A program made the position numbers and the translations under genes. Positions 1-64,000 of a stretch of DNA of 64,000 bases are shown in pieces. The DNA is taken from contig NZ_JH815225.1 of NCBI RefSeq assembly GCF_000238095.2, positions 979,140-1,043,139 on the forward strand, in the 5' to 3' direction. Under the pieces are notes generated by a model, which made no database searches, was not told where the DNA came from, and saw only the letters and a program-made list of their open reading frames with translations. This DNA is from Peptoanaerobacter stomatis. Lineage in GTDB: Bacteria > Bacillota > Clostridia > Peptostreptococcales > Filifactoraceae. Each line of letters starts with the position of its first letter. The stretch's first letter is position 1.

Positions 1-970
1 CGGTCAAGGCAAGACAAATATAGTGGAGGCTGTACATTTTTTGTCCTTCGCAAAATCATTTCGCACAAACAAAGATAAAGAAGTGATAAATTTTGAATGT
101 AACACCTCCTATATCAAATCAATCGTTACAAACGAAGCAGACGAAAATAAAATAGACATAAAAATCTCAAAAGACAGCAAAAAAGCTATAAATGTAGACA
201 ACATTCCTATATCCAAAATAAGCGATTTGATGGGTATAATAAATGTAGTCGTATTTTCTCCGGAAGATACTAAAATAGTGTCAGACTCGCCTATATACAG
301 GCGAAATTTTATGGATAAAGAAATATCCCAGATACGCCCTGTATATTATAATTTATTACTCGATTACAACAAGACACTGAACAACAAAAATACTTTGCTC
401 AAATCACAAAACATAGATATGATAATGCTCGACATATACGATGAACAACTTGCAGATATAATGGAAAAAATAATCACATATAGAGATACTTTTATAAAAA
501 CAATATCAGAAATCGCAAAAGAAACACACTATATAATCTCATCTAAAAAAGAAAATCTAATTATAGAATATAAAAGCAATCTCAAATCATCAATAAAATC
601 AGATATTCTATCAGAGCTTAAAGATGCAAGAGCCGATGATATAAGACATACAGTTTCTACAAAAGGTATACACAAAGACGATATAATGCTGAAAATAGGA
701 GATATAGACATAAGAAAATACGGCTCACAAGGGCAGAAAAAAACTGCTACAATATCTCTCAAACTCTCCGAAATAGAGCTAATCCATAATATGAAAAAAG
801 AATATCCAATAGTAATATTAGATGATATATTCAGCGAGCTTGACATCACAAGACGTATGATGCTTGTAGAAAAACTATATAACATACAAACTTTCATCAC
901 TACAACTGAAAAAATAGACATAAACAAAGATATAAAATATTTTGAAGTAAAAGATAGAAATGTCTATTAA
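1..970 (+). CDS. recF: RecF, DNA replication/repair ATPase (5' end outside window)
   Basis: RecF is an SMC-like ATPase that loads RecA at single-strand gaps through RecFOR. The frame is open from base 2, and its first codons already read GQGKTN, the end of the Walker A loop, so about 30 N-terminal residues lie upstream. The C-terminal part has the ABC signature SQGQKKT followed by LKLSEIELI, then the Walker B stretch VILDDIFSELD. The visible part (about 322 codons) fits the usual ~360-residue length. The GTG at 23 is an internal Val codon, not a start. In many Firmicutes recF sits between dnaN and gyrB; here the next gene is a flavoprotein, so the classic order is broken downstream. Confidence 0.95.
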   Translation, partial: GQGKTNIVEAVHFLSFAKSFRTNKDKEVINFECNTSYIKSIVTNEADENKIDIKISKDSKKAINVDNIPISKISDLMGIINVVVFSPEDTKIVSDSPIYRRNFMDKEISQIRPVYYNLLLDYNKTLNNKNTLLKSQNIDMIMLDIYDEQLADIMEKIITYRDTFIKTISEIAKETHYIISSKKENLIIEYKSNLKSSIKSDILSELKDARADDIRHTVSTKGIHKDDIMLKIGDIDIRKYGSQGQKKTATISLKLSEIELIHNMKKEYPIVILDDIFSELDITRRMMLVEKLYNIQTFITTTEKIDINKDIKYFEVKDRNVY

Positions 971-1290
971 TTTTAGATGTATAATATAAGTAAAAAAATT
1001 ATAGCTTAAAAACTCTTAAACTATGAAAATTCATTTAAATTTGTTCAATTCCCTGTATTTCTTAATATAATTTATACTACACACTATTCAGTTTAAGATA
1101 TACTAAAAATATTTTGTAAGCACAACTATCACTTTTTTAATATATCTTTTGCAGATAGTTATAAAAAAATTTCCAAAGCAAAATATATTTAAGCATTGTA
1201 TTAAAAAATAGCTGTGTTTAATTAGATAATATTATTATTAGTTTTTTTATGGTCTTTACGAACAAGTATTTTTAATAAATAAGGATAACC
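971..1290. other. AT-rich intergenic region
   Basis: About 320 bases between recF and the flavoprotein gene with no convincing ORF. No clear terminator follows recF. Bases about 1182-1232 resemble bases about 31793-31845 (shared blocks around atatttaag and tgtttaatta), so this may hold part of the interspersed repeat described elsewhere. Confidence 0.4.
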
Positions 1291-2529
1291 ATGGATACAA
1301 TAGCTATAATAGGTGCAGGTCCGTCAGGAATAATGGCGGCTCTCACTACAAAAACAAAAGACAACAGAGTAATTTTGATAGAGAAAAATAAAGTTATAGG
1401 GCAAAAATTGTCCATAACAGGCTCAGGCAGATGCAATATCACAAATTTGGACAGCAAAGAAGATTTTTTTGCCAAAATTCCTGAAAACTCAAAATTCTTT
1501 TACAGTGCCTTTGCCAAATTTTCCAACTACGATTTTATAGATTATCTTGAAAATATAGGCATACCACTAAAATATGAAGGTCAAAAAGCATACCCTAAAA
1601 ATGAAAGTGCACAAAAAACAGTAAACACCTTCATCAAACTGTTAGAAGAAAAAAATGTAGAAATAAGATTAAATGAAGAACTAATAGATTTTGAAATAGA
1701 TAATAAATCAAATATCGTAACATCAATAACTACCACTAAGACAAAAGAACATATAGACAAGCTCATAATCACAACAGGCGGTTTATCATATTGCAAAAAC
1801 AATACTTTTTCATTGCTTGCAAAAAAAGGTATACAAATAACGCAGCTTTATCCCTCACTCGTATCAATCGAAACCATTTATGATTACTCAAATTTATCAG
1901 GTATATCAATAAAAAACGTATCAGTAAGCGCAAACATAGATGGAAAAAGATATTTAACCTCAGGAGATATGCTGTTTACCCAAAAAGGACTTAGTGGACC
2001 TGCAATAATGGATATGAGCAGTTATATAGTGAAGTTTCAAGACTTAAAAACAGATACTTTATCAAATCATAAAAATTTGACATACAAAGGAAAAAATTTA
2101 GAGATATTCATAGATTTTATGCCATATATAAATGAAAATCAATTAGAAGACATAATATTTGACAGTTCAAAAAAAGCATTAAAAACAAAACTGTCAGCTT
2201 ATTTGCCCGAAAGAATGTTGAAATTTTTATTGGAAAAATATGAAAATACAGACATAAACAATATGAAAAAAGAAGAAAAAGAAAAACTTTTAAATATCTT
2301 CAAAAATTATAAAATAACAATCAAAAATTTTTCAAACATAAAAAGTGCAATTGTAACAAAAGGCGGAGTATCATTAAATCAAATCTCTCCATCAACTATG
2401 CAATTTAAAAATATACAAAATCTATATTTTGCAGGAGAATGCTTGGATATAGACGCATTAACAGGCGGATATAACTTGCAAATCGCATTTTCCACAGGAT
2501 ACTTGGCAGGTAGCAGCTCAAAATTATAA
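1291..2529 (+). CDS. HI0933/YhiN-family FAD-dependent oxidoreductase
   Basis: A 412-residue flavoprotein of the HI0933-like (BaiN/YhiN) family. The N-terminus has the dinucleotide-binding loop IIGAGPSGIMAAL, then GSGRCNITN, a family hallmark. TTGGLSY sits mid-protein, and the C-terminus carries the second FAD motif LYFAGECLDIDALTGGYN. Length is normal. The ATG at 1291 has AAGGA five bases upstream. Members are predicted cytoplasmic oxidoreductases; most have no assigned substrate, though one relative (BaiN) has been tied to bile-acid metabolism. No neighbour suggests a pathway; the gene stands alone between recF and the end of the convergent glycan locus. Confidence 0.9.
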   Translation: MDTIAIIGAGPSGIMAALTTKTKDNRVILIEKNKVIGQKLSITGSGRCNITNLDSKEDFFAKIPENSKFFYSAFAKFSNYDFIDYLENIGIPLKYEGQKAYPKNESAQKTVNTFIKLLEEKNVEIRLNEELIDFEIDNKSNIVTSITTTKTKEHIDKLIITTGGLSYCKNNTFSLLAKKGIQITQLYPSLVSIETIYDYSNLSGISIKNVSVSANIDGKRYLTSGDMLFTQKGLSGPAIMDMSSYIVKFQDLKTDTLSNHKNLTYKGKNLEIFIDFMPYINENQLEDIIFDSSKKALKTKLSAYLPERMLKFLLEKYENTDINNMKKEEKEKLLNIFKNYKITIKNFSNIKSAIVTKGGVSLNQISPSTMQFKNIQNLYFAGECLDIDALTGGYNLQIAFSTGYLAGSSSKL

Positions 2530-2719
2530 TAGTATTGTTAATCTCCTTTGATTAATGGACATAATAAAAATAAAAATTATTATAGTAACTGTAATAAATA
2601 TATTCTCTTTCATACAATTACACCAGATGTTTTTTTAATGACATGCTAAATACATTATCCAAATTTATGCAAAAACAATTTTGTCATTTACTATATTCTT
2701 TTAATTAACTATCAATATG

Positions 2720-3595
2720 CTAATTAGTTGTAAATATATTTTTAATTATAGATAATATAAATTTAATCCATACACCCATAAAAACAGTTATAGTAATAAA
2801 AGCATTATATTTCCCTATATAATGTTTCTTATAAAAAATCCACATTGCATTATGAAAATCAAATATAGTTTTAAATTTTCTTTTCTTTCTACTTTTACTT
2901 TTGTAATGTATTATCTCCTCAAGCGGATAATACATTACATTAAATCCATTTTCTTTTACTTTGTAGCAAAAATCTATATCCTCTCCATACATAAAATAAT
3001 CTTCACTAAGTACCCCAACGCTTTCAATAATATTTCTGGGAATCAACATAAATGCTCCTGATATTACATCTACATATCCTATTTCATTTTCATTCAAAGC
3101 GAGATAATCATATGCACCATATTTGAGAGGATTTTTTTTGTCTAATTTCAAAAAATAATATAGTGAAGCACTTGGTGTTGGGAATCCTCTTTTACAAGCG
3201 TGATCTAAAGTTCCGTCTTCCAACAAAACTTTGCAAGAAAGTATAGAATTATCTCCTTGCATATTCAAATATCTAACACAGTTTTTTATTGTATTTATTG
3301 ATACTTTTGTGTCAGAGTTCAAAAGTAATATATAATCAGCACTGCTCATATTTATGCCAATATTATTAGCCCTTGAAAATCCGATATTAGTCTCATTTTT
3401 TACTATTTTTAGCAAATTATCGTTTATATATTTTTCAAAATATGTTTCCAGTTTAGATATACTTTTATCATATGATGCATTGTCTATAAGGATAATTTCG
3501 TAATCAAAGTCTATATCACTGTCTATAACAGATTTTATTGTATTTTTAGTATATTCATATGTATTAAAATTAATAATTATAATTGATAATTTCAT
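2720..3595 (-). CDS. GT2-family glycosyltransferase
   Basis: About 291 residues. It starts MKLSIIIINFNT, the first beta strand of a GT-A fold, and has the acceptor-side IDNAS and the LLNSDTKV stretch (DXD-like, near residue 100). A later MYGEDIDFCYK carries the ED motif expected of inverting GT2 rhamnosyl- and related transferases. An in-frame start at 3628 is possible, but the ATG at 3595 has AAAGG six bases upstream and starts at the fold's natural N-terminus, so it is preferred. The gene is the last of the minus-strand glycan operon, 10 bases after its paralogue. A weak hydrophobic segment lies near the C-terminus. The sugar and acceptor cannot be read from the sequence. Confidence 0.88.
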   Translation of the reverse strand: MKLSIIIINFNTYEYTKNTIKSVIDSDIDFDYEIILIDNASYDKSISKLETYFEKYINDNLLKIVKNETNIGFSRANNIGINMSSADYILLLNSDTKVSINTIKNCVRYLNMQGDNSILSCKVLLEDGTLDHACKRGFPTPSASLYYFLKLDKKNPLKYGAYDYLALNENEIGYVDVISGAFMLIPRNIIESVGVLSEDYFMYGEDIDFCYKVKENGFNVMYYPLEEIIHYKSKSRKKRKFKTIFDFHNAMWIFYKKHYIGKYNAFITITVFMGVWIKFILSIIKNIFTTN

Positions 3596-3605
3596 AGTAT
3601 ACCTT

Positions 3606-4583
3606 TTATTTCCATATAATTTTATCAAAAATGTATGAAAAAATATTTTTGATAATAATACACTCTATTTTTACATAGTTAAAAATGTTCCTAAATTCAA
3701 ACTTAGTTTTTCTTATTGTTTTTAAATTTGAAAAAGCATCTATAATGCCACTTATATACTGTTTACCATATCCCTTTTTTAAAAAGAAAATATATTTTAT
3801 AGAAAATCCAAAAAATAAAAAAGGTAAATTCAACAATATTTGTAAAAAGGGCATATTTTTATATATCACATATATATTATTTCTTGATGACAGACTTACT
3901 TTAAATTCGTTATACTTGCCCCCTGTAGTTCCACTTCCAACATGGTATAATTTCGAATTTGGGATATATACATTTTTATATCCGTAAATCTTCGCTCTAT
4001 ATGATAAATCTACATCCTCCATATAAGCAAAAAAATTCTCATCAAAATACCCTATTTTCTCAAATATACTTTTTCTATATATTGCCGCTCCTGCGCAAGA
4101 AGAAAATATCTCCTTATGTACATTTGCCTTTTCATATTGAATATTTTTTCCATCATACCTTTTATATGCCCAGCCAAAAGCATTATATTCGTCTCCGGCA
4201 TCATCTATTTTATCTTTTTCAAACATTCTAATCATCATTCCACATACAGAAAAGACTTTTTCATCTTCTATTATTTTTAGATACATATTTTCCAACCAGT
4301 TTTTTTCAACTGTTGTATCATTGTTTAATAGCACAATATATGGAGTTTTAGCCATTTTTATCCCTATATTTACTGCATAGGAAAATCCATAATTTTTATC
4401 TAATCTTTTAAATATAATGTCTTTATTATATTCATTTATAAATTTATAATCACTATCTGTAGAAGCATTATCAACAACTATAAGTGAAAAATTTATACTT
4501 ATATTCCTATACAAACTGTCTATACAATCTTGTAAATATTTATATTTATTATAGTTAGGTATTATTATTGTTATTTCATTCAT
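3606..4583 (-). CDS. GT2-family glycosyltransferase
   Basis: About 325 residues, paralogous to the next gene. It begins MNEITIIIPNYNK, then VVDNASTDSD, LLNNDTTVEKNW (DXD-like) and FAYMEDVDLSYRAK (catalytic ED motif). This is the layout of the GT2 group that includes rhamnosyltransferases, which fits the dTDP-rhamnose genes just upstream, though the donor is an inference. The ATG at 4583 has GGAAG about nine bases upstream; the longer in-frame start at 4616 has no ribosome site. The C-terminus has a hydrophobic stretch (around ILLNLPFLFFGFSIKYIFF) and basic residues, suggesting membrane association. Confidence 0.88.
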   Translation of the reverse strand: MNEITIIIPNYNKYKYLQDCIDSLYRNISINFSLIVVDNASTDSDYKFINEYNKDIIFKRLDKNYGFSYAVNIGIKMAKTPYIVLLNNDTTVEKNWLENMYLKIIEDEKVFSVCGMMIRMFEKDKIDDAGDEYNAFGWAYKRYDGKNIQYEKANVHKEIFSSCAGAAIYRKSIFEKIGYFDENFFAYMEDVDLSYRAKIYGYKNVYIPNSKLYHVGSGTTGGKYNEFKVSLSSRNNIYVIYKNMPFLQILLNLPFLFFGFSIKYIFFLKKGYGKQYISGIIDAFSNLKTIRKTKFEFRNIFNYVKIECIIIKNIFSYIFDKIIWK

Positions 4584-4605
4584 AAAATTTATCTTCCATA
4601 TAAAT

Positions 4606-4848
4606 CTATTTTTCATTAACTTTTTGAAATAATAGTTCTAAAAAATCTTTTTCCATTAAATATCCAAGTATATTTTTTCTTCTATGAAAAGTATTTGAGA
4701 CAAAATCAGTATATTGTAAGATTATCATTTCATTAAATATTTTTATAATAGTTTTACAATATAAGTGTACAAATAAATAAAAATTAAATGATAAAATAGT
4801 ATTAGAATATATTACCGTTTTATAGATTATTACACTTATTTTTACAAT
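4606..4848 (-). pseudogene. Possible gene remnant or very short gene between rfbB and the GT2 gene
   Basis: After the rfbB stop codon (4849-4851) the same reading frame stays open for 80 codons and ends at a TAG (4606-4608) inside the start region of the GT2 gene. With this base composition such a run is unlikely by chance. The last 40 codons, from an ATG at 4728, look protein-like: they contain YTDFVSNTFHRRKN and end LELLFQKVNEK. No ribosome site precedes that ATG. I do not recognise the product. It could be the decayed end of a lost gene or a small real gene. Confidence 0.3.
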
Positions 4849-5895
4849 CTATTTATACATATTTTCATAATATTTCAGATATTCACCTGACGTTATTTTG
4901 GATAGCCATGCCTCATTATCAAGATACCATTTAATAGTTTCTGATATTCCTTGCTCAAAAGTATATGACGGTTCCCAAGCTAACTGACTTGTTATCTTTG
5001 TATTATCTATTGCATATCTTCTGTCATGACCGGGTCTATCTTTTACATATTCTATTAAATCTTCCGATTTTCCAATGGTATTTATTATAAGTTTTACAAT
5101 TTCTATATTAGCTTTTTCATTGTTTCCACCGATGTTATAAACTTCTCCTATTTTCCCTTTTTCAAGTACGGTATATATTGCTGTACAATGGTCTTTTACA
5201 TGTAGCCAATCTCTTACCTGCATTCCATCTCCATAAACAGGCATTTTCTTATCATTTTTACAGTTGTTTATCATGAGAGGTATCAATTTTTCGGGAAATT
5301 GATAAGGTCCGTAGTTATTTGAACATCTTGTTATATTTATAGGCATACCGAATGTTTCATAATACGCTCTTACAAACAAATCCGCACTTGCTTTCGAGGC
5401 TGAATAAGGAGAATTTGGACTAAGTGGTGTAGTTTCTGTGAACATTCCTTCTTTTCCAAGTGCACCGTATACTTCATCAGTAGATACTTGTAAATACTTC
5501 ACACCTTCTTTATATTCTCTTGAATATTTATCTTCAGGATTTATTTTCCAATGTTTTTTTGCATTATCAAGCAAATTTTGAGCGCCAAGTATATTGTTCA
5601 AAAGAAATATTTCAGGATTTTCTATACTTCTATCCACATGAGATTCAGCAGCAAAGTTTACTATTGTATCTATGTCATACTTTGTAAATATCTCACCTAC
5701 AAGTTTTTTGTCACATATATCTCCTTTGATAAATGTGTAATTTGACTTACCCTCAATTTCTCTTAGATTTTCAAGATTGCCTGCATATGTCAGCAAATCC
5801 AAATTTATTATATTGTAATCATAATTATTAAGCATCAATTTTACAAAGTTGGAGCCTATAAAACCCGCCCCACCTGTAATTAGTATATTTTTCAT
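4849..5895 (-). CDS. rfbB: dTDP-glucose 4,6-dehydratase (RmlB)
   Basis: Second step of dTDP-L-rhamnose synthesis: dTDP-glucose to dTDP-4-keto-6-deoxyglucose, using tightly bound NAD+. The 348-residue protein has the extended-SDR loop GGAGFIGSNF at residues 7-16, the STDEVYG active-site stretch, the YSASKA catalytic Tyr/Lys motif and the typical RCSNNYGPYQFPEKLIP segment. The ATG has AGGAAG upstream. It is the last of the rfbD-rfbC-rfbB trio; rfbA lies 18 kb away at the promoter end of the same locus. Confidence 0.96.
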   Translation of the reverse strand: MKNILITGGAGFIGSNFVKLMLNNYDYNIINLDLLTYAGNLENLREIEGKSNYTFIKGDICDKKLVGEIFTKYDIDTIVNFAAESHVDRSIENPEIFLLNNILGAQNLLDNAKKHWKINPEDKYSREYKEGVKYLQVSTDEVYGALGKEGMFTETTPLSPNSPYSASKASADLFVRAYYETFGMPINITRCSNNYGPYQFPEKLIPLMINNCKNDKKMPVYGDGMQVRDWLHVKDHCTAIYTVLEKGKIGEVYNIGGNNEKANIEIVKLIINTIGKSEDLIEYVKDRPGHDRRYAIDNTKITSQLAWEPSYTFEQGISETIKWYLDNEAWLSKITSGEYLKYYENMYK

Positions 5896-5922
5896 ATAAA
5901 AACTTCCTAAGAAAAATTTATT

Positions 5923-6480
5923 TTAAAATTCTATTTTTTGTTCTTTTAATGTTTTTCTATTTTTATCTTTATCTGATAATATTATCTCCATATCATCACT
6001 AATATGCCAATTGATAGCTATGTCCGGATCATCCCACGCTATACCGCCTTCACTGCTCGGATCATAAAAATTGGTGCATTTGTAAGCAAAGGTAGCCATA
6101 TCTGATAAAACTACAAATCCATGAGCAAATCCTTCAGGAATATACAACTGTTTTTTATTTTCACTACTTAATATTTCTCCATACCATTTGCCATATGTAG
6201 GAGAATTTTTTCTAAGATCCACTCCCACATCAAATACCTCTCCACTTAACACCCTTACCAATTTGCCTTGAATATTTTTGGTTTGAAAATGAAGACCTCT
6301 TAATACCCCTTTTTTAGAAGAAGATTCATTATCTTGAACAAATTTTACATCTATTCCTGCATTTTTAAAGTCATTTTCATTGTACGTCTCCATAAAATAT
6401 CCCCTGTTATCTCCAAATATCTCAGGTTCAATAACATACATACCTTTTATAAATGTTTCTATAAATTTAAATTTTGCCAT
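5923..6480 (-). CDS. rfbC: dTDP-4-dehydrorhamnose 3,5-epimerase (RmlC)
   Basis: Third step of dTDP-L-rhamnose synthesis. The 185-residue cupin shows EIFGDNRGYFMETYN near the N-terminus, the VLRGLHFQ segment with the catalytic His, the sugar-binding GVDLRKNSPTYGKW stretch, and IPEGFAHGFVVLS. Length is normal. AGAGGAT lies six bases before the ATG. Its start overlaps the end of rfbD by 22 bases, so the two are probably translationally coupled; rfbB follows after 27 bases. Confidence 0.95.
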   Translation of the reverse strand: MAKFKFIETFIKGMYVIEPEIFGDNRGYFMETYNENDFKNAGIDVKFVQDNESSSKKGVLRGLHFQTKNIQGKLVRVLSGEVFDVGVDLRKNSPTYGKWYGEILSSENKKQLYIPEGFAHGFVVLSDMATFAYKCTNFYDPSSEGGIAWDDPDIAINWHISDDMEIILSDKDKNRKTLKEQKIEF

Positions 6481-7319
6481 TGTCTATCCTCTTGTAGATA
6501 TTCCTTCAAAGATTCTTCCCAATGTCTAAATGTATCAAGGCCTCTCAATCTAAGCATAAAGTTATCAAGAATTGAATACGCGGGTCTCTTGGCAGGTCTT
6601 ACAAACTGCTCGCTTGTAACTTTTTCAACTTCTATATCAATATTCATAAGCTCAAATATTTTGCAAGCAAAGTCATACCATGAACAATTTCCTTGACAAG
6701 TTCCATGGTAAAGTCCATAATACTTTGTTTTGCTTAAGTTCAGAGCAACTTTTGCCAAATCTTTTGTATATGTAGGACTACCAAACTGATCTCCTACAAC
6801 TGTCAGCTTATCATTTTGTTTTGAAAGATTGAGCATAGTCCTAACAAAATTATTACCATCACCATAAAGCCAAGCGGTCCTTATAATGAAATACTTAGAA
6901 CAAAATTGTTTGACCAACTCTTCTCCATATAACTTACTTTTTCCATATACAGTTTTAGGATTAGCAAAATCACTTTCAATTCTAGGAATCTCATCTTCTC
7001 CTGAAAATACATAATCCGTAGAAAAATGTACTAACTTAGAGTCTATATGCTCTGCGATCATAGCAAGATTTTGAGCTCCAATTGCATTTATTTTATATGC
7101 ATTATCTATATCTTCCTCACATTTATCTACGTTCGTATGAGCTGCACAATTAAATATAACATCAGGAATGATGTCTAAAATAATATTTTTTACCTGTTCA
7201 TAATCAGTTATATCCATAGTATCTACATCATACAAATATATTTCATTATCACTTTTATTTATTTCTTTTTGCAATACCCTTCCTAATTGACCATTGGCTC
7301 CTGTTATTAAATATCTCAA
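6459..7319 (-). CDS. rfbD: dTDP-4-dehydrorhamnose reductase (RmlD), TTG start
   Basis: Last step of dTDP-L-rhamnose synthesis, an NAD(P)H reduction. The protein has the SDR loop ITGANGQLG at the very N-terminus, CAAHTNVDKCE, FSTDYVFSG, a YGKSK catalytic Tyr/Lys motif and the family's IIRTAWLYG. An in-frame ATG at 7340 lacks a ribosome site, whereas TTG at 7319 has GGAG (in TAGGAG) placed seven bases upstream and gives the usual N-terminus (Arg-Tyr-Leu-Ile-Thr-Gly). I therefore call a TTG start, giving 286 residues. A 261-base gap separates it from the radical SAM gene upstream. Confidence 0.93.
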   Translation of the reverse strand: MRYLITGANGQLGRVLQKEINKSDNEIYLYDVDTMDITDYEQVKNIILDIIPDVIFNCAAHTNVDKCEEDIDNAYKINAIGAQNLAMIAEHIDSKLVHFSTDYVFSGEDEIPRIESDFANPKTVYGKSKLYGEELVKQFCSKYFIIRTAWLYGDGNNFVRTMLNLSKQNDKLTVVGDQFGSPTYTKDLAKVALNLSKTKYYGLYHGTCQGNCSWYDFACKIFELMNIDIEVEKVTSEQFVRPAKRPAYSILDNFMLRLRGLDTFRHWEESLKEYLQEDRQWQNLNL

Positions 7320-7580
7320 TTTAAAACTCCTATAACTCATCTATATAGTTTTTATTTTAAATTAACTCTTCTAATTACTACTCTAATTAAATAGACATAT
7401 TATAAAACATTAAATTAAATGTATTTTATATTACTACATATTATTTTAAATCTGATATTTTCAATTTTATATTAAAAAATAATTAACATAAATAAAATTT
7501 TTTAAATAGTAATCGTAATAAAAATTTTTTCTTCAAATCACCTTTATTATTGCTAATTTGATGCAATCAAAAAATTTTTT

Positions 7581-8984
7581 TTACATAAACTCTATCTCTA
7601 TTATACCTAATCCTAACTTTCTAAAATCGCTTGAGCCAAAATCTGAAGGATAAAAAACATCATCTATTACAATTTTAACAATATAACATCCTGAGATAGT
7701 TGTTATAGACTCATAATTATCAATCTCCACAGATACTCTCCCCATGCTATTACCTATATTATTTATAGCTGAAAATGAATTAATATAATTATCATTTATA
7801 TAAACATCTGCATTAACAGATTTATTTATGGGGTGTCCATTAATATATTTAATACTTATCTCTCTAAAATCAATTTTTGTATTTATAAATATATTTCCTT
7901 GATTTCCATTCATCCATCTAAAAGAAATTTCTTGTCCATCATAATAAAACTTTTCCAAATCATAGAATGTTTCTAAATCACAAGACATATTATCTAAATA
8001 AGAATATTCATTAAGATAAGACTTTATAGTACAAATTTCTTTTAAATTCAAATATATGTCATTAAAATCAGAATGAGCTACCTCGCAACCATTAAAACAT
8101 CCTTCACATTTATTCACACATTCGTTTAATACATCATTATATTTATTAGAACTTATTATTTCATCAAAAGTATTTTCTTTTAGATTTCCCAACAAAAAAT
8201 CTTTCTTTTCATAATAACCATATGATGTAAGACAAGGATATAAATCACCATTTGGTGCAATAACAAAAGAATTCTTACCGGCATTACAGCTCATGCCTGA
8301 TATTCCAAAATCTCCATAACTATAAATATATTTTTTATCGAACCATCTGTCTATATATGGTATTATTGCACTTACTTCCCGTTTATCATACGGAAATCTT
8401 TCCCCTATCCATCTATATAATGGTGTTATACAAAAATCTATATTATTTTTTATAAAAAAATCTCGTGCTTCCAAAATAGTTGATATATTTTTTCTTTGTA
8501 TCACCGTATTTACGCCCACGCCTATTCCGGATTCTTTTATTATCTCTATTGTTTTAATCGCATTATCAAAGGCTTTTTTATTATTTCTTATCTTATTATG
8601 AACATTTCTTATACCATCAATTGATACAGTAAATCCTAATTTATTTTTATAAAAGCCACTAACATCTTCCATCTTATCTAAATAATGTATTAACATTTCT
8701 ATTTTTTCAGGGAAAGAAGCATTAGTAGTAATATTAACTTTTTTATTTTTCTTCAAAAAATATCCTATAATGTCAAATATATCATCTCTTATAAATATTT
8801 CTCCACCTGTTAGAAATACCTCATCTATTTCAAATAAATTTAAAGATTGTTCAAATATATTAATAATTTCATTAAGTTTTAATTCTTCTCTGGATTTATC
8901 ACTGTCAAGAAATACAAGACCACACATATCACATCTATAATTACATCTCTCAGTAAGCACTAATGTTACTTGGCTATTGCTCAT
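7581..8984 (-). CDS. Radical SAM/SPASM protein with a C-terminal beta-sandwich-like domain
   Basis: About 467 residues. The radical SAM cluster motif is TERCNYRCDMC (Cys 14, 18, 21), followed by the GGE SAM-binding motif near 59-62. A SPASM-type region follows with Cys near 233, 251, 289, 293, 296, 300 and 318, enough for auxiliary iron-sulfur clusters. From about residue 340 comes an unrelated, strand-rich domain ending FYPSDFGSSDFRKLGLGI. That ending resembles the small domain found on some polysaccharide-synthesis enzymes (pattern P-x-E/D-x-G-x-x-x-D-x-R-x-L-G). ATG 8984 has GGAGG nine bases upstream and overlaps gmhA by 11 bases; the longer ORF start is rejected. Radical modification of a sugar, or of a protein bearing the glycan, is an inference; the substrate is unknown. 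Confidence 0.82.
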   Translation of the reverse strand: MSNSQVTLVLTERCNYRCDMCGLVFLDSDKSREELKLNEIINIFEQSLNLFEIDEVFLTGGEIFIRDDIFDIIGYFLKKNKKVNITTNASFPEKIEMLIHYLDKMEDVSGFYKNKLGFTVSIDGIRNVHNKIRNNKKAFDNAIKTIEIIKESGIGVGVNTVIQRKNISTILEARDFFIKNNIDFCITPLYRWIGERFPYDKREVSAIIPYIDRWFDKKYIYSYGDFGISGMSCNAGKNSFVIAPNGDLYPCLTSYGYYEKKDFLLGNLKENTFDEIISSNKYNDVLNECVNKCEGCFNGCEVAHSDFNDIYLNLKEICTIKSYLNEYSYLDNMSCDLETFYDLEKFYYDGQEISFRWMNGNQGNIFINTKIDFREISIKYINGHPINKSVNADVYINDNYINSFSAINNIGNSMGRVSVEIDNYESITTISGCYIVKIVIDDVFYPSDFGSSDFRKLGLGIIEIEFM

Positions 8985-9606
8985 AAAAATAATCCTCCAG
9001 TTGCAAACATATAGCATGATATATAGGAAGATGTAGCTCTTGAATTTTATATGTTTCTGTCTCAGGAACTTTTATAGTTATGTCAAAATAGTCTTTCATT
9101 TTTCCCCCAGTCTTTCCTGTAAGAGCAATAGTTTTAGCACCTTTTGCCTTTGCAACTGTAACTGCCTTTAAAATATTTTTTGAATTCCCTGATGTACTTA
9201 TGCCAAAAAAAATATCATTATTTCTTATATATCCAAATAGCATTTGAGCATATATATACGTATAATCTACATCATTAGCATACGCCGTATGAAGTGCGTT
9301 ATGTGTATTCAAATTAATAGCTGCAAGTCCTCTCTGTAACACATCATATAACTCTTCGCCAATAACATTATCCACATGACACAATTTATCCTTAAAATCA
9401 TTTGTCATTTTTCTTTTTTTTATGAAACCTTTCATTAATTCTCCAACAATGTGGTCTGCATCAGCTGCACTACCTCCATTTCCTGCAATATATAAAATAC
9501 CATTATTATCATACATATCTATCATAAGTTTAATAGCATTTTCGATGGATTCCTTACACACCAAAAGTACAGGATATCTATTTATTAACTCATTAACATA
9601 CTTCAT
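8974..9606 (-). CDS. gmhA: Sedoheptulose-7-phosphate isomerase GmhA
   Basis: Converts sedoheptulose 7-phosphate to D-glycero-D-manno-heptose 7-phosphate, the entry to activated heptoses. The 210-residue SIS-fold protein has GNGGSAADADHIVGELMKG (phosphate loop and catalytic Glu), the second phosphate site GISTSGNSKN, and the C-terminal QELHLPIYHAICLQLED with the catalytic His. AGGAG lies upstream of the ATG. In a Gram-positive context this is the first enzyme of the GDP-heptose route completed by HddA, GmhB and HddC in this locus. Confidence 0.94.
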   Translation of the reverse strand: MKYVNELINRYPVLLVCKESIENAIKLMIDMYDNNGILYIAGNGGSAADADHIVGELMKGFIKKRKMTNDFKDKLCHVDNVIGEELYDVLQRGLAAINLNTHNALHTAYANDVDYTYIYAQMLFGYIRNNDIFFGISTSGNSKNILKAVTVAKAKGAKTIALTGKTGGKMKDYFDITIKVPETETYKIQELHLPIYHAICLQLEDYFYEQ

Positions 9607-9615
9607 AATACTCTC

Positions 9616-11052
9616 CTAAAATCTAAAATAAATAAATGGATTAAAGTCCGTAGATGTTACAAAACATATTTCTACAACAAATAGTAATATTAGCAGCAAA
9701 TCATAAACGCATAAAACTCTATAAAAAACTTTCTCATCATAACTTTTTATAGAATTTATAAAGTTTATAAAGGACTTATATCTCGGTTTTAAAAAGAATA
9801 TAGCCAATAGCAGAAATAGTATATTACTAAATTTAGCTTCAGAAAATACAAATCTATAATTTGTAAAATTAAAATTAAATAAATTTATTATTATATGAAA
9901 AGCTTTATTAATAGTATCTGCTCTAAAAAATATCCAACCAATCATAACAACAACAAGAGTATATATTCTTGCTATAAATCTCCTATTTTCAAAAAAATCA
10001 TCTATTTTAGTTTTTTTCTCAATAAGCAAAAACATTCCATGATACAAGCCCCAAAACACAAATGTCCAGCTCGCACCATGCCACAACCCTGTAACAAAAA
10101 ATACAATTAATAAATTTCTGTATGTTTTTAAAGCTCCTTTTCTATTTCCTCCAAGTGGTATATATAAATAATCTCTAAACCATGTTGATAAGGATATATG
10201 CCACCTTCTCCAAAACTCCTTTATATTTTTAGAAATGTAAGGATAATTAAAGTTTTCCAAAAACTCAAAACCAAAAACTTTTCCTAATCCTATTGCCATA
10301 TCTGAATATGCCGAAAAATCATAATATATTTGTAAAGAATAAGTTATTCCCATTAACCATGCCATTGGTGTACTGATATTATCTAAGTTATTAAAATAAT
10401 TATCCGCCATTTTTCCCATAGTATCCGCCAAAATAACTTTTTTCCCCAACCCTATTATAAATCTCTCTATACCTAATCTTATCGAATGAATATCTATATT
10501 TCTTGAATTCATCATATTTTCAATATCAATATATCGAACTATCGGACCTGCAATAAGTTGTGGAAAAAGAGCAATATAGAGCGCTAATTTAATAATATTT
10601 TTTTGTACATTAACTTCATTTCTATACACATCAATTATATATGATAATATTTGAAACGTGAAAAAAGATATCCCAACAGGAAGAACTATTTTTGTTACCT
10701 CTAATTGCTTTAAATTTACAATAGAAAATATTATATTTAAATTGTCCACAAAGAAGTTAAAATACTTATAAAAAAATAAAACCCCTATATTAAACATTAT
10801 TGCTATAATCAAATAAAATTTTCTCAATCCTTTATATTTTAATGCAGGTCTACTATCAATCATTATTGCAATAAAATAATTAAAAACTATGGAACTTAAT
10901 AAAATTATTGTATACTTTAATCCACCCCAAGAATAAAATACAAGTGATGCCAACAACAAAATAAAATTTTTAAATTTATTTGGAGACAGAAAATATAAAA
11001 AAAATGTTATAGGCAAAAATATAAAAATAAATGTAGTAGATGCAAATACCAT
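9616..11052 (-). CDS. MBOAT O-acyltransferase (AlgI/DltB type)
   Basis: A 478-residue polytopic membrane protein of the membrane-bound O-acyltransferase family. The hallmarks are SFFTFQILSYIIDVYR, the FWRRWHISLSTWFRDYLYIPLGG block, and LWHGASWTFVFWGLYHG with the invariant active-site His. Members transfer acyl groups, usually acetyl, across the membrane to an extracellular polysaccharide with the help of an SGNH-type partner, here the gene immediately upstream. ATG 11052 has AAAGGAG five bases upstream; the longer start at 11070 has none. The stop of the partner gene lies inside this ribosome site, so the two are tightly coupled. Confidence 0.93.
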   Translation of the reverse strand: MVFASTTFIFIFLPITFFLYFLSPNKFKNFILLLASLVFYSWGGLKYTIILLSSIVFNYFIAIMIDSRPALKYKGLRKFYLIIAIMFNIGVLFFYKYFNFFVDNLNIIFSIVNLKQLEVTKIVLPVGISFFTFQILSYIIDVYRNEVNVQKNIIKLALYIALFPQLIAGPIVRYIDIENMMNSRNIDIHSIRLGIERFIIGLGKKVILADTMGKMADNYFNNLDNISTPMAWLMGITYSLQIYYDFSAYSDMAIGLGKVFGFEFLENFNYPYISKNIKEFWRRWHISLSTWFRDYLYIPLGGNRKGALKTYRNLLIVFFVTGLWHGASWTFVFWGLYHGMFLLIEKKTKIDDFFENRRFIARIYTLVVVMIGWIFFRADTINKAFHIIINLFNFNFTNYRFVFSEAKFSNILFLLLAIFFLKPRYKSFINFINSIKSYDEKVFYRVLCVYDLLLILLFVVEICFVTSTDFNPFIYFRF

Positions 11053-11062
11053 TACTTCTCCT

Positions 11063-12706
11063 TTATTCAACTATTAATTTAAAAACAATAGGATAATCTT
11101 TGTTTACTTCTTCTAACCAAGATACTTTTTCTTGAACTATGGATAATAGAACTTCATACTCCCCTGCTTTTTCCGGAATATCAATATCATAATAAAAATC
11201 TACCGTTTCCCCTATATCTATAACATTCGGCAAATTTGACCATCTTCCTTCAATATATTGTCCATCTTTTTTTATATGATATGCCGCGCAGATTATATTT
11301 TTACCATTCGTTTTAATCAATCGCTTTGTATTATTAGTTAATTTAGCTTGAATACTTAGTTTTCCGGAATTATTTTTGACTTTCATTTGCTTATTTTTTA
11401 CATCTATTTTTATATTTGAATTTTCAGAATTTATTCTAAATTCATCTATACTGTTATCAATTTTTGCTATATTATTGTTTCTCTTAATTTCATTTAAAAC
11501 ATTCTTATCACTAAAGTCTCTTCTCATTATATCACATAGTTGCTGAACAAGTTGCTCATGTGTTGGTACCAAATCCGTAGATTGAACCTCAAAAAAGAAG
11601 TATTTATTATTATTTATTAAAGAAATTAAATACTCTTCTTCAATCTTATTATTTAATATCTCTAACAGCTCCTTTTTATCTGTAGATACATCAAATATCT
11701 CGCTTAAATACGTTATATATGTCAATTTACCGAACAAAGCCACATCTCTTTGAAAAATATAGCTAATCATATTTGAATATGACGTGCCGAATATTACCGC
11801 ATTATCCTTAACATACCCATTATCAATATCATAATCTATATCAAGTTTATAATAAAATTTATCTTTATTACCTTTGAAAATATTCAATAACAAATAAACA
11901 TCTATATCTTCTCCATAAAATACATCTTTAAGCTTTTCAACTTTTACATTCGGTTGTGGCAAAGCTATACCTGTTTTACTATATAAACTGTCAAATACAT
12001 CTTTTACAGCATAGACGGCCGCCAAAAACGTCCAATGAGTTCCTGTATTCGGATATAGAATAATATCTTGTTTATCATTTTTTATTTTTGTCATGGTTTC
12101 AGTTGTATCATAAAAAAAGACTCCATATTTTTCTAAGGACTCTTTAAGCAATTTATGAGCTGAAATCTCACTATGATCGGCATCCTCCATAAGTTTTCTA
12201 TGAAGAGGTATATCTTCATACATTACCTCAGGTTTATTCGGTGTGATTATGAAAAAAAATACCTTTCCCATATCAAAAAATCTATCTTGAATATATTTTA
12301 GATTTTTAGCATAATTATCATAATAATCGAACCCATATTCTACATTTGACGGGTTCAACACTCTCTCAATTTGTCCAATCTCATATATACTAGAATTTTT
12401 TCCAATCACTAAGTTTTTATTTCCTGATTCTGCCATAATACTATAAAAAATTTGATTATATAATCTGACAAACTTATCCCTAAAAGGAAAGTTTAAATTA
12501 AACCAACTATTATAACTGCTTTGGAACTCTCCTGACATTATATTCCTATAATTAACAACAGGTTTTTCATTCTGATTCTCAATTACTCCTGCTAAGCTAC
12601 CGTTTTTATGATTTCCAATAATAAATACAGAAAATACGAACATAGTTATCATAAAAAAAGAAATCGGAAGAATATAATAATATCGTTTTGATTTTTCATT
12701 AATCAT
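11063..12706 (-). CDS. AlgX/AlgJ-like SGNH-type acetylation protein with C-terminal sugar-binding-like domain
   Basis: About 547 residues: one N-terminal membrane helix (about 10-31) and an extracytoplasmic AlgJ/AlgX/DltD-like domain. It has NTGTHWTFLAA, the His motif of the family, and VIFGTSYSN, where the Ser is the candidate nucleophile. From about residue 445 a strand-rich domain follows: AAYHIKKDGQYIEGRW, NLP, then PEKAGEYEVLLSIVQEKVSW. This resembles a beta-sandwich domain often fused to glycan enzymes. It should hand acyl groups delivered by the MBOAT partner to the glycan. Its ATG overlaps the gmhB stop (ATGA). Confidence 0.82.
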   Translation of the reverse strand: MINEKSKRYYYILPISFFMITMFVFSVFIIGNHKNGSLAGVIENQNEKPVVNYRNIMSGEFQSSYNSWFNLNFPFRDKFVRLYNQIFYSIMAESGNKNLVIGKNSSIYEIGQIERVLNPSNVEYGFDYYDNYAKNLKYIQDRFFDMGKVFFFIITPNKPEVMYEDIPLHRKLMEDADHSEISAHKLLKESLEKYGVFFYDTTETMTKIKNDKQDIILYPNTGTHWTFLAAVYAVKDVFDSLYSKTGIALPQPNVKVEKLKDVFYGEDIDVYLLLNIFKGNKDKFYYKLDIDYDIDNGYVKDNAVIFGTSYSNMISYIFQRDVALFGKLTYITYLSEIFDVSTDKKELLEILNNKIEEEYLISLINNNKYFFFEVQSTDLVPTHEQLVQQLCDIMRRDFSDKNVLNEIKRNNNIAKIDNSIDEFRINSENSNIKIDVKNKQMKVKNNSGKLSIQAKLTNNTKRLIKTNGKNIICAAYHIKKDGQYIEGRWSNLPNVIDIGETVDFYYDIDIPEKAGEYEVLLSIVQEKVSWLEEVNKDYPIVFKLIVE

Positions 12707-13233
12707 AATAATGCCCTTTCATATTCTTTTAAGTTCGAATATTTTTTCGTATAGTCACACATACAAATTTCTTCACTTATAAGTATTCTTGTAGCAATTT
12801 TACTTCTTTTGGCAGCAATAATATCACTTTCTTTATCTCCTATCATAATAGATTCTTCAGGGGATATATTATACTTATTCATTGCTTTTATAAGCATTCC
12901 AGGGTTAGGCTTTCTATCAAACGAGTCTTTTCTATATATGCCTATTCCATCTTTATGATATGGACAATAAAAAATATCTTTTATTTCCACTTTTCTAATT
13001 TTAAATTCATTCATCATCCATTTAGACAGATTAATAAAATCTTCCTCTGAGTAAAATCCCCTTGCTATTCCTGATTGATTTGTTACAACTATGATAATAT
13101 ATCCTTTGTTATAAAAATAACGTGATATATTAAATATTTCTTCTTTAAATCTAAATTCTTCAATATTATGAGTATATCCATTTTCATCATAATTTATGAT
13201 GCCATCTCTATCTAAAAATAATGCTTTATTCAA
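12703..13233 (-). CDS. gmhB: Heptose-1,7-bisphosphate phosphatase GmhB (HAD family)
   Basis: Removes the 7-phosphate from D-glycero-D-manno-heptose 1,7-bisphosphate. The 176-residue HAD protein has FLDRDGIIN (Asp 8 and 10), VTNQSGIARG, the substrate loop RKPNPGM and the metal motif GDKESD. The family's zinc loop normally reads C-x-H...C-x-C; here Cys90 and His93 are present but the second pair is Ser-Phe-Asp (104-106), so zinc binding is probably lost. The start lies just inside the hddC region (4-base overlap with the hddC stop), and the gene overlaps the acetylation gene by ATGA. Confidence 0.9.
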   Translation of the reverse strand: MNKALFLDRDGIINYDENGYTHNIEEFRFKEEIFNISRYFYNKGYIIIVVTNQSGIARGFYSEEDFINLSKWMMNEFKIRKVEIKDIFYCPYHKDGIGIYRKDSFDRKPNPGMLIKAMNKYNISPEESIMIGDKESDIIAAKRSKIATRILISEEICMCDYTKKYSNLKEYERALL

Positions 13234-13919
13234 AATATATTCACCAATTCTCTTTGAGCTTTATAATAATCTTCTTTTATTCCAATATCTATGAAATATT
13301 CTTCAAAAATAAAAATACCCATATTTTTTTCGCACACATATTTTTCAAAAAAATCTTTTTCTAAAGAAAACTTCTTGTCTTGTATATTATCAAATATATC
13401 TCTATTTAATACATATATTCCGGCATTTATTACACTTTCTCTATAATATTTTTTTTCTTCAAAAGATACTATCTTATCATTTTCAAATAATATGCTTCCA
13501 TATCTATCTGAATTATACATTTTCTTTGCTGCTATTGTGACATCATTTCTTCTATTAATATGTTCTTCTATTAATTTCCTAAGGCTTATATCGAAAAATG
13601 TATCTCCGTTTATAACAAGATACATATCACTTTCATTTTCTTCAATTGCTTTTTTTATTGCTCCACCTGTTCCTAGCGGTATATCTTCGATACAATAATT
13701 TATATCTAAACCATTGTATCTGTTCCCAAAAAAGTTAATAATTTTATCCTTTTTATAACCTACGGAAATAACTATATCATTAATCCCGTTCTTTTTCAAT
13801 TGTCGAATTAAAATTTCCAAGAAAGGAACGTTATTGATTGGTGCCATAGGCTTTGGAATATCTGACACCACTTCTTGTAATCTCGTTCCCTTTCCCCCTG
13901 CCAAAATAATAGCTTTCAA
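13230..13919 (-). CDS. hddC: Heptose-1-phosphate guanylyltransferase (HddC-like), TTG start
   Basis: A sugar-phosphate nucleotidyltransferase of 229 residues. The signature KAIILAGGKGTRL is at the N-terminus, followed by IPKPMAPINNVPFLE, LGTGGAIKKA and VINGDTFFD (metal-binding Asp). Among GmhA, GmhB and HddA the natural role is making GDP-D-glycero-alpha-D-manno-heptose. The longest frame starts at 13997, but the TTG at 13919 has a perfect AAGGAG seven bases upstream and gives the family N-terminus. The extension would also overlap hddA, so it is rejected. Specificity for GTP and heptose is inferred from context. Confidence 0.88.
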   Translation of the reverse strand: MKAIILAGGKGTRLQEVVSDIPKPMAPINNVPFLEILIRQLKKNGINDIVISVGYKKDKIINFFGNRYNGLDINYCIEDIPLGTGGAIKKAIEENESDMYLVINGDTFFDISLRKLIEEHINRRNDVTIAAKKMYNSDRYGSILFENDKIVSFEEKKYYRESVINAGIYVLNRDIFDNIQDKKFSLEKDFFEKYVCEKNMGIFIFEEYFIDIGIKEDYYKAQRELVNIF

Positions 13920-13938
13920 AAGTAATCTCCTTAAATAA

Positions 13939-14961
13939 CTATATTCTCCAACCCTTAGTACCATATTGAACAAATTGTGGTCTAAAAACCTGTCCATTAA
14001 ATCTTTTAAGCTGTGTAATTATATTAGGCACTTTTATTGGGTTACATATAAACATCATAAATCCCCCTCCTCCAGCACCTGAAACTTTTCCGGCATATGC
14101 ACCATTTTTTATGGCCATATCAAAAACTTCATCAATCACTTCATTAGAAATCCTATCCGATACCTTTTTCTTTTCTATCCAAGAATGTCCTAATACCTCT
14201 GCAAAATTTCTTATTTCACCTTTTAATAAAAATTCTTTCATTTTGATTGCATCAGATTTCAGTGAATGCATTGCTTCTACCGATTTTTTTTCATTAATTA
14301 TTTTATTTTTTTGATCATCTATAACATCCGCTGAATCTCTAACTATCCCTGTATTATAAATTACTAAAGAACTTTCAAATTCGTTTATTATCCAGTTTTT
14401 TATACGTAATGGATTCACAATAACAGAGTTATTTTTATTAAACTCTATAAAATTAAATCCTCCAAAGGTTGCAGAATATTGGTCTTGTTTTCCACCTGAC
14501 AATTTTAAATCTATTCTTTCTATTTCATATGCAAGATTTGCAATATCATATTCACCAAGTGGAAGATTAAGGTATTCAACGAAAGCTTTTATTATTGCAA
14601 CAACCATGGTAGAAGATGAACCAAGCCCAGAACCAGATGGAGCATCTGAATAAGTCGAAATTGAAAGCGCTATTCTTCTTCCACCATTATAATCATTAAT
14701 TATTCTTTCATAAACACCCTTATGCAAGTCCAATATTCCATTATACTCAAAATTTTCTTCTGTATTATAATATTGATTTTCATTTCTTTCTAAACCAAAA
14801 AAAGTGATTTTATTATCTACTCTTTCTTCTAATGTGCAGTACGCAAACATATTTATAGTCGCGTTCAGCACACTTCCACCATATACATCACTATATTCCG
14901 GAATATCTGTTCCACCACCCGCAAATCCAAGTCTTAAAGGTGCTTTTGATCTAACTAACAT
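13939..14961 (-). CDS. hddA: Heptose-7-phosphate kinase HddA (GHMP kinase)
   Basis: Phosphorylates D-glycero-D-manno-heptose 7-phosphate at C1. The 340-residue GHMP kinase has [20 protein letters not shown] at the N-terminus, the ATP loop [15 protein letters not shown] near residues 107-121, and the C-terminal [18 protein letters not shown] motif 3. These match the HddA group more closely than galactokinase or mevalonate kinase. AAGGAG lies seven bases before the ATG. hddC follows after 19 bases. Confidence 0.92.
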
Positions 14962-14982
14962 ACTATTTCTCCTTAAATAATC

Positions 14983-15996
14983 TTATCTAGTCAAAAAGTT
15001 GTGACCTTTTTTTATTTTTTCTCTCCAATAATTCAAAAGATCTTCCATAGTTTTTTCAAATGAAATCTCAGGCTCCCAACCTGTATGATTTTTAAATTTA
15101 GCTGTATCTGGAACTTGCAGATCAGCATCTATTGGTCTTAATCTCTCTTTATCTGTTTGAACTTCAATTTTTCCCTCATAAGTAGACATCTTTAATAGTG
15201 TATCTAACATATCTCTCACTGAACAAGTATATGAGCCCCCGATATTATAATATTCACCTGCAATAGGATTTATAGTAACCAACATATAGTATGCTCTTAC
15301 TGCATCACGTACATCTGCCCAAGTTCTTAATGAGTCTAGGTTTCCTGTCTTAACTATCGGAGGAATCAATCCTGCTTCTATCATTGCGATTTGCTTTGCA
15401 AATGTAGACTCTGCAAATACATCTCCTCTCCTTGGTCCTGTATGAGTGAACATTCTTGTTGTCATTGTTGTTATCCCATATGCTTGTGCATAATATCTTC
15501 CGACCAAATCTGTGCCTACTTTAGATATAGCATACGGAGATGCGGGATGAAAAGTACATTCTTCATTAATTGGCAATTTTTCTCTACTAACTCTTCCAAA
15601 AACTTCTGATGATGCACACACATGTACAACAGGCTTTAATCCAAGCAATTTTACACTTTCTAAAAGTCTTGCCGTTCCTAAAATATTAGTATTCATAGTA
15701 TCTATTGGTGAATCAAAACTTGTTTTAGGATAACTTTGTGCTGCAAGGTGAAATATATAATCCGGATTTACCTTCTTCAATATTGTAATTATAGAAGCCA
15801 TATCATTCAAATCAGCGTATTCTATAAATACTCTATCTTTTTCATTTACTCTTTTTAATAAATGTTCTATGTTGTCAAACGGACTCCTCCATCTGCTAAA
15901 ACCATATATATCCCAATCTGTATTTTCTAATAAAAAATCACATAGATGCGAACCAACCATACCTGTAATTCCTGTTATTAATGCTCTTTTTTTCAT
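14983..15996 (-). CDS. GDP-mannose/GDP-heptose 4,6-dehydratase (GMD/DmhA-like)
   Basis: An extended SDR of about 337 residues: ITGITGMVGSHL NAD loop, CASSEVFG active-site segment, YAISKVGTD catalytic Tyr/Lys, and TRMFTHTGPRRGD, typical of GDP-mannose 4,6-dehydratases. Because it sits directly upstream of hddA, hddC and gmhB and no GDP-mannose genes are present, GDP-manno-heptose is the more likely substrate. That is as in Campylobacter DmhA, giving a 6-deoxy-4-keto-heptose. ATG 15996 has GGAGG eight bases upstream; the TTG at 16011 overlaps that site and is rejected. Substrate choice is inference. Confidence 0.88.
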   Translation of the reverse strand: MKKRALITGITGMVGSHLCDFLLENTDWDIYGFSRWRSPFDNIEHLLKRVNEKDRVFIEYADLNDMASIITILKKVNPDYIFHLAAQSYPKTSFDSPIDTMNTNILGTARLLESVKLLGLKPVVHVCASSEVFGRVSREKLPINEECTFHPASPYAISKVGTDLVGRYYAQAYGITTMTTRMFTHTGPRRGDVFAESTFAKQIAMIEAGLIPPIVKTGNLDSLRTWADVRDAVRAYYMLVTINPIAGEYYNIGGSYTCSVRDMLDTLLKMSTYEGKIEVQTDKERLRPIDADLQVPDTAKFKNHTGWEPEISFEKTMEDLLNYWREKIKKGHNFLTR

Positions 15997-16039
15997 ATTA
16001 CTTACCTCCAAAAAAATAATAGTGACTTACAAAATCAAA

Positions 16040-16879
16040 TTAAAAAAATTCTTTAATCATAGCATTTTTTATTTTTGTAGATGTTCTACCCAACAATTTT
16101 TCAAAATATATGGATTTTACATTTATAGTTTTCGGTCTGTTAAGTAAAAAACTCTCGCTTGGTTTTGAAACATTATACTTTAAATTTCTATCAACAACTT
16201 CTGTATATATTTCCACCAAATTTTTTCTTGACAACAAATCTGAACCACATATATTAAAAAGATAGTTATCCCATCTGTCAAAAGTTTTTATTAGATTAAT
16301 TATACCACAAATAACATCATCTATATATACAACATTCCTGTAAAGTGAATCATATACGTCTGCTGTTATATTATTTTTTGAACACTTTAACAAATATTGC
16401 ATAAATTTATCATCTTTTGAAAATACATATGATAATCTAAAAACTTTAAAATTAATATATTTCTTAAACATCTCTTCAATCTCATATTTCATTCTACCAT
16501 AATTACCGAAAGGATTAGAAGCAGAATTTTCATCAAATATACAAGAATAATCACCATATGCAACATCAGATGAAAAAAATAAAACTCTACATCCTTTATC
16601 TAAAAGTTTCTTTATTATATTTTTAGTCCCTATAACATTTATATTATAAGCATATTCATAATTTTTATTACATTCATCAGGTGAAGAAATCGCAGCCAAA
16701 AAAATAACATAATCTCCAATTTTAAAATTATCATAATTAAATTCATCATATTTTTCAATATCAAATACAACATCACTATATTTTTTATATCTTGAATATG
16801 TTAAAACTTCTTTTCTGTCTAAATGTTCTAAAAATCTTTTAGCTATATATCCATTACTTCCCAAAACATGTATCTTCAT
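16040..16879 (-). CDS. NAD-dependent epimerase/reductase (extended SDR)
   Basis: About 279 residues. It begins MKIHVLGSNGYIAKRF (SDR nucleotide loop), then FLAAISSPDE, FFSSDVAYGDY and NYGRMKYEIEE with the catalytic Tyr-x3-Lys. It is divergent, and its sugar cannot be read. Its place beside the GDP-sugar 4,6-dehydratase suggests it reduces or epimerises the 4-keto product, completing a GDP-deoxy-sugar. ATG 16879 is preferred from the fold; the ribosome site is weak (AAAGAG) and the start overlaps the preceding gene by 26 bases, so translation is probably coupled. Upstream in-frame starts at 16894 and 16930 cannot be excluded. Confidence 0.8.
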   Translation of the reverse strand: MKIHVLGSNGYIAKRFLEHLDRKEVLTYSRYKKYSDVVFDIEKYDEFNYDNFKIGDYVIFLAAISSPDECNKNYEYAYNINVIGTKNIIKKLLDKGCRVLFFSSDVAYGDYSCIFDENSASNPFGNYGRMKYEIEEMFKKYINFKVFRLSYVFSKDDKFMQYLLKCSKNNITADVYDSLYRNVVYIDDVICGIINLIKTFDRWDNYLFNICGSDLLSRKNLVEIYTEVVDRNLKYNVSKPSESFLLNRPKTINVKSIYFEKLLGRTSTKIKNAMIKEFF

Positions 16880-18245
16880 AATTTTCTCTTTCATCAAATA
16901 TTTTTTCAAATGTTTCGTAGTTACAATCAAATATATTCTCTAACACATTACCTGGTACATCATAATTAGCAGTAAAGTTAAATATTGAAGTCTTAAAGTA
17001 TCGATAATATTCATTATCCAAAACATTTTTATATTTAATTGTATCTTCTACAAAATCACAAAAATCATTTGCAGTATCTTCAATACTCAAATATTTTTGT
17101 GCATATTCATAAGAGAGTTTCTTCATATTTTCTACTAAATTTTTATCTGATATTAATTTTGTTATAGCATTCTCCAACTCATCTATTTCCGTAGATTTAT
17201 ATGAAATCTTTATAACCATTTCATCACTAAATTCTTTAAATGTTCCTATATTAGTAACTATGGATGGTTTTCCCATACTTAATGCTCTCATCAATACCCC
17301 GGATGTTTCTCCCATTGTTGGATATCTCAAAGAAATACAAAAATCTGACGCTATAAGATAATCTTTAAAAGTGTCTATATCTGTAAAACCTGTAAATTTA
17401 ACTCTTTTAGTCAATTTCTTCTTATCCACCATAGTTTTTAAATCTTTACAAGCATCATGAACTTCTCCTACAAATATTAATTTTGCTTTTTTCCCTGAAT
17501 CTATCACTCTTGAAAACGCTTCTATTATAGAATATGGTCTTTTTGACGGAGTAACAAATCCAAAAACACAAAACAAATATTCATCAGAGTCTATTTCAAT
17601 ACCATATTTTTTTCTTACCATATTTTTTTCATTTTCAGTCACCAACTTAGGTTCTCCACCACAATGTAAATATATTCGCTTTATAGGCACTCCTAAATTA
17701 TAACTCTCCAAATTTTGTTTTGAAAATTCTGAAAAAGTAATTAATGATATTGATTTTGATAATATTCTTTTATTCATAGGATAATTGACAGCATCTGTTT
17801 CCCATAATCCCATTTCTCCATTACAAGCCCTTTTATAAGCAATATTTTTAGCTTCTTCTCCATGATTGAATAGTACTTCATCAAAATATTTCACGTCACT
17901 TTTATAATTATTATAAAATATATGAGCAATTAAATGATGTATAGCATAATCGTGTAAAACTACAATTCCTGGGTATCTTATTAGATACTCGTATATTTTT
18001 TCATGATAATTATTATTTCCCATCTGATAAATGACTACATCGTAAGATTCTCTTAATTTAACAAAGTCTTCAAATATATATATATAATGATTTTTTTTTG
18101 TTACTTCTTCTGATGCTTCATAATCAGAATCAATAAATAAATCCACTTGAAATCTATTTTTTATATATGGCAACATTTCTTCCGCATAATCTGCAATTCC
18201 AGATTTTAAAGGATGTAACGGTGTAAAAAAAGCGACTTTTTTCAT
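16854..18245 (-). CDS. GT4-family glycosyltransferase
   Basis: A 463-residue GT-B enzyme. The N-terminal domain starts VAFFTPLHPLKSGIADYAEE, typical of GT4 enzymes, and includes VVLHDYAIHH. The C-terminal domain has FCVFGFVTPSKRP, LIFVGEVHDA and ISLRYPTMGETSGVLMRALSMGKP, equivalent to the E-x7-E nucleotide-sugar site. A tail of about 60 residues follows the fold. AGGAG precedes the ATG by six bases. It probably adds a sugar to the lipid-linked glycan at the inner membrane face; donor unknown. Confidence 0.87.
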   Translation of the reverse strand: MKKVAFFTPLHPLKSGIADYAEEMLPYIKNRFQVDLFIDSDYEASEEVTKKNHYIYIFEDFVKLRESYDVVIYQMGNNNYHEKIYEYLIRYPGIVVLHDYAIHHLIAHIFYNNYKSDVKYFDEVLFNHGEEAKNIAYKRACNGEMGLWETDAVNYPMNKRILSKSISLITFSEFSKQNLESYNLGVPIKRIYLHCGGEPKLVTENEKNMVRKKYGIEIDSDEYLFCVFGFVTPSKRPYSIIEAFSRVIDSGKKAKLIFVGEVHDACKDLKTMVDKKKLTKRVKFTGFTDIDTFKDYLIASDFCISLRYPTMGETSGVLMRALSMGKPSIVTNIGTFKEFSDEMVIKISYKSTEIDELENAITKLISDKNLVENMKKLSYEYAQKYLSIEDTANDFCDFVEDTIKYKNVLDNEYYRYFKTSIFNFTANYDVPGNVLENIFDCNYETFEKIFDERENYEDTCFGK

Positions 18246-18254
18246 CGAGTTCTC

Positions 18255-19277
18255 CTAATCAAAAATTTCTTTATAATTAATATCTATCTTATAATTTTCA
18301 TTTTTTATATCTTTCTTCTCTACGGAGTTTTGAGATTTTATAATGTTTTCTATGGCTTTCCTTATATCTTTATAATTATTATCTATTACCTCTGTTTCTA
18401 ATCTTTCAATAAACTCATTGCTATTATCACCTCTTACACATATAATAGGTTTAGAATTTTTATGCGAAGAAATAATTGGATAAAAATTTCTGAACTTATC
18501 CACTCCATAAAAATATATTGAAGCACTTTCTTCAAGCAATTCTATATCTTCCAAATTATCCATATCAAAAAATTTTATCTTCGCATTTTCTATTCCTCGA
18601 ATATTACAATATCTGTTTAAGGAGTTGTAATCCTGTTTGTTAGTAGTAATTATTATTGAACAAACATTTATATCATCGATAGAATCTATAAGGGACTTAT
18701 TATAATTTACCTTATTGTCTATAGAAATAATTATATTTTCATTTATATTTTCATTTATATTTTCATTTATATTTTCATTTATATTTTTATTTAATTTTGA
18801 ACTTTTATCCATATTAAAAAAATATAGTGGCTTTGAAGTTATGCCCATATCACTTTCCAATTTTTTAGAAATATATTTTGAAGATGTATATATATCATTT
18901 GCACTCATAATAGCTTTTTTATTAGACATTATTAATGCTTTTTTTTCATCTTCATCACATTCTAACATATCTATGATAGTGTTTATATCTTCAATAATCA
19001 GCAACTTTTTATTTGGATGTTTTATATAATATGACGGCCACTTAGTACATATAATCATATCTATATTCTTATACTGTTCTTCGCTAAAATCAAATAAACT
19101 CCACTGATATGCTTGTTTCCAAAAAGAATCTATAGAATCATGATTAATTGGTATAGCACAAATTTGAACATTATGCCCATTTTTTTCTAAAATGCTTTTT
19201 ATATAAAGCAGGTAACTTTCCTCGTTTGTTTTAAAAAAAGGATTTAAAGGAAATATTATCAAAATATTTTTTTTCAT
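18255..19277 (-). CDS. Degenerate GT4-like protein with an internal NINE tandem repeat
   Basis: About 340 residues. The first 150 resemble a GT4 N-terminal domain: NILIIFPLNPFFKTNEESY, IICTKWPSYYIKHPN, then TSSKYISKKLESDMGI. After a linker made of the repeated tetrapeptide Asn-Ile-Asn-Glu comes a shortened second domain (IIISIDNKVNYNKS, SIYFYGVDKFRNFYP, HKNSKPIICV) without a recognisable E-x7-E donor site. It may be an inactive or regulatory partner rather than a working transferase. ATG 19277 has GGAG six bases upstream. The gene sits 9 bases before the next GT4 gene. Confidence 0.6.
   Translation of the reverse strand: MKKNILIIFPLNPFFKTNEESYLLYIKSILEKNGHNVQICAIPINHDSIDSFWKQAYQWSLFDFSEEQYKNIDMIICTKWPSYYIKHPNKKLLIIEDINTIIDMLECDEDEKKALIMSNKKAIMSANDIYTSSKYISKKLESDMGITSKPLYFFNMDKSSKLNKNINENINENINENINENIIISIDNKVNYNKSLIDSIDDINVCSIIITTNKQDYNSLNRYCNIRGIENAKIKFFDMDNLEDIELLEESASIYFYGVDKFRNFYPIISSHKNSKPIICVRGDNSNEFIERLETEVIDNNYKDIRKAIENIIKSQNSVEKKDIKNENYKIDINYKEIFD
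18731..18788. repeat. 12-bp tandem repeat (VNTR) inside the GT4-like gene
   Basis: A 12-base unit atttatattttc is repeated almost five times (one partial, three exact, one with a mismatch). It encodes the Asn-Ile-Asn-Glu tetrapeptide on the minus strand. Because the unit is four codons, gain or loss changes linker length without a frameshift. Confidence 0.95.
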
Positions 19278-19292
19278 CATTATCTCCATTCA

Positions 19293-20555
19293 TCATATTT
19301 TTTTTGATATTATAGCGTAGTCTGTTGAACCATATAGCATATTATTCAAATAATCTATTCTTTGGTTCATTTCTTCATTATTTCTAATTATACCTTCTTC
19401 AATTTTAGGAATAGTACCATCTTTTACCCAAGAATACTCTGGATAGTCTTCTTTTACTATCTCAAATCCATTTTCTTCCAAAATATACTTTAAAAATTCC
19501 GGATGAACAGGTCTTATATGCGTCGGATCCACATAAAAATTTATTGAAAATGTAGATAATACCCTAGGATTTGGTGTTTCCAATATCAATATACCGTCTT
19601 TATTTAATTTATCTTTGCATAATCTAATCAAATCCACAAGTTTTTTTGTTGATATATGTTCTATAACCTGAATACAAGTTATACCATCTAACAAATAATT
19701 ATCAAATTTTTTTAAATAGATAAACATATCTTCATTATATACCCTAAAACCATTATCTCTACATTGTTTTATAGTTATTTCATTTTTATCAATACCGATA
19801 GTTTTTACACCTATATCGCTTAATACATCTAACATTTCCCCTCGTCCACATCCAATATCTAAGACTAAATCTCCCTTAGAAAAATACTCCTTATATCTGT
19901 TAAGTCTTTGTTTAATTTCTTCATAAGAACCTCTAAATTTATTTTGAAAATTTGTGTAATCGACAATATCATCTAAAGAGTTCGACTCTATATAATCATC
20001 TATCTTTTTTTCTATTAATGAGATATTATGCAAAACATTATTTTGAGGAGTATTCTTTATCTTTTCCTTCATCAATATTAAACTTTCTTCTAAGTTTTCA
20101 ATTCTATCTCTGACACTATTTTGATATAATTTAACTTCATTTCTATAATCTATATATAAGTCATTTACATTTTTATTTTGGTTAGATAAAGTTTCAATAA
20201 GGTTGTATATATTTTTCTGATTATCTAATAACATCCCTAATGTGTGTAAATTTAACTCATTATACCATTTTTGTTGTATTACTATGGGTTGAAGCATCCA
20301 CCAAATAAGCTTCCTTATTATTTTTTTTAAAAATTTCTTAACAAAATTCCCTTTATTTATATTAAGATTTATATCTATACTATTTGCATTGTTTAAATCT
20401 ACTATTTTTTTAGATATTTCATTAAACAAATAATTACAAGATTTTAAAAGTTCATTTCTATTTAAATCATAATCGTAACGTTTCTGAGTGTAATTTTCTT
20501 TTTCTTCAAAATCTTTATATTTCAATATATTTTCCTTCAATAATTTTTTTATCAT
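19293..20555 (-). CDS. WbdD-like SAM-dependent methyltransferase with N-terminal coiled coil
   Basis: About 420 residues. The N-terminal half is charged and helical (around 115-190, LIETLSNQ through ENLEESLILMKEKIK), probably coiled coil. Then NKFRGSYEEIKQRLNRY leads into a class I methyltransferase: LDIGCGRGEMLDVL (SAM motif I), GIDKNE, QVIEHIS, LILETPNPR and FYVDPTHIRPVHPEF. The last two are typical of O-antigen chain-terminating methyltransferases of the WbdD type. In ABC-exported glycans such enzymes cap the chain. No kinase domain is visible. ATG 20555 has AGGAG ten bases upstream; the TTG at 20588 is rejected. Confidence 0.83.
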   Translation of the reverse strand: MIKKLLKENILKYKDFEEKENYTQKRYDYDLNRNELLKSCNYLFNEISKKIVDLNNANSIDINLNINKGNFVKKFLKKIIRKLIWWMLQPIVIQQKWYNELNLHTLGMLLDNQKNIYNLIETLSNQNKNVNDLYIDYRNEVKLYQNSVRDRIENLEESLILMKEKIKNTPQNNVLHNISLIEKKIDDYIESNSLDDIVDYTNFQNKFRGSYEEIKQRLNRYKEYFSKGDLVLDIGCGRGEMLDVLSDIGVKTIGIDKNEITIKQCRDNGFRVYNEDMFIYLKKFDNYLLDGITCIQVIEHISTKKLVDLIRLCKDKLNKDGILILETPNPRVLSTFSINFYVDPTHIRPVHPEFLKYILEENGFEIVKEDYPEYSWVKDGTIPKIEEGIIRNNEEMNQRIDYLNNMLYGSTDYAIISKKI

Positions 20556-20588
20556 GCCTCTACTACTCCTAAATTTATATATAAACAA

Positions 20589-21815
20589 TTATATCGATTG
20601 CTTAAAATTCGATAATCTCCTTATAATAAACTCTGATGATTTCTTCAAATTATATTCATTTACTATTTTATATTTAGCTTCTTTTGAAATTTTTTTATAA
20701 AAATCTTTATCAAAGTATAATTTTTTCATATATTCAGCGGCTTCTTCTTCTTTGGGTTGTGCCCAAGTATTCCCTTTTTTGTAAACTCCATAATCTTTAT
20801 CAATCTTTATTAAATCATATCCGACTAAACATGCACTTTTATCATCCATGAAATCTACATTTGAGGACCAATTTGTTGCTATTACAGGTTTTTCAAAATA
20901 CATAGCTTCTGCCATAACCAAACCGAAACCCTCTGAACGATGTAAAGATACAAATACATCACATAAATTAATTAATGAATTAACATCATTTTTACTTAAA
21001 ACCATATCTAAAATATAGATATTATCTACATTTTCAACTTCAGATATTATAGATTCTATGCCTCGCTTCTTTTTGAAATCATTAACTTTTATTACAAGCC
21101 CAACAGAATTATTGCCTAAAAAAGTCTGTTTAAAAGCTTTTATGGTAGAAATGGGATTCTTCCTTTCTATTACACTATTAATATCAAACATTGTAAGAAA
21201 AAGAAATTTATTTTCAGGTAAACCAAAATACTCTCTATCTCTATGTATATCTATAAACGGATGTATTGCAAATGGCATAGTATAAACTGGCTTATTGGTT
21301 ATTTTTTTTATTGAATCTGTGCAAAAATTACTCGGTGTCCAAATTTCATCAAAATAGTCACAGCTTTTTTTCCAATCCACAGGAAACTCAGGCAGTTCCC
21401 ACGCAAAATGTGCAATATTATATCTATATTCCCAGAATTTTTTACCTGAATATGCTCTAAATCTCATAATTTTATCTGCATTTAATTGAATCAAATTTAT
21501 TGAATATTTAGGTTCTCCAATTTTTTTACTTAATTTAAAATCAGCTATTCTCGCATTATGTTCTTTTTCATAATCTACAATTACAAAATCTATTCCACTT
21601 TCCTGAATAGCATCAGCAATGAGTCTACAGCCTTCTCCAAGTCCCATCTCAGCTTTTGCATAACCAACAAGATTTATTCCATATGGATATTTTCCAATTG
21701 AATACCTATTATATATAATAAAGAAATTACATATATTAAAATATATATTTTTAATTACAATTCTATATTTTTCACGAATAACTTTTTTCAATACTTCTTT
21801 CAAAAATATCATCAT
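20589..21815 (-). CDS. GT4-family glycosyltransferase
   Basis: A 408-residue GT-B enzyme. After a hydrophobic N-terminal stretch (about 20-40) come INLVGYAKAEMGLGEGCRL, IAHFAWELPEFP, DEIWTPSNFC and MPFAIHP. The donor domain has FLFLTMFDINSVIERKNP and LHRSEGFGLVMAEAMYFEKPVIAT, the full E-x7-E motif. The GLGEG segment and W-E-L-P motif are shared with mannosyltransferase-like GT4 enzymes of surface glycan loci; the donor is not certain. Its ATG overlaps the wzt stop (ATGA), so it is coupled to the exporter genes. Confidence 0.88.
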   Translation of the reverse strand: MMIFLKEVLKKVIREKYRIVIKNIYFNICNFFIIYNRYSIGKYPYGINLVGYAKAEMGLGEGCRLIADAIQESGIDFVIVDYEKEHNARIADFKLSKKIGEPKYSINLIQLNADKIMRFRAYSGKKFWEYRYNIAHFAWELPEFPVDWKKSCDYFDEIWTPSNFCTDSIKKITNKPVYTMPFAIHPFIDIHRDREYFGLPENKFLFLTMFDINSVIERKNPISTIKAFKQTFLGNNSVGLVIKVNDFKKKRGIESIISEVENVDNIYILDMVLSKNDVNSLINLCDVFVSLHRSEGFGLVMAEAMYFEKPVIATNWSSNVDFMDDKSACLVGYDLIKIDKDYGVYKKGNTWAQPKEEEAAEYMKKLYFDKDFYKKISKEAKYKIVNEYNLKKSSEFIIRRLSNFKQSI

Positions 21816-22558
21816 AATTTAGTGCCTTCAATACTTTTAACATATTTATCTAGTACATCTTTGCTTTCGCCAATTTCTACTACTTTCCCATTTTTAATCC
21901 ATATTGCCTTGCTACATAATTTCCTCACTACTTCATTTGAATGAGAAACTAAAATAAGGGTTGTTCCACCTAACATAAGTTCCTCCATTTTTTGTTCACA
22001 TTTCTTTTGAAACGAATAGTCTCCTACCGACAAAACTTCATCAACAATCAATATATCAGGTTTAAATATTGTTGCCAAAGAAAAGCCAAGTCTTGCTACC
22101 ATACCAGAAGAAAAATTTTTAATTGGAATATCTATAAAATCCCAAAGTTCTGCAAAATCAACTATCTCTTGAAATTTTTCTGTCATAAATTTTCTGTCAT
22201 TTCCTAAAACAGCGCCATTTAAAAATATATTCTCTCTTGCTGTCAACTCTAAATCAAATCCTGCACCTAACTCTATTAGCGGTGCAATTCTCCCATAAAT
22301 ATCTACACTCCCTCTTGTAGGCTTATAAATACCTGATATTACTTTCAATAATGTTGATTTTCCTGAACCATTAGAACCTATTAAAGCAACAGATTCACCC
22401 TTATTAATTTCAAAAGAAACATCTTTTAAAGCGTAAAACTCATTTATTCTCACTTCATTTTTTAAAATTTTTATAAATTTTTCTTTTATGCTGTTTATTT
22501 TCTCCGAATACAAGTTAAACACCATAGAAATATCATTTACTTTTATAATTACAGACAT
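21812..22558 (-). CDS. wzt: Polysaccharide ABC exporter ATPase (Wzt/TagH-like)
   Basis: A 248-residue nucleotide-binding subunit. Walker A is IGSNGSGKST near residues 61-70, followed by LIELGAGFD, NIFLNGAVLG, the signature NFSSGMVARLGF, Walker B ILIVDEVLSVGD and the switch His in LVSHS. The extended N-terminus before the ATPase core and the GAGFD and NGAVLG motifs are typical of Wzt/TagH/KpsT exporters. It ends right after the ATPase fold, so it lacks the C-terminal carbohydrate-recognition domain of O9a-type Wzt. It pairs with the permease 25 bases upstream. AGGAG precedes the ATG. Confidence 0.93.
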   Translation of the reverse strand: MSVIIKVNDISMVFNLYSEKINSIKEKFIKILKNEVRINEFYALKDVSFEINKGESVALIGSNGSGKSTLLKVISGIYKPTRGSVDIYGRIAPLIELGAGFDLELTARENIFLNGAVLGNDRKFMTEKFQEIVDFAELWDFIDIPIKNFSSGMVARLGFSLATIFKPDILIVDEVLSVGDYSFQKKCEQKMEELMLGGTTLILVSHSNEVVRKLCSKAIWIKNGKVVEIGESKDVLDKYVKSIEGTKL

Positions 22559-22583
22559 ATTTTCTCCTAATCAATGATACCAT

Positions 22584-23360
22584 TTACAAATATAATAAAA
22601 AATTATCCTGTCTTTTTAAAAATGTTTTTATTCCCAAAAATACAGAAACCATAGAAAAAATTATGCAAATAAAATTCATATTTATAGAAGGTGTTTCACC
22701 CAATATTATTATTTTTCTAAAATAAGTAACATAATAATATAATGGATTTACTAGCATTATTGCTTTTCCAATTAATGGCAATATATTTTCAGGATAAAAT
22801 ATTGGCGTCAAATACATACAAACAGTTAAAAAAACAGAGTATAGGTGTACAATATCTCTATAATATACTGTTATTGATGACAATATTAACCCAACCCCCA
22901 TTGAAAATACAAACAAATATAATAAAACAATAGGTAATAAAAATATATTCCATGTTATTTTAACATTGCTTATACAAATCATTATAGCAATTGCTCCTAA
23001 TGAAAACATCATGTTTGTAAAAGACGATAATACCCTTGATATAGGAAATATATATTTGGGAATATATACTTTTTTCAACAAACTCGCATTATCTATGACA
23101 GACATCATGGATAAATTTGTAGATTCTGAATAAAATCCAAAAACAATTTGTCCTACTAACACATATAATGTATAGTTTTCTATATCATATCTAAACAAAT
23201 ATGAAAATACCAACGAAACCACACACATCATCATTAGTGGATTCAACAAACTCCATAAATATCCAAGAATAGATTTTCTATACTTTATCTTTAAATCCCT
23301 TTTAACCAATTCAAATAATAACGGTCTATATTTCAAAAAATTCAATAAATATTTATACAT
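22584..23360 (-). CDS. wzm: Polysaccharide ABC exporter permease (Wzm/TagG-like)
   Basis: A 258-residue ABC-2 type membrane subunit. The cytoplasmic N-terminus RDLKIKYRKSILGYLWSLLNPL is the hallmark of Wzm/TagG/KpsM permeases. About six membrane segments follow, with YYRDIVHLY and LTPIFYP typical of the family. With Wzt it should flip the finished lipid-linked glycan across the membrane. GAGG precedes the ATG. rfbA lies 107 bases upstream in the same direction. Confidence 0.93.
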   Translation of the reverse strand: MYKYLLNFLKYRPLLFELVKRDLKIKYRKSILGYLWSLLNPLMMMCVVSLVFSYLFRYDIENYTLYVLVGQIVFGFYSESTNLSMMSVIDNASLLKKVYIPKYIFPISRVLSSFTNMMFSLGAIAIMICISNVKITWNIFLLPIVLLYLFVFSMGVGLILSSITVYYRDIVHLYSVFLTVCMYLTPIFYPENILPLIGKAIMLVNPLYYYVTYFRKIIILGETPSINMNFICIIFSMVSVFLGIKTFLKRQDNFLLYL

Positions 23361-23467
23361 ACATCCTCACAAAACAAAAAATATTTTAAATACTCTTTTC
23401 AAAAATTTTTAATGTATAATACAAATACTTTAAAAATTTTTAACTCTATTGAATATCTCACTATTTT

Positions 23468-24340
23468 TTAAAATATACTTTCAGCAATATTGTGCAAGTA
23501 CTTTCCATAATCAGATTTTATCAATAATTCTGCCAATTTTAATAACTGATTTTTATCTATATACCCCATTCTATATGCTATTTCTTCTATGCAAGATACA
23601 TACAACCCCGTTCTTTTTTGAAGTGTATGAACAAAATTTGCCGCTTCAAGAAGTCCATCATGTGTTCCTGTGTCAAGCCAAGCCATCCCTCTTCCAAAAA
23701 GCTCAACTTTAAGTTTCCCTCTTTTTAAGTACTCTTCATTGACTGACGTTATCTCAAGTTCTCCTCTTTTTGAAGGTTTTACGTTCTTTGCAATCTCCAC
23801 AACATCATTGTCATAAAAGTATAGTCCTGGGATAGCATAATTAGACTTGGGATTTTGAGGCTTTTCCTCTAGTGACATCACATTTCCATCTTTGTCAAAC
23901 TCTACTACTCCAAAATCTTGTGGATTACTTACATAATAGCCAAATATAGTAGCACCTGTTTTGTTGTCTACCGCCTTTTTGAGCATTTCTGAAAAACCTC
24001 TTGAGTAGAATATATTATCCCCAAGCACCAGACACACTCTATCATTCCCTATGAATTCTTCACCTATTATAAATGCCTCAGCCAAACCGTTAGGTTTTTC
24101 TTGTATTGCATATTCAAGTTTTAATCCATAGTCTGAGCCATCACCAAGTAAATCCTTATATAGATGTATGTCTTGTGGAGTAGATATTATTAGTATCTCT
24201 CTTATATCTGCCAACAGCAATGTTGACAAAGGATAGTAGATCATCGGCTTGTCATATATAGGCAATATTTGTTTTGATATAGCCTTTGTCACAGGATACA
24301 GTCTTGTGCCTGATCCACCTGCAAGTATTATTCCTTTCAT
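23468..24340 (-). CDS. rfbA: Glucose-1-phosphate thymidylyltransferase (RmlA)
   Basis: First step of dTDP-L-rhamnose synthesis. The 290-residue enzyme starts [18 protein letters not shown], with [45 protein letters not shown]-like [12 protein letters not shown] and the end-of-fold [15 protein letters not shown]. All are characteristic of RmlA. It is the promoter-proximal gene of the locus, separated from rfbDCB by the whole glycan cluster. A GGGA-type ribosome site lies about ten bases before the ATG. Confidence 0.96.
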
Positions 24341-24409
24341 GTTTTAGTCTTCCCTTATATTTTTATATTTTATAATTTTTTTATATTTAATTATTCGTCA
24401 AAATTTAAA

Positions 24410-24437
24410 ATTATTCTAAAAAGATATATATTGTCAA
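24410..24437 (-). promoter_or_regulatory. Candidate promoter of the glycan locus
   Basis: On the minus strand, TTGACA (24432-24437) is followed after 16 bases by AATAAT (24410-24415), about 70 bases before the rfbA start. The -35 is perfect and the -10 has one mismatch. In such AT-rich DNA this is suggestive only. No operator or leader structure was recognised in the rest of the 488-base gap to the ParA gene. Confidence 0.45.
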
Positions 24438-24828
24438 TAAGCATATATATACCTTTTGTATTATATCATAAAAAAAATTATAAAAGTTGTTTGAATATTT
24501 TATATTATCACAATTTTATAAATAATTCTATTCTACATTTGCATATTATAGATATTTTAAACCTAAAATTAATTGATTTAACAAATTCTTACTATAATTT
24601 AATGAAATTAGTATAATATATATTAAAATAATTGTCAAACATACAGATAAATGTTTATTCTACATATTTTTAAAACTTTACATATTATTTTAAATATGAT
24701 AATATTCAAACTATATTTATACAAGTAATATGATAACTTTCTATCCAAAAATCTAATATTAAATTTATCTTATATTTTTTATGATAATTTTTACTACTAT
24801 ATTATTCTTTTACTATGCGAGGTGTTTT

Positions 24829-25836
24829 ATGGCGATTAAAATTTTCTTTGGAAATTACAAGGGTGGAGTCGGTAAGACTACATCTGTTTTTCAAGTTGGA
24901 ATAAATATGGCTCAAAAGCACAACAAAAATGTGTTGTTATTAGACTTGGATCCTCAAGCATCTCTTAGCAAAATTTGTATGAAATGGGAAAATATATCCT
25001 TGGACAGTGTGCCGATAGAGTCTACTCTAAACTACCTTTTAGAAATATATACTTTGCAATTTAGAAGACTTGGCAAATTGGATATTTTATCATCTGCCAA
25101 TATTTTTAATAATGAAACTTTTACAAATCTTGCAAATATGACAAAAAATGCAGTTAAAACCAAAACATTTTCAAACGGCTCGTTATCATTCATACCGACT
25201 CGAATGGATATTGCAAATGCAAGAATTAATGATATAGCAGACCAGGTTTCAAGATATTCTATGGGAATAGTAGGTGTTGCAAAATTAATCGAAGATATAG
25301 AAAAAACACCTGACATAAAGCCTGATTATATATTGATAGATTGTCCGCCTTCATTAAATGCCATAATTCAAGCTGTATTTTTAAAATCAAATTACTATAT
25401 TATCCCCACAATAGCTGATGATATAAGTATATCAGGTGTAATGGACTACATAAAAGTAATTGAAAAAACCGTGCAAAAATATACATATGATTCTGCTGTA
25501 GGCGGTATATTGCTTGAAAAGATGTTTTCAAAACCTCCTAAATTAATCGGTATTTTTGAGACTATGGCTAAAGCAAAATCAGAAACTTCTTCAAATGACG
25601 TATTGATGGGTTTAAATATGGAGTTATACCATAATAATATAGAGGAATTGGAAAATTCAAAACCGTTCACAAGAAAAATTGCAGAAAGAAATTATATATT
25701 GTCCGAAAAAGTTTATCATCGTGACAACAGAAGTAACCCGAATGACTATGGAATACCATACAAAACTTCAAGAGCTGAATACCATGATGAATATGACAAA
25801 ATAACAACACAAATAATAAAAATCTGTGAACAATAA
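24829..25836 (+). CDS. ParA/Soj-family ATPase
   Basis: About 335 residues. The deviant Walker A KGGVGKTTS is at residues 10-18, then LLLDLDPQASLS and the Walker B-like YILIDCPPSLNAI. These define the ParA/Soj/MinD group. The residues before Met at 24829 in the longest frame are not translated: ATG 24829 has GAGGTG upstream and starts the fold directly. No ParB with a DNA-binding domain lies nearby; the next gene is a 140-residue unknown. It could position a chromosomal locus, a plasmid-derived element or a protein complex. No plasmid or integration genes were seen. Confidence 0.88.
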   Translation: MAIKIFFGNYKGGVGKTTSVFQVGINMAQKHNKNVLLLDLDPQASLSKICMKWENISLDSVPIESTLNYLLEIYTLQFRRLGKLDILSSANIFNNETFTNLANMTKNAVKTKTFSNGSLSFIPTRMDIANARINDIADQVSRYSMGIVGVAKLIEDIEKTPDIKPDYILIDCPPSLNAIIQAVFLKSNYYIIPTIADDISISGVMDYIKVIEKTVQKYTYDSAVGGILLEKMFSKPPKLIGIFETMAKAKSETSSNDVLMGLNMELYHNNIEELENSKPFTRKIAERNYILSEKVYHRDNRSNPNDYGIPYKTSRAEYHDEYDKITTQIIKICEQ

Positions 25837-25982
25837 TTTTCTAAATTCATAATTATTACTCGAGCTGTTTCTAATCTCATTTACTCCAAAATGCTTTATA
25901 TACAACTGAATATATCGAAAAACACAAAGTTATATAACTTAACTAAATTTAATTTTATTTAAATGCTGAAAGGCTTATAATA

Positions 25983-26405
25983 ATGGATAAAAATATACAT
26001 ATACTTAATGATTTAATAGATATATACAAAAAACTTTTACCACATAAGGATATATTAGATTTAAAAAAATCTTTCAAATATAACGAAGATCAAGTTGACT
26101 CAGTTTTATCATATTTTAAAAATATGAACCCTTCTGATACAAAAACGGCTTCTCAAAATAAAAAGAAAAGCAATTTGCCGGAATTAAATAGCAGAAAAGA
26201 TGTGGAAGAATACTATCTGAAAAATATGATTCACGATAAAAGCGACAAAAAATCAAAACAAAAAATAATAGATAATTATTACTTGGAAGATCTTAGAAAG
26301 CTATACTTTCTTATATTTTCTTCAAACAGCAAAGACAAAAAAATTATTATATTGGAAAAATTAGAGCAATACTTTGAAAATATTTCTCGTGCAAAGAACT
26401 TGTAA
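25983..26405 (+). CDS. Hypothetical protein downstream of ParA
   Basis: A 140-residue charged protein I do not recognise. It has a helical N-terminus (HILNDLIDIYKKLLP), a Lys/Ser-rich middle likely to be a flexible linker (TKTASQNKKKSN), then another helical segment (LRKLYFLIFSSNSKDKK). There is no signal peptide or membrane segment. AAAGG lies upstream of the ATG. It starts 146 bases after the ParA gene in the same direction, so it may be a ParA partner, but no helix-turn-helix or ParB motif is visible. Confidence 0.7.
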   Translation: MDKNIHILNDLIDIYKKLLPHKDILDLKKSFKYNEDQVDSVLSYFKNMNPSDTKTASQNKKKSNLPELNSRKDVEEYYLKNMIHDKSDKKSKQKIIDNYYLEDLRKLYFLIFSSNSKDKKIIILEKLEQYFENISRAKNL

Positions 26406-26654
26406 TATTTGAAATCTTAAAATATATAAATGTATAACCGATATATTCTTTAAGTATACTAAATATTATAAGTTTGCAAAAATATAGTCAACTACATTAT
26501 GCGATATTTGAACTACTTCTGTTGTACGATTGAATAGTCCGTATAATAACAATAGACAAAAAATATTATTTTTATATTTACTATTTTAATAGCAATTTGT
26601 ATAAATATATTTTTCAAATAATTTTAGTAAAAATAATGAAGTGAGGTGATTTTT

Positions 26655-27236
26655 ATGAAAATAACTCCAGCTACAAGAAATACTATGAGTAATATGATTT
26701 CAAATGTCAGACTTAATTCAAACGTAAACTCCCTACATTCCGTCAAAGAAGTAGGCATGATTGACACTTCAAACAATGCCATGTCCTCTGATGCGAGTGT
26801 GCTTGCCAAAGAGTATTTCTATGACAAATTGTCAAAAAAGGAAAAAGAACCAAACAAAAATGCTTTTTCAAAAGAAGAGAAACAAAATAAAAAAAGTCTA
26901 TTCACAGTATCTGAAAAAGATAGAGAAACTTTAGATTTTCTAAATTCAATGTTCATAAAATTCAACTCATCTATGGATAATATAAAAAAAATAGATATAG
27001 CAAGAGGTCAAAACAATTTTTACAAAATAAAAAATGTAATAAATGAAAACAGCCGATTTCTTGCAAGCATAGGCATAATGACTGATAAACTGAGCCATTT
27101 TTATGTAAACGAAGAAGTTTTTGTAAGAGAAATTATGACTTATCCACAAAAGCTAAATAATCTGCTCGAGCCTCAAACAGGTGTAATACGTAAAATATGT
27201 GATAGTTTTGGCAATATGTTGTTGCAAAATAACTGA
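26655..27236 (+). CDS. Hypothetical protein
   Basis: About 193 residues, not recognised. ATG 26655 follows AGGTGATTTTT; the GTG nine bases earlier is part of that ribosome site. The protein has a Ser/Asn-rich N-terminal third (KITPATRNTMSNMISN), a Lys/Glu-rich linker, and a helical C-terminal half (LDFLNSMFIKFNSSMD, SRFLASIGIMTDKLSHFYVNEE). No signal peptide, membrane helix or cysteine cluster stands out. It lies between the ParA pair and tmcAL with a 249-base gap upstream. Confidence 0.7.
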   Translation: MKITPATRNTMSNMISNVRLNSNVNSLHSVKEVGMIDTSNNAMSSDASVLAKEYFYDKLSKKEKEPNKNAFSKEEKQNKKSLFTVSEKDRETLDFLNSMFIKFNSSMDNIKKIDIARGQNNFYKIKNVINENSRFLASIGIMTDKLSHFYVNEEVFVREIMTYPQKLNNLLEPQTGVIRKICDSFGNMLLQNN

Positions 27237-27293
27237 ATAATGTTTATTATAATTAAGTATATTTAAAAGCAAAACTGTATACAGGAGTTTTTG

Positions 27294-28472
27294 ATGAGTA
27301 TAGTATCCATAATATGCGAATACAATCCATTTCACACAGGACATCAATATCAAATAAATAAAATAAAATCTTTAATCAACGATGCAAAAATATTATGCCT
27401 TATGAGCGGTAATTTTGTACAACGTGGAGATGTTTCAATATTAGACAAGCATACAAGAGCCAAAATTGCTTTAAAAAACGGAGCAGATTTAGTTCTTGAA
27501 ATGCCTTGTCTTTTTTCTACACAAGTTGCACCTATATTTGCAAACGGCTCAATATCGATATTAAACTCTCTAAACACCGTAGATTATCTATGTTTTGGAA
27601 GTGAAACCGACAATATCGATGCTCTAAAAAAAATCGCAAAAAATTCATTTTTAGATAAAAATATACTAAAAGCACAATTAAAATCCGGTAAATCTTATAT
27701 AAAATCATACTCCTCTATATCAAATGTTCCAAGCACATCAAATGATATACTGGGTATAGAATACATAAAAGCCATGATAAATACAAATTCAAGCATAACC
27801 CCATACACTATATTAAGAGAAGGCTCTGCATATAATGACACTTCCCTTTCAGAAAAATATTCAAGCGCTACTGCAATAAGACAATTTTTTAAAACCAAAA
27901 TTGACCAAAAAAAATCTATTTTGAATACAGATTTTAATTTTCTTATGCAAAACAGTATTGAATATTTTGACGAAAAATATCTAAAATTTGATGAAGATTT
28001 TTTTAAATACATAAAATATGCTATAATTATGAACGAAAAAAATCTTCAAAATATATTCGAAATATCTGAAGGTTTGGAAAATCTTATAATTTCAAACATA
28101 AAAAAAGCCGATACATTAAATCAGCTGATAATGATGACAAAATCAAAAAGATATACCTACACAAGAATAAGACGTATAATGTTTAACATTCTGCTCAATA
28201 TAACAAAGCAAGATATTGCTACCATAAAAGAAAATTATTACAAATCACCCTATGTAAGAATACTCGGTTTTAATGAAAATGGTCGTGAAATTCTAAAAAA
28301 AATAAAACAAAGAAGTGATATTGAATTGATAAATAAAACCTCATCATACACACCTAAAGATGAATATTCAAAATTATTTTTTGAAAAAGATATAAAAGCC
28401 ACACAAATATATAATATAGAAAAAAAATCATATTATTACAATGATTTTTTAACATCTCCTATAAAATTATGA
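27294..28472 (+). CDS. tmcAL: tRNA(Met) cytidine acetate ligase TmcAL (YlbM family)
   Basis: Acetylates the wobble cytidine of elongator tRNA-Met using acetate and ATP. The 392-residue protein starts IVSIICEYNPFHTGHQYQI (nucleotidyltransferase HxGH-like site), then LMSGNFVQRGDVSILDKHTRA and GADLVLEMP, all diagnostic of the family. The C-terminal half has SKRYTYTRIRRIMFNILL, the conserved RNA-binding region. ATG 27294 has AGGAG six bases upstream; the TTG three bases earlier is rejected. Confidence 0.93.
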   Translation: MSIVSIICEYNPFHTGHQYQINKIKSLINDAKILCLMSGNFVQRGDVSILDKHTRAKIALKNGADLVLEMPCLFSTQVAPIFANGSISILNSLNTVDYLCFGSETDNIDALKKIAKNSFLDKNILKAQLKSGKSYIKSYSSISNVPSTSNDILGIEYIKAMINTNSSITPYTILREGSAYNDTSLSEKYSSATAIRQFFKTKIDQKKSILNTDFNFLMQNSIEYFDEKYLKFDEDFFKYIKYAIIMNEKNLQNIFEISEGLENLIISNIKKADTLNQLIMMTKSKRYTYTRIRRIMFNILLNITKQDIATIKENYYKSPYVRILGFNENGREILKKIKQRSDIELINKTSSYTPKDEYSKLFFEKDIKATQIYNIEKKSYYYNDFLTSPIKL

Positions 28473-28681
28473 TTTAAAATTTCAATTTCAAAATAAAAAA
28501 AATTATATTTATAATATTCATATGTTAAAATAAAATTAATTCAAATATTTAGAAATTAAATAATTACTGTACACATCCAAATTTTACCAAAATCAAAATT
28601 TGTATATTATGACAATTCATTTTTATCAAATTATTACATTACTTATACTAAAAATTTTTCAGTTTATAAAAAGGAGCTATT

Positions 28682-29233
28682 ATGACAGATACATCCATAC
28701 AAGAGTTTTTAAACGAGCTGTCTTCCATTTCACCACTCACATCAGAGTATGAAGCGAGCATGGTAACATTAAATATATCCCTGAATCTTATTAAAAAAAA
28801 TACGATTTCAAGTATATCTCGTAATAACAGTGATTTATTAGAACAATTTTTGCTTATATTGGACAAAAACATCTCCAATGTAATAGACAAATATAACGCA
28901 TCCGGCAACTATATAAAAAATTATCTTTTAATAATGAAAATGCCTAAATCTTCAAGCACCCAAATATCTGAATATAAAAGCAAACTTCAAGAAATAACAA
29001 TTGATAAACTTAATTCATATATAGATGTATTATCTTATATAAATCAGGTTTTAAATTCATATACAAAATACAAAGAACTCTACAAAGAAGAATGTATATC
29101 ATCCAACAATCTATGTATAAGCAATATAAAAAATATACAATTCTTTTTAAAAGAACTTGTTAATAATGCTTGCTTAGACATAGATGACGAAAGTGTCGCA
29201 CTTAATATAATAAACAAGCTTAACAATCTTTAA
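28682..29233 (+). CDS. Hypothetical helical protein
   Basis: A 183-residue protein I do not recognise, almost entirely predicted helix, with isoleucine, asparagine and serine prominent (SISPLTSEYEASMVTLNISL; ISEYKSKLQEITIDKLNSYIDV). There is no signal peptide or membrane segment; Cys occurs three times near the C-terminus. AAGGAG lies five bases before the ATG. A hairpin 17 bases after the stop probably ends the transcript. The 210-base gap to tmcAL suggests a separate unit. Confidence 0.7.
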   Translation: MTDTSIQEFLNELSSISPLTSEYEASMVTLNISLNLIKKNTISSISRNNSDLLEQFLLILDKNISNVIDKYNASGNYIKNYLLIMKMPKSSSTQISEYKSKLQEITIDKLNSYIDVLSYINQVLNSYTKYKELYKEECISSNNLCISNIKNIQFFLKELVNNACLDIDDESVALNIINKLNNL

Positions 29234-29250
29234 TATTAACTTCTACAAAA

Positions 29251-29281
29251 AAGATGCCGAAATATTTCAGCATCTTCTTTT
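29251..29281 (+). terminator. Rho-independent terminator-like hairpin
   Basis: AAGATGC (29251-29257) pairs with GCATCTT (29270-29276), and GAAA pairs with TTTC inside. A C/T-rich tail rather than a clean T run follows, so strength is uncertain. It lies just after the hypothetical gene ending at 29233. Confidence 0.55.
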
Positions 29282-29328
29282 GCTTGTAAAAAATTTATCT
29301 TGTTATAAACTATAATGATTTAATACAG

Positions 29329-29441
29329 TTTTCTAATAAAATTATGGATAACTTATATAATTACATAATATTAAATATACATGGTTTATTGAAAAAATTA
29401 ATTATTACATTTTTCCATTATTCTATAAGATTTTAGTATAA
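29329..29441. repeat. Interspersed AT-rich repeat, copy A
   Basis: Closely matches copy B at 31629-31739. The shared blocks include ttttctaataaaattatgga near the left end and, near the right end, a block of 29 identical bases running from ttttccattattc to attttagtat. Copy A lies after a terminator, in the 338-base gap before the HTH gene. The right end, read on the minus strand, matches the core of copies C, D and E. Confidence 0.8.
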
Positions 29442-29571
29442 TACTAAAGTATAATTAAAACTATATTATAGTTTATATATCCCGAAATATAACCCAAAAA
29501 ATTTATATTTTTTTAATAACAAATATATGAAATTTATTTTTTTATATTTTGTAATAGTTTTTAGCACAACT

Positions 29572-29772
29572 TTATTTAAATATAAACATTGTTTCTATTG
29601 GTGTTTCAAGTATTTTGGATATATCCATTGCCAATTTCAATGACGGATTATATTTTCCCGCCTCTAATCTTATTATCGTTTCTCTCCTCACTCCAACCTT
29701 CTGTGCAAGTTCTTCCTGAGTCAAATTTTTAAGTTGCCTGTATTTTTTTACCTCACATATAAATTCAGCCAT
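29572..29772 (-). CDS. XRE-family HTH regulator (small, YozG-like)
   Basis: A 66-residue protein that is essentially one Cro/C1 helix-turn-helix: [21 protein letters not shown] then [20 protein letters not shown]. It is typical of the short regulators that pair with small membrane proteins. Its ATG lies one base after the stop of the upstream DUF3796 gene, and GGAG in the end of that gene serves as ribosome site, so the two are co-translated. It probably represses its own promoter at the inverted repeat 30160-30202. Confidence 0.92.
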
Positions 29773-29773
29773 A

Positions 29774-30136
29774 TCATTTCTCCAATAAATAAAGTTTTAT
29801 AGAATATGATAATACCAAAATCACAAATGCAGCAACCACAAAAGGTTTTAAATTCAAATCCTTTATAAGCACACTCAATACGGTTAATATGGAAATAAGG
29901 AACATAGCCAATATTCCGATAAACGCTCTGGCATTTTTTTCATTTTCAAGATACATCTCATCCGTTATGCTCACATTTATTTTTGATAGCAAAAAATGTC
30001 CAAACCAAGCAAAATACATAAAGTAATACAGGTCGGAAACATCATGAGTTTTAAAATACCACAAACCTCTAAATCCCAAAAAGCCTAAAAAGCCAATCCA
30101 TTTCGAATATCTTCTCGGTTTCTTATCATCCTTCAT
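29774..30136 (-). CDS. DUF3796-like membrane protein
   Basis: A 120-residue protein with a Lys/Arg-rich start, then [17 protein letters not shown], the repeated GFLGF motif of DUF3796. Two or three further hydrophobic segments follow ([48 protein letters not shown]). Such proteins are usually encoded with a small XRE regulator, as here; function is unknown. GGGAGG lies eight bases before the ATG. Confidence 0.85.
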
Positions 30137-30159
30137 TGCGATTACCTCCCATCCAACAT

Positions 30160-30202
30160 ATAGTGATATATTTATATCTTTATGTTATAAATATATCACT
30201 AT
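30160..30202. promoter_or_regulatory. Perfect 17-bp inverted repeat, probable operator
   Basis: ATAGTGATATATTTATA (30160-30176) is the exact reverse complement of 30186-30202, with a 9-base spacer. It lies 24 bases upstream of the DUF3796 start and covers the -10 of the promoter at 30190-30219. Most simply it is the operator of the downstream XRE regulator; as RNA it could also form a hairpin. Confidence 0.7.
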
Positions 30203-30219
30203 TTTATATTTTATGTCAA
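30190..30219 (-). promoter_or_regulatory. Promoter of the DUF3796-HTH operon
   Basis: Minus strand: TTGACA (30214-30219), 18-base spacer, TATATT (30190-30195). The -10 lies inside the right arm of the inverted repeat, so a bound repressor would block polymerase. Confidence 0.6.
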
Positions 30220-30395
30220 TACTAAATTATAAATTTTATCTTTTATTCAAAAAAATGAAAAAATCATATACAAAATACATCATAAATATTATAATATTAG
30301 AAATTATTAGGTTTATATAATTTTGAATTATTTTTACAATATTTTAGCAATGAAATAATATAAAACTCTATTAAATTTTTTTGGGAGGAAAAAAT

Positions 30396-31571
30396 ATGAT
30401 ATCTGAAAAAGCAAAAAATATATCTCCGTCAATAACTCTTGAAATAGGTGGAAAAGTAAAAACTATGATTGCAAATGGTGAAAAAATAACTAATCTCACA
30501 TTAGGTGAACCGGATTTTTTTACACCTTCAAAAGCAAAACTTGCCGGAATAAAAGCAATAACTAACAACCTAACAAAATATGACTTATCAAGCGGAAATT
30601 TGGAACTTAGAAAAGCTATATGCGAAAAGTTGGAATCAGAAAACAACATAAAATACACTCCTGACCAAATAGTAGCGTCTAATGGAGCAAAACATGCAAT
30701 AACAAATGCTGCATTTGCCGTTATAAATCCGGGCGATGAAGTTATTATACCTGTTCCTTGTTGGGTGAGCTATCCTGAAATAATCAAACTTGCAGGAGGA
30801 GTTCCTGTTCTTGTTCCTACAAAAAAAGAAAACTCATTCAAAATGACAGTAGAAGACGCTCAAAAATATATTACCGAAAAAACAAAAATGGTGATATTGA
30901 CAAATCCTAACAATCCAACCGGAGCAGTATTTACAAAAGATGAATTACTTTCTATATGCGAATATTTTACAAAAAAAGGCATAATCATAATGTCCGACGA
31001 AATATATGAATCAATAACTTTCGATTTTGATTTTGTAAGCGTTGCATCACTTTCAAAAGAAATATATGACAACACTATAATAATAAACGGTTTTAGTAAA
31101 TGTGCATCTATGACAGGTTGGAGATTAGGATATAGCGCTTGTAACACAGAAATAGCAAAATCAATTGCAAGCATACAATCACATATGACAGCTCATCCGA
31201 GCACAATATCTCAACAAGCCGGTATAGTAGCACTTAGAGAGTGTAAAGATGATGTACTTACAATGAAAAATACGTATAAACAAAGACGTGATTATATAGT
31301 AGATTTTTTCAAAAATTGGGGAAAACTGGAAATTATATATCCACAAGGAGCTTTTTATGCTTTTATAGATATATCTCCTCTAAAAGATAAGTTAAATTCA
31401 GATAAATTGTCGCTCAAATTTTGCAACGACATATTGGACAAAGAAAAACTTGCTTTAGTTCCAGGTGCAGGTTTCTTTGAGGATGATTTTGTAAGATTGA
31501 GTTATGCAGCAAGCATGGAAGAAATAAAAGACGGCTTGGAAAAAATAAAACACTATGTAGAAAATCTATAG
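30396..31571 (+). CDS. Class I PLP aminotransferase (AspC-like)
   Basis: About 391 residues, fold type I. Visible are LTLGEPDFFTPSKAK (substrate Gly/Asp region), YDLSSGNLELRKAI, ILTNPNNPTGAVF (cofactor Asn), MSDEIYESITF (Asp to the pyridine N) and GFSKCASMTGWRLGY with the Schiff-base Lys and phosphate-binding Arg. The family covers aspartate and related aminotransferases; the amino donor cannot be fixed. ATG 30396 has GGGAGG seven bases upstream; the TTG at 30381 overlaps it. A strong terminator follows directly. Confidence 0.92.
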   Translation: MISEKAKNISPSITLEIGGKVKTMIANGEKITNLTLGEPDFFTPSKAKLAGIKAITNNLTKYDLSSGNLELRKAICEKLESENNIKYTPDQIVASNGAKHAITNAAFAVINPGDEVIIPVPCWVSYPEIIKLAGGVPVLVPTKKENSFKMTVEDAQKYITEKTKMVILTNPNNPTGAVFTKDELLSICEYFTKKGIIIMSDEIYESITFDFDFVSVASLSKEIYDNTIIINGFSKCASMTGWRLGYSACNTEIAKSIASIQSHMTAHPSTISQQAGIVALRECKDDVLTMKNTYKQRRDYIVDFFKNWGKLEIIYPQGAFYAFIDISPLKDKLNSDKLSLKFCNDILDKEKLALVPGAGFFEDDFVRLSYAASMEEIKDGLEKIKHYVENL

Positions 31572-31575
31572 TATC

Positions 31576-31617
31576 AAAGACTGTAAATCAATACTCCATT
31601 TGATTACAGTCTTTTTT
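31576..31617 (+). terminator. Rho-independent terminator of the aminotransferase gene
   Basis: AAAGACTGTAA pairs with TTACAGTCTTT and the stem extends through TCAA/TTGA with one bulged base. A six-T run follows. It starts 5 bases after the stop codon. Confidence 0.88.
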
Positions 31618-31628
31618 ATGTTGTACTA

Positions 31629-31739
31629 TTTTCTAATAAAATTATGGATAAGCTATACACTCATATAATATTAATATAAACTCTTTATTAGAAAAATTAA
31701 TTATTATGATTTTCCATTATTCTATAAGATTTTAGTATG
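31629..31739. repeat. Interspersed AT-rich repeat, copy B
   Basis: Near-duplicate of copy A (29329-29441), also just after a terminator. The rest of the gap to ddl (31740-32031) has no ORF; bases about 31793-31845 resemble 1182-1232, so the element may extend further. TATAAT-like sequence occurs near 31992, ahead of ddl, but without a good -35. Confidence 0.8.
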
Positions 31740-32031
31740 ATAGCTATTTAAAATGGATTTATACTAAAACTTTCTTAATACTAATACATAATAAAGCATA
31801 TTTAAGGATTCTATAAAAATATATCTATGTTTAATTAATATTTCAATTTATATATTAACTTTTAAATGCGCTTTGACTTAAAAAATTTAATTGGCTAATA
31901 TCTATAAATATTTATCTTCCCTTAAAAAATACCGTTGTGTAATCAACAAATATTTTTAAATAATATTGCAATTTGGAGAAAAAAGATATATTATAATTAC
32001 TAAAAGATTACACAGAAAGGGCTAATTAAAT

Positions 32032-33240
32032 ATGAAGATTAAAATAGGATTATTTTTTGGAGGCAATTCTACAGAACATGAAGTTTCTATAGTATCAGCC
32101 TTACAAGCTATGGAATTTTTTGACAAGTCAAAATACGAGATAATCCCTATATATATAAGCAAAGATAACAAATTTTATGTTTCTGAATTTACAGGTATAG
32201 TAAACGAATATAAAAACATACCACAGCTTATAAGCAAAAGTAACCAAGTTCTTCTTGCAAAAAATAAAAGCAGAGTGGATCTTGTAAAATATCCATACAA
32301 GATGTTTTCTAAAAACATATATGACTCCATAGATGTAGCTTTCCCTGTTGTTCACGGCACAAACGTTGAAGACGGAACTTTACAGGGACTTTTAAATATG
32401 CTTGGCATACCTTTTGTAGGCTGTGATGTAATGTCGTCTGCTGTCGGTATGGACAAATATGTAATGAAATGTGTACTTAAAGATAACAATATCCCTGTGA
32501 TTGACAGCATAACTGTAAACAAGTTCAATTATATATCAGATCAAGATGATGTAATTGTAACCATCAAGAAAAAATTTGACTACCCTATTATAATAAAACC
32601 TATAAATTTAGGCTCAAGTATAGGAATAAAAATTGCAAAAGATGATGAAAGTTTGAAAGAAGCATTGGCACACGCCTTTACTTTTTCTTATAAAATAATT
32701 GTAGAAAAAGCAGTAACTAAATTAAAAGAAGTTAATTGCAGTGTGCTTGGAGATATTGAAAATGCAAGTGCATCAGAATGTGAACAGCCTATAAATTCTG
32801 ACGAGATATTAAGCTATAAAGACAAATATTTATCATCATCTGCAAGCAAAAAAACTCCGTCATCAAATACTATGGCAAAAGGAACTATGGAGTCTTTAAG
32901 CAGAAAACTTCCTGCAGATATAGATGATACAACAAGAGAAACCATAAGAAATATGGCAGTGGATACATTTAAAACACTTGGTTGTAACGGTGTTGCAAGA
33001 ATAGATTTCATAATAGATGAAGAAGATAACAAAATCTATGTAAACGAAATTAACACTATCCCAGGTTCTTTATCATTTTACTTATGGAAAGCTGTAGGTA
33101 TGGACTATGAAACTCTGCTTGAAAAGATGATACAGCTTGCATTTAAAAGAAAAAGAGAACAAGACGACATAGTATTTTCTTTTGAAACCAATATACTCGA
33201 TTGTGTAAATCTTGACGGAAGCAAAGGTAGCAAAAGCTGA
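32032..33240 (+). CDS. ddl: D-alanine--D-alanine ligase
   Basis: Makes the D-Ala-D-Ala dipeptide for peptidoglycan. The 402-residue ATP-grasp protein has FFGGNSTEHEVSIVSA at the N-terminus, FPVVHGTNVEDGTLQG, PIIIKPINLGSSIGI, the loop Tyr/Lys in SYKDKY (about 262-267), GVARIDFI and NEINTIPGSLSFYLW. Between SYKDKY and LPAD there are about 27 residues rich in Ser and Lys. This is longer than the E. coli enzyme but, as I recall, seen in clostridial Ddl. AAAGGG lies upstream. Its stop shares one base with the Nudix start. Confidence 0.94.
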   Translation: MKIKIGLFFGGNSTEHEVSIVSALQAMEFFDKSKYEIIPIYISKDNKFYVSEFTGIVNEYKNIPQLISKSNQVLLAKNKSRVDLVKYPYKMFSKNIYDSIDVAFPVVHGTNVEDGTLQGLLNMLGIPFVGCDVMSSAVGMDKYVMKCVLKDNNIPVIDSITVNKFNYISDQDDVIVTIKKKFDYPIIIKPINLGSSIGIKIAKDDESLKEALAHAFTFSYKIIVEKAVTKLKEVNCSVLGDIENASASECEQPINSDEILSYKDKYLSSSASKKTPSSNTMAKGTMESLSRKLPADIDDTTRETIRNMAVDTFKTLGCNGVARIDFIIDEEDNKIYVNEINTIPGSLSFYLWKAVGMDYETLLEKMIQLAFKRKREQDDIVFSFETNILDCVNLDGSKGSKS

Positions 33241-33875
33241 TGTTTAATGATTATGAAGATGCTATAAAAAATATAAAATCCATATTTGAAAATCACAAAC
33301 CTGAAAGCATAAAAAAAATTAATAAGGTCGCTGTATTTATAGCATTAATAGATATAGACGGCGTAGCTCATATAGTTTTTCAAAAACGTTCAAAAATAGT
33401 CAATCAATCGGGAGATGTATCTTTTATAGGCGGACATATAGAAAATAAAGAGAAACCGCTTGATGCTGTCATAAGAGAAACTGTTGAAGAATGTAATTTA
33501 GATACAAAAAATATATCAGTTTTTGGCGAAAGTAATTACCTATTAAATTTTAACGGTTTGTTAATGTATGTTTTTGTAGGTCAAATTACAGGTATAAACT
33601 TTCATGACATTAAACCGAACGAAGAAGTTGAAAAACTTATAGCAATTTCTTTAGAAGAAGTATTATCCTGCAAATATACCGTATATCGCTCAGACATAGA
33701 AATAAAAAGAGATGAAAACTTTCCATATGAGCTTATAGAAAACGGCAGGTCATATAATTTTTTTAAAAGTTATGAACTCACTTATTTTTACGAATTCAAA
33801 GATTGCATAATATGGGGACTTACCGCTAAAATATTAAATTCCTTTGTAGATATATTAAAAAATTATAATCAATAA
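33240..33875 (+). CDS. Nudix hydrolase, CoA-pyrophosphatase-like
   Basis: A 211-residue Nudix protein. The box reads GGHIENKEKPLDAVIRETVEE, matching G-x5-E-x7-R-E-x2-E-E. The preceding QKRSKIVNQSGDVSFIGG resembles the segment that marks the CoA-pyrophosphatase (NudL) subgroup, which splits CoA into phosphopantetheine and adenosine 3',5'-bisphosphate; substrate is inferred. It overlaps ddl by one base (TGATG), so translation is coupled, although no functional link to cell-wall synthesis is evident. Confidence 0.85.
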   Translation: MFNDYEDAIKNIKSIFENHKPESIKKINKVAVFIALIDIDGVAHIVFQKRSKIVNQSGDVSFIGGHIENKEKPLDAVIRETVEECNLDTKNISVFGESNYLLNFNGLLMYVFVGQITGINFHDIKPNEEVEKLIAISLEEVLSCKYTVYRSDIEIKRDENFPYELIENGRSYNFFKSYELTYFYEFKDCIIWGLTAKILNSFVDILKNYNQ

Positions 33876-33893
33876 GTGAAATTATAAAAAATC

Positions 33894-33955
33894 TTGTGTA
33901 TGAAAAGCCTCCTTCTTAAACTAAAATATACTTGAGAAGGAAAGTCTATACACAA
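33894..33955. other. Long nested stem-loop after the Nudix gene
   Basis: Outer arms TTGTGTAT (33894-33901) and ATACACAA (33948-33955), with an inner stem TCCTTCTTAA / TTGAGAAGGA. No T run follows, so it is not a standard terminator; it may protect the 3' end of the ddl-Nudix message. Confidence 0.5.
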
Positions 33956-34006
33956 AACTGTTTACACTCCCTTTTAAACGGCTTTTAGTATAATCATGCA
34001 AAAATA

Positions 34007-34049
34007 AAAACTCTTAATCAACAATTATATATTAATTAAGAGTTTTTTT
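34007..34049. terminator. Bidirectional terminator
   Basis: AAAACTCTTAAT (34007-34018) pairs with ATTAAGAGTTTT (34035-34046). A T run follows on the plus strand and a T-rich tail on the minus strand. It lies between the ddl-Nudix operon and the convergent gene ending at 34079 and can serve both. Confidence 0.85.
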
Positions 34050-34078
34050 ATTGACATTTATTCTTACTATTTTTTTAT

Positions 34079-34807
34079 TTATCTTATTACATCAACACCT
34101 GATATAGTAAGATATTGTCCTTGCTTTACTTCTATTTCCGCATCTTTTTCAACATATCTGCTGAATATTACATCCGACATAGGTGATGTTGATACTTCTA
34201 CATAACCCGCTTGTCCTGTAGGGACTAATTTATAACTTCCTTCCGGAATATCAAAGCCGACTTTATATTGTCCGGATATATATTTATTGCCTGAATATCT
34301 GCTGTTTTCGTCAACTTTTACCAAGTCTGCATCCACCAAATATATACTCTCATTATCCTTTAATTCCACATATCTGAAATTAAAAAATATCTTACCTTCA
34401 TAAAAATCTACTTCGCTTTTACTGTTTTTATCAGTTATTGTATATTGACCGGAATTTTCGCCGTCAGATACAACTTTGTATATGCCTGCATCTATATCTG
34501 TTCCCACTTTATAAGATTTGGATATATAATAATCTATATCATTATCTTCTATTAGTGCCATCGCTTTTTTAGATTCCAAATTTTCTTCTTGTGATTGTTC
34601 TTCTGTTTTTTTGGGTTCTTCCTTAACTTCATCCTCTTTTTTTACGTCTTCTTTCGGCAATACTTCGCTGCTCTTGTTTTCACTGTGAACATTTTTCGGA
34701 AATGCTTTACTAAGACCGAAGAATATTCCCAAACCTATCGCAGAGCATATGAGTATAAATCCAACAATTAAAATCATCTTACTTTTCATACTCAAAGTTG
34801 AAAACAT
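34079..34807 (-). CDS. Membrane-anchored protein with two VGxDIPxGxYK-type repeats
   Basis: About 242 residues. An N-terminal membrane helix (KMILIVGFILICSAIGLGIFFGL) is followed by an acidic, Glu/Lys-rich linker (about 40-75). Two similar extracellular modules come next: YKVGTDIDAGIYKVVSDG near 100 and YKVGFDIPEGSYKLVPTG near 175, each ending in a segment like ESIYLVDADLVK or GQYLTISGVDVI. This module is frequent in Firmicute surface proteins and has no assigned function. ATG 34807 has AGGTG six bases upstream; the GTG at 34816 is rejected. Confidence 0.78.
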   Translation of the reverse strand: MFSTLSMKSKMILIVGFILICSAIGLGIFFGLSKAFPKNVHSENKSSEVLPKEDVKKEDEVKEEPKKTEEQSQEENLESKKAMALIEDNDIDYYISKSYKVGTDIDAGIYKVVSDGENSGQYTITDKNSKSEVDFYEGKIFFNFRYVELKDNESIYLVDADLVKVDENSRYSGNKYISGQYKVGFDIPEGSYKLVPTGQAGYVEVSTSPMSDVIFSRYVEKDAEIEVKQGQYLTISGVDVIR

Positions 34808-34837
34808 ATCAATCACCTAATATTTAATAAAATATTT

Positions 34838-34866
34838 TTGTATTTTTTTCCAATATATTATATAAT
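34838..34866 (+). promoter_or_regulatory. Candidate promoter of the 34935-polA operon
   Basis: TTGTAT (34838-34843), 17-base spacer, TATAAT (34861-34866), about 70 bases upstream of the TTG start at 34935. Confidence 0.5.
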
Positions 34867-34934
34867 ATCATAAAAGGTTTTAAGTTTCAATATTACAAGA
34901 TATATATAAATCTAAATTTTGGAGGACAATAATT

Positions 34935-36356
34935 TTGAAAAAGAAATTTCCTATAATTTTAATAGTGATATTTTCCATATTTGCACTTTTAAAAATAGCT
35001 TTTTTCTATATTTATATAGATTCTGTCAGAGATAACTCTATCAAATTTGAAAGCATAATCGGTGCACTGAGATATTCAATCAAACCGTATGAGGAAAACT
35101 CACTTAAATTTACTTTTGCGCAGTTGGTACATTCATTGAATAATGATGAGGTAAATAAATCAGATAAAGATACAATTGATATAAAAAATCAAACAGATAA
35201 TATAACTGATTATTTATATAATGTAAAAATTGCAAGCAACCAAGCCATATCCATGAACAATGCACTCAATAAATATACAAAAAAATACCTCTTGCATGAC
35301 ATAGCTAAAGAAAAAACTCCTGATATGGATAAAGAAAAAACTATAGAAGACGCATATTTGGATACACAAGAAATAATAACAAATATAAAATGGGACGAAA
35401 AAAAAGCTGACATCCAAAAATTGCAAATGCAAAACTTAAAAAGCATCTTATCTAAAGAAGATTACGCTTCGCTTACTGAGATAATAGATACTATGAATTC
35501 CGAAGAAAGCTATTTAACAGCTTCAACCCATCAAAAAATACTATCTATATTGCTGAAATATACAGATATAGACTCATATCTTATACTTGGACAATTGTGC
35601 GGAAAATTTAAAATATTGGCATACTATGAAATTGAAAACGGCTCAATCGTACAAAAAGAGTTAAAAGCTATAACAACAGATAATTTGTCCACATCAGATG
35701 ACAAAAAATATAAAAATCTTATAAATATGCAATCTCTATTATTAGACGTAATATATCCAAAATATTTTAAAGGTTTTTTCATATTTACTGACGAAGAAAA
35801 AGGGCTTCTTGCATATGCCAGCGATTTTCAAAATAAGCAACGTGGCTATTTAGGAATAGATAGTGCAGATTTCAGTTCCGGCATAACAAACGATTTTGAA
35901 AAAAGCAGATTTTATCATTCAGTAATAAGCGAGTTGGCAAGAGTTATATTATTAGGTAATGACCAAGTCGATTATTCTAAAGGAAACGGTATAACAGACT
36001 CTGATAATTTTGATATAATCAGAATTTTTTCAAAAAAAGACTCATATCTTATGCAATTTTATAACAGATTTTGGGATGATATGTTATATCAAGACAGCTT
36101 TGTATCAAGCATAAGCACAGATGAAAATGCAAAAAAATATTTTTTCTTACGACACAGCAGAGAATTTTTGAACGAATATGTATCTCAAGATCCATTCAGA
36201 GATATAATAGAAAGCATGGCAAGATTTATGTTAGAGAAAAAGCCTCTTGAAGTGGAACAAAAATATCAAAAAATCAGATTTTTCTATGAATTTTCAGAGC
36301 TTATAGATATAAAACAAAGATTAGCTCTAAACATAAAACATTTGGAGGAACAATGA
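34935..36356 (+). CDS. Membrane-anchored, apparently inactive metallopeptidase-like protein (TTG start)
   Basis: A 473-residue protein with an N-terminal membrane helix (PIILIVIFSIFALLKIAFFYIYI), so mostly extracytoplasmic. The C-terminal part, with DPFRDIIESMARFML and then YQKIRFFYEFSELIDIKQRL, resembles putative zinc metallopeptidases of Firmicutes, where a D-x-x-E-x-x-A-x-F stretch follows a HExxH site. Here the corresponding site appears to be HSVISELARVI, with Glu kept but both His replaced. The call is from pattern memory and uncertain. TTG 34935 has GGAGG nine bases upstream and no better start exists. The stop overlaps the polA ATG (ATGA). Confidence 0.65.
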   Translation: MKKKFPIILIVIFSIFALLKIAFFYIYIDSVRDNSIKFESIIGALRYSIKPYEENSLKFTFAQLVHSLNNDEVNKSDKDTIDIKNQTDNITDYLYNVKIASNQAISMNNALNKYTKKYLLHDIAKEKTPDMDKEKTIEDAYLDTQEIITNIKWDEKKADIQKLQMQNLKSILSKEDYASLTEIIDTMNSEESYLTASTHQKILSILLKYTDIDSYLILGQLCGKFKILAYYEIENGSIVQKELKAITTDNLSTSDDKKYKNLINMQSLLLDVIYPKYFKGFFIFTDEEKGLLAYASDFQNKQRGYLGIDSADFSSGITNDFEKSRFYHSVISELARVILLGNDQVDYSKGNGITDSDNFDIIRIFSKKDSYLMQFYNRFWDDMLYQDSFVSSISTDENAKKYFFLRHSREFLNEYVSQDPFRDIIESMARFMLEKKPLEVEQKYQKIRFFYEFSELIDIKQRLALNIKHLEEQ

Positions 36357-39004
36357 GCGAAAAATTAATAATAATAGATGGCAATTCTCTAATAAATAGA
36401 GCATTTTATGCCATACCTCCCCTAACGGATAAAAACGGTATGCACACAAATGCTGTATATGGCTTTGCAAATATATTGTTTAAAATATTAAAAGAGTATC
36501 AGCCCACACATTTAAGCGTTGCATTTGATTTAAAAGGCCCTACTTTCAGGCATATTATGTATAAAGATTACAAAGGCACTCGAAAAGGAATGCCTGACGA
36601 ATTATTTGAACAACTCTCACCCCTTAAAGAAATGCTTGAATATTTCGGTATCACAAGATTGGAACTACAAGGCTATGAGGCAGATGATATAATAGGAACC
36701 GTATCGAAATTTTTTGAAAAAGAAAATATACCCGTCTTAATAATAACAGGTGACAGAGATTCTTTTCAACTTGCAAGCGATAAAACAAAAATATTATTTA
36801 CAAAAAAAGGTATAACAGAACTTGAAATAATAGATGATAAAGAAATGATGAACAGATATGGTATATCTCCGTTGGAATTTATCGATTTAAAAGCCTTGAT
36901 GGGCGATTCTTCGGACAATATACCCGGTGTAGCAGGTATAGGAGAAAAAACAGGTCTAAAACTCATACAACAATATAAAAGCATAGAAAATTTATATCTT
37001 TGCATAGATGAAATAAAAGGCAGTGTAAAAACAAAACTCGAAAAAGATAAAGAAATGGCATTTATGAGCAAAAAACTTGCCACTATCAACACTATGATAC
37101 CGATAGATTTCGATGTCGAAGAACTCAAGCTTAAACCTATAAATTCAGATAAATTAAATGAGTTTTTTATAGAGCATAATATGCTGTCGCTTGCAAAAAA
37201 ATTACAATCATATGCAATAGGCGATCAAAAAGACGAAAATGAAACTCAAGACAATACCATAGCAAATAAAATAGAAATTTCGCAAGACACAGAGGATTTT
37301 TTGAAAAATATGGGCGAAAAAATATTCATAAAAATTGTAAAAGAGCATTTGCCTGTAAATATGCAAGCTATTTTATCAGTATGTATATTGTCAAACGGCA
37401 AATACTATACTATAAATCCTGATGACCTTCCTAAGATAAAGCACATATTGGAAGATAAAAAAATACAAAAATACGGCTATGACTTAAAACAAGACTATTT
37501 AGCACTGTTACCTTATGATATAAACCTTCAAGGTTTGTTCTACGACCTGTTGATAGCACAATATTTATTAAATCCTGATGAATCCGTATATGATATATCA
37601 AAAGTTGCAATAGCTTATAGTTTACCAAACATTCCGTCTTTAGAAGAGTTTTTCGGAAAAGGTAAAAATAAAAAATTAATAAACGCATTTACAAAGGCAG
37701 AAGTAGAAAATTATTTTATGCAAATTTTGCATACAGTTTCCAATTCGTTCGAAAAAATATTTGAACAGATAAAATCAGAAGATATGCTTGAGCTTTTCAG
37801 CGATGTAGAAATGAAACTAATAAGCGTACTTGGAGATATGGAGTATTACGGTGTAGAAATAGATGAAAAAGAGCTTGAACATCAAAAATCTGAATTTGCA
37901 AAACAAATCTCTATACTTGAAAAAGACATATATTCATTGGCAGATGAAGAGTTCAATATCAATTCTCCAAAGCAACTCGGTGTAATATTATTCGAAAAAT
38001 TAAAATTACCAGTATTAAAAAAGAGCAAGACAGGTTATTCTACAAATGCTGAAGTTTTAGAATCACTAAAAGATAAACACGAAATAATAAACAAAATCAT
38101 ATCTTACAGACAATATACCAAATTGCAATCGACATATGTAGAAGGTCTACTAAATATAATCAATCCTGAAACTCACAGAATACACTCATCATTCAATCAA
38201 ACTATAACTGCAACAGGGCGAATATCATCAACAGAACCGAATTTACAAAATATACCTGTGCGATTGGAATTAGGTCGCAATCTTAGAAAAGCATTTATTG
38301 CAAAAGATGATTATGTGTTGACAGATTCAGACTATTCACAAATAGAACTTAGAGTGCTTGCACATATATCAAATGACGATGCCCTTATAACAGCATTTTC
38401 AAAAGATACGGACATACACACACAAACAGCGTCCGAAGTTTTTGGAGTTGATATTGATCAAGTTACAAAAGAAGAACGCTCGGCAGCAAAGGCTGTAAAT
38501 TTTGGAATAGTGTATGGAATAAGCGATTTCGGATTGTCAAATAACTTAGGTATCACCAAGAAAAAAGCAGGCGAATATATCAAAAACTATCTTGACAGAT
38601 ATAAAAATGTTGAAAAATATATGAAAGACATAGTAGAATCAGCCGAAAAAAACGGATATGTAACTACAATTTTAAACAGACGAAGATATATCCCTGAATT
38701 AAAGCAAAAAAATTTCATAGTAAAAAATTTAGGCAAAAGACTGGCAATGAACACACCTATACAAGGAAGTGCCGCCGATATAATCAAATTAGCCATGATA
38801 AAAGTGAGCGAAAGACTAAAAAAAGAACAGCTCAAATCAAAATTGATACTTCAAGTTCACGATGAACTTATAATAGAAACCGCATTAGATGAAAAAGATT
38901 ATGTAAAAACATTACTTCAAGAAGAAATGCAAAATGCTTATAAGATGAGAGTAGAGCTGAAAGTTGACATAAATGTAGGTAACTCATGGTTTGATACAAA
39001 ATAA
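36353..39004 (+). CDS. polA: DNA polymerase I
   Basis: An 883-residue family A polymerase. The N-terminal 5'-3' exonuclease domain (about 1-290) has LIIIDGNSLINRAFYA, GYEADDIIGT, LIITGDRDSFQLAS and LMGDSSDNIPGVAGIGEKTG. The middle 3'-5' exonuclease-like domain lacks the Asp-x-Glu of exo motif I, so proofreading is probably absent, as in Taq and B. subtilis Pol I. The polymerase domain has TGRISSTEPNLQNIPVR, motif A DYSQIELRVLAHIS (about 660), the O-helix KAVNFGIVYGISDFG and motif C LQVHDELIIE (about 834). It overlaps the preceding gene by four bases. Confidence 0.97.
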   Translation: MSEKLIIIDGNSLINRAFYAIPPLTDKNGMHTNAVYGFANILFKILKEYQPTHLSVAFDLKGPTFRHIMYKDYKGTRKGMPDELFEQLSPLKEMLEYFGITRLELQGYEADDIIGTVSKFFEKENIPVLIITGDRDSFQLASDKTKILFTKKGITELEIIDDKEMMNRYGISPLEFIDLKALMGDSSDNIPGVAGIGEKTGLKLIQQYKSIENLYLCIDEIKGSVKTKLEKDKEMAFMSKKLATINTMIPIDFDVEELKLKPINSDKLNEFFIEHNMLSLAKKLQSYAIGDQKDENETQDNTIANKIEISQDTEDFLKNMGEKIFIKIVKEHLPVNMQAILSVCILSNGKYYTINPDDLPKIKHILEDKKIQKYGYDLKQDYLALLPYDINLQGLFYDLLIAQYLLNPDESVYDISKVAIAYSLPNIPSLEEFFGKGKNKKLINAFTKAEVENYFMQILHTVSNSFEKIFEQIKSEDMLELFSDVEMKLISVLGDMEYYGVEIDEKELEHQKSEFAKQISILEKDIYSLADEEFNINSPKQLGVILFEKLKLPVLKKSKTGYSTNAEVLESLKDKHEIINKIISYRQYTKLQSTYVEGLLNIINPETHRIHSSFNQTITATGRISSTEPNLQNIPVRLELGRNLRKAFIAKDDYVLTDSDYSQIELRVLAHISNDDALITAFSKDTDIHTQTASEVFGVDIDQVTKEERSAAKAVNFGIVYGISDFGLSNNLGITKKKAGEYIKNYLDRYKNVEKYMKDIVESAEKNGYVTTILNRRRYIPELKQKNFIVKNLGKRLAMNTPIQGSAADIIKLAMIKVSERLKKEQLKSKLILQVHDELIIETALDEKDYVKTLLQEEMQNAYKMRVELKVDINVGNSWFDTK

Positions 39005-39011
39005 ACGTACA

Positions 39012-39051
39012 AAAAATGACTATTGCTAAAAATAAAACAATAGTCATTTTT
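39012..39051. terminator. Bidirectional terminator between polA and scrB
   Basis: AAAAATGACTATTG (39012-39025) pairs perfectly with CAATAGTCATTTTT (39038-39051). T runs on both strands suit the convergent polA and scrB genes. Confidence 0.9.
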
Positions 39052-39056
39052 CACTT

Positions 39057-40547
39057 TTATATTACAAACTCCTCATTCATCAATTCTTTTAATCTACACA
39101 TCTCCAATTTAATATTATCTTCTGCTTTTATATATAGCATACATTCTTCGTCTGTCGGAAAAACTCTTGAAGTCATAGTATACTCTCCATCATTTATAAA
39201 TATCTCAATAGAGCTATTATCTATAAATATGTCGAGTTTGTCAAGCATATCTAGTTTTATAGTTCTTGTAAATCCTTGATTTGTATTAATCTTATTAAGC
39301 AAACTTCCTCTATCTATTGTAAATTCACATTTTTTATTATCAAAACTTATTTTAAATCCTGAATTTGAACTATTGTTTTTATCAGAAAAAATATTTATTT
39401 CCAAATTTTTAGAATTTATATCTTCCAGTTTTATTTCCAAAGGAGTTTTTATTTTTTGTAAATAATTTTTTGATATGTGTGATGTGATTACATCATCTCT
39501 TATAATTTTTAAATTTCTTGCAGGTTTTTGAATGAGCTTTCCGTTTTTTATACTGAGCTCTCTTGGCAAAGTCAAACAGCCTGACCAGTTTTCGTCATCT
39601 GTAGTATATGAAGAGTCCGGCAATCCCATCCATGCCATTAAAACGGCTGTATTTTCATATACGTTTTGATTTGCACTTTGAGATGCATAAAAATCAAATC
39701 CTCCATCCAACTCCTCAAATTCACTTTCAGGTATAAATTCCAAAGTATCAAAATTCATCTCGCCCATTAAATATCCATTTTGATATATATTATTATACTT
39801 ATATCCATTTGCTTGCAAACCTTGAGGTGAAAAAATAAGCACATATTTATCTTCTATTTTTATAAGGTCAGGACACTCCCACATATAGCCAAAATCCTCA
39901 TATCCTTTTACTTTCAATTCTCCCAACAACTTCCAATTATTGTAAATATCATCGGATACATATATCAATGCCCTGCCTTTTAAGTCTTTGTCCTGCGCAC
40001 CAAGTATTATATAGTATTTATTATCTTCATACATTATCTTAGGATCTCTTTGGTGCTCAGTATAGTTCTGCGACATATTTATTATAGGCTCATCTTTTTT
40101 AACAAATTTTCCGTTATCTTCAAGCACAGCTACACATTGATAAGGATGTCTTACATCTCTCTCATCTTTGTGATTACCTGTATAAATAAGATTGAGTTTA
40201 TCGTCATATACAATCGCACTTCCTGAATATACTCCTCTATTATCAAAAACTGTATCAGGTTTTAATGCAAGCCCTTTATTTTTCCAACTTACAAGGTCAT
40301 CAGATGTCATATGATACCAATTTTTTGCTCCATGCGTTGCGCCAAAAGGAAACCATTGGTAAAAAATATGCCACTCATCATGAAAAAAACAAAAACCGTT
40401 AGGGTCATTCAAAAGACCTGTTATAGGTTGTATATGGAATTTTTGTCTGAATTTTGATTTTTTTATTTCTTCATTCATATCTTTAAGACTTTGTAAGTCA
40501 GATTTTTCCAAAACTCTATATTTTTCTTTATTTGTAATCGTCTTCAT
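39057..40547 (-). CDS. scrB: Sucrose-6-phosphate hydrolase (GH32)
   Basis: Splits sucrose 6-phosphate into glucose 6-phosphate and fructose. The 496-residue GH32 enzyme has the nucleophile motif LLNDPNG (Asp48), FYQWFPFGATHG, the RDP motif in EHQRDPKIM (about 167-169) and the acid/base Glu in MWECPDL (about 224). A C-terminal beta-sandwich domain follows (about 355-496). AGAAGGGG precedes the ATG. It lies 152 bases after the sucrose PTS gene, whose promoter probably drives both. Confidence 0.95.
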   Translation of the reverse strand: MKTITNKEKYRVLEKSDLQSLKDMNEEIKKSKFRQKFHIQPITGLLNDPNGFCFFHDEWHIFYQWFPFGATHGAKNWYHMTSDDLVSWKNKGLALKPDTVFDNRGVYSGSAIVYDDKLNLIYTGNHKDERDVRHPYQCVAVLEDNGKFVKKDEPIINMSQNYTEHQRDPKIMYEDNKYYIILGAQDKDLKGRALIYVSDDIYNNWKLLGELKVKGYEDFGYMWECPDLIKIEDKYVLIFSPQGLQANGYKYNNIYQNGYLMGEMNFDTLEFIPESEFEELDGGFDFYASQSANQNVYENTAVLMAWMGLPDSSYTTDDENWSGCLTLPRELSIKNGKLIQKPARNLKIIRDDVITSHISKNYLQKIKTPLEIKLEDINSKNLEINIFSDKNNSSNSGFKISFDNKKCEFTIDRGSLLNKINTNQGFTRTIKLDMLDKLDIFIDNSSIEIFINDGEYTMTSRVFPTDEECMLYIKAEDNIKLEMCRLKELMNEEFVI

Positions 40548-40699
40548 AATACCCCTTCTATTAAAATTACAATCTTTATAAAATTTAAGGAAATATTATC
40601 AAGTAAAATTTTTTGATAAATATTTCCTTTTTTCTAATTTTTATACAATTCTCTAATGAACATATAATTTTTTATACAATGTTCAAATAATTTTTAATA

Positions 40700-42115
40700 T
40701 TATTTTTCTTCCAACATTTTATCATTATATCCAAATGTATAAGTAAGTGCAAAAGCTACTCCTGCTGAAACCAATAATGATATTATATATTGCAACAACT
40801 GTCCGTTAAGATATAATAACATTCCCGGAAGTACAGTTACAGACATACCTGTACCTGCCAAGCCGAAAATAGATGCCACAAAACCTCCGCACGCTCCTCC
40901 TATAAGAGCACAAACAAAAGGTTTTACAAATCTAAGGTTTACACCGAAAATAGCCGGTTCTGTTATACCCAAAGATGCTGATAATGATGAAGGTAATGCA
41001 AGAGCTTTTAATTTTTTATCTTTTGTTTTAAATCCTACAGCCAAAGTCGCACCTGCTTGTGCAGCTGTTGCAGCTGATATAAGTGCATTAAACGCATTTT
41101 TGCCGAAATTTGCCAATAGTTGTACTTCCAAGAAATTGAATATATGATGTATCCCTGTAACAACTATAATCTGTTGTAATCCTCCAACTATTATTCCTGA
41201 AAGTCCGAAAGGTAAATTTAATACCACCTCTGTTGCATTAAGTACAACCGTTTCTAAAGAGTGGAATATCGGTCCTATTATAAATAAAGATAATACACTC
41301 ATAATAAGTAAAGTCGTAAACGGCGTTAACAATAAATCAAATGTATCAGGTATTTTCTTTCTAAGTGCCTGCTCCAATTTTGCACCCAAAATTCCTGCAA
41401 AAAAAGCCGGCAAAACTGTACCTTGATAACCTACAACAGGTATAAATCCAAACATTATAATAGGTGACGCAGTTCCTGCTGCAACCGCATAAGCATTAGG
41501 AAGTGACGGATTTACGAGCATAAGTCCAAGCACTATACCGATTACAGGTGAACCTCCAAAAACCCTAAATGTTGACCAACAAACAAGAGCCGGTAAAAAA
41601 GCGAATGCCGTATCAGTTAAAACTTGTGTCCATAACAAAAAATTTGGACTTATATCATCAGAAGTTATACCAAAAGTTGCAAGAACCTGCTCTTGAGTAA
41701 GCAAGCCTCTAAGTCCCATAAAAAGTCCTGTTGCAACAAGTACAGGTATTATAGGCACAAACACGTCTCCAAACGTTCTTATAGCTTTTTTAAATACATT
41801 TCCTTGCACATTTGAACGTTTTACTTCGTCATTTGAAGCTTTTGAGCTTTCATTTGCATTTACATCTCCATAACCTAATTTTGCCACTTCTTCAAACACT
41901 TTATTAACTGTACCTGTACCGAATATTACTTGATATTGACCGGAATTAAAAAACGCCCCTTTAACTCCCTCAATATCTTCTACTGCTTTTTTGTCTATAC
42001 TTTCTTGACTTTTAACCATTACTCTCAATCTTGTAGCGCAGTGCGTTATAGAGGAAATGTTTTCCTTACCTCCAATTGCATCCGTAACTTCTTTGGCAAC
42101 CTTCTTATAGTCCAT
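40700..42115 (-). CDS. scrA: Sucrose-family PTS transporter, EIIBC component
   Basis: Imports and phosphorylates sucrose. The 471-residue protein has an N-terminal EIIB domain with phospho-Cys in ITHCATRLRV (Cys26) and a membrane EIIC domain from about residue 105 (VFVPIIPVLVATGLFMG; GFIPVVGYQGTVLPAFFAG; GITEPAIFGVNLRF). No EIIA domain is fused, so it needs an EIIA from elsewhere. The sucrose assignment rests on scrB and the LacI-type regulator beside it; trehalose-type EIIBC is the alternative. GGGAGG precedes the ATG. Confidence 0.9.
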   Translation of the reverse strand: MDYKKVAKEVTDAIGGKENISSITHCATRLRVMVKSQESIDKKAVEDIEGVKGAFFNSGQYQVIFGTGTVNKVFEEVAKLGYGDVNANESSKASNDEVKRSNVQGNVFKKAIRTFGDVFVPIIPVLVATGLFMGLRGLLTQEQVLATFGITSDDISPNFLLWTQVLTDTAFAFLPALVCWSTFRVFGGSPVIGIVLGLMLVNPSLPNAYAVAAGTASPIIMFGFIPVVGYQGTVLPAFFAGILGAKLEQALRKKIPDTFDLLLTPFTTLLIMSVLSLFIIGPIFHSLETVVLNATEVVLNLPFGLSGIIVGGLQQIIVVTGIHHIFNFLEVQLLANFGKNAFNALISAATAAQAGATLAVGFKTKDKKLKALALPSSLSASLGITEPAIFGVNLRFVKPFVCALIGGACGGFVASIFGLAGTGMSVTVLPGMLLYLNGQLLQYIISLLVSAGVAFALTYTFGYNDKMLEEK

Positions 42116-42221
42116 TACATACCTCCCTTAAAATATTTCTTATAATAATCTATATTTCATAGTCCGTTTATAGAAGATATATGACTATGTTATGAACTTA
42201 TGTATATATAGAAATTATACC

Positions 42222-42236
42222 AATAAATCGTTTTTA
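42222..42236 (-). promoter_or_regulatory. Possible second LacI-type operator
   Basis: Around 42222-42236 the sequence ATAAATCGTTTTTAT is a partial dyad centred on CG, the pattern favoured by LacI-family repressors. It lies downstream of the scrA start point. The match is loose. Confidence 0.25.
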
Positions 42237-42267
42237 TAAACTTAATATTAAAACAATTAATTATTTT

Positions 42268-42282
42268 AGGTATCGGTTCCAT
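42268..42282 (-). promoter_or_regulatory. cre-like operator at the scrA start point
   Basis: Minus strand ATGGAACCGATACCT fits the CcpA consensus WTGNAANCGNWWNCA at all but the last base. It sits immediately downstream of the -10, over the predicted start site, so binding would block transcription. ScrR, also LacI-family, could bind the same dyad instead of CcpA. Confidence 0.6.
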
Positions 42283-42289
42283 TTTGCTT

Positions 42290-42318
42290 ATTATATTAAA
42301 TTAACATAATTATGTCAA
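42290..42318 (-). promoter_or_regulatory. Perfect consensus promoter for scrA-scrB
   Basis: Minus strand TTGACA (42313-42318), 17-base spacer, TATAAT (42290-42295): both hexamers and spacing are ideal. The 5' leader to the scrA ATG would be about 165 bases. Confidence 0.75.
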
Positions 42319-42529
42319 TATCTATTTTTATCTACATAAATATGTATATTAACTATATAGATTTATTTTTTTAGTACAAATTTAGTGTTTGTATAATTAA
42401 AAATAATTATTAAATTTTATCAATTTACAAATTTTTTCTAAAAATCTAATGTCATTGAACAAGTAAATATATACGTTTTCTATGATGTAATACAATTAAA
42501 TAATTATTCAAATTTTGTAAAATAACCTT

Positions 42530-42558
42530 TTGACATTTATAATATTATGTACTATAAT
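42530..42558 (+). promoter_or_regulatory. Perfect consensus promoter for scrR
   Basis: TTGACA (42530-42535), 17-base spacer, TATAAT (42553-42558), 81 bases upstream of scrR. It diverges from the scrA promoter. Confidence 0.75.
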
Positions 42559-42578
42559 TTATATAGATATAGTTTTAT

Positions 42579-42606
42579 AACTTGTTAATCATAACAAGTT
42601 TTTTTA
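42579..42606 (+). promoter_or_regulatory. Dyad/hairpin with T run in the scrR leader
   Basis: AACTTGTTA (42579-42587) and TAACAAGTT (42592-42600) form a perfect 9-bp stem with a 4-base loop, followed by six T. It lies about 15 bases after the predicted start point and could be an autoregulatory operator or an intrinsic attenuator. Confidence 0.5.
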
Positions 42607-42638
42607 ATTAAAATGCTTGCATTGTTTAGAGGTGATTT

Positions 42639-43622
42639 ATGGCTAATATCAACGACATATCTAAATTGGCAGGTGTTTCTAAGAGTACAGTTTCACGATA
42701 TTTAAACAACGGCTCTATCAGTAAAAATACAGCTAAAAAAATCAAAAAAGTTGTGGATGAGTTAAACTATATCCCGAACACCTTTGCACGGAGTTTGAAA
42801 GCTGCCAACAGCAATTCTATTGCTACTATAATTCCGAATTTTATAGGTTTTTCTAAAAACATATCTCTAAATGCCATAGACGCTTTCTTAAAAACTAAAT
42901 CTTACAAGCTGTTTATCTCAAACTCCAACGATAACATGAAAGAAGAAATAAAGCTTATATACAGCATAGCAAATCAAAAAGTGGACGGGATAATATTATT
43001 TGCATCACAGGTTACTGATGAACATTATAAGGCTATAAACGATGTGAAAGTACCGTTTATAGTTATAGGTCAAGAATTGGACGGAATTCATTGCATAGTT
43101 CATAATGACTATAAAGCCGGTAAACTCATAGGAGAGTATATTTTAAATTCAGGACACAAAAATATATCCTATTTCGGTGTCGGGGATTATGACAAGAGTA
43201 TCAAATCCAGATACCTCGGACTTATGAGTGTATTAAAGAAAGACAAAACTATAAAAGTAAACTACCATACTGTAGGATTTGATGTATACTCGGCATACAA
43301 TATACTTATAAATACATATAAGAAAAATAAGTCTACATACTATGTTGCAGCTACTGATAATATAGCATTCGGTATAATAAAAGGGCTTAAAAAATTAAAC
43401 CTTGATATACCGAAAGATGTTTCTGTAAGCGGTTTTGGAGATTATGATATGTCAATGATATTCAATCCGGCATTGACTACAATATCTTTTCCTTATTCCG
43501 ACATAGGCACTATGTCTGCAAAGATGTTACTTGATATGATTAATGGCATTGATATTCCTAAAAAAATGGTACTTGATTGCGAACTGAAAATTAGAAATTC
43601 TACAAGAAGATTATGTACATAA
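42639..43622 (+). CDS. scrR: LacI-family transcriptional regulator of the sucrose genes
   Basis: A 327-residue regulator. The N-terminal HTH reads NINDISKLAGVSKSTVSRYLNN, with the hinge helix NTFARSLKAANSNSIATIIP. A periplasmic-binding-like sensor domain follows (GIILFASQVTDE; YFGVGDYDKS; VSVSGFGDYDMS; FPYSDIGTMSAKML). It is divergent from scrA-scrB, so it most likely represses that operon and responds to sucrose or a phosphorylated sugar. AGAGGTGATTT precedes the ATG. Confidence 0.92.
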   Translation: MANINDISKLAGVSKSTVSRYLNNGSISKNTAKKIKKVVDELNYIPNTFARSLKAANSNSIATIIPNFIGFSKNISLNAIDAFLKTKSYKLFISNSNDNMKEEIKLIYSIANQKVDGIILFASQVTDEHYKAINDVKVPFIVIGQELDGIHCIVHNDYKAGKLIGEYILNSGHKNISYFGVGDYDKSIKSRYLGLMSVLKKDKTIKVNYHTVGFDVYSAYNILINTYKKNKSTYYVAATDNIAFGIIKGLKKLNLDIPKDVSVSGFGDYDMSMIFNPALTTISFPYSDIGTMSAKMLLDMINGIDIPKKMVLDCELKIRNSTRRLCT

Positions 43623-43670
43623 AATGTTTTTAAAAATGTTTGTGAAAATGTTTTATACAAAATTTTCACT

Positions 43671-43722
43671 AAAAAAGAGCTATTATTATTGATATTTTAT
43701 CATTTTCTAACAGCTCTTTTTT
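43671..43722. terminator. Bidirectional terminator after scrR
   Basis: AAAAAAGAGCT (43671-43681) pairs with AGCTCTTTTTT (43712-43722) around a long AT loop. It lies between scrR and the convergent histidine kinase gene. Just before it, AAAATGTTT occurs three times within 40 bases. Confidence 0.75.
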
Positions 43723-43743
43723 ATAAATTTTTACACTATTTAA

Positions 43744-45168
43744 TTAATAATGAACATAGCTTTTTCTTGGAACTATTATTTCTATTACTGCCCCTCCGCT
43801 TTTGGAATTATATGCTTTTATATCGCCGTCAAAACTTTTTACTATTGAGCTTACTATTGCCAACCCCAATCCGTTTTTTCCGTCATCACCTTTGTAAAAT
43901 CTGTCAAACACTTTTTCTTTTTCATTGTTTTCAAAGCCTTTACCGTCATCTACTACAAAAAAATGCACTTTATCGTATTCTGCAATAAATCCAAACATTA
44001 TCTTACTTTTTGCATATCTAAGTGCATTGCTGAAAAGATTGGATATTATACGATTGAGTTTTTCTGGCTCTACTTCAATATAAAGATTTTTCGGTATGTT
44101 ATTTACTATTTCTATTTCATTTCTTATTTTTGAAAATGCATGTCTTGTTTTAAGCTCTTCTATTTCGTCATATATGTTTATCATCTCTGCATTTTTAATA
44201 TTTCTAAAATGTTTTTCCAATGAACTTATATACAGTACGGATGTTATTGATGAGGCTAATTTATCACTTTCATCTATTATTATATCCAATGCTTCTTGTT
44301 GTTCTTGCGTGTCAAATACACCGTCTTTTATTGCTTCTGCATATCCTCTTATGGACATAAGCGGAGTTTTCAGTTCATGAGATGTATTTTGAAAAAATTC
44401 ATTTCTTGCTTCTGTGAGAAATTGCATTTTAGTTGTTATATCGTAAAGTTCTCTATTCATATCTTCAAGTTCATCTCTGGTATTTATATTTTTCCAGTTC
44501 AAGTCTTTATCAAGAGATATTTGTGATATATTTTCTCTAAGTTTGTCAATAGGCTTCAATACATTTATTTTTAATATCAATACCATAGCAAATGTAATCA
44601 TACCTGTTATCAAAAAACTGCCGTATACTATAGTGTATATCTGCATATTTATATCTATCAGATTCTTTTCTCCGACTGTAACCAATATACTGCCTATATA
44701 AGCTTTACCTATATAAATATCTTTTTGAGCGTAAAAATTTTTTTTATCAAATATCGCTTCATTTTTTGAAGTAATTTTATTAATATCATCGTCGTTATCC
44801 ATGTTGTAAAAAATCACTTTTTCTTGAGCATCCAATAAATATACATCTATTTTTGAACTTTGCACGGTAAATATTGACAGAGGTAGTTTTACTACTTTTC
44901 CCGCTATTTTTAAGTTGCAATTTTTATATGTTTTTCCATAAAATATTATATCATTTTCAGATTTTACTTTGCTTTTATCAACTCCCGATTTTTCTATAGT
45001 GTCATTTATACTGTTTACTATAAACTCGGCAATATCTTGAAGATTGTCTTTTTTTTCATCAATTATTATATTCATCATCGCACATCTGACGATGAATATA
45101 AACATTAAAGTTGATACAACAGCTATTATTATATAACTGATTACTATCTTTATACCGAGTTTACTCAT
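43744..45168 (-). CDS. Sensor histidine kinase
   Basis: A 474-residue membrane kinase. Membrane helices at about 7-28 and 178-200 enclose an extracellular sensor region of about 150 residues. A HAMP-like segment (NVLKPIDKLRENISQIS) leads to the dimerisation/phosphoacceptor helix FFQNTSHELKTPLMSIRGYAEA (His264). The ATPase domain has NRIISNLFSNALRYA (N box), VDDGKGFENN (G1), FDRFYKG (F box) and NGLGLAIV (G2). Its ATG overlaps the response-regulator stop by 8 bases. The stimulus is unknown. Confidence 0.94.
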   Translation of the reverse strand: MSKLGIKIVISYIIIAVVSTLMFIFIVRCAMMNIIIDEKKDNLQDIAEFIVNSINDTIEKSGVDKSKVKSENDIIFYGKTYKNCNLKIAGKVVKLPLSIFTVQSSKIDVYLLDAQEKVIFYNMDNDDDINKITSKNEAIFDKKNFYAQKDIYIGKAYIGSILVTVGEKNLIDINMQIYTIVYGSFLITGMITFAMVLILKINVLKPIDKLRENISQISLDKDLNWKNINTRDELEDMNRELYDITTKMQFLTEARNEFFQNTSHELKTPLMSIRGYAEAIKDGVFDTQEQQEALDIIIDESDKLASSITSVLYISSLEKHFRNIKNAEMINIYDEIEELKTRHAFSKIRNEIEIVNNIPKNLYIEVEPEKLNRIISNLFSNALRYAKSKIMFGFIAEYDKVHFFVVDDGKGFENNEKEKVFDRFYKGDDGKNGLGLAIVSSIVKSFDGDIKAYNSKSGGAVIEIIVPRKSYVHY

Positions 45169-45853
45169 CTGAATCTACCCTGTAACCGTATCCCCATACT
45201 GTTTTTATTTTTATCATAGCTCCGTATTCGTTCAATTTTTTTCTTATTCTTTTTATTGTATCGTCTACACTTCTGTCATATCCATCATGATCATATCCCC
45301 ACACTGATCCTATTATCTGCTCTCTTGACATAGGTGTATTGAGATTTTTCACAAGATATTCGAGTAAATTAAATTCTTTGATTGTAAGAGGTATCTCTTT
45401 GCCTCTTGACTTCGCCACCCTTATGTCCGTATACATCTCAAAATCTCCGAAGCCTATTACATTTCCTTTTTCTTTGCTTACTTGTTGTATAGTCGCTGTT
45501 CTTTTTAATACGGTCTTTACTCTTGCCATAAGCTCTCTCGGACTGAAAGGTTTAGGCAGATAATCATCGGCACCTAACTCCAATCCTAATATTCTGTCCA
45601 ACTCTTCACTTCTTGCAGAAACGAATATTATCGGTACATTGCTTGTTTTTCTTATTTCCCTACAAAGATCTAAACCGTCCATATCTCTCATCATTATATC
45701 AAGTATCATTATATCCGGAACATTTATCTTGAACTCTTCAAGAGTGTCCTTGGCATTAGAAAATGATTTTGTTACATATCCTTCTTTTTTTAGATACATT
45801 TCTATCAAATCTCTTATTCTTTTTTCATCATCTACAATAAATACTGTTTTCAT
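45161..45853 (-). CDS. OmpR-family response regulator
   Basis: A 230-residue two-domain regulator. The receiver has FIVDDE (acidic pocket), MILDIMMRDMDG with the phospho-acceptor Asp52, FVSARSEELDR and DDYLPKPFSP with the conserved Lys. The C-terminal winged helix has IPLTIKEFNLLEYLVKN, MSREQIIGSVWGY and VDDTIKRIRKKL. It is encoded directly ahead of its kinase with overlap, 56 bases after the relQ stop. GGAG precedes the ATG. Targets cannot be read here. Confidence 0.95.
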   Translation of the reverse strand: MKTVFIVDDEKRIRDLIEMYLKKEGYVTKSFSNAKDTLEEFKINVPDIMILDIMMRDMDGLDLCREIRKTSNVPIIFVSARSEELDRILGLELGADDYLPKPFSPRELMARVKTVLKRTATIQQVSKEKGNVIGFGDFEMYTDIRVAKSRGKEIPLTIKEFNLLEYLVKNLNTPMSREQIIGSVWGYDHDGYDRSVDDTIKRIRKKLNEYGAMIKIKTVWGYGYRVDSDE

Positions 45854-45909
45854 ATTATCTCCAATTTATTTTAAATTTTAATTTATATACATACCCTAAA
45901 ATATATTTA

Positions 45910-46728
45910 TCAATTTTCTTTAATTATTTCAATAGGTTTTAGTTCTTGAAGTCTGCTTTTTATATCATTTTGTAATTCTATCATCTGCTCAACATCTTGA
46001 ATATCTTCCAATTTTTCAAATTTTTTGAGATATTTTAATGCTTCATCCGGATATCCTAATATATTAAGCTGATTTATGCTTGCTGTTATCTCTTTTACTG
46101 TAATAGATTTTACTTCAAATTGTACCTGAGCCCTTACGATTTCATCTCTTATGTCGCTCATCTCTTCATCCAACTTAAAAGCTGAATCTGCTGAATTTTT
46201 AAGTTTTTCTATGAGATAATCAGGTAATTTGTGATTATATTTGTATTTGAGTGAATGTTCTATTGTTGCCCAAAAATTCATAGACAATGTTCTTATCTGT
46301 ATTTCTGCAAGTATATCCATTCTGCCTCTAACAGTGTGGACAGGATATCTTATTATGACGTGATAACTTCTATAACCGCTTTCTTTGTAGTTTTTTATAT
46401 AGTCTTTTTCATACTCTACCTTCATATCTTCACGGCTTCTTATATATTTGACGACTGTATAAATATCTTCTACAAATTGACACATTATCCTTATGCCCGC
46501 TATATCTTCTATGTTTTCTCTAAGTTCAGACTGTTCAAACTTCACATCTAATCTCTTTGCCTTATCTATTATTGAAGATATTTTTTTTACTCTTCCGGTA
46601 ACGAACTCTATTGGAGAATAACTTTCCGTATCTTTTAACTCTTTTCTGATATCCTTAAACTTTATCTTTAACTCCTCAACTGCATATTCGTAAGGTAATA
46701 GAAATTTTTTCCAAGAAAAAACATCCAT
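45910..46728 (-). CDS. relQ: Small (p)ppGpp synthetase, RelQ type
   Basis: A 272-residue synthetase-only alarmone enzyme. It has FVTGRVKKISSIIDKA, IEDIAGIRIMCQFVEDIY, the G-loop ESGYRSYHVIIRYPV and EIQIRTLSMNFWATIEHSLKYKYN, all matching RelQ/YjbM. No HD hydrolase or TGS/ACT domain is present. It is longer than B. subtilis RelQ (about 210) by a charged helical C-terminal tail. A strong AAGGAGG lies upstream of the ATG. It sits between thiI and the two-component genes, all on the same strand. Confidence 0.92.
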   Translation of the reverse strand: MDVFSWKKFLLPYEYAVEELKIKFKDIRKELKDTESYSPIEFVTGRVKKISSIIDKAKRLDVKFEQSELRENIEDIAGIRIMCQFVEDIYTVVKYIRSREDMKVEYEKDYIKNYKESGYRSYHVIIRYPVHTVRGRMDILAEIQIRTLSMNFWATIEHSLKYKYNHKLPDYLIEKLKNSADSAFKLDEEMSDIRDEIVRAQVQFEVKSITVKEITASINQLNILGYPDEALKYLKKFEKLEDIQDVEQMIELQNDIKSRLQELKPIEIIKEN

Positions 46729-46769
46729 TTTATCTTCCTCCTTTTTTGTGTTAAATTTAAAGTATGAAA

Positions 46770-47948
46770 TTATTTTATTTTAAGCTCCAAAATCTCTCTT
46801 TGTTCTATAGCTGATTTTACGAGTTTATCTATATCCAATTTTTCTTCACTGCTGAGAACTTTTTCCATCTTAGGTTTTGTCGCCGGTTTTTTAGGTAAAA
46901 ACACTGTGCAACAATCTTCTTCTTTTATTATTGATATATCATAAGTGCCTATTTTTTTTGCAACTTCTATTATACTGTCCTTTTCCATAGCTATCAACGG
47001 TCTAAATACAGGCATGGTATTTACTACATTGTCCGTTGCAAGAAGTCCAAGAGATGTCTGCGATGCCACTTGACCTAAACTTTCTCCTGTTATCAGCGCC
47101 GTACACTCATATTCATTTGCTATATCTTGTGCTATTCTCATCATAAAACGTCTTGAAAGTATTGTCATATATTCTTCAGGACATTTTTCATTTATCTCTT
47201 TTTGAATATCCAATAAATTTACCAAATGCAGTCTTATTTTTCCACAATACGCTGTCAAATGTGAAACCAAATCTATAACTTTTTGTTTTGAACGTTCATT
47301 TGTAAACGGATAACTGTGAAAATGAACCGCCTCTATAAAAAGTCCACGCCTTGCCATAAGATATGTAGCAACCGGTGAATCTATACCGCCTGATATCAAA
47401 GTACATGCTCTTCCGTTTATGCCTCTTGGCATTCCACCTTCGCCTAATATCTTTTTACTATAAACTATATTCACATCTTTTCTGAATTCACAGTGTATTT
47501 CAAATTCCGGATTTTTTACGTCTACATACAAGTTTGGATATTCTTTTAAAACTTTCTCTCCCATATCTATATTCATTTGATTTGACTGCATATCAAAACT
47601 TTTGTCTATTCGTCTTATGCTCAACTTGAAACTCGTTTTTTTATCTTTGTCCATCTCAAAATCTATAAGTCTTTTTATAAGCTCAAATAAATTATCATAT
47701 CCGCTATCAGATACCATAGCTGGAGACATTGACACCACGCCAAATATATCATCTATTTTTTTGATAATTTCAAATGCATCTACATTTGCTAAAGATATTT
47801 CCACTCTTCCATTTTCTTTTTGAATTTTTACTTCTTTGTTTTTATACAACCTGTATTTTATATTTTTTACAAGCGCATTCTCAAATTCCGCTTTATTTTT
47901 CTTTTTTACAGAAATTTCTCCATTTCTCACTATTATTATATCGTACAT
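46770..47948 (-). CDS. thiI: tRNA 4-thiouridine synthase ThiI
   Basis: Thiolates U8 of tRNA and, in some bacteria, supplies sulfur for thiamine. The 392-residue protein has an N-terminal ferredoxin-like/THUMP region (about 1-165), the adenylating PP-loop LISGGIDSPVATYLMARRG (about 185-203) and the family's EEDCCTVFLPKKPATKP with paired Cys. The rhodanese domain of enterobacterial ThiI is absent, as in B. subtilis, where a dedicated cysteine desulfurase supplies the sulfur. Here that gene is two bases upstream. Confidence 0.95.
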   Translation of the reverse strand: MYDIIIVRNGEISVKKKNKAEFENALVKNIKYRLYKNKEVKIQKENGRVEISLANVDAFEIIKKIDDIFGVVSMSPAMVSDSGYDNLFELIKRLIDFEMDKDKKTSFKLSIRRIDKSFDMQSNQMNIDMGEKVLKEYPNLYVDVKNPEFEIHCEFRKDVNIVYSKKILGEGGMPRGINGRACTLISGGIDSPVATYLMARRGLFIEAVHFHSYPFTNERSKQKVIDLVSHLTAYCGKIRLHLVNLLDIQKEINEKCPEEYMTILSRRFMMRIAQDIANEYECTALITGESLGQVASQTSLGLLATDNVVNTMPVFRPLIAMEKDSIIEVAKKIGTYDISIIKEEDCCTVFLPKKPATKPKMEKVLSSEEKLDIDKLVKSAIEQREILELKIK

Positions 47949-47950
47949 CT

Positions 47951-49102
47951 CTACCTCTTTTTGTATTTAGTGACTTTTCTTATATCTTCCACATATTTTT
48001 TCAATTTTTCAACTACTGTTTGTACATCTTGCATAGTTGTAGTTTCATCAAGTGATATTCTGACCGTACCGTCTTTGTATTTATCATTCAATCCTATACT
48101 TTGCATAACTCTTGAACCTTTTTTCTTAGATGAACATGCACTGCCTACAGATACATATATCTCATCCATTTCCAAATAATGAAGCAAAACTTCAGATTTT
48201 ATACCTGCAAATGATACGCTCAATATATGGGGTGCATTTATAGGAGGTGTATTTATACTTATATCTTCAATTTGCAAACTTAGCAGTTCAATCAGATAAT
48301 CTCTATTTTTTCTTATATTATCTGTTTTTTCAAAATTCATTTGCATCTCAACTGCTTTTGCAAGCCCACATATACCACCCACATTTTCTGTACCGGCTCT
48401 TAATTTATGTTCTTGCCCTCCTCCGAATATAAGTGGCAAAATCTTGACATTTTTTCTCACATATAAAAATCCTATACCTTTAGGAGCATGAATTTTATGT
48501 GCACTTACAGAGATTAAATCCACGTTTAATTTCGACACATCAATTGGCAATTTCATATATGATTGCACACAATCTGTATGAAAATATGTAAGCGGATTAA
48601 CAGATTTTATCAAATTTCCGATTTTGTCTATATCATTTACTGAACCAATTTCATTGTTTACATGCATTATAGAAACTAAAACAGTATCTTTTCTAATTTC
48701 ATTTTTCAAATCTTCTAAATCTATAACTCCATTTTTATCAGCTTTCAAAAATGTAACATCAAAGTCTTCATAATCTTTTAAATACATAAATGTATTATAC
48801 ACACTGCTGTGTTCAATATTTGTTGTTATTATATGCTTTCCTTTATTTTTATTCGCCCTTGCTACTCCAAGTATAGCTGTATTATTACTCTCACTTCCGC
48901 CTGAAGTAAATATTATTTCATCAGTATTCGCCTTTATTGATTCAGCTATTATCTTTCTTGCGTTGTTCAGTTCATTTTCCGCCTTGAATGCCACATCATA
49001 AGCAGAAGACGGATTAAAATTACAATTTGTATATATTTCTTTCATCTTTTGTAAAACCTCGTCATAGATGAAAGTAGTTGCAGAATTATCTAAATATATC
49101 AA
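47951..49102 (-). CDS. Cysteine desulfurase (NifS/IscS family), partner of ThiI
   Basis: Takes sulfur from cysteine onto an active-site Cys using PLP. The protein begins IYLDNSATTFIY, then FTSGGSESNNTAILG, TNIEHSSVYN, MHVNNEIGSVND, SVSAHKIHAPKGIGFLY (PLP Lys) and SVGSACSSKKKGSRVMQ with the catalytic Cys loop. I choose TTG 49102 because it gives the family N-terminus and follows GGTGA by about four bases; GTG codons at 49111 and 49114 are alternatives. Two bases separate it from thiI, matching the NifZ-ThiI pairing known in B. subtilis. Confidence 0.9.
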   Translation of the reverse strand: MIYLDNSATTFIYDEVLQKMKEIYTNCNFNPSSAYDVAFKAENELNNARKIIAESIKANTDEIIFTSGGSESNNTAILGVARANKNKGKHIITTNIEHSSVYNTFMYLKDYEDFDVTFLKADKNGVIDLEDLKNEIRKDTVLVSIMHVNNEIGSVNDIDKIGNLIKSVNPLTYFHTDCVQSYMKLPIDVSKLNVDLISVSAHKIHAPKGIGFLYVRKNVKILPLIFGGGQEHKLRAGTENVGGICGLAKAVEMQMNFEKTDNIRKNRDYLIELLSLQIEDISINTPPINAPHILSVSFAGIKSEVLLHYLEMDEIYVSVGSACSSKKKGSRVMQSIGLNDKYKDGTVRISLDETTTMQDVQTVVEKLKKYVEDIRKVTKYKKR

Positions 49103-49406
49103 TTTTATCACCACTAATCAACTTTGTATAAATAATAATTATTAATTTAATCCAAAAACCTGTTTAAAAGACTATATCATAATCTAAAACATTGCTACAC
49201 AAAAACTGTGATATAATATTTTTACAAAGTATTATTTTAATAACCTTCAATGAATATGATTATATCAAATTTATTGATATTTTTGAATAATTAATTTTAA
49301 AGTTGTAATCTGATTGTGTAAAATTTACTTATTGCATACTTAAAGTGTCAGATTATATTTTATTATTTGACTTCTTATCTTTTATATATATTAAAAACAA
49401 AATCCC

Positions 49407-49435
49407 TTGACATAATAAGAATTCAATAGTATAGT
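49407..49435 (+). promoter_or_regulatory. Candidate promoter of the diguanylate cyclase gene
   Basis: TTGACA (49407-49412), 17-base spacer, TATAGT (49430-49435), giving a leader of about 110 bases. Within the leader ACAGATT and AATCTGT form a small inverted repeat. The rest of the 49103-49553 gap has no ORF. Confidence 0.6.
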
Positions 49436-49553
49436 TCAATATGAGTAGAGATTATTACAGATTATATTAATTAAAAATAAAATTACAATCTGTTTAAATA
49501 TAATTTTCTGATTAACATATTATAAAGCTTAGTTTTTTATAAAGGAGTTTTAT

Positions 49554-50798
49554 ATGTTTGAATACAAGAATAATATTTATTGCATAGGTATTTTTAACGA
49601 AAATAATGAGGTAATACAGAAATTATCACCAAAAAATATAGAAATCATACATTCTTCAACTATAGAAATAAGCAAACTTACAGATGCCGATTATATAGTC
49701 GCACAGATGGAAATGTCAGATATTAAAAATTTAATATCAATGATGAACGACCTAAATAAATCATTAAATAATTTGGTACTATGTCTTAGCAAAGAAGATA
49801 TGAAAACTATATTTGACTGTGAACAAGTATATGATATAGGATATATCTGGCACAAAGATTCTGACAAAAAAGAATTGATTTATAATTTTAAAAAATTATT
49901 AGATAAAATAGCAGAAGATAATGAAGTTTATGAATATAGAAAAATTATAGAAACAGTAATAAACACATCCGTAGACTTGATATGGGTAAAAGATATAAAA
50001 GGACGCCATAAGATGTTTAACAACAATTTCTTAGATGCATTGCCTCCTGCAAAAGATGGGCACAAAAAGACTTATGATGAATGCGTTGATAGAGGACATC
50101 TATTTTTATGGGAATTAAGCCCAGAAGATTATTCCGGTGGAGAATTTATATGTATGGAATCAGAATTAGATGTCATAGAGGCAAATAGAACATTAACTTT
50201 TGACGAAAAATTAATTGTAGGCAATGGAGATATAAGAAAGCTGATTACAAAAAAATCACCTGTTCACGATAGAGCCGGCAATATAATCGGTACAGTAGGT
50301 GTGGCAAAAGATATTACTCAAGAACTTTTGTATAAAGAAATGTTGGAAAAAAATGCTAATACTGATTATCTCACAGGAATATTTAATAGACGATATATGT
50401 ACGATTTAATGGAAGCAAATATATACAATGAATTCGCTGTATTGTTTATGGATTTAGACAATTTTAAATATATTAATGACACTTATGGCCATAATAAAGG
50501 AGATGAGGCTATAGTGCTCACAGCCGAAACTTTACAACAAATCTTACCTGATTTTTTGGTAGGAAGATTGGGCGGAGATGAATTTATCGTATTTATGGAA
50601 GGAAAACATGATTTACAAGAAATAGTATCTACTGTAAAAAGTAAAATTAAAGAAGCTTATTCGAAAGATACTTGCTTTCAAACTCTGGATATAAGCATAG
50701 GGTATGCTGAAAATAATACACAAAATCCTGATATAGAGCATCTAATACATATAGCTGATAACATTATGTATGACAGTAAAATATTACAAAAAAAATGA
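49554..50798 (+). CDS. PAS-GGDEF diguanylate cyclase
   Basis: A 414-residue protein. The N-terminal 120 residues may be a degenerate receiver-like domain (YIVAQMEMSDIKNL; NLVLCLSKED). A PAS/PAC domain follows at about 125-258 (NTSVDLIWVKDIKGRHKMFN; DRAGNIIGTVGVAKDIT). The catalytic GGDEF domain covers about 260-414: NTDYLTGIFNRR, VLFMDLDNFKYIND and the intact RLGGDEFIVF (340-344). No RxxD inhibitory site precedes GGDEF, so product inhibition is probably absent. No membrane segment is visible. It should make cyclic di-GMP. AAAGGAG precedes the ATG. Confidence 0.92.
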   Translation: MFEYKNNIYCIGIFNENNEVIQKLSPKNIEIIHSSTIEISKLTDADYIVAQMEMSDIKNLISMMNDLNKSLNNLVLCLSKEDMKTIFDCEQVYDIGYIWHKDSDKKELIYNFKKLLDKIAEDNEVYEYRKIIETVINTSVDLIWVKDIKGRHKMFNNNFLDALPPAKDGHKKTYDECVDRGHLFLWELSPEDYSGGEFICMESELDVIEANRTLTFDEKLIVGNGDIRKLITKKSPVHDRAGNIIGTVGVAKDITQELLYKEMLEKNANTDYLTGIFNRRYMYDLMEANIYNEFAVLFMDLDNFKYINDTYGHNKGDEAIVLTAETLQQILPDFLVGRLGGDEFIVFMEGKHDLQEIVSTVKSKIKEAYSKDTCFQTLDISIGYAENNTQNPDIEHLIHIADNIMYDSKILQKK

Positions 50799-50825
50799 TA
50801 ATTTAGTATTTAACCATATCTTTTT

Positions 50826-50930
50826 ATACCAAACTCTGATAGAGTAATAGATAATTTATATAAAAAGTACAAAAATTTGTTAGATTTCATTAAATTTATA
50901 CAATACTATTTTGTATAGTTATATTGTATT
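50826..50930 (+). repeat. Interspersed AT-rich repeat, copy E (degenerate)
   Basis: Begins ATACCAAACTCTGATAGAGT and continues AATAGATAATTT, matching the core of copy C with several changes. Downstream lies a perfect 16-base palindrome TGATATTATAATATCA (50932-50947). Confidence 0.45.
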
Positions 50931-50994
50931 TTGATATTATAATATCATACAAACTGTATAATGCACCACTTAATATTTTAAATACTTCATTTCT

Positions 50995-51040
50995 AAATCC
51001 CATAGGGCGAATCAGCTTACATATTCGTTCTATGGGATTT
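50995..51040. terminator. Strong hairpin in the 50.8-51.4 kb gap
   Basis: An 18-bp stem: AAATCCCATAG...CGAAT pairs with ATTCG...CTATGGGATTT, including two G-U pairs, around a 10-base loop. It is the most GC-rich structure in a 599-base gap without ORFs. No T run follows, so it could end the diguanylate cyclase transcript weakly, or be a small RNA or processing element. Confidence 0.5.
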
Positions 51041-51287
51041 ATTTATGCTATATTTTAGTACAATAGTTTTATAAATTTATTCTTTAATTTATATTCTACA
51101 AATTATACAAAAAATTTTAAATATATAATGCAGAAATATTATTTTTTTAATTAAACATATTATAACACCAATAAAAATTGGTCACTATACAGTTTACAAA
51201 AGCTATAATATGATTGCATAGTTTTATGAACATTCTAAAAATTCCATCATATATACGTAAAAATGCTGTTTATAAATTTTAAAATAA

Positions 51288-51316
51288 TTGAAAAAAATAT
51301 GATATTAATATATAAT
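51288..51316 (+). promoter_or_regulatory. Candidate promoter of murB
   Basis: TTGAAA (51288-51293), 17-base spacer, TATAAT (51311-51316), about 82 bases before the murB ATG. Confidence 0.55.
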
Positions 51317-51346
51317 TATTTACATAACTATTTTTTTAGAAAGGAT

Positions 51347-51382
51347 ATGGGTAAAAAATACAATCTCGTACTTGTTTTTTAA
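51347..51382 (+). CDS. Possible leader peptide upstream of murB
   Basis: An 11-codon frame reading MGKKYNLVLVF, starting just after AAAGG and ending 15 bases before the murB ATG. murB itself lacks a visible ribosome site, so coupling or read-through from this small frame is conceivable. Very short, low confidence. Confidence 0.2.
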   Translation: MGKKYNLVLVF

Positions 51383-51397
51383 CTCTGAATTATAGAT

Positions 51398-52327
51398 ATG
51401 ATAAGCAAAAGAGAAAATATAGACGTAAAATCTTTTATTGCAGAAAAACTCGCACCTTATGACCTAATAACAGATTATCCTATGAAAAACTGTACATCTT
51501 TTCACATAGGCGGAGAAGCAGATTTTTTTGTCAGACCTAAATCTCTCGTCCATCTAATGGATATATTGGAGATTGCAAAAAGCTATGAATATCCTGTTTT
51601 TGTTATGGGTAACGGAAGTAATTTATTGGTATCCGACAAAGGTATAAGAGCTATTGTCGTTCAATTATCAGATAATTTTTCACAACTCACTAAAATAGAT
51701 GATGAAACTGTAGAAGTAGAGTCAGGTATGTCTATGACTTCACTTTCAAAATATTTTTTAGATAATTCGCTTACAGGCTTTGAATTTGGTTGCGGTATTC
51801 CAGGCACAGTAGGTGGTGCTGTTACAATGAATGCCGGTGCATATGACTCCATGATGAGCAATGTTGTACAAGAAGTAATAGTCTTGGATAAAGATATGAA
51901 TATAAAAAAATTGTCCAATGAACAAATGCAATTTTCTTATAGAAATTCAATAATATCAAAGGAAAATTTAGTTGTTTTGAGCATCAGAATAAAACTCAAA
52001 AAAGGAGATTTTACTGAAATAAAAGAAAAAATTGACGATTATACATTTAAGCGCACTTCAAAACAACCTCTGTCATATTACTCTGCCGGCTCGACTTTCA
52101 AAAGACCGGAGGGATATTTTGCAGGTAAATTGATAGAAGACAGCGGACTTAAAGGACTTGTTATGAAAAATGTCGCCGTGTCATCTATGCACAGCGGTTT
52201 TGTAATCAACTTAGGCAATGCCACTTGCAGTGAAGTATTGGAAATGCTAACATTTATAAAACAAGTTGTCGGTAATAAATTCCATGTATCTCTTGAAGAA
52301 GAGATAAAAATAGTTGGAGAATTTTAA
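51398..52327 (+). CDS. murB: UDP-N-acetylenolpyruvoylglucosamine reductase MurB
   Basis: Reduces UDP-GlcNAc-enolpyruvate to UDP-MurNAc in peptidoglycan synthesis. The 309-residue FAD protein has CTSFHIGGEADFFVRP, VMGNGSNLLVSDKG, FEFGCGIPGTVGGAVTMNAGAYD, FSYRNS and the type II MurB ending with SAGSTFKRPEGYFAGKLIE (active-site Ser) and GFVINLGNATCSEVLE. No Shine-Dalgarno precedes the ATG at 51398, unusual in this window. The surface-protein gene follows after 23 bases. Confidence 0.95.
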   Translation: MISKRENIDVKSFIAEKLAPYDLITDYPMKNCTSFHIGGEADFFVRPKSLVHLMDILEIAKSYEYPVFVMGNGSNLLVSDKGIRAIVVQLSDNFSQLTKIDDETVEVESGMSMTSLSKYFLDNSLTGFEFGCGIPGTVGGAVTMNAGAYDSMMSNVVQEVIVLDKDMNIKKLSNEQMQFSYRNSIISKENLVVLSIRIKLKKGDFTEIKEKIDDYTFKRTSKQPLSYYSAGSTFKRPEGYFAGKLIEDSGLKGLVMKNVAVSSMHSGFVINLGNATCSEVLEMLTFIKQVVGNKFHVSLEEEIKIVGEF

Positions 52328-52350
52328 TTTTTGAAAGGAGTTTATATAGT

Positions 52351-55300
52351 ATGATTACTATAAAACGTAAAATTTCTTTTATATTGGCATTCGTGCTGGT
52401 ATTATCCTGTTTTTACAATCCGAACAAAATCGTGTATGCAGCACCTGATGTACAGGTAAAAATTACACTTAATCATTTTGATGCAAAAGACGAATTAAAA
52501 TCAGTAAATAAAACTATACAATTAGGCGGTAATGCACAAATCAAGGACGCACATATATCCACGCCTATAAAAATTGAATTCAGGAACAGTTCTAATGACC
52601 TCATTAGTTTAAAACAAACAAATTCCACACCTTCATTATCTTTGCAAGATTTTGTAAAATTAACAAAAGATGGAGGAGATGGCACAAACCTTATTCCTTC
52701 GAAATTCAACCACACGCCCTTTAGTGCTTCAATTTTTAATACAATAAATTTATCACTTGTATCAGGTGCATCATTAGATCCAGATGCTAATTATACACTT
52801 AAAATATATACTTCAAAGCTTAGCACATTTACAGGTTCTACTCCACTTGGCAACCAAAATTTTGTATTTAAAATAAGTTCTGAGCGAACACCTAAAATAA
52901 CATCTATAAAATCTGAAAACAACAAATTAAAAATAACATTTGACAGAAAAATTGATAAAGATATCGCAAATAATGCCATAATAGACAACAACAATATATT
53001 TCTTAAAGATGAAAACGCCGGTGTAGGTGCAACTTTCAAAAAGTTGAGCAATTTCGGTGCACAAAACAGAAAAATAGAGTATGAGCCAAATACTACCACA
53101 AGTACAGTATTGGTCGGTCCTATAAAAAACGGTAAGTACACTGTACTTGTAAATAACACCGATAATTCTATATCAACTATGGTTACAAATTTTGTGAGAA
53201 ATAAAACAACCACAGGTAGTGAGCCCACAATATCAAATCCTATACCGCTTTATGCTAAAACTAAAAATCAAAGCGATATCTTAATAAAATATGACGGTTT
53301 TGATGTTTCAAAAAATATAGTATTAAAAAAATTTACAACTTCACAATCATCAGCCACTATTGCACTTGCTAATTCACAAAGCACTTCAAATACGGATATA
53401 GATGTAGATACACTAATAAACAATAATAATATAACAATCAATCAGAACATACCTAATGATAAAAGCCTTTTTGTTCAAGGAGATGTCAACCAAGCTGTTA
53501 CAATAACTCCTACTATATCAAATATAACAATGGATCAAAAAGAAAACTCTACATTTAAAAAAGATAGAATAGAAATAAATTCAACATCAACAACCTTGAC
53601 TCCAAATACAAAATACACTATAGAAATAGATAAGAGTGAGTTTTTATATGATAATGACACTACCATGCCTGCCGGCAATACAAAAGAAAAATATACTTTT
53701 ACAACAGAAAAAAGACCACAGCTTACTCTAAATACAAAAAATATAGAAAAAGGCTCAACAAACTCCACTTTGACATTGACATCATCAAGACCGATAGAGG
53801 CTGTTGATACATCAAATCCTTTAAAAGATAAAATTATTGTAAAAGATGTAAACTCTACTGCTATACCAATAGTTTCTGCAAGTTTACCTAATAACAACAC
53901 ATTGACTATAGTGCTTGACGTATCTTCATCAGCACTTGGAACTGCTAATATAAATATACCGAACGATGTTTTTAAAAGACATTTATCGCAGGGATTAGAA
54001 GCAGAAGTTTTAAATGATACATTTACAATATCAAGACCGAGCAGTGATTTAAAAGCTAATTTAGAATTTAAATATTTCTCATCATCAGATGAATTGATAT
54101 CTGCTAATGAATCTAATATTCCTTCAGTAGACTTGTCATCTCCATCATCAAGCAAAACAATAGACAATTTATTAATCGACAGTGAGATAAAAATAAAATT
54201 GAATTTAGACGTAAAAGCAAAATTAGGAAAGAGACTTGAAGATATATTAAAACTGTCAAAAGGTTCAGTTGCAGAAAGAATAACGGATTACTATAATATA
54301 ACACCTGCAGATGTAACGACAGATTTCAATGAATTTGTTCTTGCACCAAAAAAATCGCTTGAATCCGATTCAGAATACACACTTACAGTAGATAATTCAC
54401 AATTAGTGGATACAACTTATAACGCATCTATAGGTGACACAAAATTTGTATTTTTATTGAAAACTGAAAAACAACCTGTAGGAACACAAGGCGCACAAGT
54501 AAACAAAGACTATTCTGTAACGTTCGACAGAAAAATTGATACACCATCAGTATCAGACATAAAACTATACAAATTAAACGAATTTGGACAATATACAGAA
54601 TTTACAGCAATATCTCCATCAGATATAGACTTGGTAGGCGAAAAAACTTTAGTTATAAAAAATCTTCCAACAGGAAAATATCAGATAAAATTAAATTCAG
54701 ATACAAAAACAATAAAAAGAAAAAATGTTTCAACTTCCGTATTATATGCAAAAGAATTTTTAGGTGCAGTTCAAGATGATACTAAACCTGATTTTGAAAT
54801 AAAATCACTTGCATCAACAGTATCAGATTATATAAGACTCAACAAATTTGAAGCATCAGGCATGCAAGTCGTACAAGTGAATAAAGTTGGTGAAACTAAT
54901 AAAAACAATACTCAAATAGAAACAGATACACCTATAAATGTCAAGTTTACAATACCTTACACATATACAAACAATGCGTTTTCAATAAACTTGGCATCAG
55001 ATACAACTTCACCGTCACTTGGCATAAAATCTATTAACAAAAAAATTTCAAGTTCAGGTGCAATAGACGGAGTAGATATAGTTTTAAATGATTTACTTCT
55101 ACCTGATACAAAGTATAAATTAAAAATATACAAAAATAAATTTACAAACTCACAAGGCTCATTAGCAGGCACAAATAATGAAACAGAAGAATATGAGTTC
55201 ACAACAGAAGCTCCTCCTGTTTTATTATCAGCAGATGTTCCTAAAATTGAGAAAAAAGCTACCGACCAAACAATAACTTTAAAATTTGACAAAAATATAG

Positions 55301-56550
55301 AATTGGTTGACTCTTCAAAAATAACAATAGACGGCTCTACAGCCTTCACTTCAGTAAATGCAATGGACAATACTCTAACGCTTTCTGTAGGACAGGCATT
55401 GGCAAATTCACTTGAAATAAAAGACCATACTGTAAATATAGGTGAAAATGCAATAAAAAGATTAGGTTCAAAGAATCTTTACGTTAAAGCTGTAGCACAA
55501 AAATTGAGTGTAGTCGAAGATCAAATAAAAAAAGCTGAAGAAGATGCCAAGAAAAAGGCTGAAGAAGATAAGAAAAAAGCCGAGCAAGAAAAAATTGAAA
55601 CTGAAAAAGCTGAACGTGACGCTTACAGAACTGCTGTAGCAAATGCATTGGCTTCTGAAATGCAAAAGAGATATCAAGCTGAATACGGTTCAGACTATGA
55701 CTTTAAATCTTTCAACGATTATATAAGAGATAAATATATAAAGAATAAAGGCGGTTCATATAACGGTGCTGATTATATACAAGCATACCTCAAGGACTAC
55801 GGATATGTAGATGATTTCATATCAAAATATGGTAGAAACTCTGCCGACATAAACGCTTATGCTCAAGATTATCTCAACAGATACGGAAGCTTTGCATATT
55901 CAAGCAGAGAAAAATATGATAACCCGTTCTTCATGAATCCATTCAGAGATTCATCAAGCAAAAGAGGCTATTACGATTATTACGACAAATATGATTATGG
56001 CTATAAATTCCCTGAAATGAGAGTAGGAGATGACAATATAAGCCAAGCCAATCTTGAAAAAGAACAAAAGCTTAAAGAAAAAGAAAATGAGTTAATAGCA
56101 AAAGAAAGAGGATATAATATAAACAGAGCCACAAATTATTCTCCAACAGGAAATAATTCTCCTAAGGTAATAATAACTCAAGGCTCAAGATATTTCACAG
56201 AAGAAGATGAATATGGAAACAGAAGACAAGTTGATATGGGAGTAGAAGCTACTATATCAAACGGAAGATTGTTTGTAGCTGTAACACCGCTTGCAAATAA
56301 ATTAGGTCTATGGGTAAACTATAACAAATCTACAAAAACAACAACATTGTCAAAACCTAATACAACAGTTGCCGTATCTCCAAATTCAAGCTATATAACA
56401 ATAAACGGCAAATCCGAAAATATGGGTATAAGACCTATGATTAAAAATGGTAAAATTATGATACCTGCACATTATCTTGCAAAAGCGTTCGGCTTAGACT
56501 CATCAAAAGTATCATACGAAGGCAAAACTATAGTGATAAACAATTATTAA
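52351..56550 (+). CDS. Large secreted surface protein: four Ig-like repeats, coiled coil, copper-amine-oxidase-like C-terminal domain
   Basis: A 1399-residue protein with a Sec signal peptide (Lys/Arg, hydrophobic core, cleavage near VYA-APDV, residue about 31). Four long repeats start near residues 34, 309, 566 and 825; each contains a TPNTKYTIEID-like strand pair and a KLKITFDRKID-like segment resembling bacterial Ig-like (SbsA/Big_5) modules. A Lys/Glu/Ala-rich coiled coil follows (about 1053-1096), then a Tyr-rich region (about 1100-1230) and a C-terminal domain (about 1272-1399: RLFVAVTPLANKLGLWV, KIMIPAHYLAKAFGLD) of the copper-amine-oxidase N-domain type common on clostridial surfaces. 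No LPXTG or SLH motif was found. AAAGGAG precedes the ATG. Role: adhesin or S-layer-like; unproven. Confidence 0.85.
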   Translation: MITIKRKISFILAFVLVLSCFYNPNKIVYAAPDVQVKITLNHFDAKDELKSVNKTIQLGGNAQIKDAHISTPIKIEFRNSSNDLISLKQTNSTPSLSLQDFVKLTKDGGDGTNLIPSKFNHTPFSASIFNTINLSLVSGASLDPDANYTLKIYTSKLSTFTGSTPLGNQNFVFKISSERTPKITSIKSENNKLKITFDRKIDKDIANNAIIDNNNIFLKDENAGVGATFKKLSNFGAQNRKIEYEPNTTTSTVLVGPIKNGKYTVLVNNTDNSISTMVTNFVRNKTTTGSEPTISNPIPLYAKTKNQSDILIKYDGFDVSKNIVLKKFTTSQSSATIALANSQSTSNTDIDVDTLINNNNITINQNIPNDKSLFVQGDVNQAVTITPTISNITMDQKENSTFKKDRIEINSTSTTLTPNTKYTIEIDKSEFLYDNDTTMPAGNTKEKYTFTTEKRPQLTLNTKNIEKGSTNSTLTLTSSRPIEAVDTSNPLKDKIIVKDVNSTAIPIVSASLPNNNTLTIVLDVSSSALGTANINIPNDVFKRHLSQGLEAEVLNDTFTISRPSSDLKANLEFKYFSSSDELISANESNIPSVDLSSPSSSKTIDNLLIDSEIKIKLNLDVKAKLGKRLEDILKLSKGSVAERITDYYNITPADVTTDFNEFVLAPKKSLESDSEYTLTVDNSQLVDTTYNASIGDTKFVFLLKTEKQPVGTQGAQVNKDYSVTFDRKIDTPSVSDIKLYKLNEFGQYTEFTAISPSDIDLVGEKTLVIKNLPTGKYQIKLNSDTKTIKRKNVSTSVLYAKEFLGAVQDDTKPDFEIKSLASTVSDYIRLNKFEASGMQVVQVNKVGETNKNNTQIETDTPINVKFTIPYTYTNNAFSINLASDTTSPSLGIKSINKKISSSGAIDGVDIVLNDLLLPDTKYKLKIYKNKFTNSQGSLAGTNNETEEYEFTTEAPPVLLSADVPKIEKKATDQTITLKFDKNIELVDSSKITIDGSTAFTSVNAMDNTLTLSVGQALANSLEIKDHTVNIGENAIKRLGSKNLYVKAVAQKLSVVEDQIKKAEEDAKKKAEEDKKKAEQEKIETEKAERDAYRTAVANALASEMQKRYQAEYGSDYDFKSFNDYIRDKYIKNKGGSYNGADYIQAYLKDYGYVDDFISKYGRNSADINAYAQDYLNRYGSFAYSSREKYDNPFFMNPFRDSSSKRGYYDYYDKYDYGYKFPEMRVGDDNISQANLEKEQKLKEKENELIAKERGYNINRATNYSPTGNNSPKVIITQGSRYFTEEDEYGNRRQVDMGVEATISNGRLFVAVTPLANKLGLWVNYNKSTKTTTLSKPNTTVAVSPNSSYITINGKSENMGIRPMIKNGKIMIPAHYLAKAFGLDSSKVSYEGKTIVINNY

Positions 56551-56991
56551 TTTCTTATTTTAAAGCCATATGAAATATATAAAATAGCATTTAAAGATAA
56601 AAATATTTCTAATTATCAAATCGTATAATTGTTTATACTAAACCTCTATAAAATAACGGTGCAAAAAAGAAAAATAAGATATAATCCCTTTCAAAAAAGA
56701 TATGCTCAAAAGTATAACTTTAAGAGATTTGAACATAGTATCTATTGGGAGCAATATTAGTATTAATCATAAGTCTGTGGATAAAATTAAGATAAAGCAA
56801 AAAAGATTGTATTTAAAAATCAATTTTTAAATACAATCTTTTTTATGTCTATAAACACTACTATTACAAATTATATAAAGTTTAGCAATTTTATATAATT
56901 TGTTGTTTTAACAAAAAAACAAATTTTTAAGCATATAGCTATAATGCACTTTTAATTAGTCTTTAGTTTTAAAATATAGATATTTATATCA
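56551..56991. other. Intergenic region after the surface protein
   Basis: 441 bases with no convincing ORF. It contains a long perfect terminator (56799-56844) and, upstream of it (about 56700-56750), an imperfect dyad around tgctcaaa / tttgaaca. Confidence 0.5.
56799..56844. terminator. Strong bidirectional terminator
   Basis: A perfect 21-bp stem: the left arm (56799-56819) starts AAAAAAGATTGTATTT and the right arm (56824-56844) ends AAATACAATCTTTTTT, with a four-base loop. It serves the surface-protein gene and, from the other side, the ABC transporter operon. Confidence 0.9.
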
Positions 56992-57714
56992 TTACAGTAC
57001 CTTTGACAAAAATTCTTTTGTTCTCATCTCTTTTGGATTTGAAAATATATCTTCAGGACTTCCTTCTTCGTATATTATACCTTCTTCCATAAACAAAACT
57101 CTATCAGATACTTCTTTTGCAAAGCCCATTTCGTGCGTAACAACCACCATTGTCATTCCTTCTTTGGCAAGATCTTTCATAACGCTTAGCACCTCTCCAA
57201 CCATTTCCGGATCCAATGCTGATGTAGCTTCGTCAAATAACATTACTTCAGGTTTCATTGCAAGTGCTCTTGCTATTGCAACCCTTTGTTTTTGTCCTCC
57301 TGATAAGGATGCCGGATATACATCCGCCTTTTCACTCAATCCCATTTTTCCAAGTAGTTCCAAAGCTGTTTTTTGAGCTTCTTCTTTATTCATAATACCT
57401 GTATTTATAGGCGCAAGTGTTATATTTTCAATTATTGTTTTATGAGGAAAAAGATTGAAATGTTGAAAAACCATCCCTATTTTTTGTCTCAATTTATCTA
57501 TATCTACATCTTTATCAGTTATCTCTATATCATTATAAAAAATTTTACCTTCATTTATTTCTTCAAGTCTGTTAAGGCATCTCAAAAAAGTTGATTTTCC
57601 TGAACCTGACGGTCCTATTACAACCACAACTTCTCCATCATTTATTACTGTACTGACTTCTTTTAAAACTTCTTTTTTTCCGTAACTTTTTTTAAGTTTT
57701 TCAACTCTAATCAC
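56992..57714 (-). CDS. Polar amino-acid ABC transporter ATPase (GlnQ-like), GTG start
   Basis: About 240 residues. Walker A is [10 protein letters not shown], then the Q loop [11 protein letters not shown], the signature [15 protein letters not shown], Walker [15 protein letters not shown] and VVTHEMGFA. The match is to the GlnQ/ArtP group. The longest frame starts at 57747, but GTG 57714 lies ten bases after GGAGG and gives the family N-terminus (Ile-Arg-Val-Glu). It overlaps the permease stop by 8 bases, so translation is coupled. It is the third gene of the T-box-controlled operon. Confidence 0.94.
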
Positions 57715-58381
57715 TTTGAGATAACCTCCTTTCGAGCAATCTGACAAGTTTTGACAATGTAAATGTTATAAATAAGTATATAAGTGCTATTATAAATAAC
57801 GGTGTAAGTGTGTCATACGTCATAGAGCCTATTGATTTTGACGCATAGAATAAATCTGTTACACCTATATATGATACTATTGAAGTTTCTTTTATAACCG
57901 TTACAAACTCGTTGCACAGTGCAGGAAGTATATTTTTTACAGCTTGTGGCAATATTACAAGTCTCATAGTCATTTTATATGTCATTCCAAGACTTCTTCC
58001 CGCCTCCATCTGTCCTTTGTCAACTGCTTGTATACCTGAACGAATTACTTCACATACATACGCTCCTGAATTTATTGATACTGCAATTATACCTATAGCT
58101 ATATCAGGTAAATCAAGATTAAATATCTGATATGAACCTAATTTTACCAAAAATATCTGTACAAGTAGCGGTGTTCCTCTTATAACTTCAACATATAAAG
58201 TAGCTATAAAATTAAGTATCTTAGCAACCATAAAATTCATGGTCTTTGAGTCAGCTAATCTGAATAAAGCAAGTATAAGTCCGATTAATGTACCGATAAG
58301 CACTGATACGAAAGATAAACCGACTGTATAATAAGTACCTTGTAAAAATATGCCGCTATATTTAATCAGCATTTCAATCAT
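57707..58381 (-). CDS. Polar amino-acid ABC transporter permease (HisM/GlnP-like)
   Basis: A 224-residue membrane protein with about five hydrophobic segments. It starts with the family's [14 protein letters not shown]-like segment and has the [13 protein letters not shown] motif and the ATPase-docking EAA loop [39 protein letters not shown] near the C-terminus is also typical. AAGGAGGAG precedes the ATG. Only one permease gene is present, so it probably forms a homodimer. Confidence 0.94.
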
Positions 58382-58417
58382 ATAACTCCTCCTTTCCTAT
58401 TTTGATTAATTCACCAT

Positions 58418-58456
58418 AAAAATTTGTAGGGAGCTTATAACTCCCTATAAATTTTT
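58418..58456 (-). terminator. Intercistronic hairpin between binding-protein and permease genes
   Basis: AAAAATTTGTAGGGAG (58418-58433) pairs with CTCCCTATAAATTTTT (58441-58456) with one mismatch. On the minus strand it ends in a T run, between the binding-protein stop and the permease start. Partial termination or 3' protection here would give excess binding protein, common for such operons. Confidence 0.75.
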
Positions 58457-58487
58457 GCTGTTTCTGTTTTAAAATCAGTATAATATA

Positions 58488-59333
58488 TTATTGTGCTTGT
58501 TCATTTGATAAATTTATTGCGTCTACTACGAATTTGTCTATGGAACCGTCTGCTTTTAATTCATCTAATGTTTCATTTATAAATTGAAGCAAATCTGTAT
58601 TTTCTTTTTTTACTCCTATAGCCGCACCTTTTTCTGCACTTTCAAATACAAAATCAGGTACTGCAAGCTCTTCATCATTGTTTGCATATTGTTTTGCAAC
58701 AGGGGCTTCCATTATTATTGCATCTATTTTTTCAGTTTTTAAGTCAACGAGCAATGATGTTGTAAGCGGTAGTGATTTTACTTCTGCATTTTCTATTGAG
58801 TTTGCCATTTCTTCTTGAATACTTCCCATTTGTGCGCCAAGCTTTTTGCCTTTTAAAGCATCTGCTGATGTATAAACTTCCAAATCAGCTTTTCTTACAA
58901 GCACACCTTGTGATGATTCATAGTAAACATTTGACAAGCCTATTTCCTTTTCACGCTCAGGATTTGGGTTAAGACCTGCTATTATCATATCCACTTGTCC
59001 TGTTTTAACTGTAGGTAAAAGAACTCCAAAATCCATATCTTTTACTTCCAGTTCAACACCTAATTTTTCTGCTATTTTTTTGGCTATTTCTATGTCAAAT
59101 CCTACTATTTCTTCTTTATTGTCAATAAGAGCCTTAAATTCATAAGGTGGATAATCAGCTGATGTACCGACTATTAATTTACCTTTTTGTTTAATAGCCT
59201 CTATCGCCTGTGATGTTGCTGCATTTTCTTCTTTTTCTGCTTTGTTTTCTTGAGTTTTTGAACCTCCACAAGCAGTAAATGTAAGCATAGCTACCAATGA
59301 TAAACACATAAGTTTAAGTAAATTCTTTTTCAT
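58488..59333 (-). CDS. Amino-acid ABC transporter substrate-binding lipoprotein (family 3)
   Basis: About 281 residues with a lipoprotein signal peptide ending LTFTACGG (lipidated Cys about residue 22) and a Glu/Lys-rich linker. The mature domain begins GKLIVGTSADYPPYEFK and has EIVGFDIEIAKKIAEKLG, FGVLLPTVKTGQVDMIIAG, all typical of family 3 amino-acid binding proteins, and ends DELKADGSIDKFV. The ligand cannot be read directly; T-box control points to a single proteinogenic amino acid. ATG 59333 has GGAGGG upstream. It is the first gene of the operon. Confidence 0.93.
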   Translation of the reverse strand: MKKNLLKLMCLSLVAMLTFTACGGSKTQENKAEKEENAATSQAIEAIKQKGKLIVGTSADYPPYEFKALIDNKEEIVGFDIEIAKKIAEKLGVELEVKDMDFGVLLPTVKTGQVDMIIAGLNPNPEREKEIGLSNVYYESSQGVLVRKADLEVYTSADALKGKKLGAQMGSIQEEMANSIENAEVKSLPLTTSLLVDLKTEKIDAIIMEAPVAKQYANNDEELAVPDFVFESAEKGAAIGVKKENTDLLQFINETLDELKADGSIDKFVVDAINLSNEQAQ

Positions 59334-59437
59334 ACAAGTTCCCTCCAAATTCAAATTAATAATAAAGTATTAAACAGTATTAAATTTATAATATTGTTTA
59401 TTACACTTAATTCTTCAATTAGGTAATAACAATATTA

Positions 59438-59567
59438 ATACTAAAAGTTAATAGAGTAATGGACATTTTATTTTTAAAAGTTTATGAGCTAAATAAAAAT
59501 TAAGCATATTTAAAATAAACATCTTGTATAAATTTTATCCATTAATCAAACTAATATTAGTATAAAT
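59438..59567 (+). repeat. Interspersed AT-rich repeat, copy C
   Basis: Starts ATACTAAAAGTTAATAGAGT followed by AATGGACATTT and continues about 130 bases with clear similarity to copy D (shared gctaaataaaa block). It lies between the T-box terminator and the binding-protein gene, within the presumed leader RNA. Confidence 0.7.
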
Positions 59568-59616
59568 TGAAAGCAGCGCTAATTATTTAAAAACAATTTT
59601 TATAAAAATTTGTTAT

Positions 59617-59862
59617 AAAAAAGCTCGCCTCTTTAAAAACAAGAGACGAGCAATATTGACCCGTGGTACCACCCTAATTGACAGATATCTTTAAATATCC
59701 ATCCACTTTCAAATTTAACGCATTCTTACGTATTTTGATACTCGATTAATCTTTGTCAAAATAACCGAAACAGTCCCTAATATTTTTCATCTAAATCATA
59801 TGCGACCTCTCATCATATGCCGCTCGCTGTAAACAATCAATTAGACTACTTATTTCTGTTTC
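59617..59862 (-). promoter_or_regulatory. T-box riboswitch upstream of the amino-acid transporter
   Basis: Minus strand, in order: stem I base GAAACAG (59856-59862) pairing with CTGTTTC, an AGTA loop-E motif, the T-box AGGGTGGTACCACG (59662-59675), and the terminator GCTCGTCTCTT / AAGAGGCGAGC followed by six T (ending 59617). Uncharged tRNA should stabilise the antiterminator and switch on the transporter. The specifier triplet is not certain: the 3' side reads GATGAAAAATATTAG; taking the triplet after GAA gives AAA (lysine), but AAT, ATT or TAT registers are possible. Confidence 0.9.
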
Positions 59863-59887
59863 AAAGGCTTATATTTAATTTTTATAA

Positions 59888-59916
59888 ATATTACATTATT
59901 ATTTTCGATTTGTCAA
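59888..59916 (-). promoter_or_regulatory. Promoter of the T-box leader
   Basis: Minus strand TTGACA (59911-59916), 17-base spacer, TAATAT (59888-59893), about 25 bases before stem I. It lies just after the end of the hydrogenase gene. Confidence 0.65.
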
Positions 59917-59948
59917 GCACTTTTTTATTTTTGTATAATATTTTTTAT

Positions 59949-61472
59949 TTATTCTTCTTCTCGCTTTATCCAATCATGTTTTACATTCGTATTGTCTTGT
60001 ACTGTAAAATATGGTGAAGCATTTTTGTATTTTTCCAATTCTCTGCTACTCTTATTTATAGGGGCAAGAGTTCCAGGACCACCTATACATCCTCCGGGAC
60101 ATCCCATACCTTCAAGTAAGTAGCCTTTATATTTACCAGCTTTTGCCATTTTCAACATCTTCATACATTCATGCAATCCGTCTGCATTATATGTCTTTAC
60201 TTCAAAAGTAGGTTCAGCTTTATGAATAGTGTTTATTATAGCCTGTGCAACTCCACCTGCACTTGCAAATCCTCTTCCTGAAGTTGATGCATCGTCTTTA
60301 GCTTTTTCTGCATCTTTCAGGCTTGCAAAATCTATATTTTGTGCAACCAACATCCCCATAAGCTCTTCAAATGTTATAACGAAATCTATATGCGTTCTTA
60401 TATGAGGTTGTGACGCCTCTGTTTTTTTGGCTATACATGGACCTATAAATGCAACCTTGGATTTTTTATGTGCATCTTTTATATATTTTGCTGTTGCTAC
60501 CATAGGTGTAGCTGATGAGCTTATATTTTTCTTAAGTTCAGGGAAATTCTTAGTGGCTGCCAAATACCAAGAAGGACAGCAAGATGTTCCTAAAAATTCA
60601 AGAGTATCCGGAACTTCTTTTATAAATTCTTCTGCTTCATGTATGGATTCTATATCCGCTCCTATCGCAACTTCGACTACCGATTTGAAACCCAATCTTC
60701 TTATACCTTCTTTTATCATATCCGGTGTAACTATAGGACCAAACTGACCTACAAACGCAGGTGCAAGCATTGCGTGTACTTCTTCTCCTGATTTTATCGC
60801 TTGTATAAGCTGGAATATTTCCGTTTTATCCGCTATAGCTCCAAAAGGACAATTTACTAAGCACATACCACAAGTAACACACTTATCTTGATTAATATGT
60901 GCTCTGCCCAAATGATCGGATTCTATTGCATTTACGCCACAAGCCGTAGCACAAGGTCTGTCAAAAAACACTATCGCATTGTACGGACAACTTTCTTTAC
61001 ACTTCCCACAGCGTATACACTTATCTTCATCTATTACTGTAGAATATTTGCCCATAGATATGGCATTTACAGGACAGACTTGTATACATGGATGTGCAAG
61101 ACATTTTCTACAGTTATTTGTCACTCTATACGTCTTTGTAGGGCAAGCTTCACATGCAAAAGGCATAACCTCTATAAGAGAATCTTGAACTATCCTTTCG
61201 TCTATTATGACTTCTTCACAGCCGTCAGAAAGTCTCGAATACTCATCTTGTGCTCTCATTTTAAGTCCAAGAGCCATTCTAAGTCTTTCACCTACTATAG
61301 CTCTTTCTTTAAAAATGGATTCTCTGTATTTTGCGACTTCTCCGGGCAAAATATTATAAACAGCTTGTTCTAAATTTGTTGCTAAGTTTTTACTGTCATC
61401 ATACCCCATTTTAGCTATTTCAACAAAAACCATTCTTCTAAGCTGTATTAATGGTGTAAATTCAGTCCTCAT
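59949..61472 (-). CDS. [FeFe] hydrogenase, monomeric group B type
   Basis: A 507-residue iron-sulfur hydrogenase that should interconvert protons and H2 in the cytoplasm. An N-terminal region (1-105) precedes several cysteine motifs: CEACPTK and CLAHPCIQVCP (107-133), CIRCGKCKESCP (152-162), CATACG (174-179) and CVTCGMCLVNCP (198-209). The H-cluster motifs follow: TSCCPSW (296-302), GPCIAKK (344-350) and EGMGCPGGCIGG (454-465). The GPCIAKK and GGPG variants point to group B rather than clostridial CpI-type enzymes. Its ATG directly abuts the stop of the small ferredoxin gene. Maturases HydEFG are not in the window. Confidence 0.92.
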   Translation of the reverse strand: MRTEFTPLIQLRRMVFVEIAKMGYDDSKNLATNLEQAVYNILPGEVAKYRESIFKERAIVGERLRMALGLKMRAQDEYSRLSDGCEEVIIDERIVQDSLIEVMPFACEACPTKTYRVTNNCRKCLAHPCIQVCPVNAISMGKYSTVIDEDKCIRCGKCKESCPYNAIVFFDRPCATACGVNAIESDHLGRAHINQDKCVTCGMCLVNCPFGAIADKTEIFQLIQAIKSGEEVHAMLAPAFVGQFGPIVTPDMIKEGIRRLGFKSVVEVAIGADIESIHEAEEFIKEVPDTLEFLGTSCCPSWYLAATKNFPELKKNISSSATPMVATAKYIKDAHKKSKVAFIGPCIAKKTEASQPHIRTHIDFVITFEELMGMLVAQNIDFASLKDAEKAKDDASTSGRGFASAGGVAQAIINTIHKAEPTFEVKTYNADGLHECMKMLKMAKAGKYKGYLLEGMGCPGGCIGGPGTLAPINKSSRELEKYKNASPYFTVQDNTNVKHDWIKREEE

Positions 61473-61727
61473 TTATCTCAAAACCTCCATCATCTTTTCC
61501 ATAACTTTTTGCGGTGTTGCATTTAACATTTTTTCATTATTTATAGTAACTATCGGTGCAGCAGACGTCTTAGTCCCTTTACATTCTTGGGTACATGGTA
61601 CTACTTGTACAATGATATTATCATCCGGGAACACCGATTTAAAACTCTCAGCTTTTTCCAATAAATCTACAGCACCCATCATAGTGCATCTTGCCCCACA
61701 ACATATGTCGATATTAAGGTTTTTCAT
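61473..61727 (-). CDS. Thioredoxin-like [2Fe-2S] ferredoxin (NuoE/HoxE-like short form)
   Basis: An 84-residue protein: MKNLNIDICCGARCTMMGAVDLLEKA with Cys 9, 10 and 14, later VVPCTQECKG, then IVTINNEKMLNATPQKVMEKM. The four outer cysteines match the C-x4-C ... C-x3-C layout of thioredoxin-like [2Fe-2S] proteins. It probably passes electrons to or from the hydrogenase encoded immediately downstream (TAA directly followed by ATG). ATG 61727 has GGAGG nine bases upstream; the TTG at 61733 is too close to that site. Confidence 0.88.
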   Translation of the reverse strand: MKNLNIDICCGARCTMMGAVDLLEKAESFKSVFPDDNIIVQVVPCTQECKGTKTSAAPIVTINNEKMLNATPQKVMEKMMEVLR

Positions 61728-62210
61728 AAACAATTTCCTCCATTATTTCGTGTTTTAAAACTTACAAAAAATAAATTTTTAACAATAATTGATAGTATAT
61801 ATAAATTGATTATATATATCATATAGCCTATAAAATATTACTTTTAATGATGAATTTAATAATTTCAAAAGCATTATACAATAATACTGCACTTTTTTCA
61901 ATAAGATAGTAGTTAAAAATTAATGCTATCATTCAAAATATAAATAAATACTGAAAGTTAGTATAATAATTGATATTTCTGTTTTTAAGAATTTATTAGC
62001 TAAATAAAATTAACTATAATTAAAATAAATAATTTATATAAATATATCTATTAATAAACATATATCCGTATTAAAAATATTGTTATTGTGTTGACCTGTA
62101 TTTTAAGTAAAATTTATTCTATAAAACATATAAAAATATGCAAAGAAATATATTTTAACTACATACACTTAGGCTAAACAAATCAAGCATAACTATGCAA
62201 ATATGCTGTT
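61728..62210. other. Intergenic region holding repeat copy D
   Basis: 483 bases without a gene. It contains repeat copy D (61948-62075). No clear hairpin terminator follows the cbiB gene that ends at 62211. Confidence 0.5.
61948..62075 (+). repeat. Interspersed AT-rich repeat, copy D
   Basis: Starts ATACTGAAAGTTAGTATAAT and aligns over about 130 bases with copy C, including ttattagctaaataaaatta. Confidence 0.65.
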
Positions 62211-63158
62211 TTATGGCAGATTTAGATAAATTAATGTAAATGCGATACAAACACATATAAAAGTATTAACTCTCAACACTTTTACAGATTTTAATATATC
62301 CTCTTTGTTCGGCTCTCTTATATTATCTCCAATTGTAGCTTTTTCTACAAGTTTTCCTTTGTAATGATGTGCTCCTCCAAGTTGTATTCCGAGTGCCCCT
62401 GCTATTAAACCTTCAGGATATGCACAATTTGGACTTAAATGGTTTTTTCTGTCTCTTAATCCTATTTTTATACAATTTTTCCAATCAAGCGAATTTATAT
62501 ATGCACTTAATGTGAATATTATAACAGATATTCTTGACGGAATAAAATTACATATATCATCCAACCTTGCAGAAAACTTACCGAATTGCTCATATTTTTC
62601 ATTTCTATACCCTATCATTGAATCCAAGGTGCTTACAGCTTTAAATGCTATTGCAAGTGGCACTCCACCTATTATCATAAAAAATATAGGAGTTATAACG
62701 GCATCTACAGTATTTTCGGCAACTGTCTCTATCGTAGCTCTTATTATATCTGAAAATGATAATTCTTTTGTATCTCTTCCCACTATATAAGATAGTTTTA
62801 TTCTACTTGATGTTAAATCATTTTTTTTAATTTCTTCATATATTTTCATAGCTTCTTTTTCCAAACATTTGCTTGCAAGCACAGTATAAGCAAGAACACA
62901 TTCAAAAACAGCACCAAGATAAAAATTTACACCATATGAAAGATTTATTAAATAATATGTCGCTATATAAGATATTCCTATTGTAATAACTGCTGTAAAT
63001 ATTCCGGATATAAATTTATTTATACGACTTTTAAAAAATATATTTTCCAGATAACTTATAAGCCTCCCGATAAATTTTACAGGATGAGGCATATTATATG
63101 GATCTGCAAATATTAAATCAAGTGTATAGGCTATAAAAACGCTATATTTAAAATACAT
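62211..63158 (-). CDS. cbiB: Adenosylcobinamide-phosphate synthase CbiB/CobD
   Basis: Attaches the aminopropanol arm to adenosylcobyric acid in cobamide synthesis. The 315-residue membrane protein begins with the family's DLIFADPYNMPHPVKFIGRLI and has DTKELSFSDIIRATIETVAENTVDAVITPIFF, TLDSMIGYRNEKYEQFGKFSARLDD and APEGLIAGALGIQLGG-like NCAYPEGLIAGALGIQLGG near the end. About five membrane segments. GGAG precedes the ATG. No other cobamide gene and no cobalamin riboswitch lie in the flanking sequence, so it may serve salvage or belong to a scattered pathway. Confidence 0.92.
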   Translation of the reverse strand: MYFKYSVFIAYTLDLIFADPYNMPHPVKFIGRLISYLENIFFKSRINKFISGIFTAVITIGISYIATYYLINLSYGVNFYLGAVFECVLAYTVLASKCLEKEAMKIYEEIKKNDLTSSRIKLSYIVGRDTKELSFSDIIRATIETVAENTVDAVITPIFFMIIGGVPLAIAFKAVSTLDSMIGYRNEKYEQFGKFSARLDDICNFIPSRISVIIFTLSAYINSLDWKNCIKIGLRDRKNHLSPNCAYPEGLIAGALGIQLGGAHHYKGKLVEKATIGDNIREPNKEDILKSVKVLRVNTFICVCIAFTLIYLNLP

Positions 63159-63478
63159 ATTTTCTCCAATTTTTATTATTTATTACGAACATTATATAAC
63201 CATTCAATCATATTTTAGTACAATACTTTTATTTTATAGTCAGATATAAAAATATTTTATAACTATCTATAAATGCCTGTATTGCAATATTTATATGGAA
63301 AATATTTCTAATTTAACCTTATAAATAAATATTTTTATGAATATTTTTAGTAATAATTGGTATCAATTATACAGACAATTTATATTAATCTTGCTTTAAA
63401 TTACTTAAAATTTGTAATTTTTAATAATTTATTCAGATATACATTGTTTCAAATTACGATTAACTTGGGAGGCTTTTT
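63159..63478. other. Divergent intergenic region
   Basis: 320 bases between cbiB and the small Cys-rich gene, no ORF. The string attttagtacaatactttta near 63212 also occurs, nearly unchanged, near 51052. A palindrome lies at 63353-63370. Confidence 0.4.
63353..63370. promoter_or_regulatory. Palindrome upstream of the FeoB-associated gene
   Basis: ATAATTG and CAATTAT form perfect 7-base arms around GTAT. It lies about 110 bases upstream of the start. It could be an iron-regulator (Fur-type) site given the downstream gene, but the match to a Fur box is only general. Confidence 0.3.
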
Positions 63479-63655
63479 ATGCAAAACATAATTGCAGGTA
63501 TTATAGTTGGTGCTATTTTTATAACAGCATTGTATTTTTCTCTTCGTGGCGAGGGTTCTTCATGTTCTTCTTGTAACGGTTCATGCCATTCAAATTCTTG
63601 CCCTACTGATAAAAAGAAATATGATAAAAATTCTGATTTAAATGGTATCCTATAA
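63479..63655 (+). CDS. FeoB-associated Cys-rich membrane protein
   Basis: A 58-residue protein: one membrane helix (NIIAGIIVGAIFITALYF) followed by a short cytoplasmic tail with the cysteine cluster CSSCNGSCHSNSC and a charged end. This is the layout of the FeoB-associated Cys-rich family, thought to assist ferrous iron uptake. GGGAGG lies six bases before the ATG. No feoA or feoB is visible; a terminator follows at once, so it is transcribed alone here. Confidence 0.85.
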   Translation: MQNIIAGIIVGAIFITALYFSLRGEGSSCSSCNGSCHSNSCPTDKKKYDKNSDLNGIL

Positions 63656-63665
63656 ATTATTATTC

Positions 63666-63712
63666 AAAAAAATACATCTAATAATTAAACAATTAATTAG
63701 ATGTATTTTTTT
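63666..63712. terminator. Bidirectional terminator
   Basis: AAAAATACATCTAAT pairs with ATTAGATGTATTTTT, flanked by A and T runs on both sides. It lies between the FeoB-associated gene and the convergent partial gene. Confidence 0.88.
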
Positions 63713-63713
63713 C

Positions 63714-64000
63714 TTATTGTACTTTATATGGAATTATTTCTCCAACCGCTTTTGAAAAGTCTTTTTCATCTACTTGATATATATCGTTTTTGTCCTTTGG
63801 AACCTTTATAGCTATAGTCTTTGATGTATCATATTGCATATCTTTCATTGATGCTTCTTCAAACTTCTCCAAAAACCTTTGTGTAAATTCTGTATGTAAT
63901 TCTTCATCTGTTTTATTTACATTATTTTCATCAACATCTTTAGTCATTTCATCCATCAGAGCCTCATACTCGTCTTCCATATCCAACATTATTTTCATAG
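63714..64000 (-). CDS. Unidentified protein, C-terminal part (5' end outside window)
   Basis: The last 94 or so codons of a minus-strand gene; the frame is open to the window edge, so the Met at 63998 need not be the start. The piece is acidic and helical (MEDEYEALMDEMTKDVDEN; FTQRFLEKFEEASMKD), then ends with a strand-like tail (KTIAIKVPKDKNDIYQVDEKD). This layout occurs in C-termini of some Firmicute lipoproteins, but I do not recognise the family. Confidence 0.6.
   Translation of the reverse strand, partial: MKIMLDMEDEYEALMDEMTKDVDENNVNKTDEELHTEFTQRFLEKFEEASMKDMQYDTSKTIAIKVPKDKNDIYQVDEKDFSKAVGEIIPYKVQ

Follow-up and report, generated by a model that had tools for sequence, protein, structure and literature searches.

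The window analysed here, a stretch of 64,000 nucleotides of Peptoanaerobacter stomatis DNA with a G+C content of 28%, contains a glycan locus whose genes lie on the minus strand and include, besides those listed in Table 1, glycosyltransferases and a methyltransferase. Amid its nucleotide-sugar genes, between gmhA and rmlD, sits a gene encoding a radical SAM/SPASM protein fused to a C-terminal domain (CTD) that recurs on polysaccharide machinery. Gene sets of this kind point to an ABC-exported, O-acylated polymer containing rhamnose and (6-deoxy-)heptose, of the kind found in S-layer glycans or capsules. The exact sugars are putative assignments, because many of the pathway proteins score under the NCBIfam equivalog cut-offs.

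Table 1. The radical SAM gene, its parts and its neighbours in the glycan locus (positions in the window)
Feature	Position	Strand	Basis or remark
rmlB, rmlC, rmlD (dTDP-rhamnose), downstream of the radical SAM gene	4849..7340	-	by reading; close counterparts in G001
Radical SAM/SPASM/CTD fusion gene P0001	7581..8984	-	467 aa, single intact frame
CTD, polysaccharide-machinery module, residues 338-467	7584..7973	-	profile searches
DxRxLG motif DFRKLG, residues 453-458	7611..7628	-	sequence and alignment
SPASM region, seven cysteines, residues 233-318	8031..8288	-	Pfam and alignment
CxxxCxxC radical SAM cluster motif CNYRCDMC, residues 14-21	8922..8945	-	sequence
gmhA-like sedoheptulose-7-phosphate isomerase	8974..9606	-	140.5 bits, under NCBIfam cut-off of 209.45
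GGAGG, ribosome-binding-site-like	8994..8998	-	within gmhA, 9 nt 5' of ATG 8984
MBOAT O-acyltransferase	9616..11070	-	over Pfam cut-off
Possible MBOAT partner	11063..12706	-	no family match; AlgJ/DltD-like role suggested by position
gmhB-like heptose bisphosphate phosphatase	12703..13233	-	GmhB_yaeD over cut-off
hddC-like heptose-1-phosphate guanylyltransferase	13230..13997	-	best family, below cut-off
hddA-like heptose-7-phosphate kinase	13939..14961	-	best family, below cut-off
GDP-sugar 4,6-dehydratase family	14983..16011	-	Pfam over cut-off; gmd best NCBIfam, below cut-off
RmlD/epimerase-like reductase	16040..16930	-	Pfam over cut-off; NCBIfam below cut-off
ABC polysaccharide exporter, ATPase (248 aa) and permease	21812..23360	-	teichoic acid/galactan exporter models best, below cut-offs
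rmlA, glucose-1-phosphate thymidylyltransferase	23468..24340	-	over cut-off

Also in the window, a 12-bp unit is repeated 5.8 times at 18731-18798, inside an ORF on the minus strand (18255-19289), where it encodes NENI repeats; because each unit leaves the frame intact, the length of the protein may differ between strains. A T-box leader (RF00230) lies on the minus strand at 59639-59873, upstream of an operon (56992-59354) that reads as an amino-acid ABC transporter. The ORF at 52351-56550 encodes a surface-protein-like product of 1399 aa that ends in a Cu_amine_oxidN1 domain; purely as a guess, this protein could be a carrier of a surface glycan.

For the radical SAM gene, the ATG at 8984 was preferred over a longer mechanical start at 9017, since the GGAGG lies 9 nt upstream of the former. 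The gene then shares 11 bp with gmhA, the overlap on which the original prediction had based a coupling of its expression to heptose synthesis, and which would provide for co-translation at most. A promoter scan gave nothing above chance, and the sole terminator-like site in a terminator scan is on the strand opposite to the gene. The 467-aa product lacks a membrane span in a simple hydropathy scan (maximum 1.31 over 19 residues).

The N-terminal part of the protein matches Pfam Radical_SAM (residues 9-176; 61.2 bits against a cut-off of 29.5) and SPASM (PF13186; residues 233-296; 45.4 bits against 21.5), in line with the CxxxCxxC cluster and the seven-cysteine SPASM-like region originally read from the sequence. 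C14, C18 and C21 are present in all 53 aligned rows, i.e., the fusion protein and 52 of 75 located relatives. The SPASM-region cysteines are C233, C251, C289, C293, C296, C300 and C318, arranged as CX12GX4C, then CX3CX2CX3C, then C. The consensus spacing is CX9-15GX4C ... CX2CX5CX3C ... C, with which the first half agrees and from which the second departs. Most relatives keep four of these seven cysteines in the aligned rows. The best 25 of 53 NCBIfam radical SAM families matched (NirJ, AlbA, PqqE, MftC, HpnH and others) all score far under their cut-offs, the top score being 74 bits against 515.45, and the protein is therefore none of those named enzymes. A phage radical SAM family, phrog_1802, matches residues 2-304 with 74.1 bits, a score close to that of the top NCBIfam family. 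The GGE motif reads GGEIF, where relatives mostly have GGEPF. No Pfam domain beyond Radical_SAM and SPASM was found at E 0.001, hence no RRE (PqqD-like), and with a Pfam match that begins at residue 9 there is no N-terminal extension. A single further SPASM protein is encoded in the same genome, outside the glycan locus (L002/L023), and reads as a SCIFF-type maturase.

The roughly 125 C-terminal residues are, as had been predicted, unlike a radical SAM domain and end in a DxRxLG motif. Against Pfam the CTD has no match at a threshold as loose as E 10, and a CTD profile matched nothing among PDB sequences. Profile searches with the CTD alone did find it: it occurs on Wzt export ATPases and Wzy_C ligases, on GT-C, GT4 and GH5-like proteins and on one methyltransferase, in agreement with the polysaccharide enzymes named beforehand as bearers of the motif. 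Among 398 genomes of the same phylum, the search returned the protein itself and two proteins of one genome (per-genome E 1e-4 and 8e-4), one GH5-like and one a membrane protein, both in a single Wzm/Wzt locus; the profile then reached GT-C-like proteins in two more genomes, in loci that by reading hold an ABC exporter and rml-like genes. The four other same-phylum CTD proteins for which the locus was read, from three genomes, all lie in ABC polysaccharide exporter loci (L033 and L034 by reading). Further afield, the profile was positive in 13 of 151 genomes around the Chloroflexota centre, 13 of 148 around the Desulfobacteraceae centre, 1 of 100 around the Nitrospirota centre and 3 of 98 relatives, the last figure including the own genome and one weak match (E 0.001). 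A weak second match in the own genome (E 0.17) was rejected, as the A4 profile did not confirm it, and a plasmid search with a CTD relative returned nothing.

When 22 CTD-bearing proteins were typed with Pfam, 16 matched a family and six matched none. The families comprise PMT_2/GT87 (four), Wzy_C (five, one under cut-off), Wzt (two), GT4, GT2 (the latter on a weak CTD match), a methyltransferase, a GH5-like protein and DUF7024 only (one each); a nucleotide-sugar enzyme family was matched by none of the 22, and no peptide enzyme was found among the CTD proteins examined. The relationship of the fusion protein to this module can be scored independently: a 4-row profile built without it gives it 43.2 bits (best of 2000 shuffles, 11.7), and a 9-row profile of Chloroflexota sequences only gives 22.9 bits (best of 2000 shuffles, 8.5). 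The sequences were first gathered with profiles that contained the fusion protein, which makes the sampling, and not the score, partly circular. Across a 13-row alignment a W, a D, an R and an L are invariant and an E, an R and a G nearly so; within DxRxLG itself, D, R and L are invariant and G nearly invariant. One relative (L146) matches DUF7024 (PF22895) over cut-off, and apart from this match of a single member we found no name for the module; the CTD of the fusion protein has no such match. Collectively, these similarities support the CTD as a glycan-machinery module, and no peptide-recognition domain was found in the protein.

In two Wzt ATPases (L118, 1489-3252; L127, 1498-3213) the DxRxLG module follows Wzt_C, where it is possibly a second chain-recognition domain of the exporter. 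The module is also matched twice or more in a Wzy_C (O-antigen-ligase-like) protein and in a methyltransferase (L149 and L150).

The radical SAM core has its own set of relatives. Neither 148 genomes from the order and family nor 391 from the class yielded a near relative, and the fusion protein is unmatched in two genomes of the same genus (G001 and G002). The three class-level matches are proteins of about 355-390 aa in glycosyltransferase loci. The order and family search gave seven non-self matches, which include pairs of radical SAM proteins read as heme-type from sequence; neighbourhoods were read for three (L019-L021), L022 serving as a control only. One of these (L020; G097:C52:12000-28000) reads as an NRPS-like cluster; four of its genes encode radical SAM proteins, two are glycosyltransferase-like and one is carbamoyltransferase-like, and a radical SAM protein of this locus also carries GGEIF.

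An alignment-based scan of 84,980 species genomes confirmed 432 relatives, of which the best 80, spread over several phyla, were taken further; these are 23-31% identical to the core. Neighbours were counted in 75 of the 80 loci, leaving out L036, L040, L051, L052 and L112, where the radical SAM ORF was lost to an overlap filter. Within these best-scoring loci, an ORF labelled as a glycosyltransferase adjoins the radical SAM gene in 51 of 75, lies within three ORFs in 64 and occurs anywhere in 67; it is absent from eight, some of which are short stretches, and from all seven control stretches. These final counts use glycosyltransferase labels only, since 'wzt' labels were generic ABC matches in the controls; an earlier, broader count of 70 of the best 80 takes in wzt and methyltransferase labels. 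The glycan bias is partly circular, as the scanning alignment held three members from glycan loci. One frequent arrangement is a GT4 - radical SAM/SPASM (about 335 aa) - GT4 cassette in exopolysaccharide-type loci of Lachnospiraceae (L041-L050, L055-L065 and others). In three Chloroflexota loci (L068, L091 and L102; about 7600-11200) a protein of about 290 aa, with the shared N-terminus YLTDYNEGLGLVYERL, is followed by a GT2 and then by the radical SAM/SPASM gene, and in L105 and L089 a GT2 directly precedes the radical SAM gene.

Plasmids were searched without the bias towards glycan loci. There was no DNA similarity, and tblastn returned nothing at 1e-10 and seven weak records at 0.01. Three of these were opened: two are glycan loci (63 bits), whose proteins carry only the annotation 'radical SAM protein', and one is a RiPP-like neighbourhood with repeats (62 bits). 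Two other records are annotated as mycofactocin maturase and sulfatase maturase. A phage search gave two weak unannotated matches, and single-protein scans of genome contigs and viral contigs gave no relative. Homologues outside glycan loci, which would have spoken against a glycan role, are thus indicated in part for the core taken alone, by the eight loci with no glycosyltransferase-labelled ORF in the DNA covered and by the maturase and RiPP-like plasmid matches.

The fusion itself is a single case in the samples examined. The CTD was found in none of the radical SAM ORFs in the best 80 of 432 loci, those of the five filtered loci included, the ORF of L114 being cut off by a contig end. Conversely, the CTD is present at E ≤ 0.001 in 44 ORFs of the fetched CTD loci, some of them near-identical, and only the fusion gene among them has CxxxCxxC or a whole-protein match, many of the others being partly cut by short loci. 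A survey of operons holding the same architecture, as initially proposed, yielded core relatives that are mostly near glycosyltransferase genes and no second fusion. A quick version of a tree, used only to call the protein isolated, places it on a long branch of its own among long branches that meet.

The dedicated tie to heptose synthesis that the gmhA overlap had suggested is not supported by comparison with other hdd loci. The corresponding locus of G001 contains rmlA, Wzm, Wzt, gmd, hddA, gmhA, hddC, gmhB, rmlD, rmlC and rmlB, and neither a CxxxCxxC ORF nor an MBOAT-labelled one. Both are likewise missing from the stretches fetched around the hdd operons of G065 (a contig of only 9.6 kb) and G068; these three are the ones compared among six other genomes with hddA, the remaining three having weaker hddA matches. 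Among the best 80 of the 432 radical SAM relatives, hddA- or gmhA-labelled ORFs occur in two loci only. Since the hdd/rml locus of G001 and the hdd operons of G065 and G068 do without it, the gene seems to be accessory to the polymer of this strain and, judging from gene content, is dispensable for heptose/rhamnose synthesis in G001.

Structure prediction bears on the two halves unequally. An AF2 model from the single sequence was of no use (mean pLDDT 33.5), and one built from 53 sequences models the barrel and the initial half of SPASM with confidence, its CTD being unreliable. In both models the CTD consists almost entirely of strands, with one three-residue helical turn each, at a pLDDT mostly below 50, so that of the beta-sandwich proposed earlier the strands are predicted and the sandwich fold is not established. 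For the core, VIA-align puts BlsE first (7vob; Z 24.9, rmsd 3.0, 289 aligned residues, 17% identity) and SkfB second (Z 23.8, rmsd 4.5, 268 aligned residues), only residues 1-307 being spanned by at least a fifth of its rows. Ranked by E-value, Foldseek lists SkfB first and SuiB and anSME also before BlsE, which is eighth; by TM-score it places BlsE above all three. The best PDB match by sequence is SkfB. SkfB, SuiB and anSME act on peptides. The predicted fold thus does not separate a sugar from a peptide substrate, because BlsE tops VIA-align whereas SkfB leads both Foldseek and the PDB sequence search.

The explanation that we favour, with confidence and doubt in about equal measure, is that the protein is a cytoplasmic radical SAM/SPASM enzyme that acts on the surface polysaccharide made by its locus, modifying a residue of that polymer or a substituent on it while docked through its CTD. 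As a soluble protein it would act by radical chemistry, most likely by oxidising or epimerising a sugar carbon, and the CTD would tether it to the lipid-linked glycan or to the assembly and export machinery, so that the sugar residue is modified before ABC export. Where export runs through an ABC transporter, the entire chain is assembled in the cytoplasm, and a cytoplasmic iron-sulfur enzyme could for this reason reach it. A glycan substrate is favoured by the CTD module, by the ABC exporter in the locus, by the neighbours of the relatives and by the finding of neither an RRE nor an adjacent precursor; a lipid-linked or growing chain is favoured because the CTD sits on ligases, exporters and GT-C proteins that handle chains and on no typed nucleotide-sugar enzyme. 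Several observations count against this explanation. The fusion is known once, so the joint working of its halves has no comparative constraint; the core is about equally distant from peptide-type and glycan-locus enzymes (62 versus 63 bits on plasmids); SkfB, a peptide maturase, leads two of the structural and sequence rankings; the core stands isolated on its long branch in the quick tree; the glycan bias of its relatives is partly a product of the scanning alignment; and the seven-cysteine SPASM region is unlike that of the relatives, most of which keep four of the seven. A more specific proposal, which we put forward only tentatively, is that the enzyme edits the assembled polysaccharide chain in the cytoplasm, recruited by a module common to Wzt exporters and O-antigen ligases. 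If so, radical chemistry, e.g., in-chain epimerisation or oxidation, would take place at the level of the polymer and not on a monomer or a peptide.

Alternatively, though we consider it rather unlikely, the enzyme could act on a small precursor (GDP-heptose, GDP-6-deoxy-heptose or dTDP-rhamnose) to give a modified nucleotide sugar, with the CTD merely keeping it near the glycosyltransferases. The position of the gene among consecutive nucleotide-sugar genes, with gmhA on one side and rmlD on the other, the place of BlsE at the head of the VIA-align list and the small substrate of BtrN (PMC9012708) would fit such a role, but the heptose/rhamnose locus of G001 lacks the gene, hddA or gmhA labels are rare around the relatives, and a polymer-machinery module, seen on none of the 22 typed proteins in the company of a nucleotide-sugar enzyme family, would be superfluous.

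Most characterised SPASM enzymes are peptide or protein maturases, and a role of this kind, e.g., on a glycan-bearing surface protein, would agree with the closeness of SkfB, SuiB and anSME in fold and of SkfB in sequence, with the seven cysteines, as in SPASM peptide maturases, and with the plasmid relative beside RiPP-like repeats. We nevertheless regard it as improbable: the protein has neither RRE nor N-terminal extension, the 240-bp gap downstream holds no precursor-like ORF (the longest on the strand of the gene is 27 aa), the sulfatase motif [CS]xPxR occurs in none of the 55 non-overlapping window ORFs of at least 60 aa, and the CTD was on no peptide enzyme among those examined. Enzymes such as anSME also lack an RRE or adjacent precursor, so these absences lower the probability of a maturase rather than remove it. 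Least probable of all, the CTD would serve in protein interaction generally or as ballast, and the gene would be a recently acquired accessory with no settled function, perhaps inactive; a fusion that occurs once, the lack of a match in G001 and G002 and the GGEIF variant could be so explained, but the 467-codon frame and all cluster cysteines are intact, the gene has its own ribosome-binding-like site and a tight overlap with its neighbour, and GGEIF recurs in L020.

Returning to an enzyme acting on the surface polysaccharide, its components can each be likened to known systems. The radical SAM/SPASM proteins encoded in exopolysaccharide loci (L016-L018, L035, L042 and relatives) have the core in common, at 23-31% identity to the rows of the A5 alignment, and lie mostly near GT4 or GT2 genes; they are about 320-400 aa long and lack the CTD (best 80 of 432; L114 cut by its contig). 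The Wzt ATPases with Wzt_C (L118 and L127), the Wzy_C ligases and the GT-C proteins share the CTD of about 125 aa and have a transport, ligase or glycosyltransferase part in place of the radical SAM part. SkfB, SuiB and anSME resemble the core in fold, whereas the fusion protein carries a glycan-machinery module and no peptide-binding domain that we could find. BlsE, a cytosylglucuronate decarboxylase, shares the core fold and acts on a sugar acid, but differs in its small nucleoside substrate and in the absence of the CTD, besides being only 17% identical to the core.

The original prediction had held that sugar chemistry by such an enzyme would be new, which is too strong: BlsE, BtrN (DOIA dehydrogenase) and NeoN (neomycin C epimerase) act on sugars or aminocyclitols, the last two on their carbons according to PMC9012708 and PMC10991966. 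NeoN, called a putative radical SAM epimerase in PMC10991966, acts on an assembled aminoglycoside, and the same paper also mentions radical SAM epimerisation for avilamycin. Both differ from the fusion protein in belonging to antibiotic pathways, BtrN further in having a twitch domain and a single auxiliary cluster; NeoN is likened here on the chemistry it performs. Oxidation of the BtrN type and epimerisation of the NeoN type may serve, by analogy, as chemical precedents (PMC9012708; PMC10991966). In Brachyspira hyodysenteriae, a plasmid glycan region holds several radical SAM genes beside glycosyltransferases and rfb genes, for which a role in rhamnose synthesis and glycosylation was suggested without a tested function (PMC4267127); the likeness to this region is by published description, not by sequence. 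Radical SAM cassettes also vary among pelagiphage genomes (PMC7029224). Among the papers listed by the literature searches, as far as titles and the beginnings of abstracts tell, none reports a tested function of a radical SAM enzyme from exopolysaccharide loci on a surface polysaccharide.

Radical SAM genes occur in many exopolysaccharide loci, as seen from the 51 of 75 located relatives (among the best 80 of 432) that adjoin a glycosyltransferase-labelled ORF, and the CTD is a recurrent module that links exporters, ligases and glycosyltransferases. A natural fusion of the two offers a handle on the substrates of this group of enzymes: it is a real and unusual radical SAM/SPASM architecture, which suggests the editing of a surface sugar rather than of a peptide.
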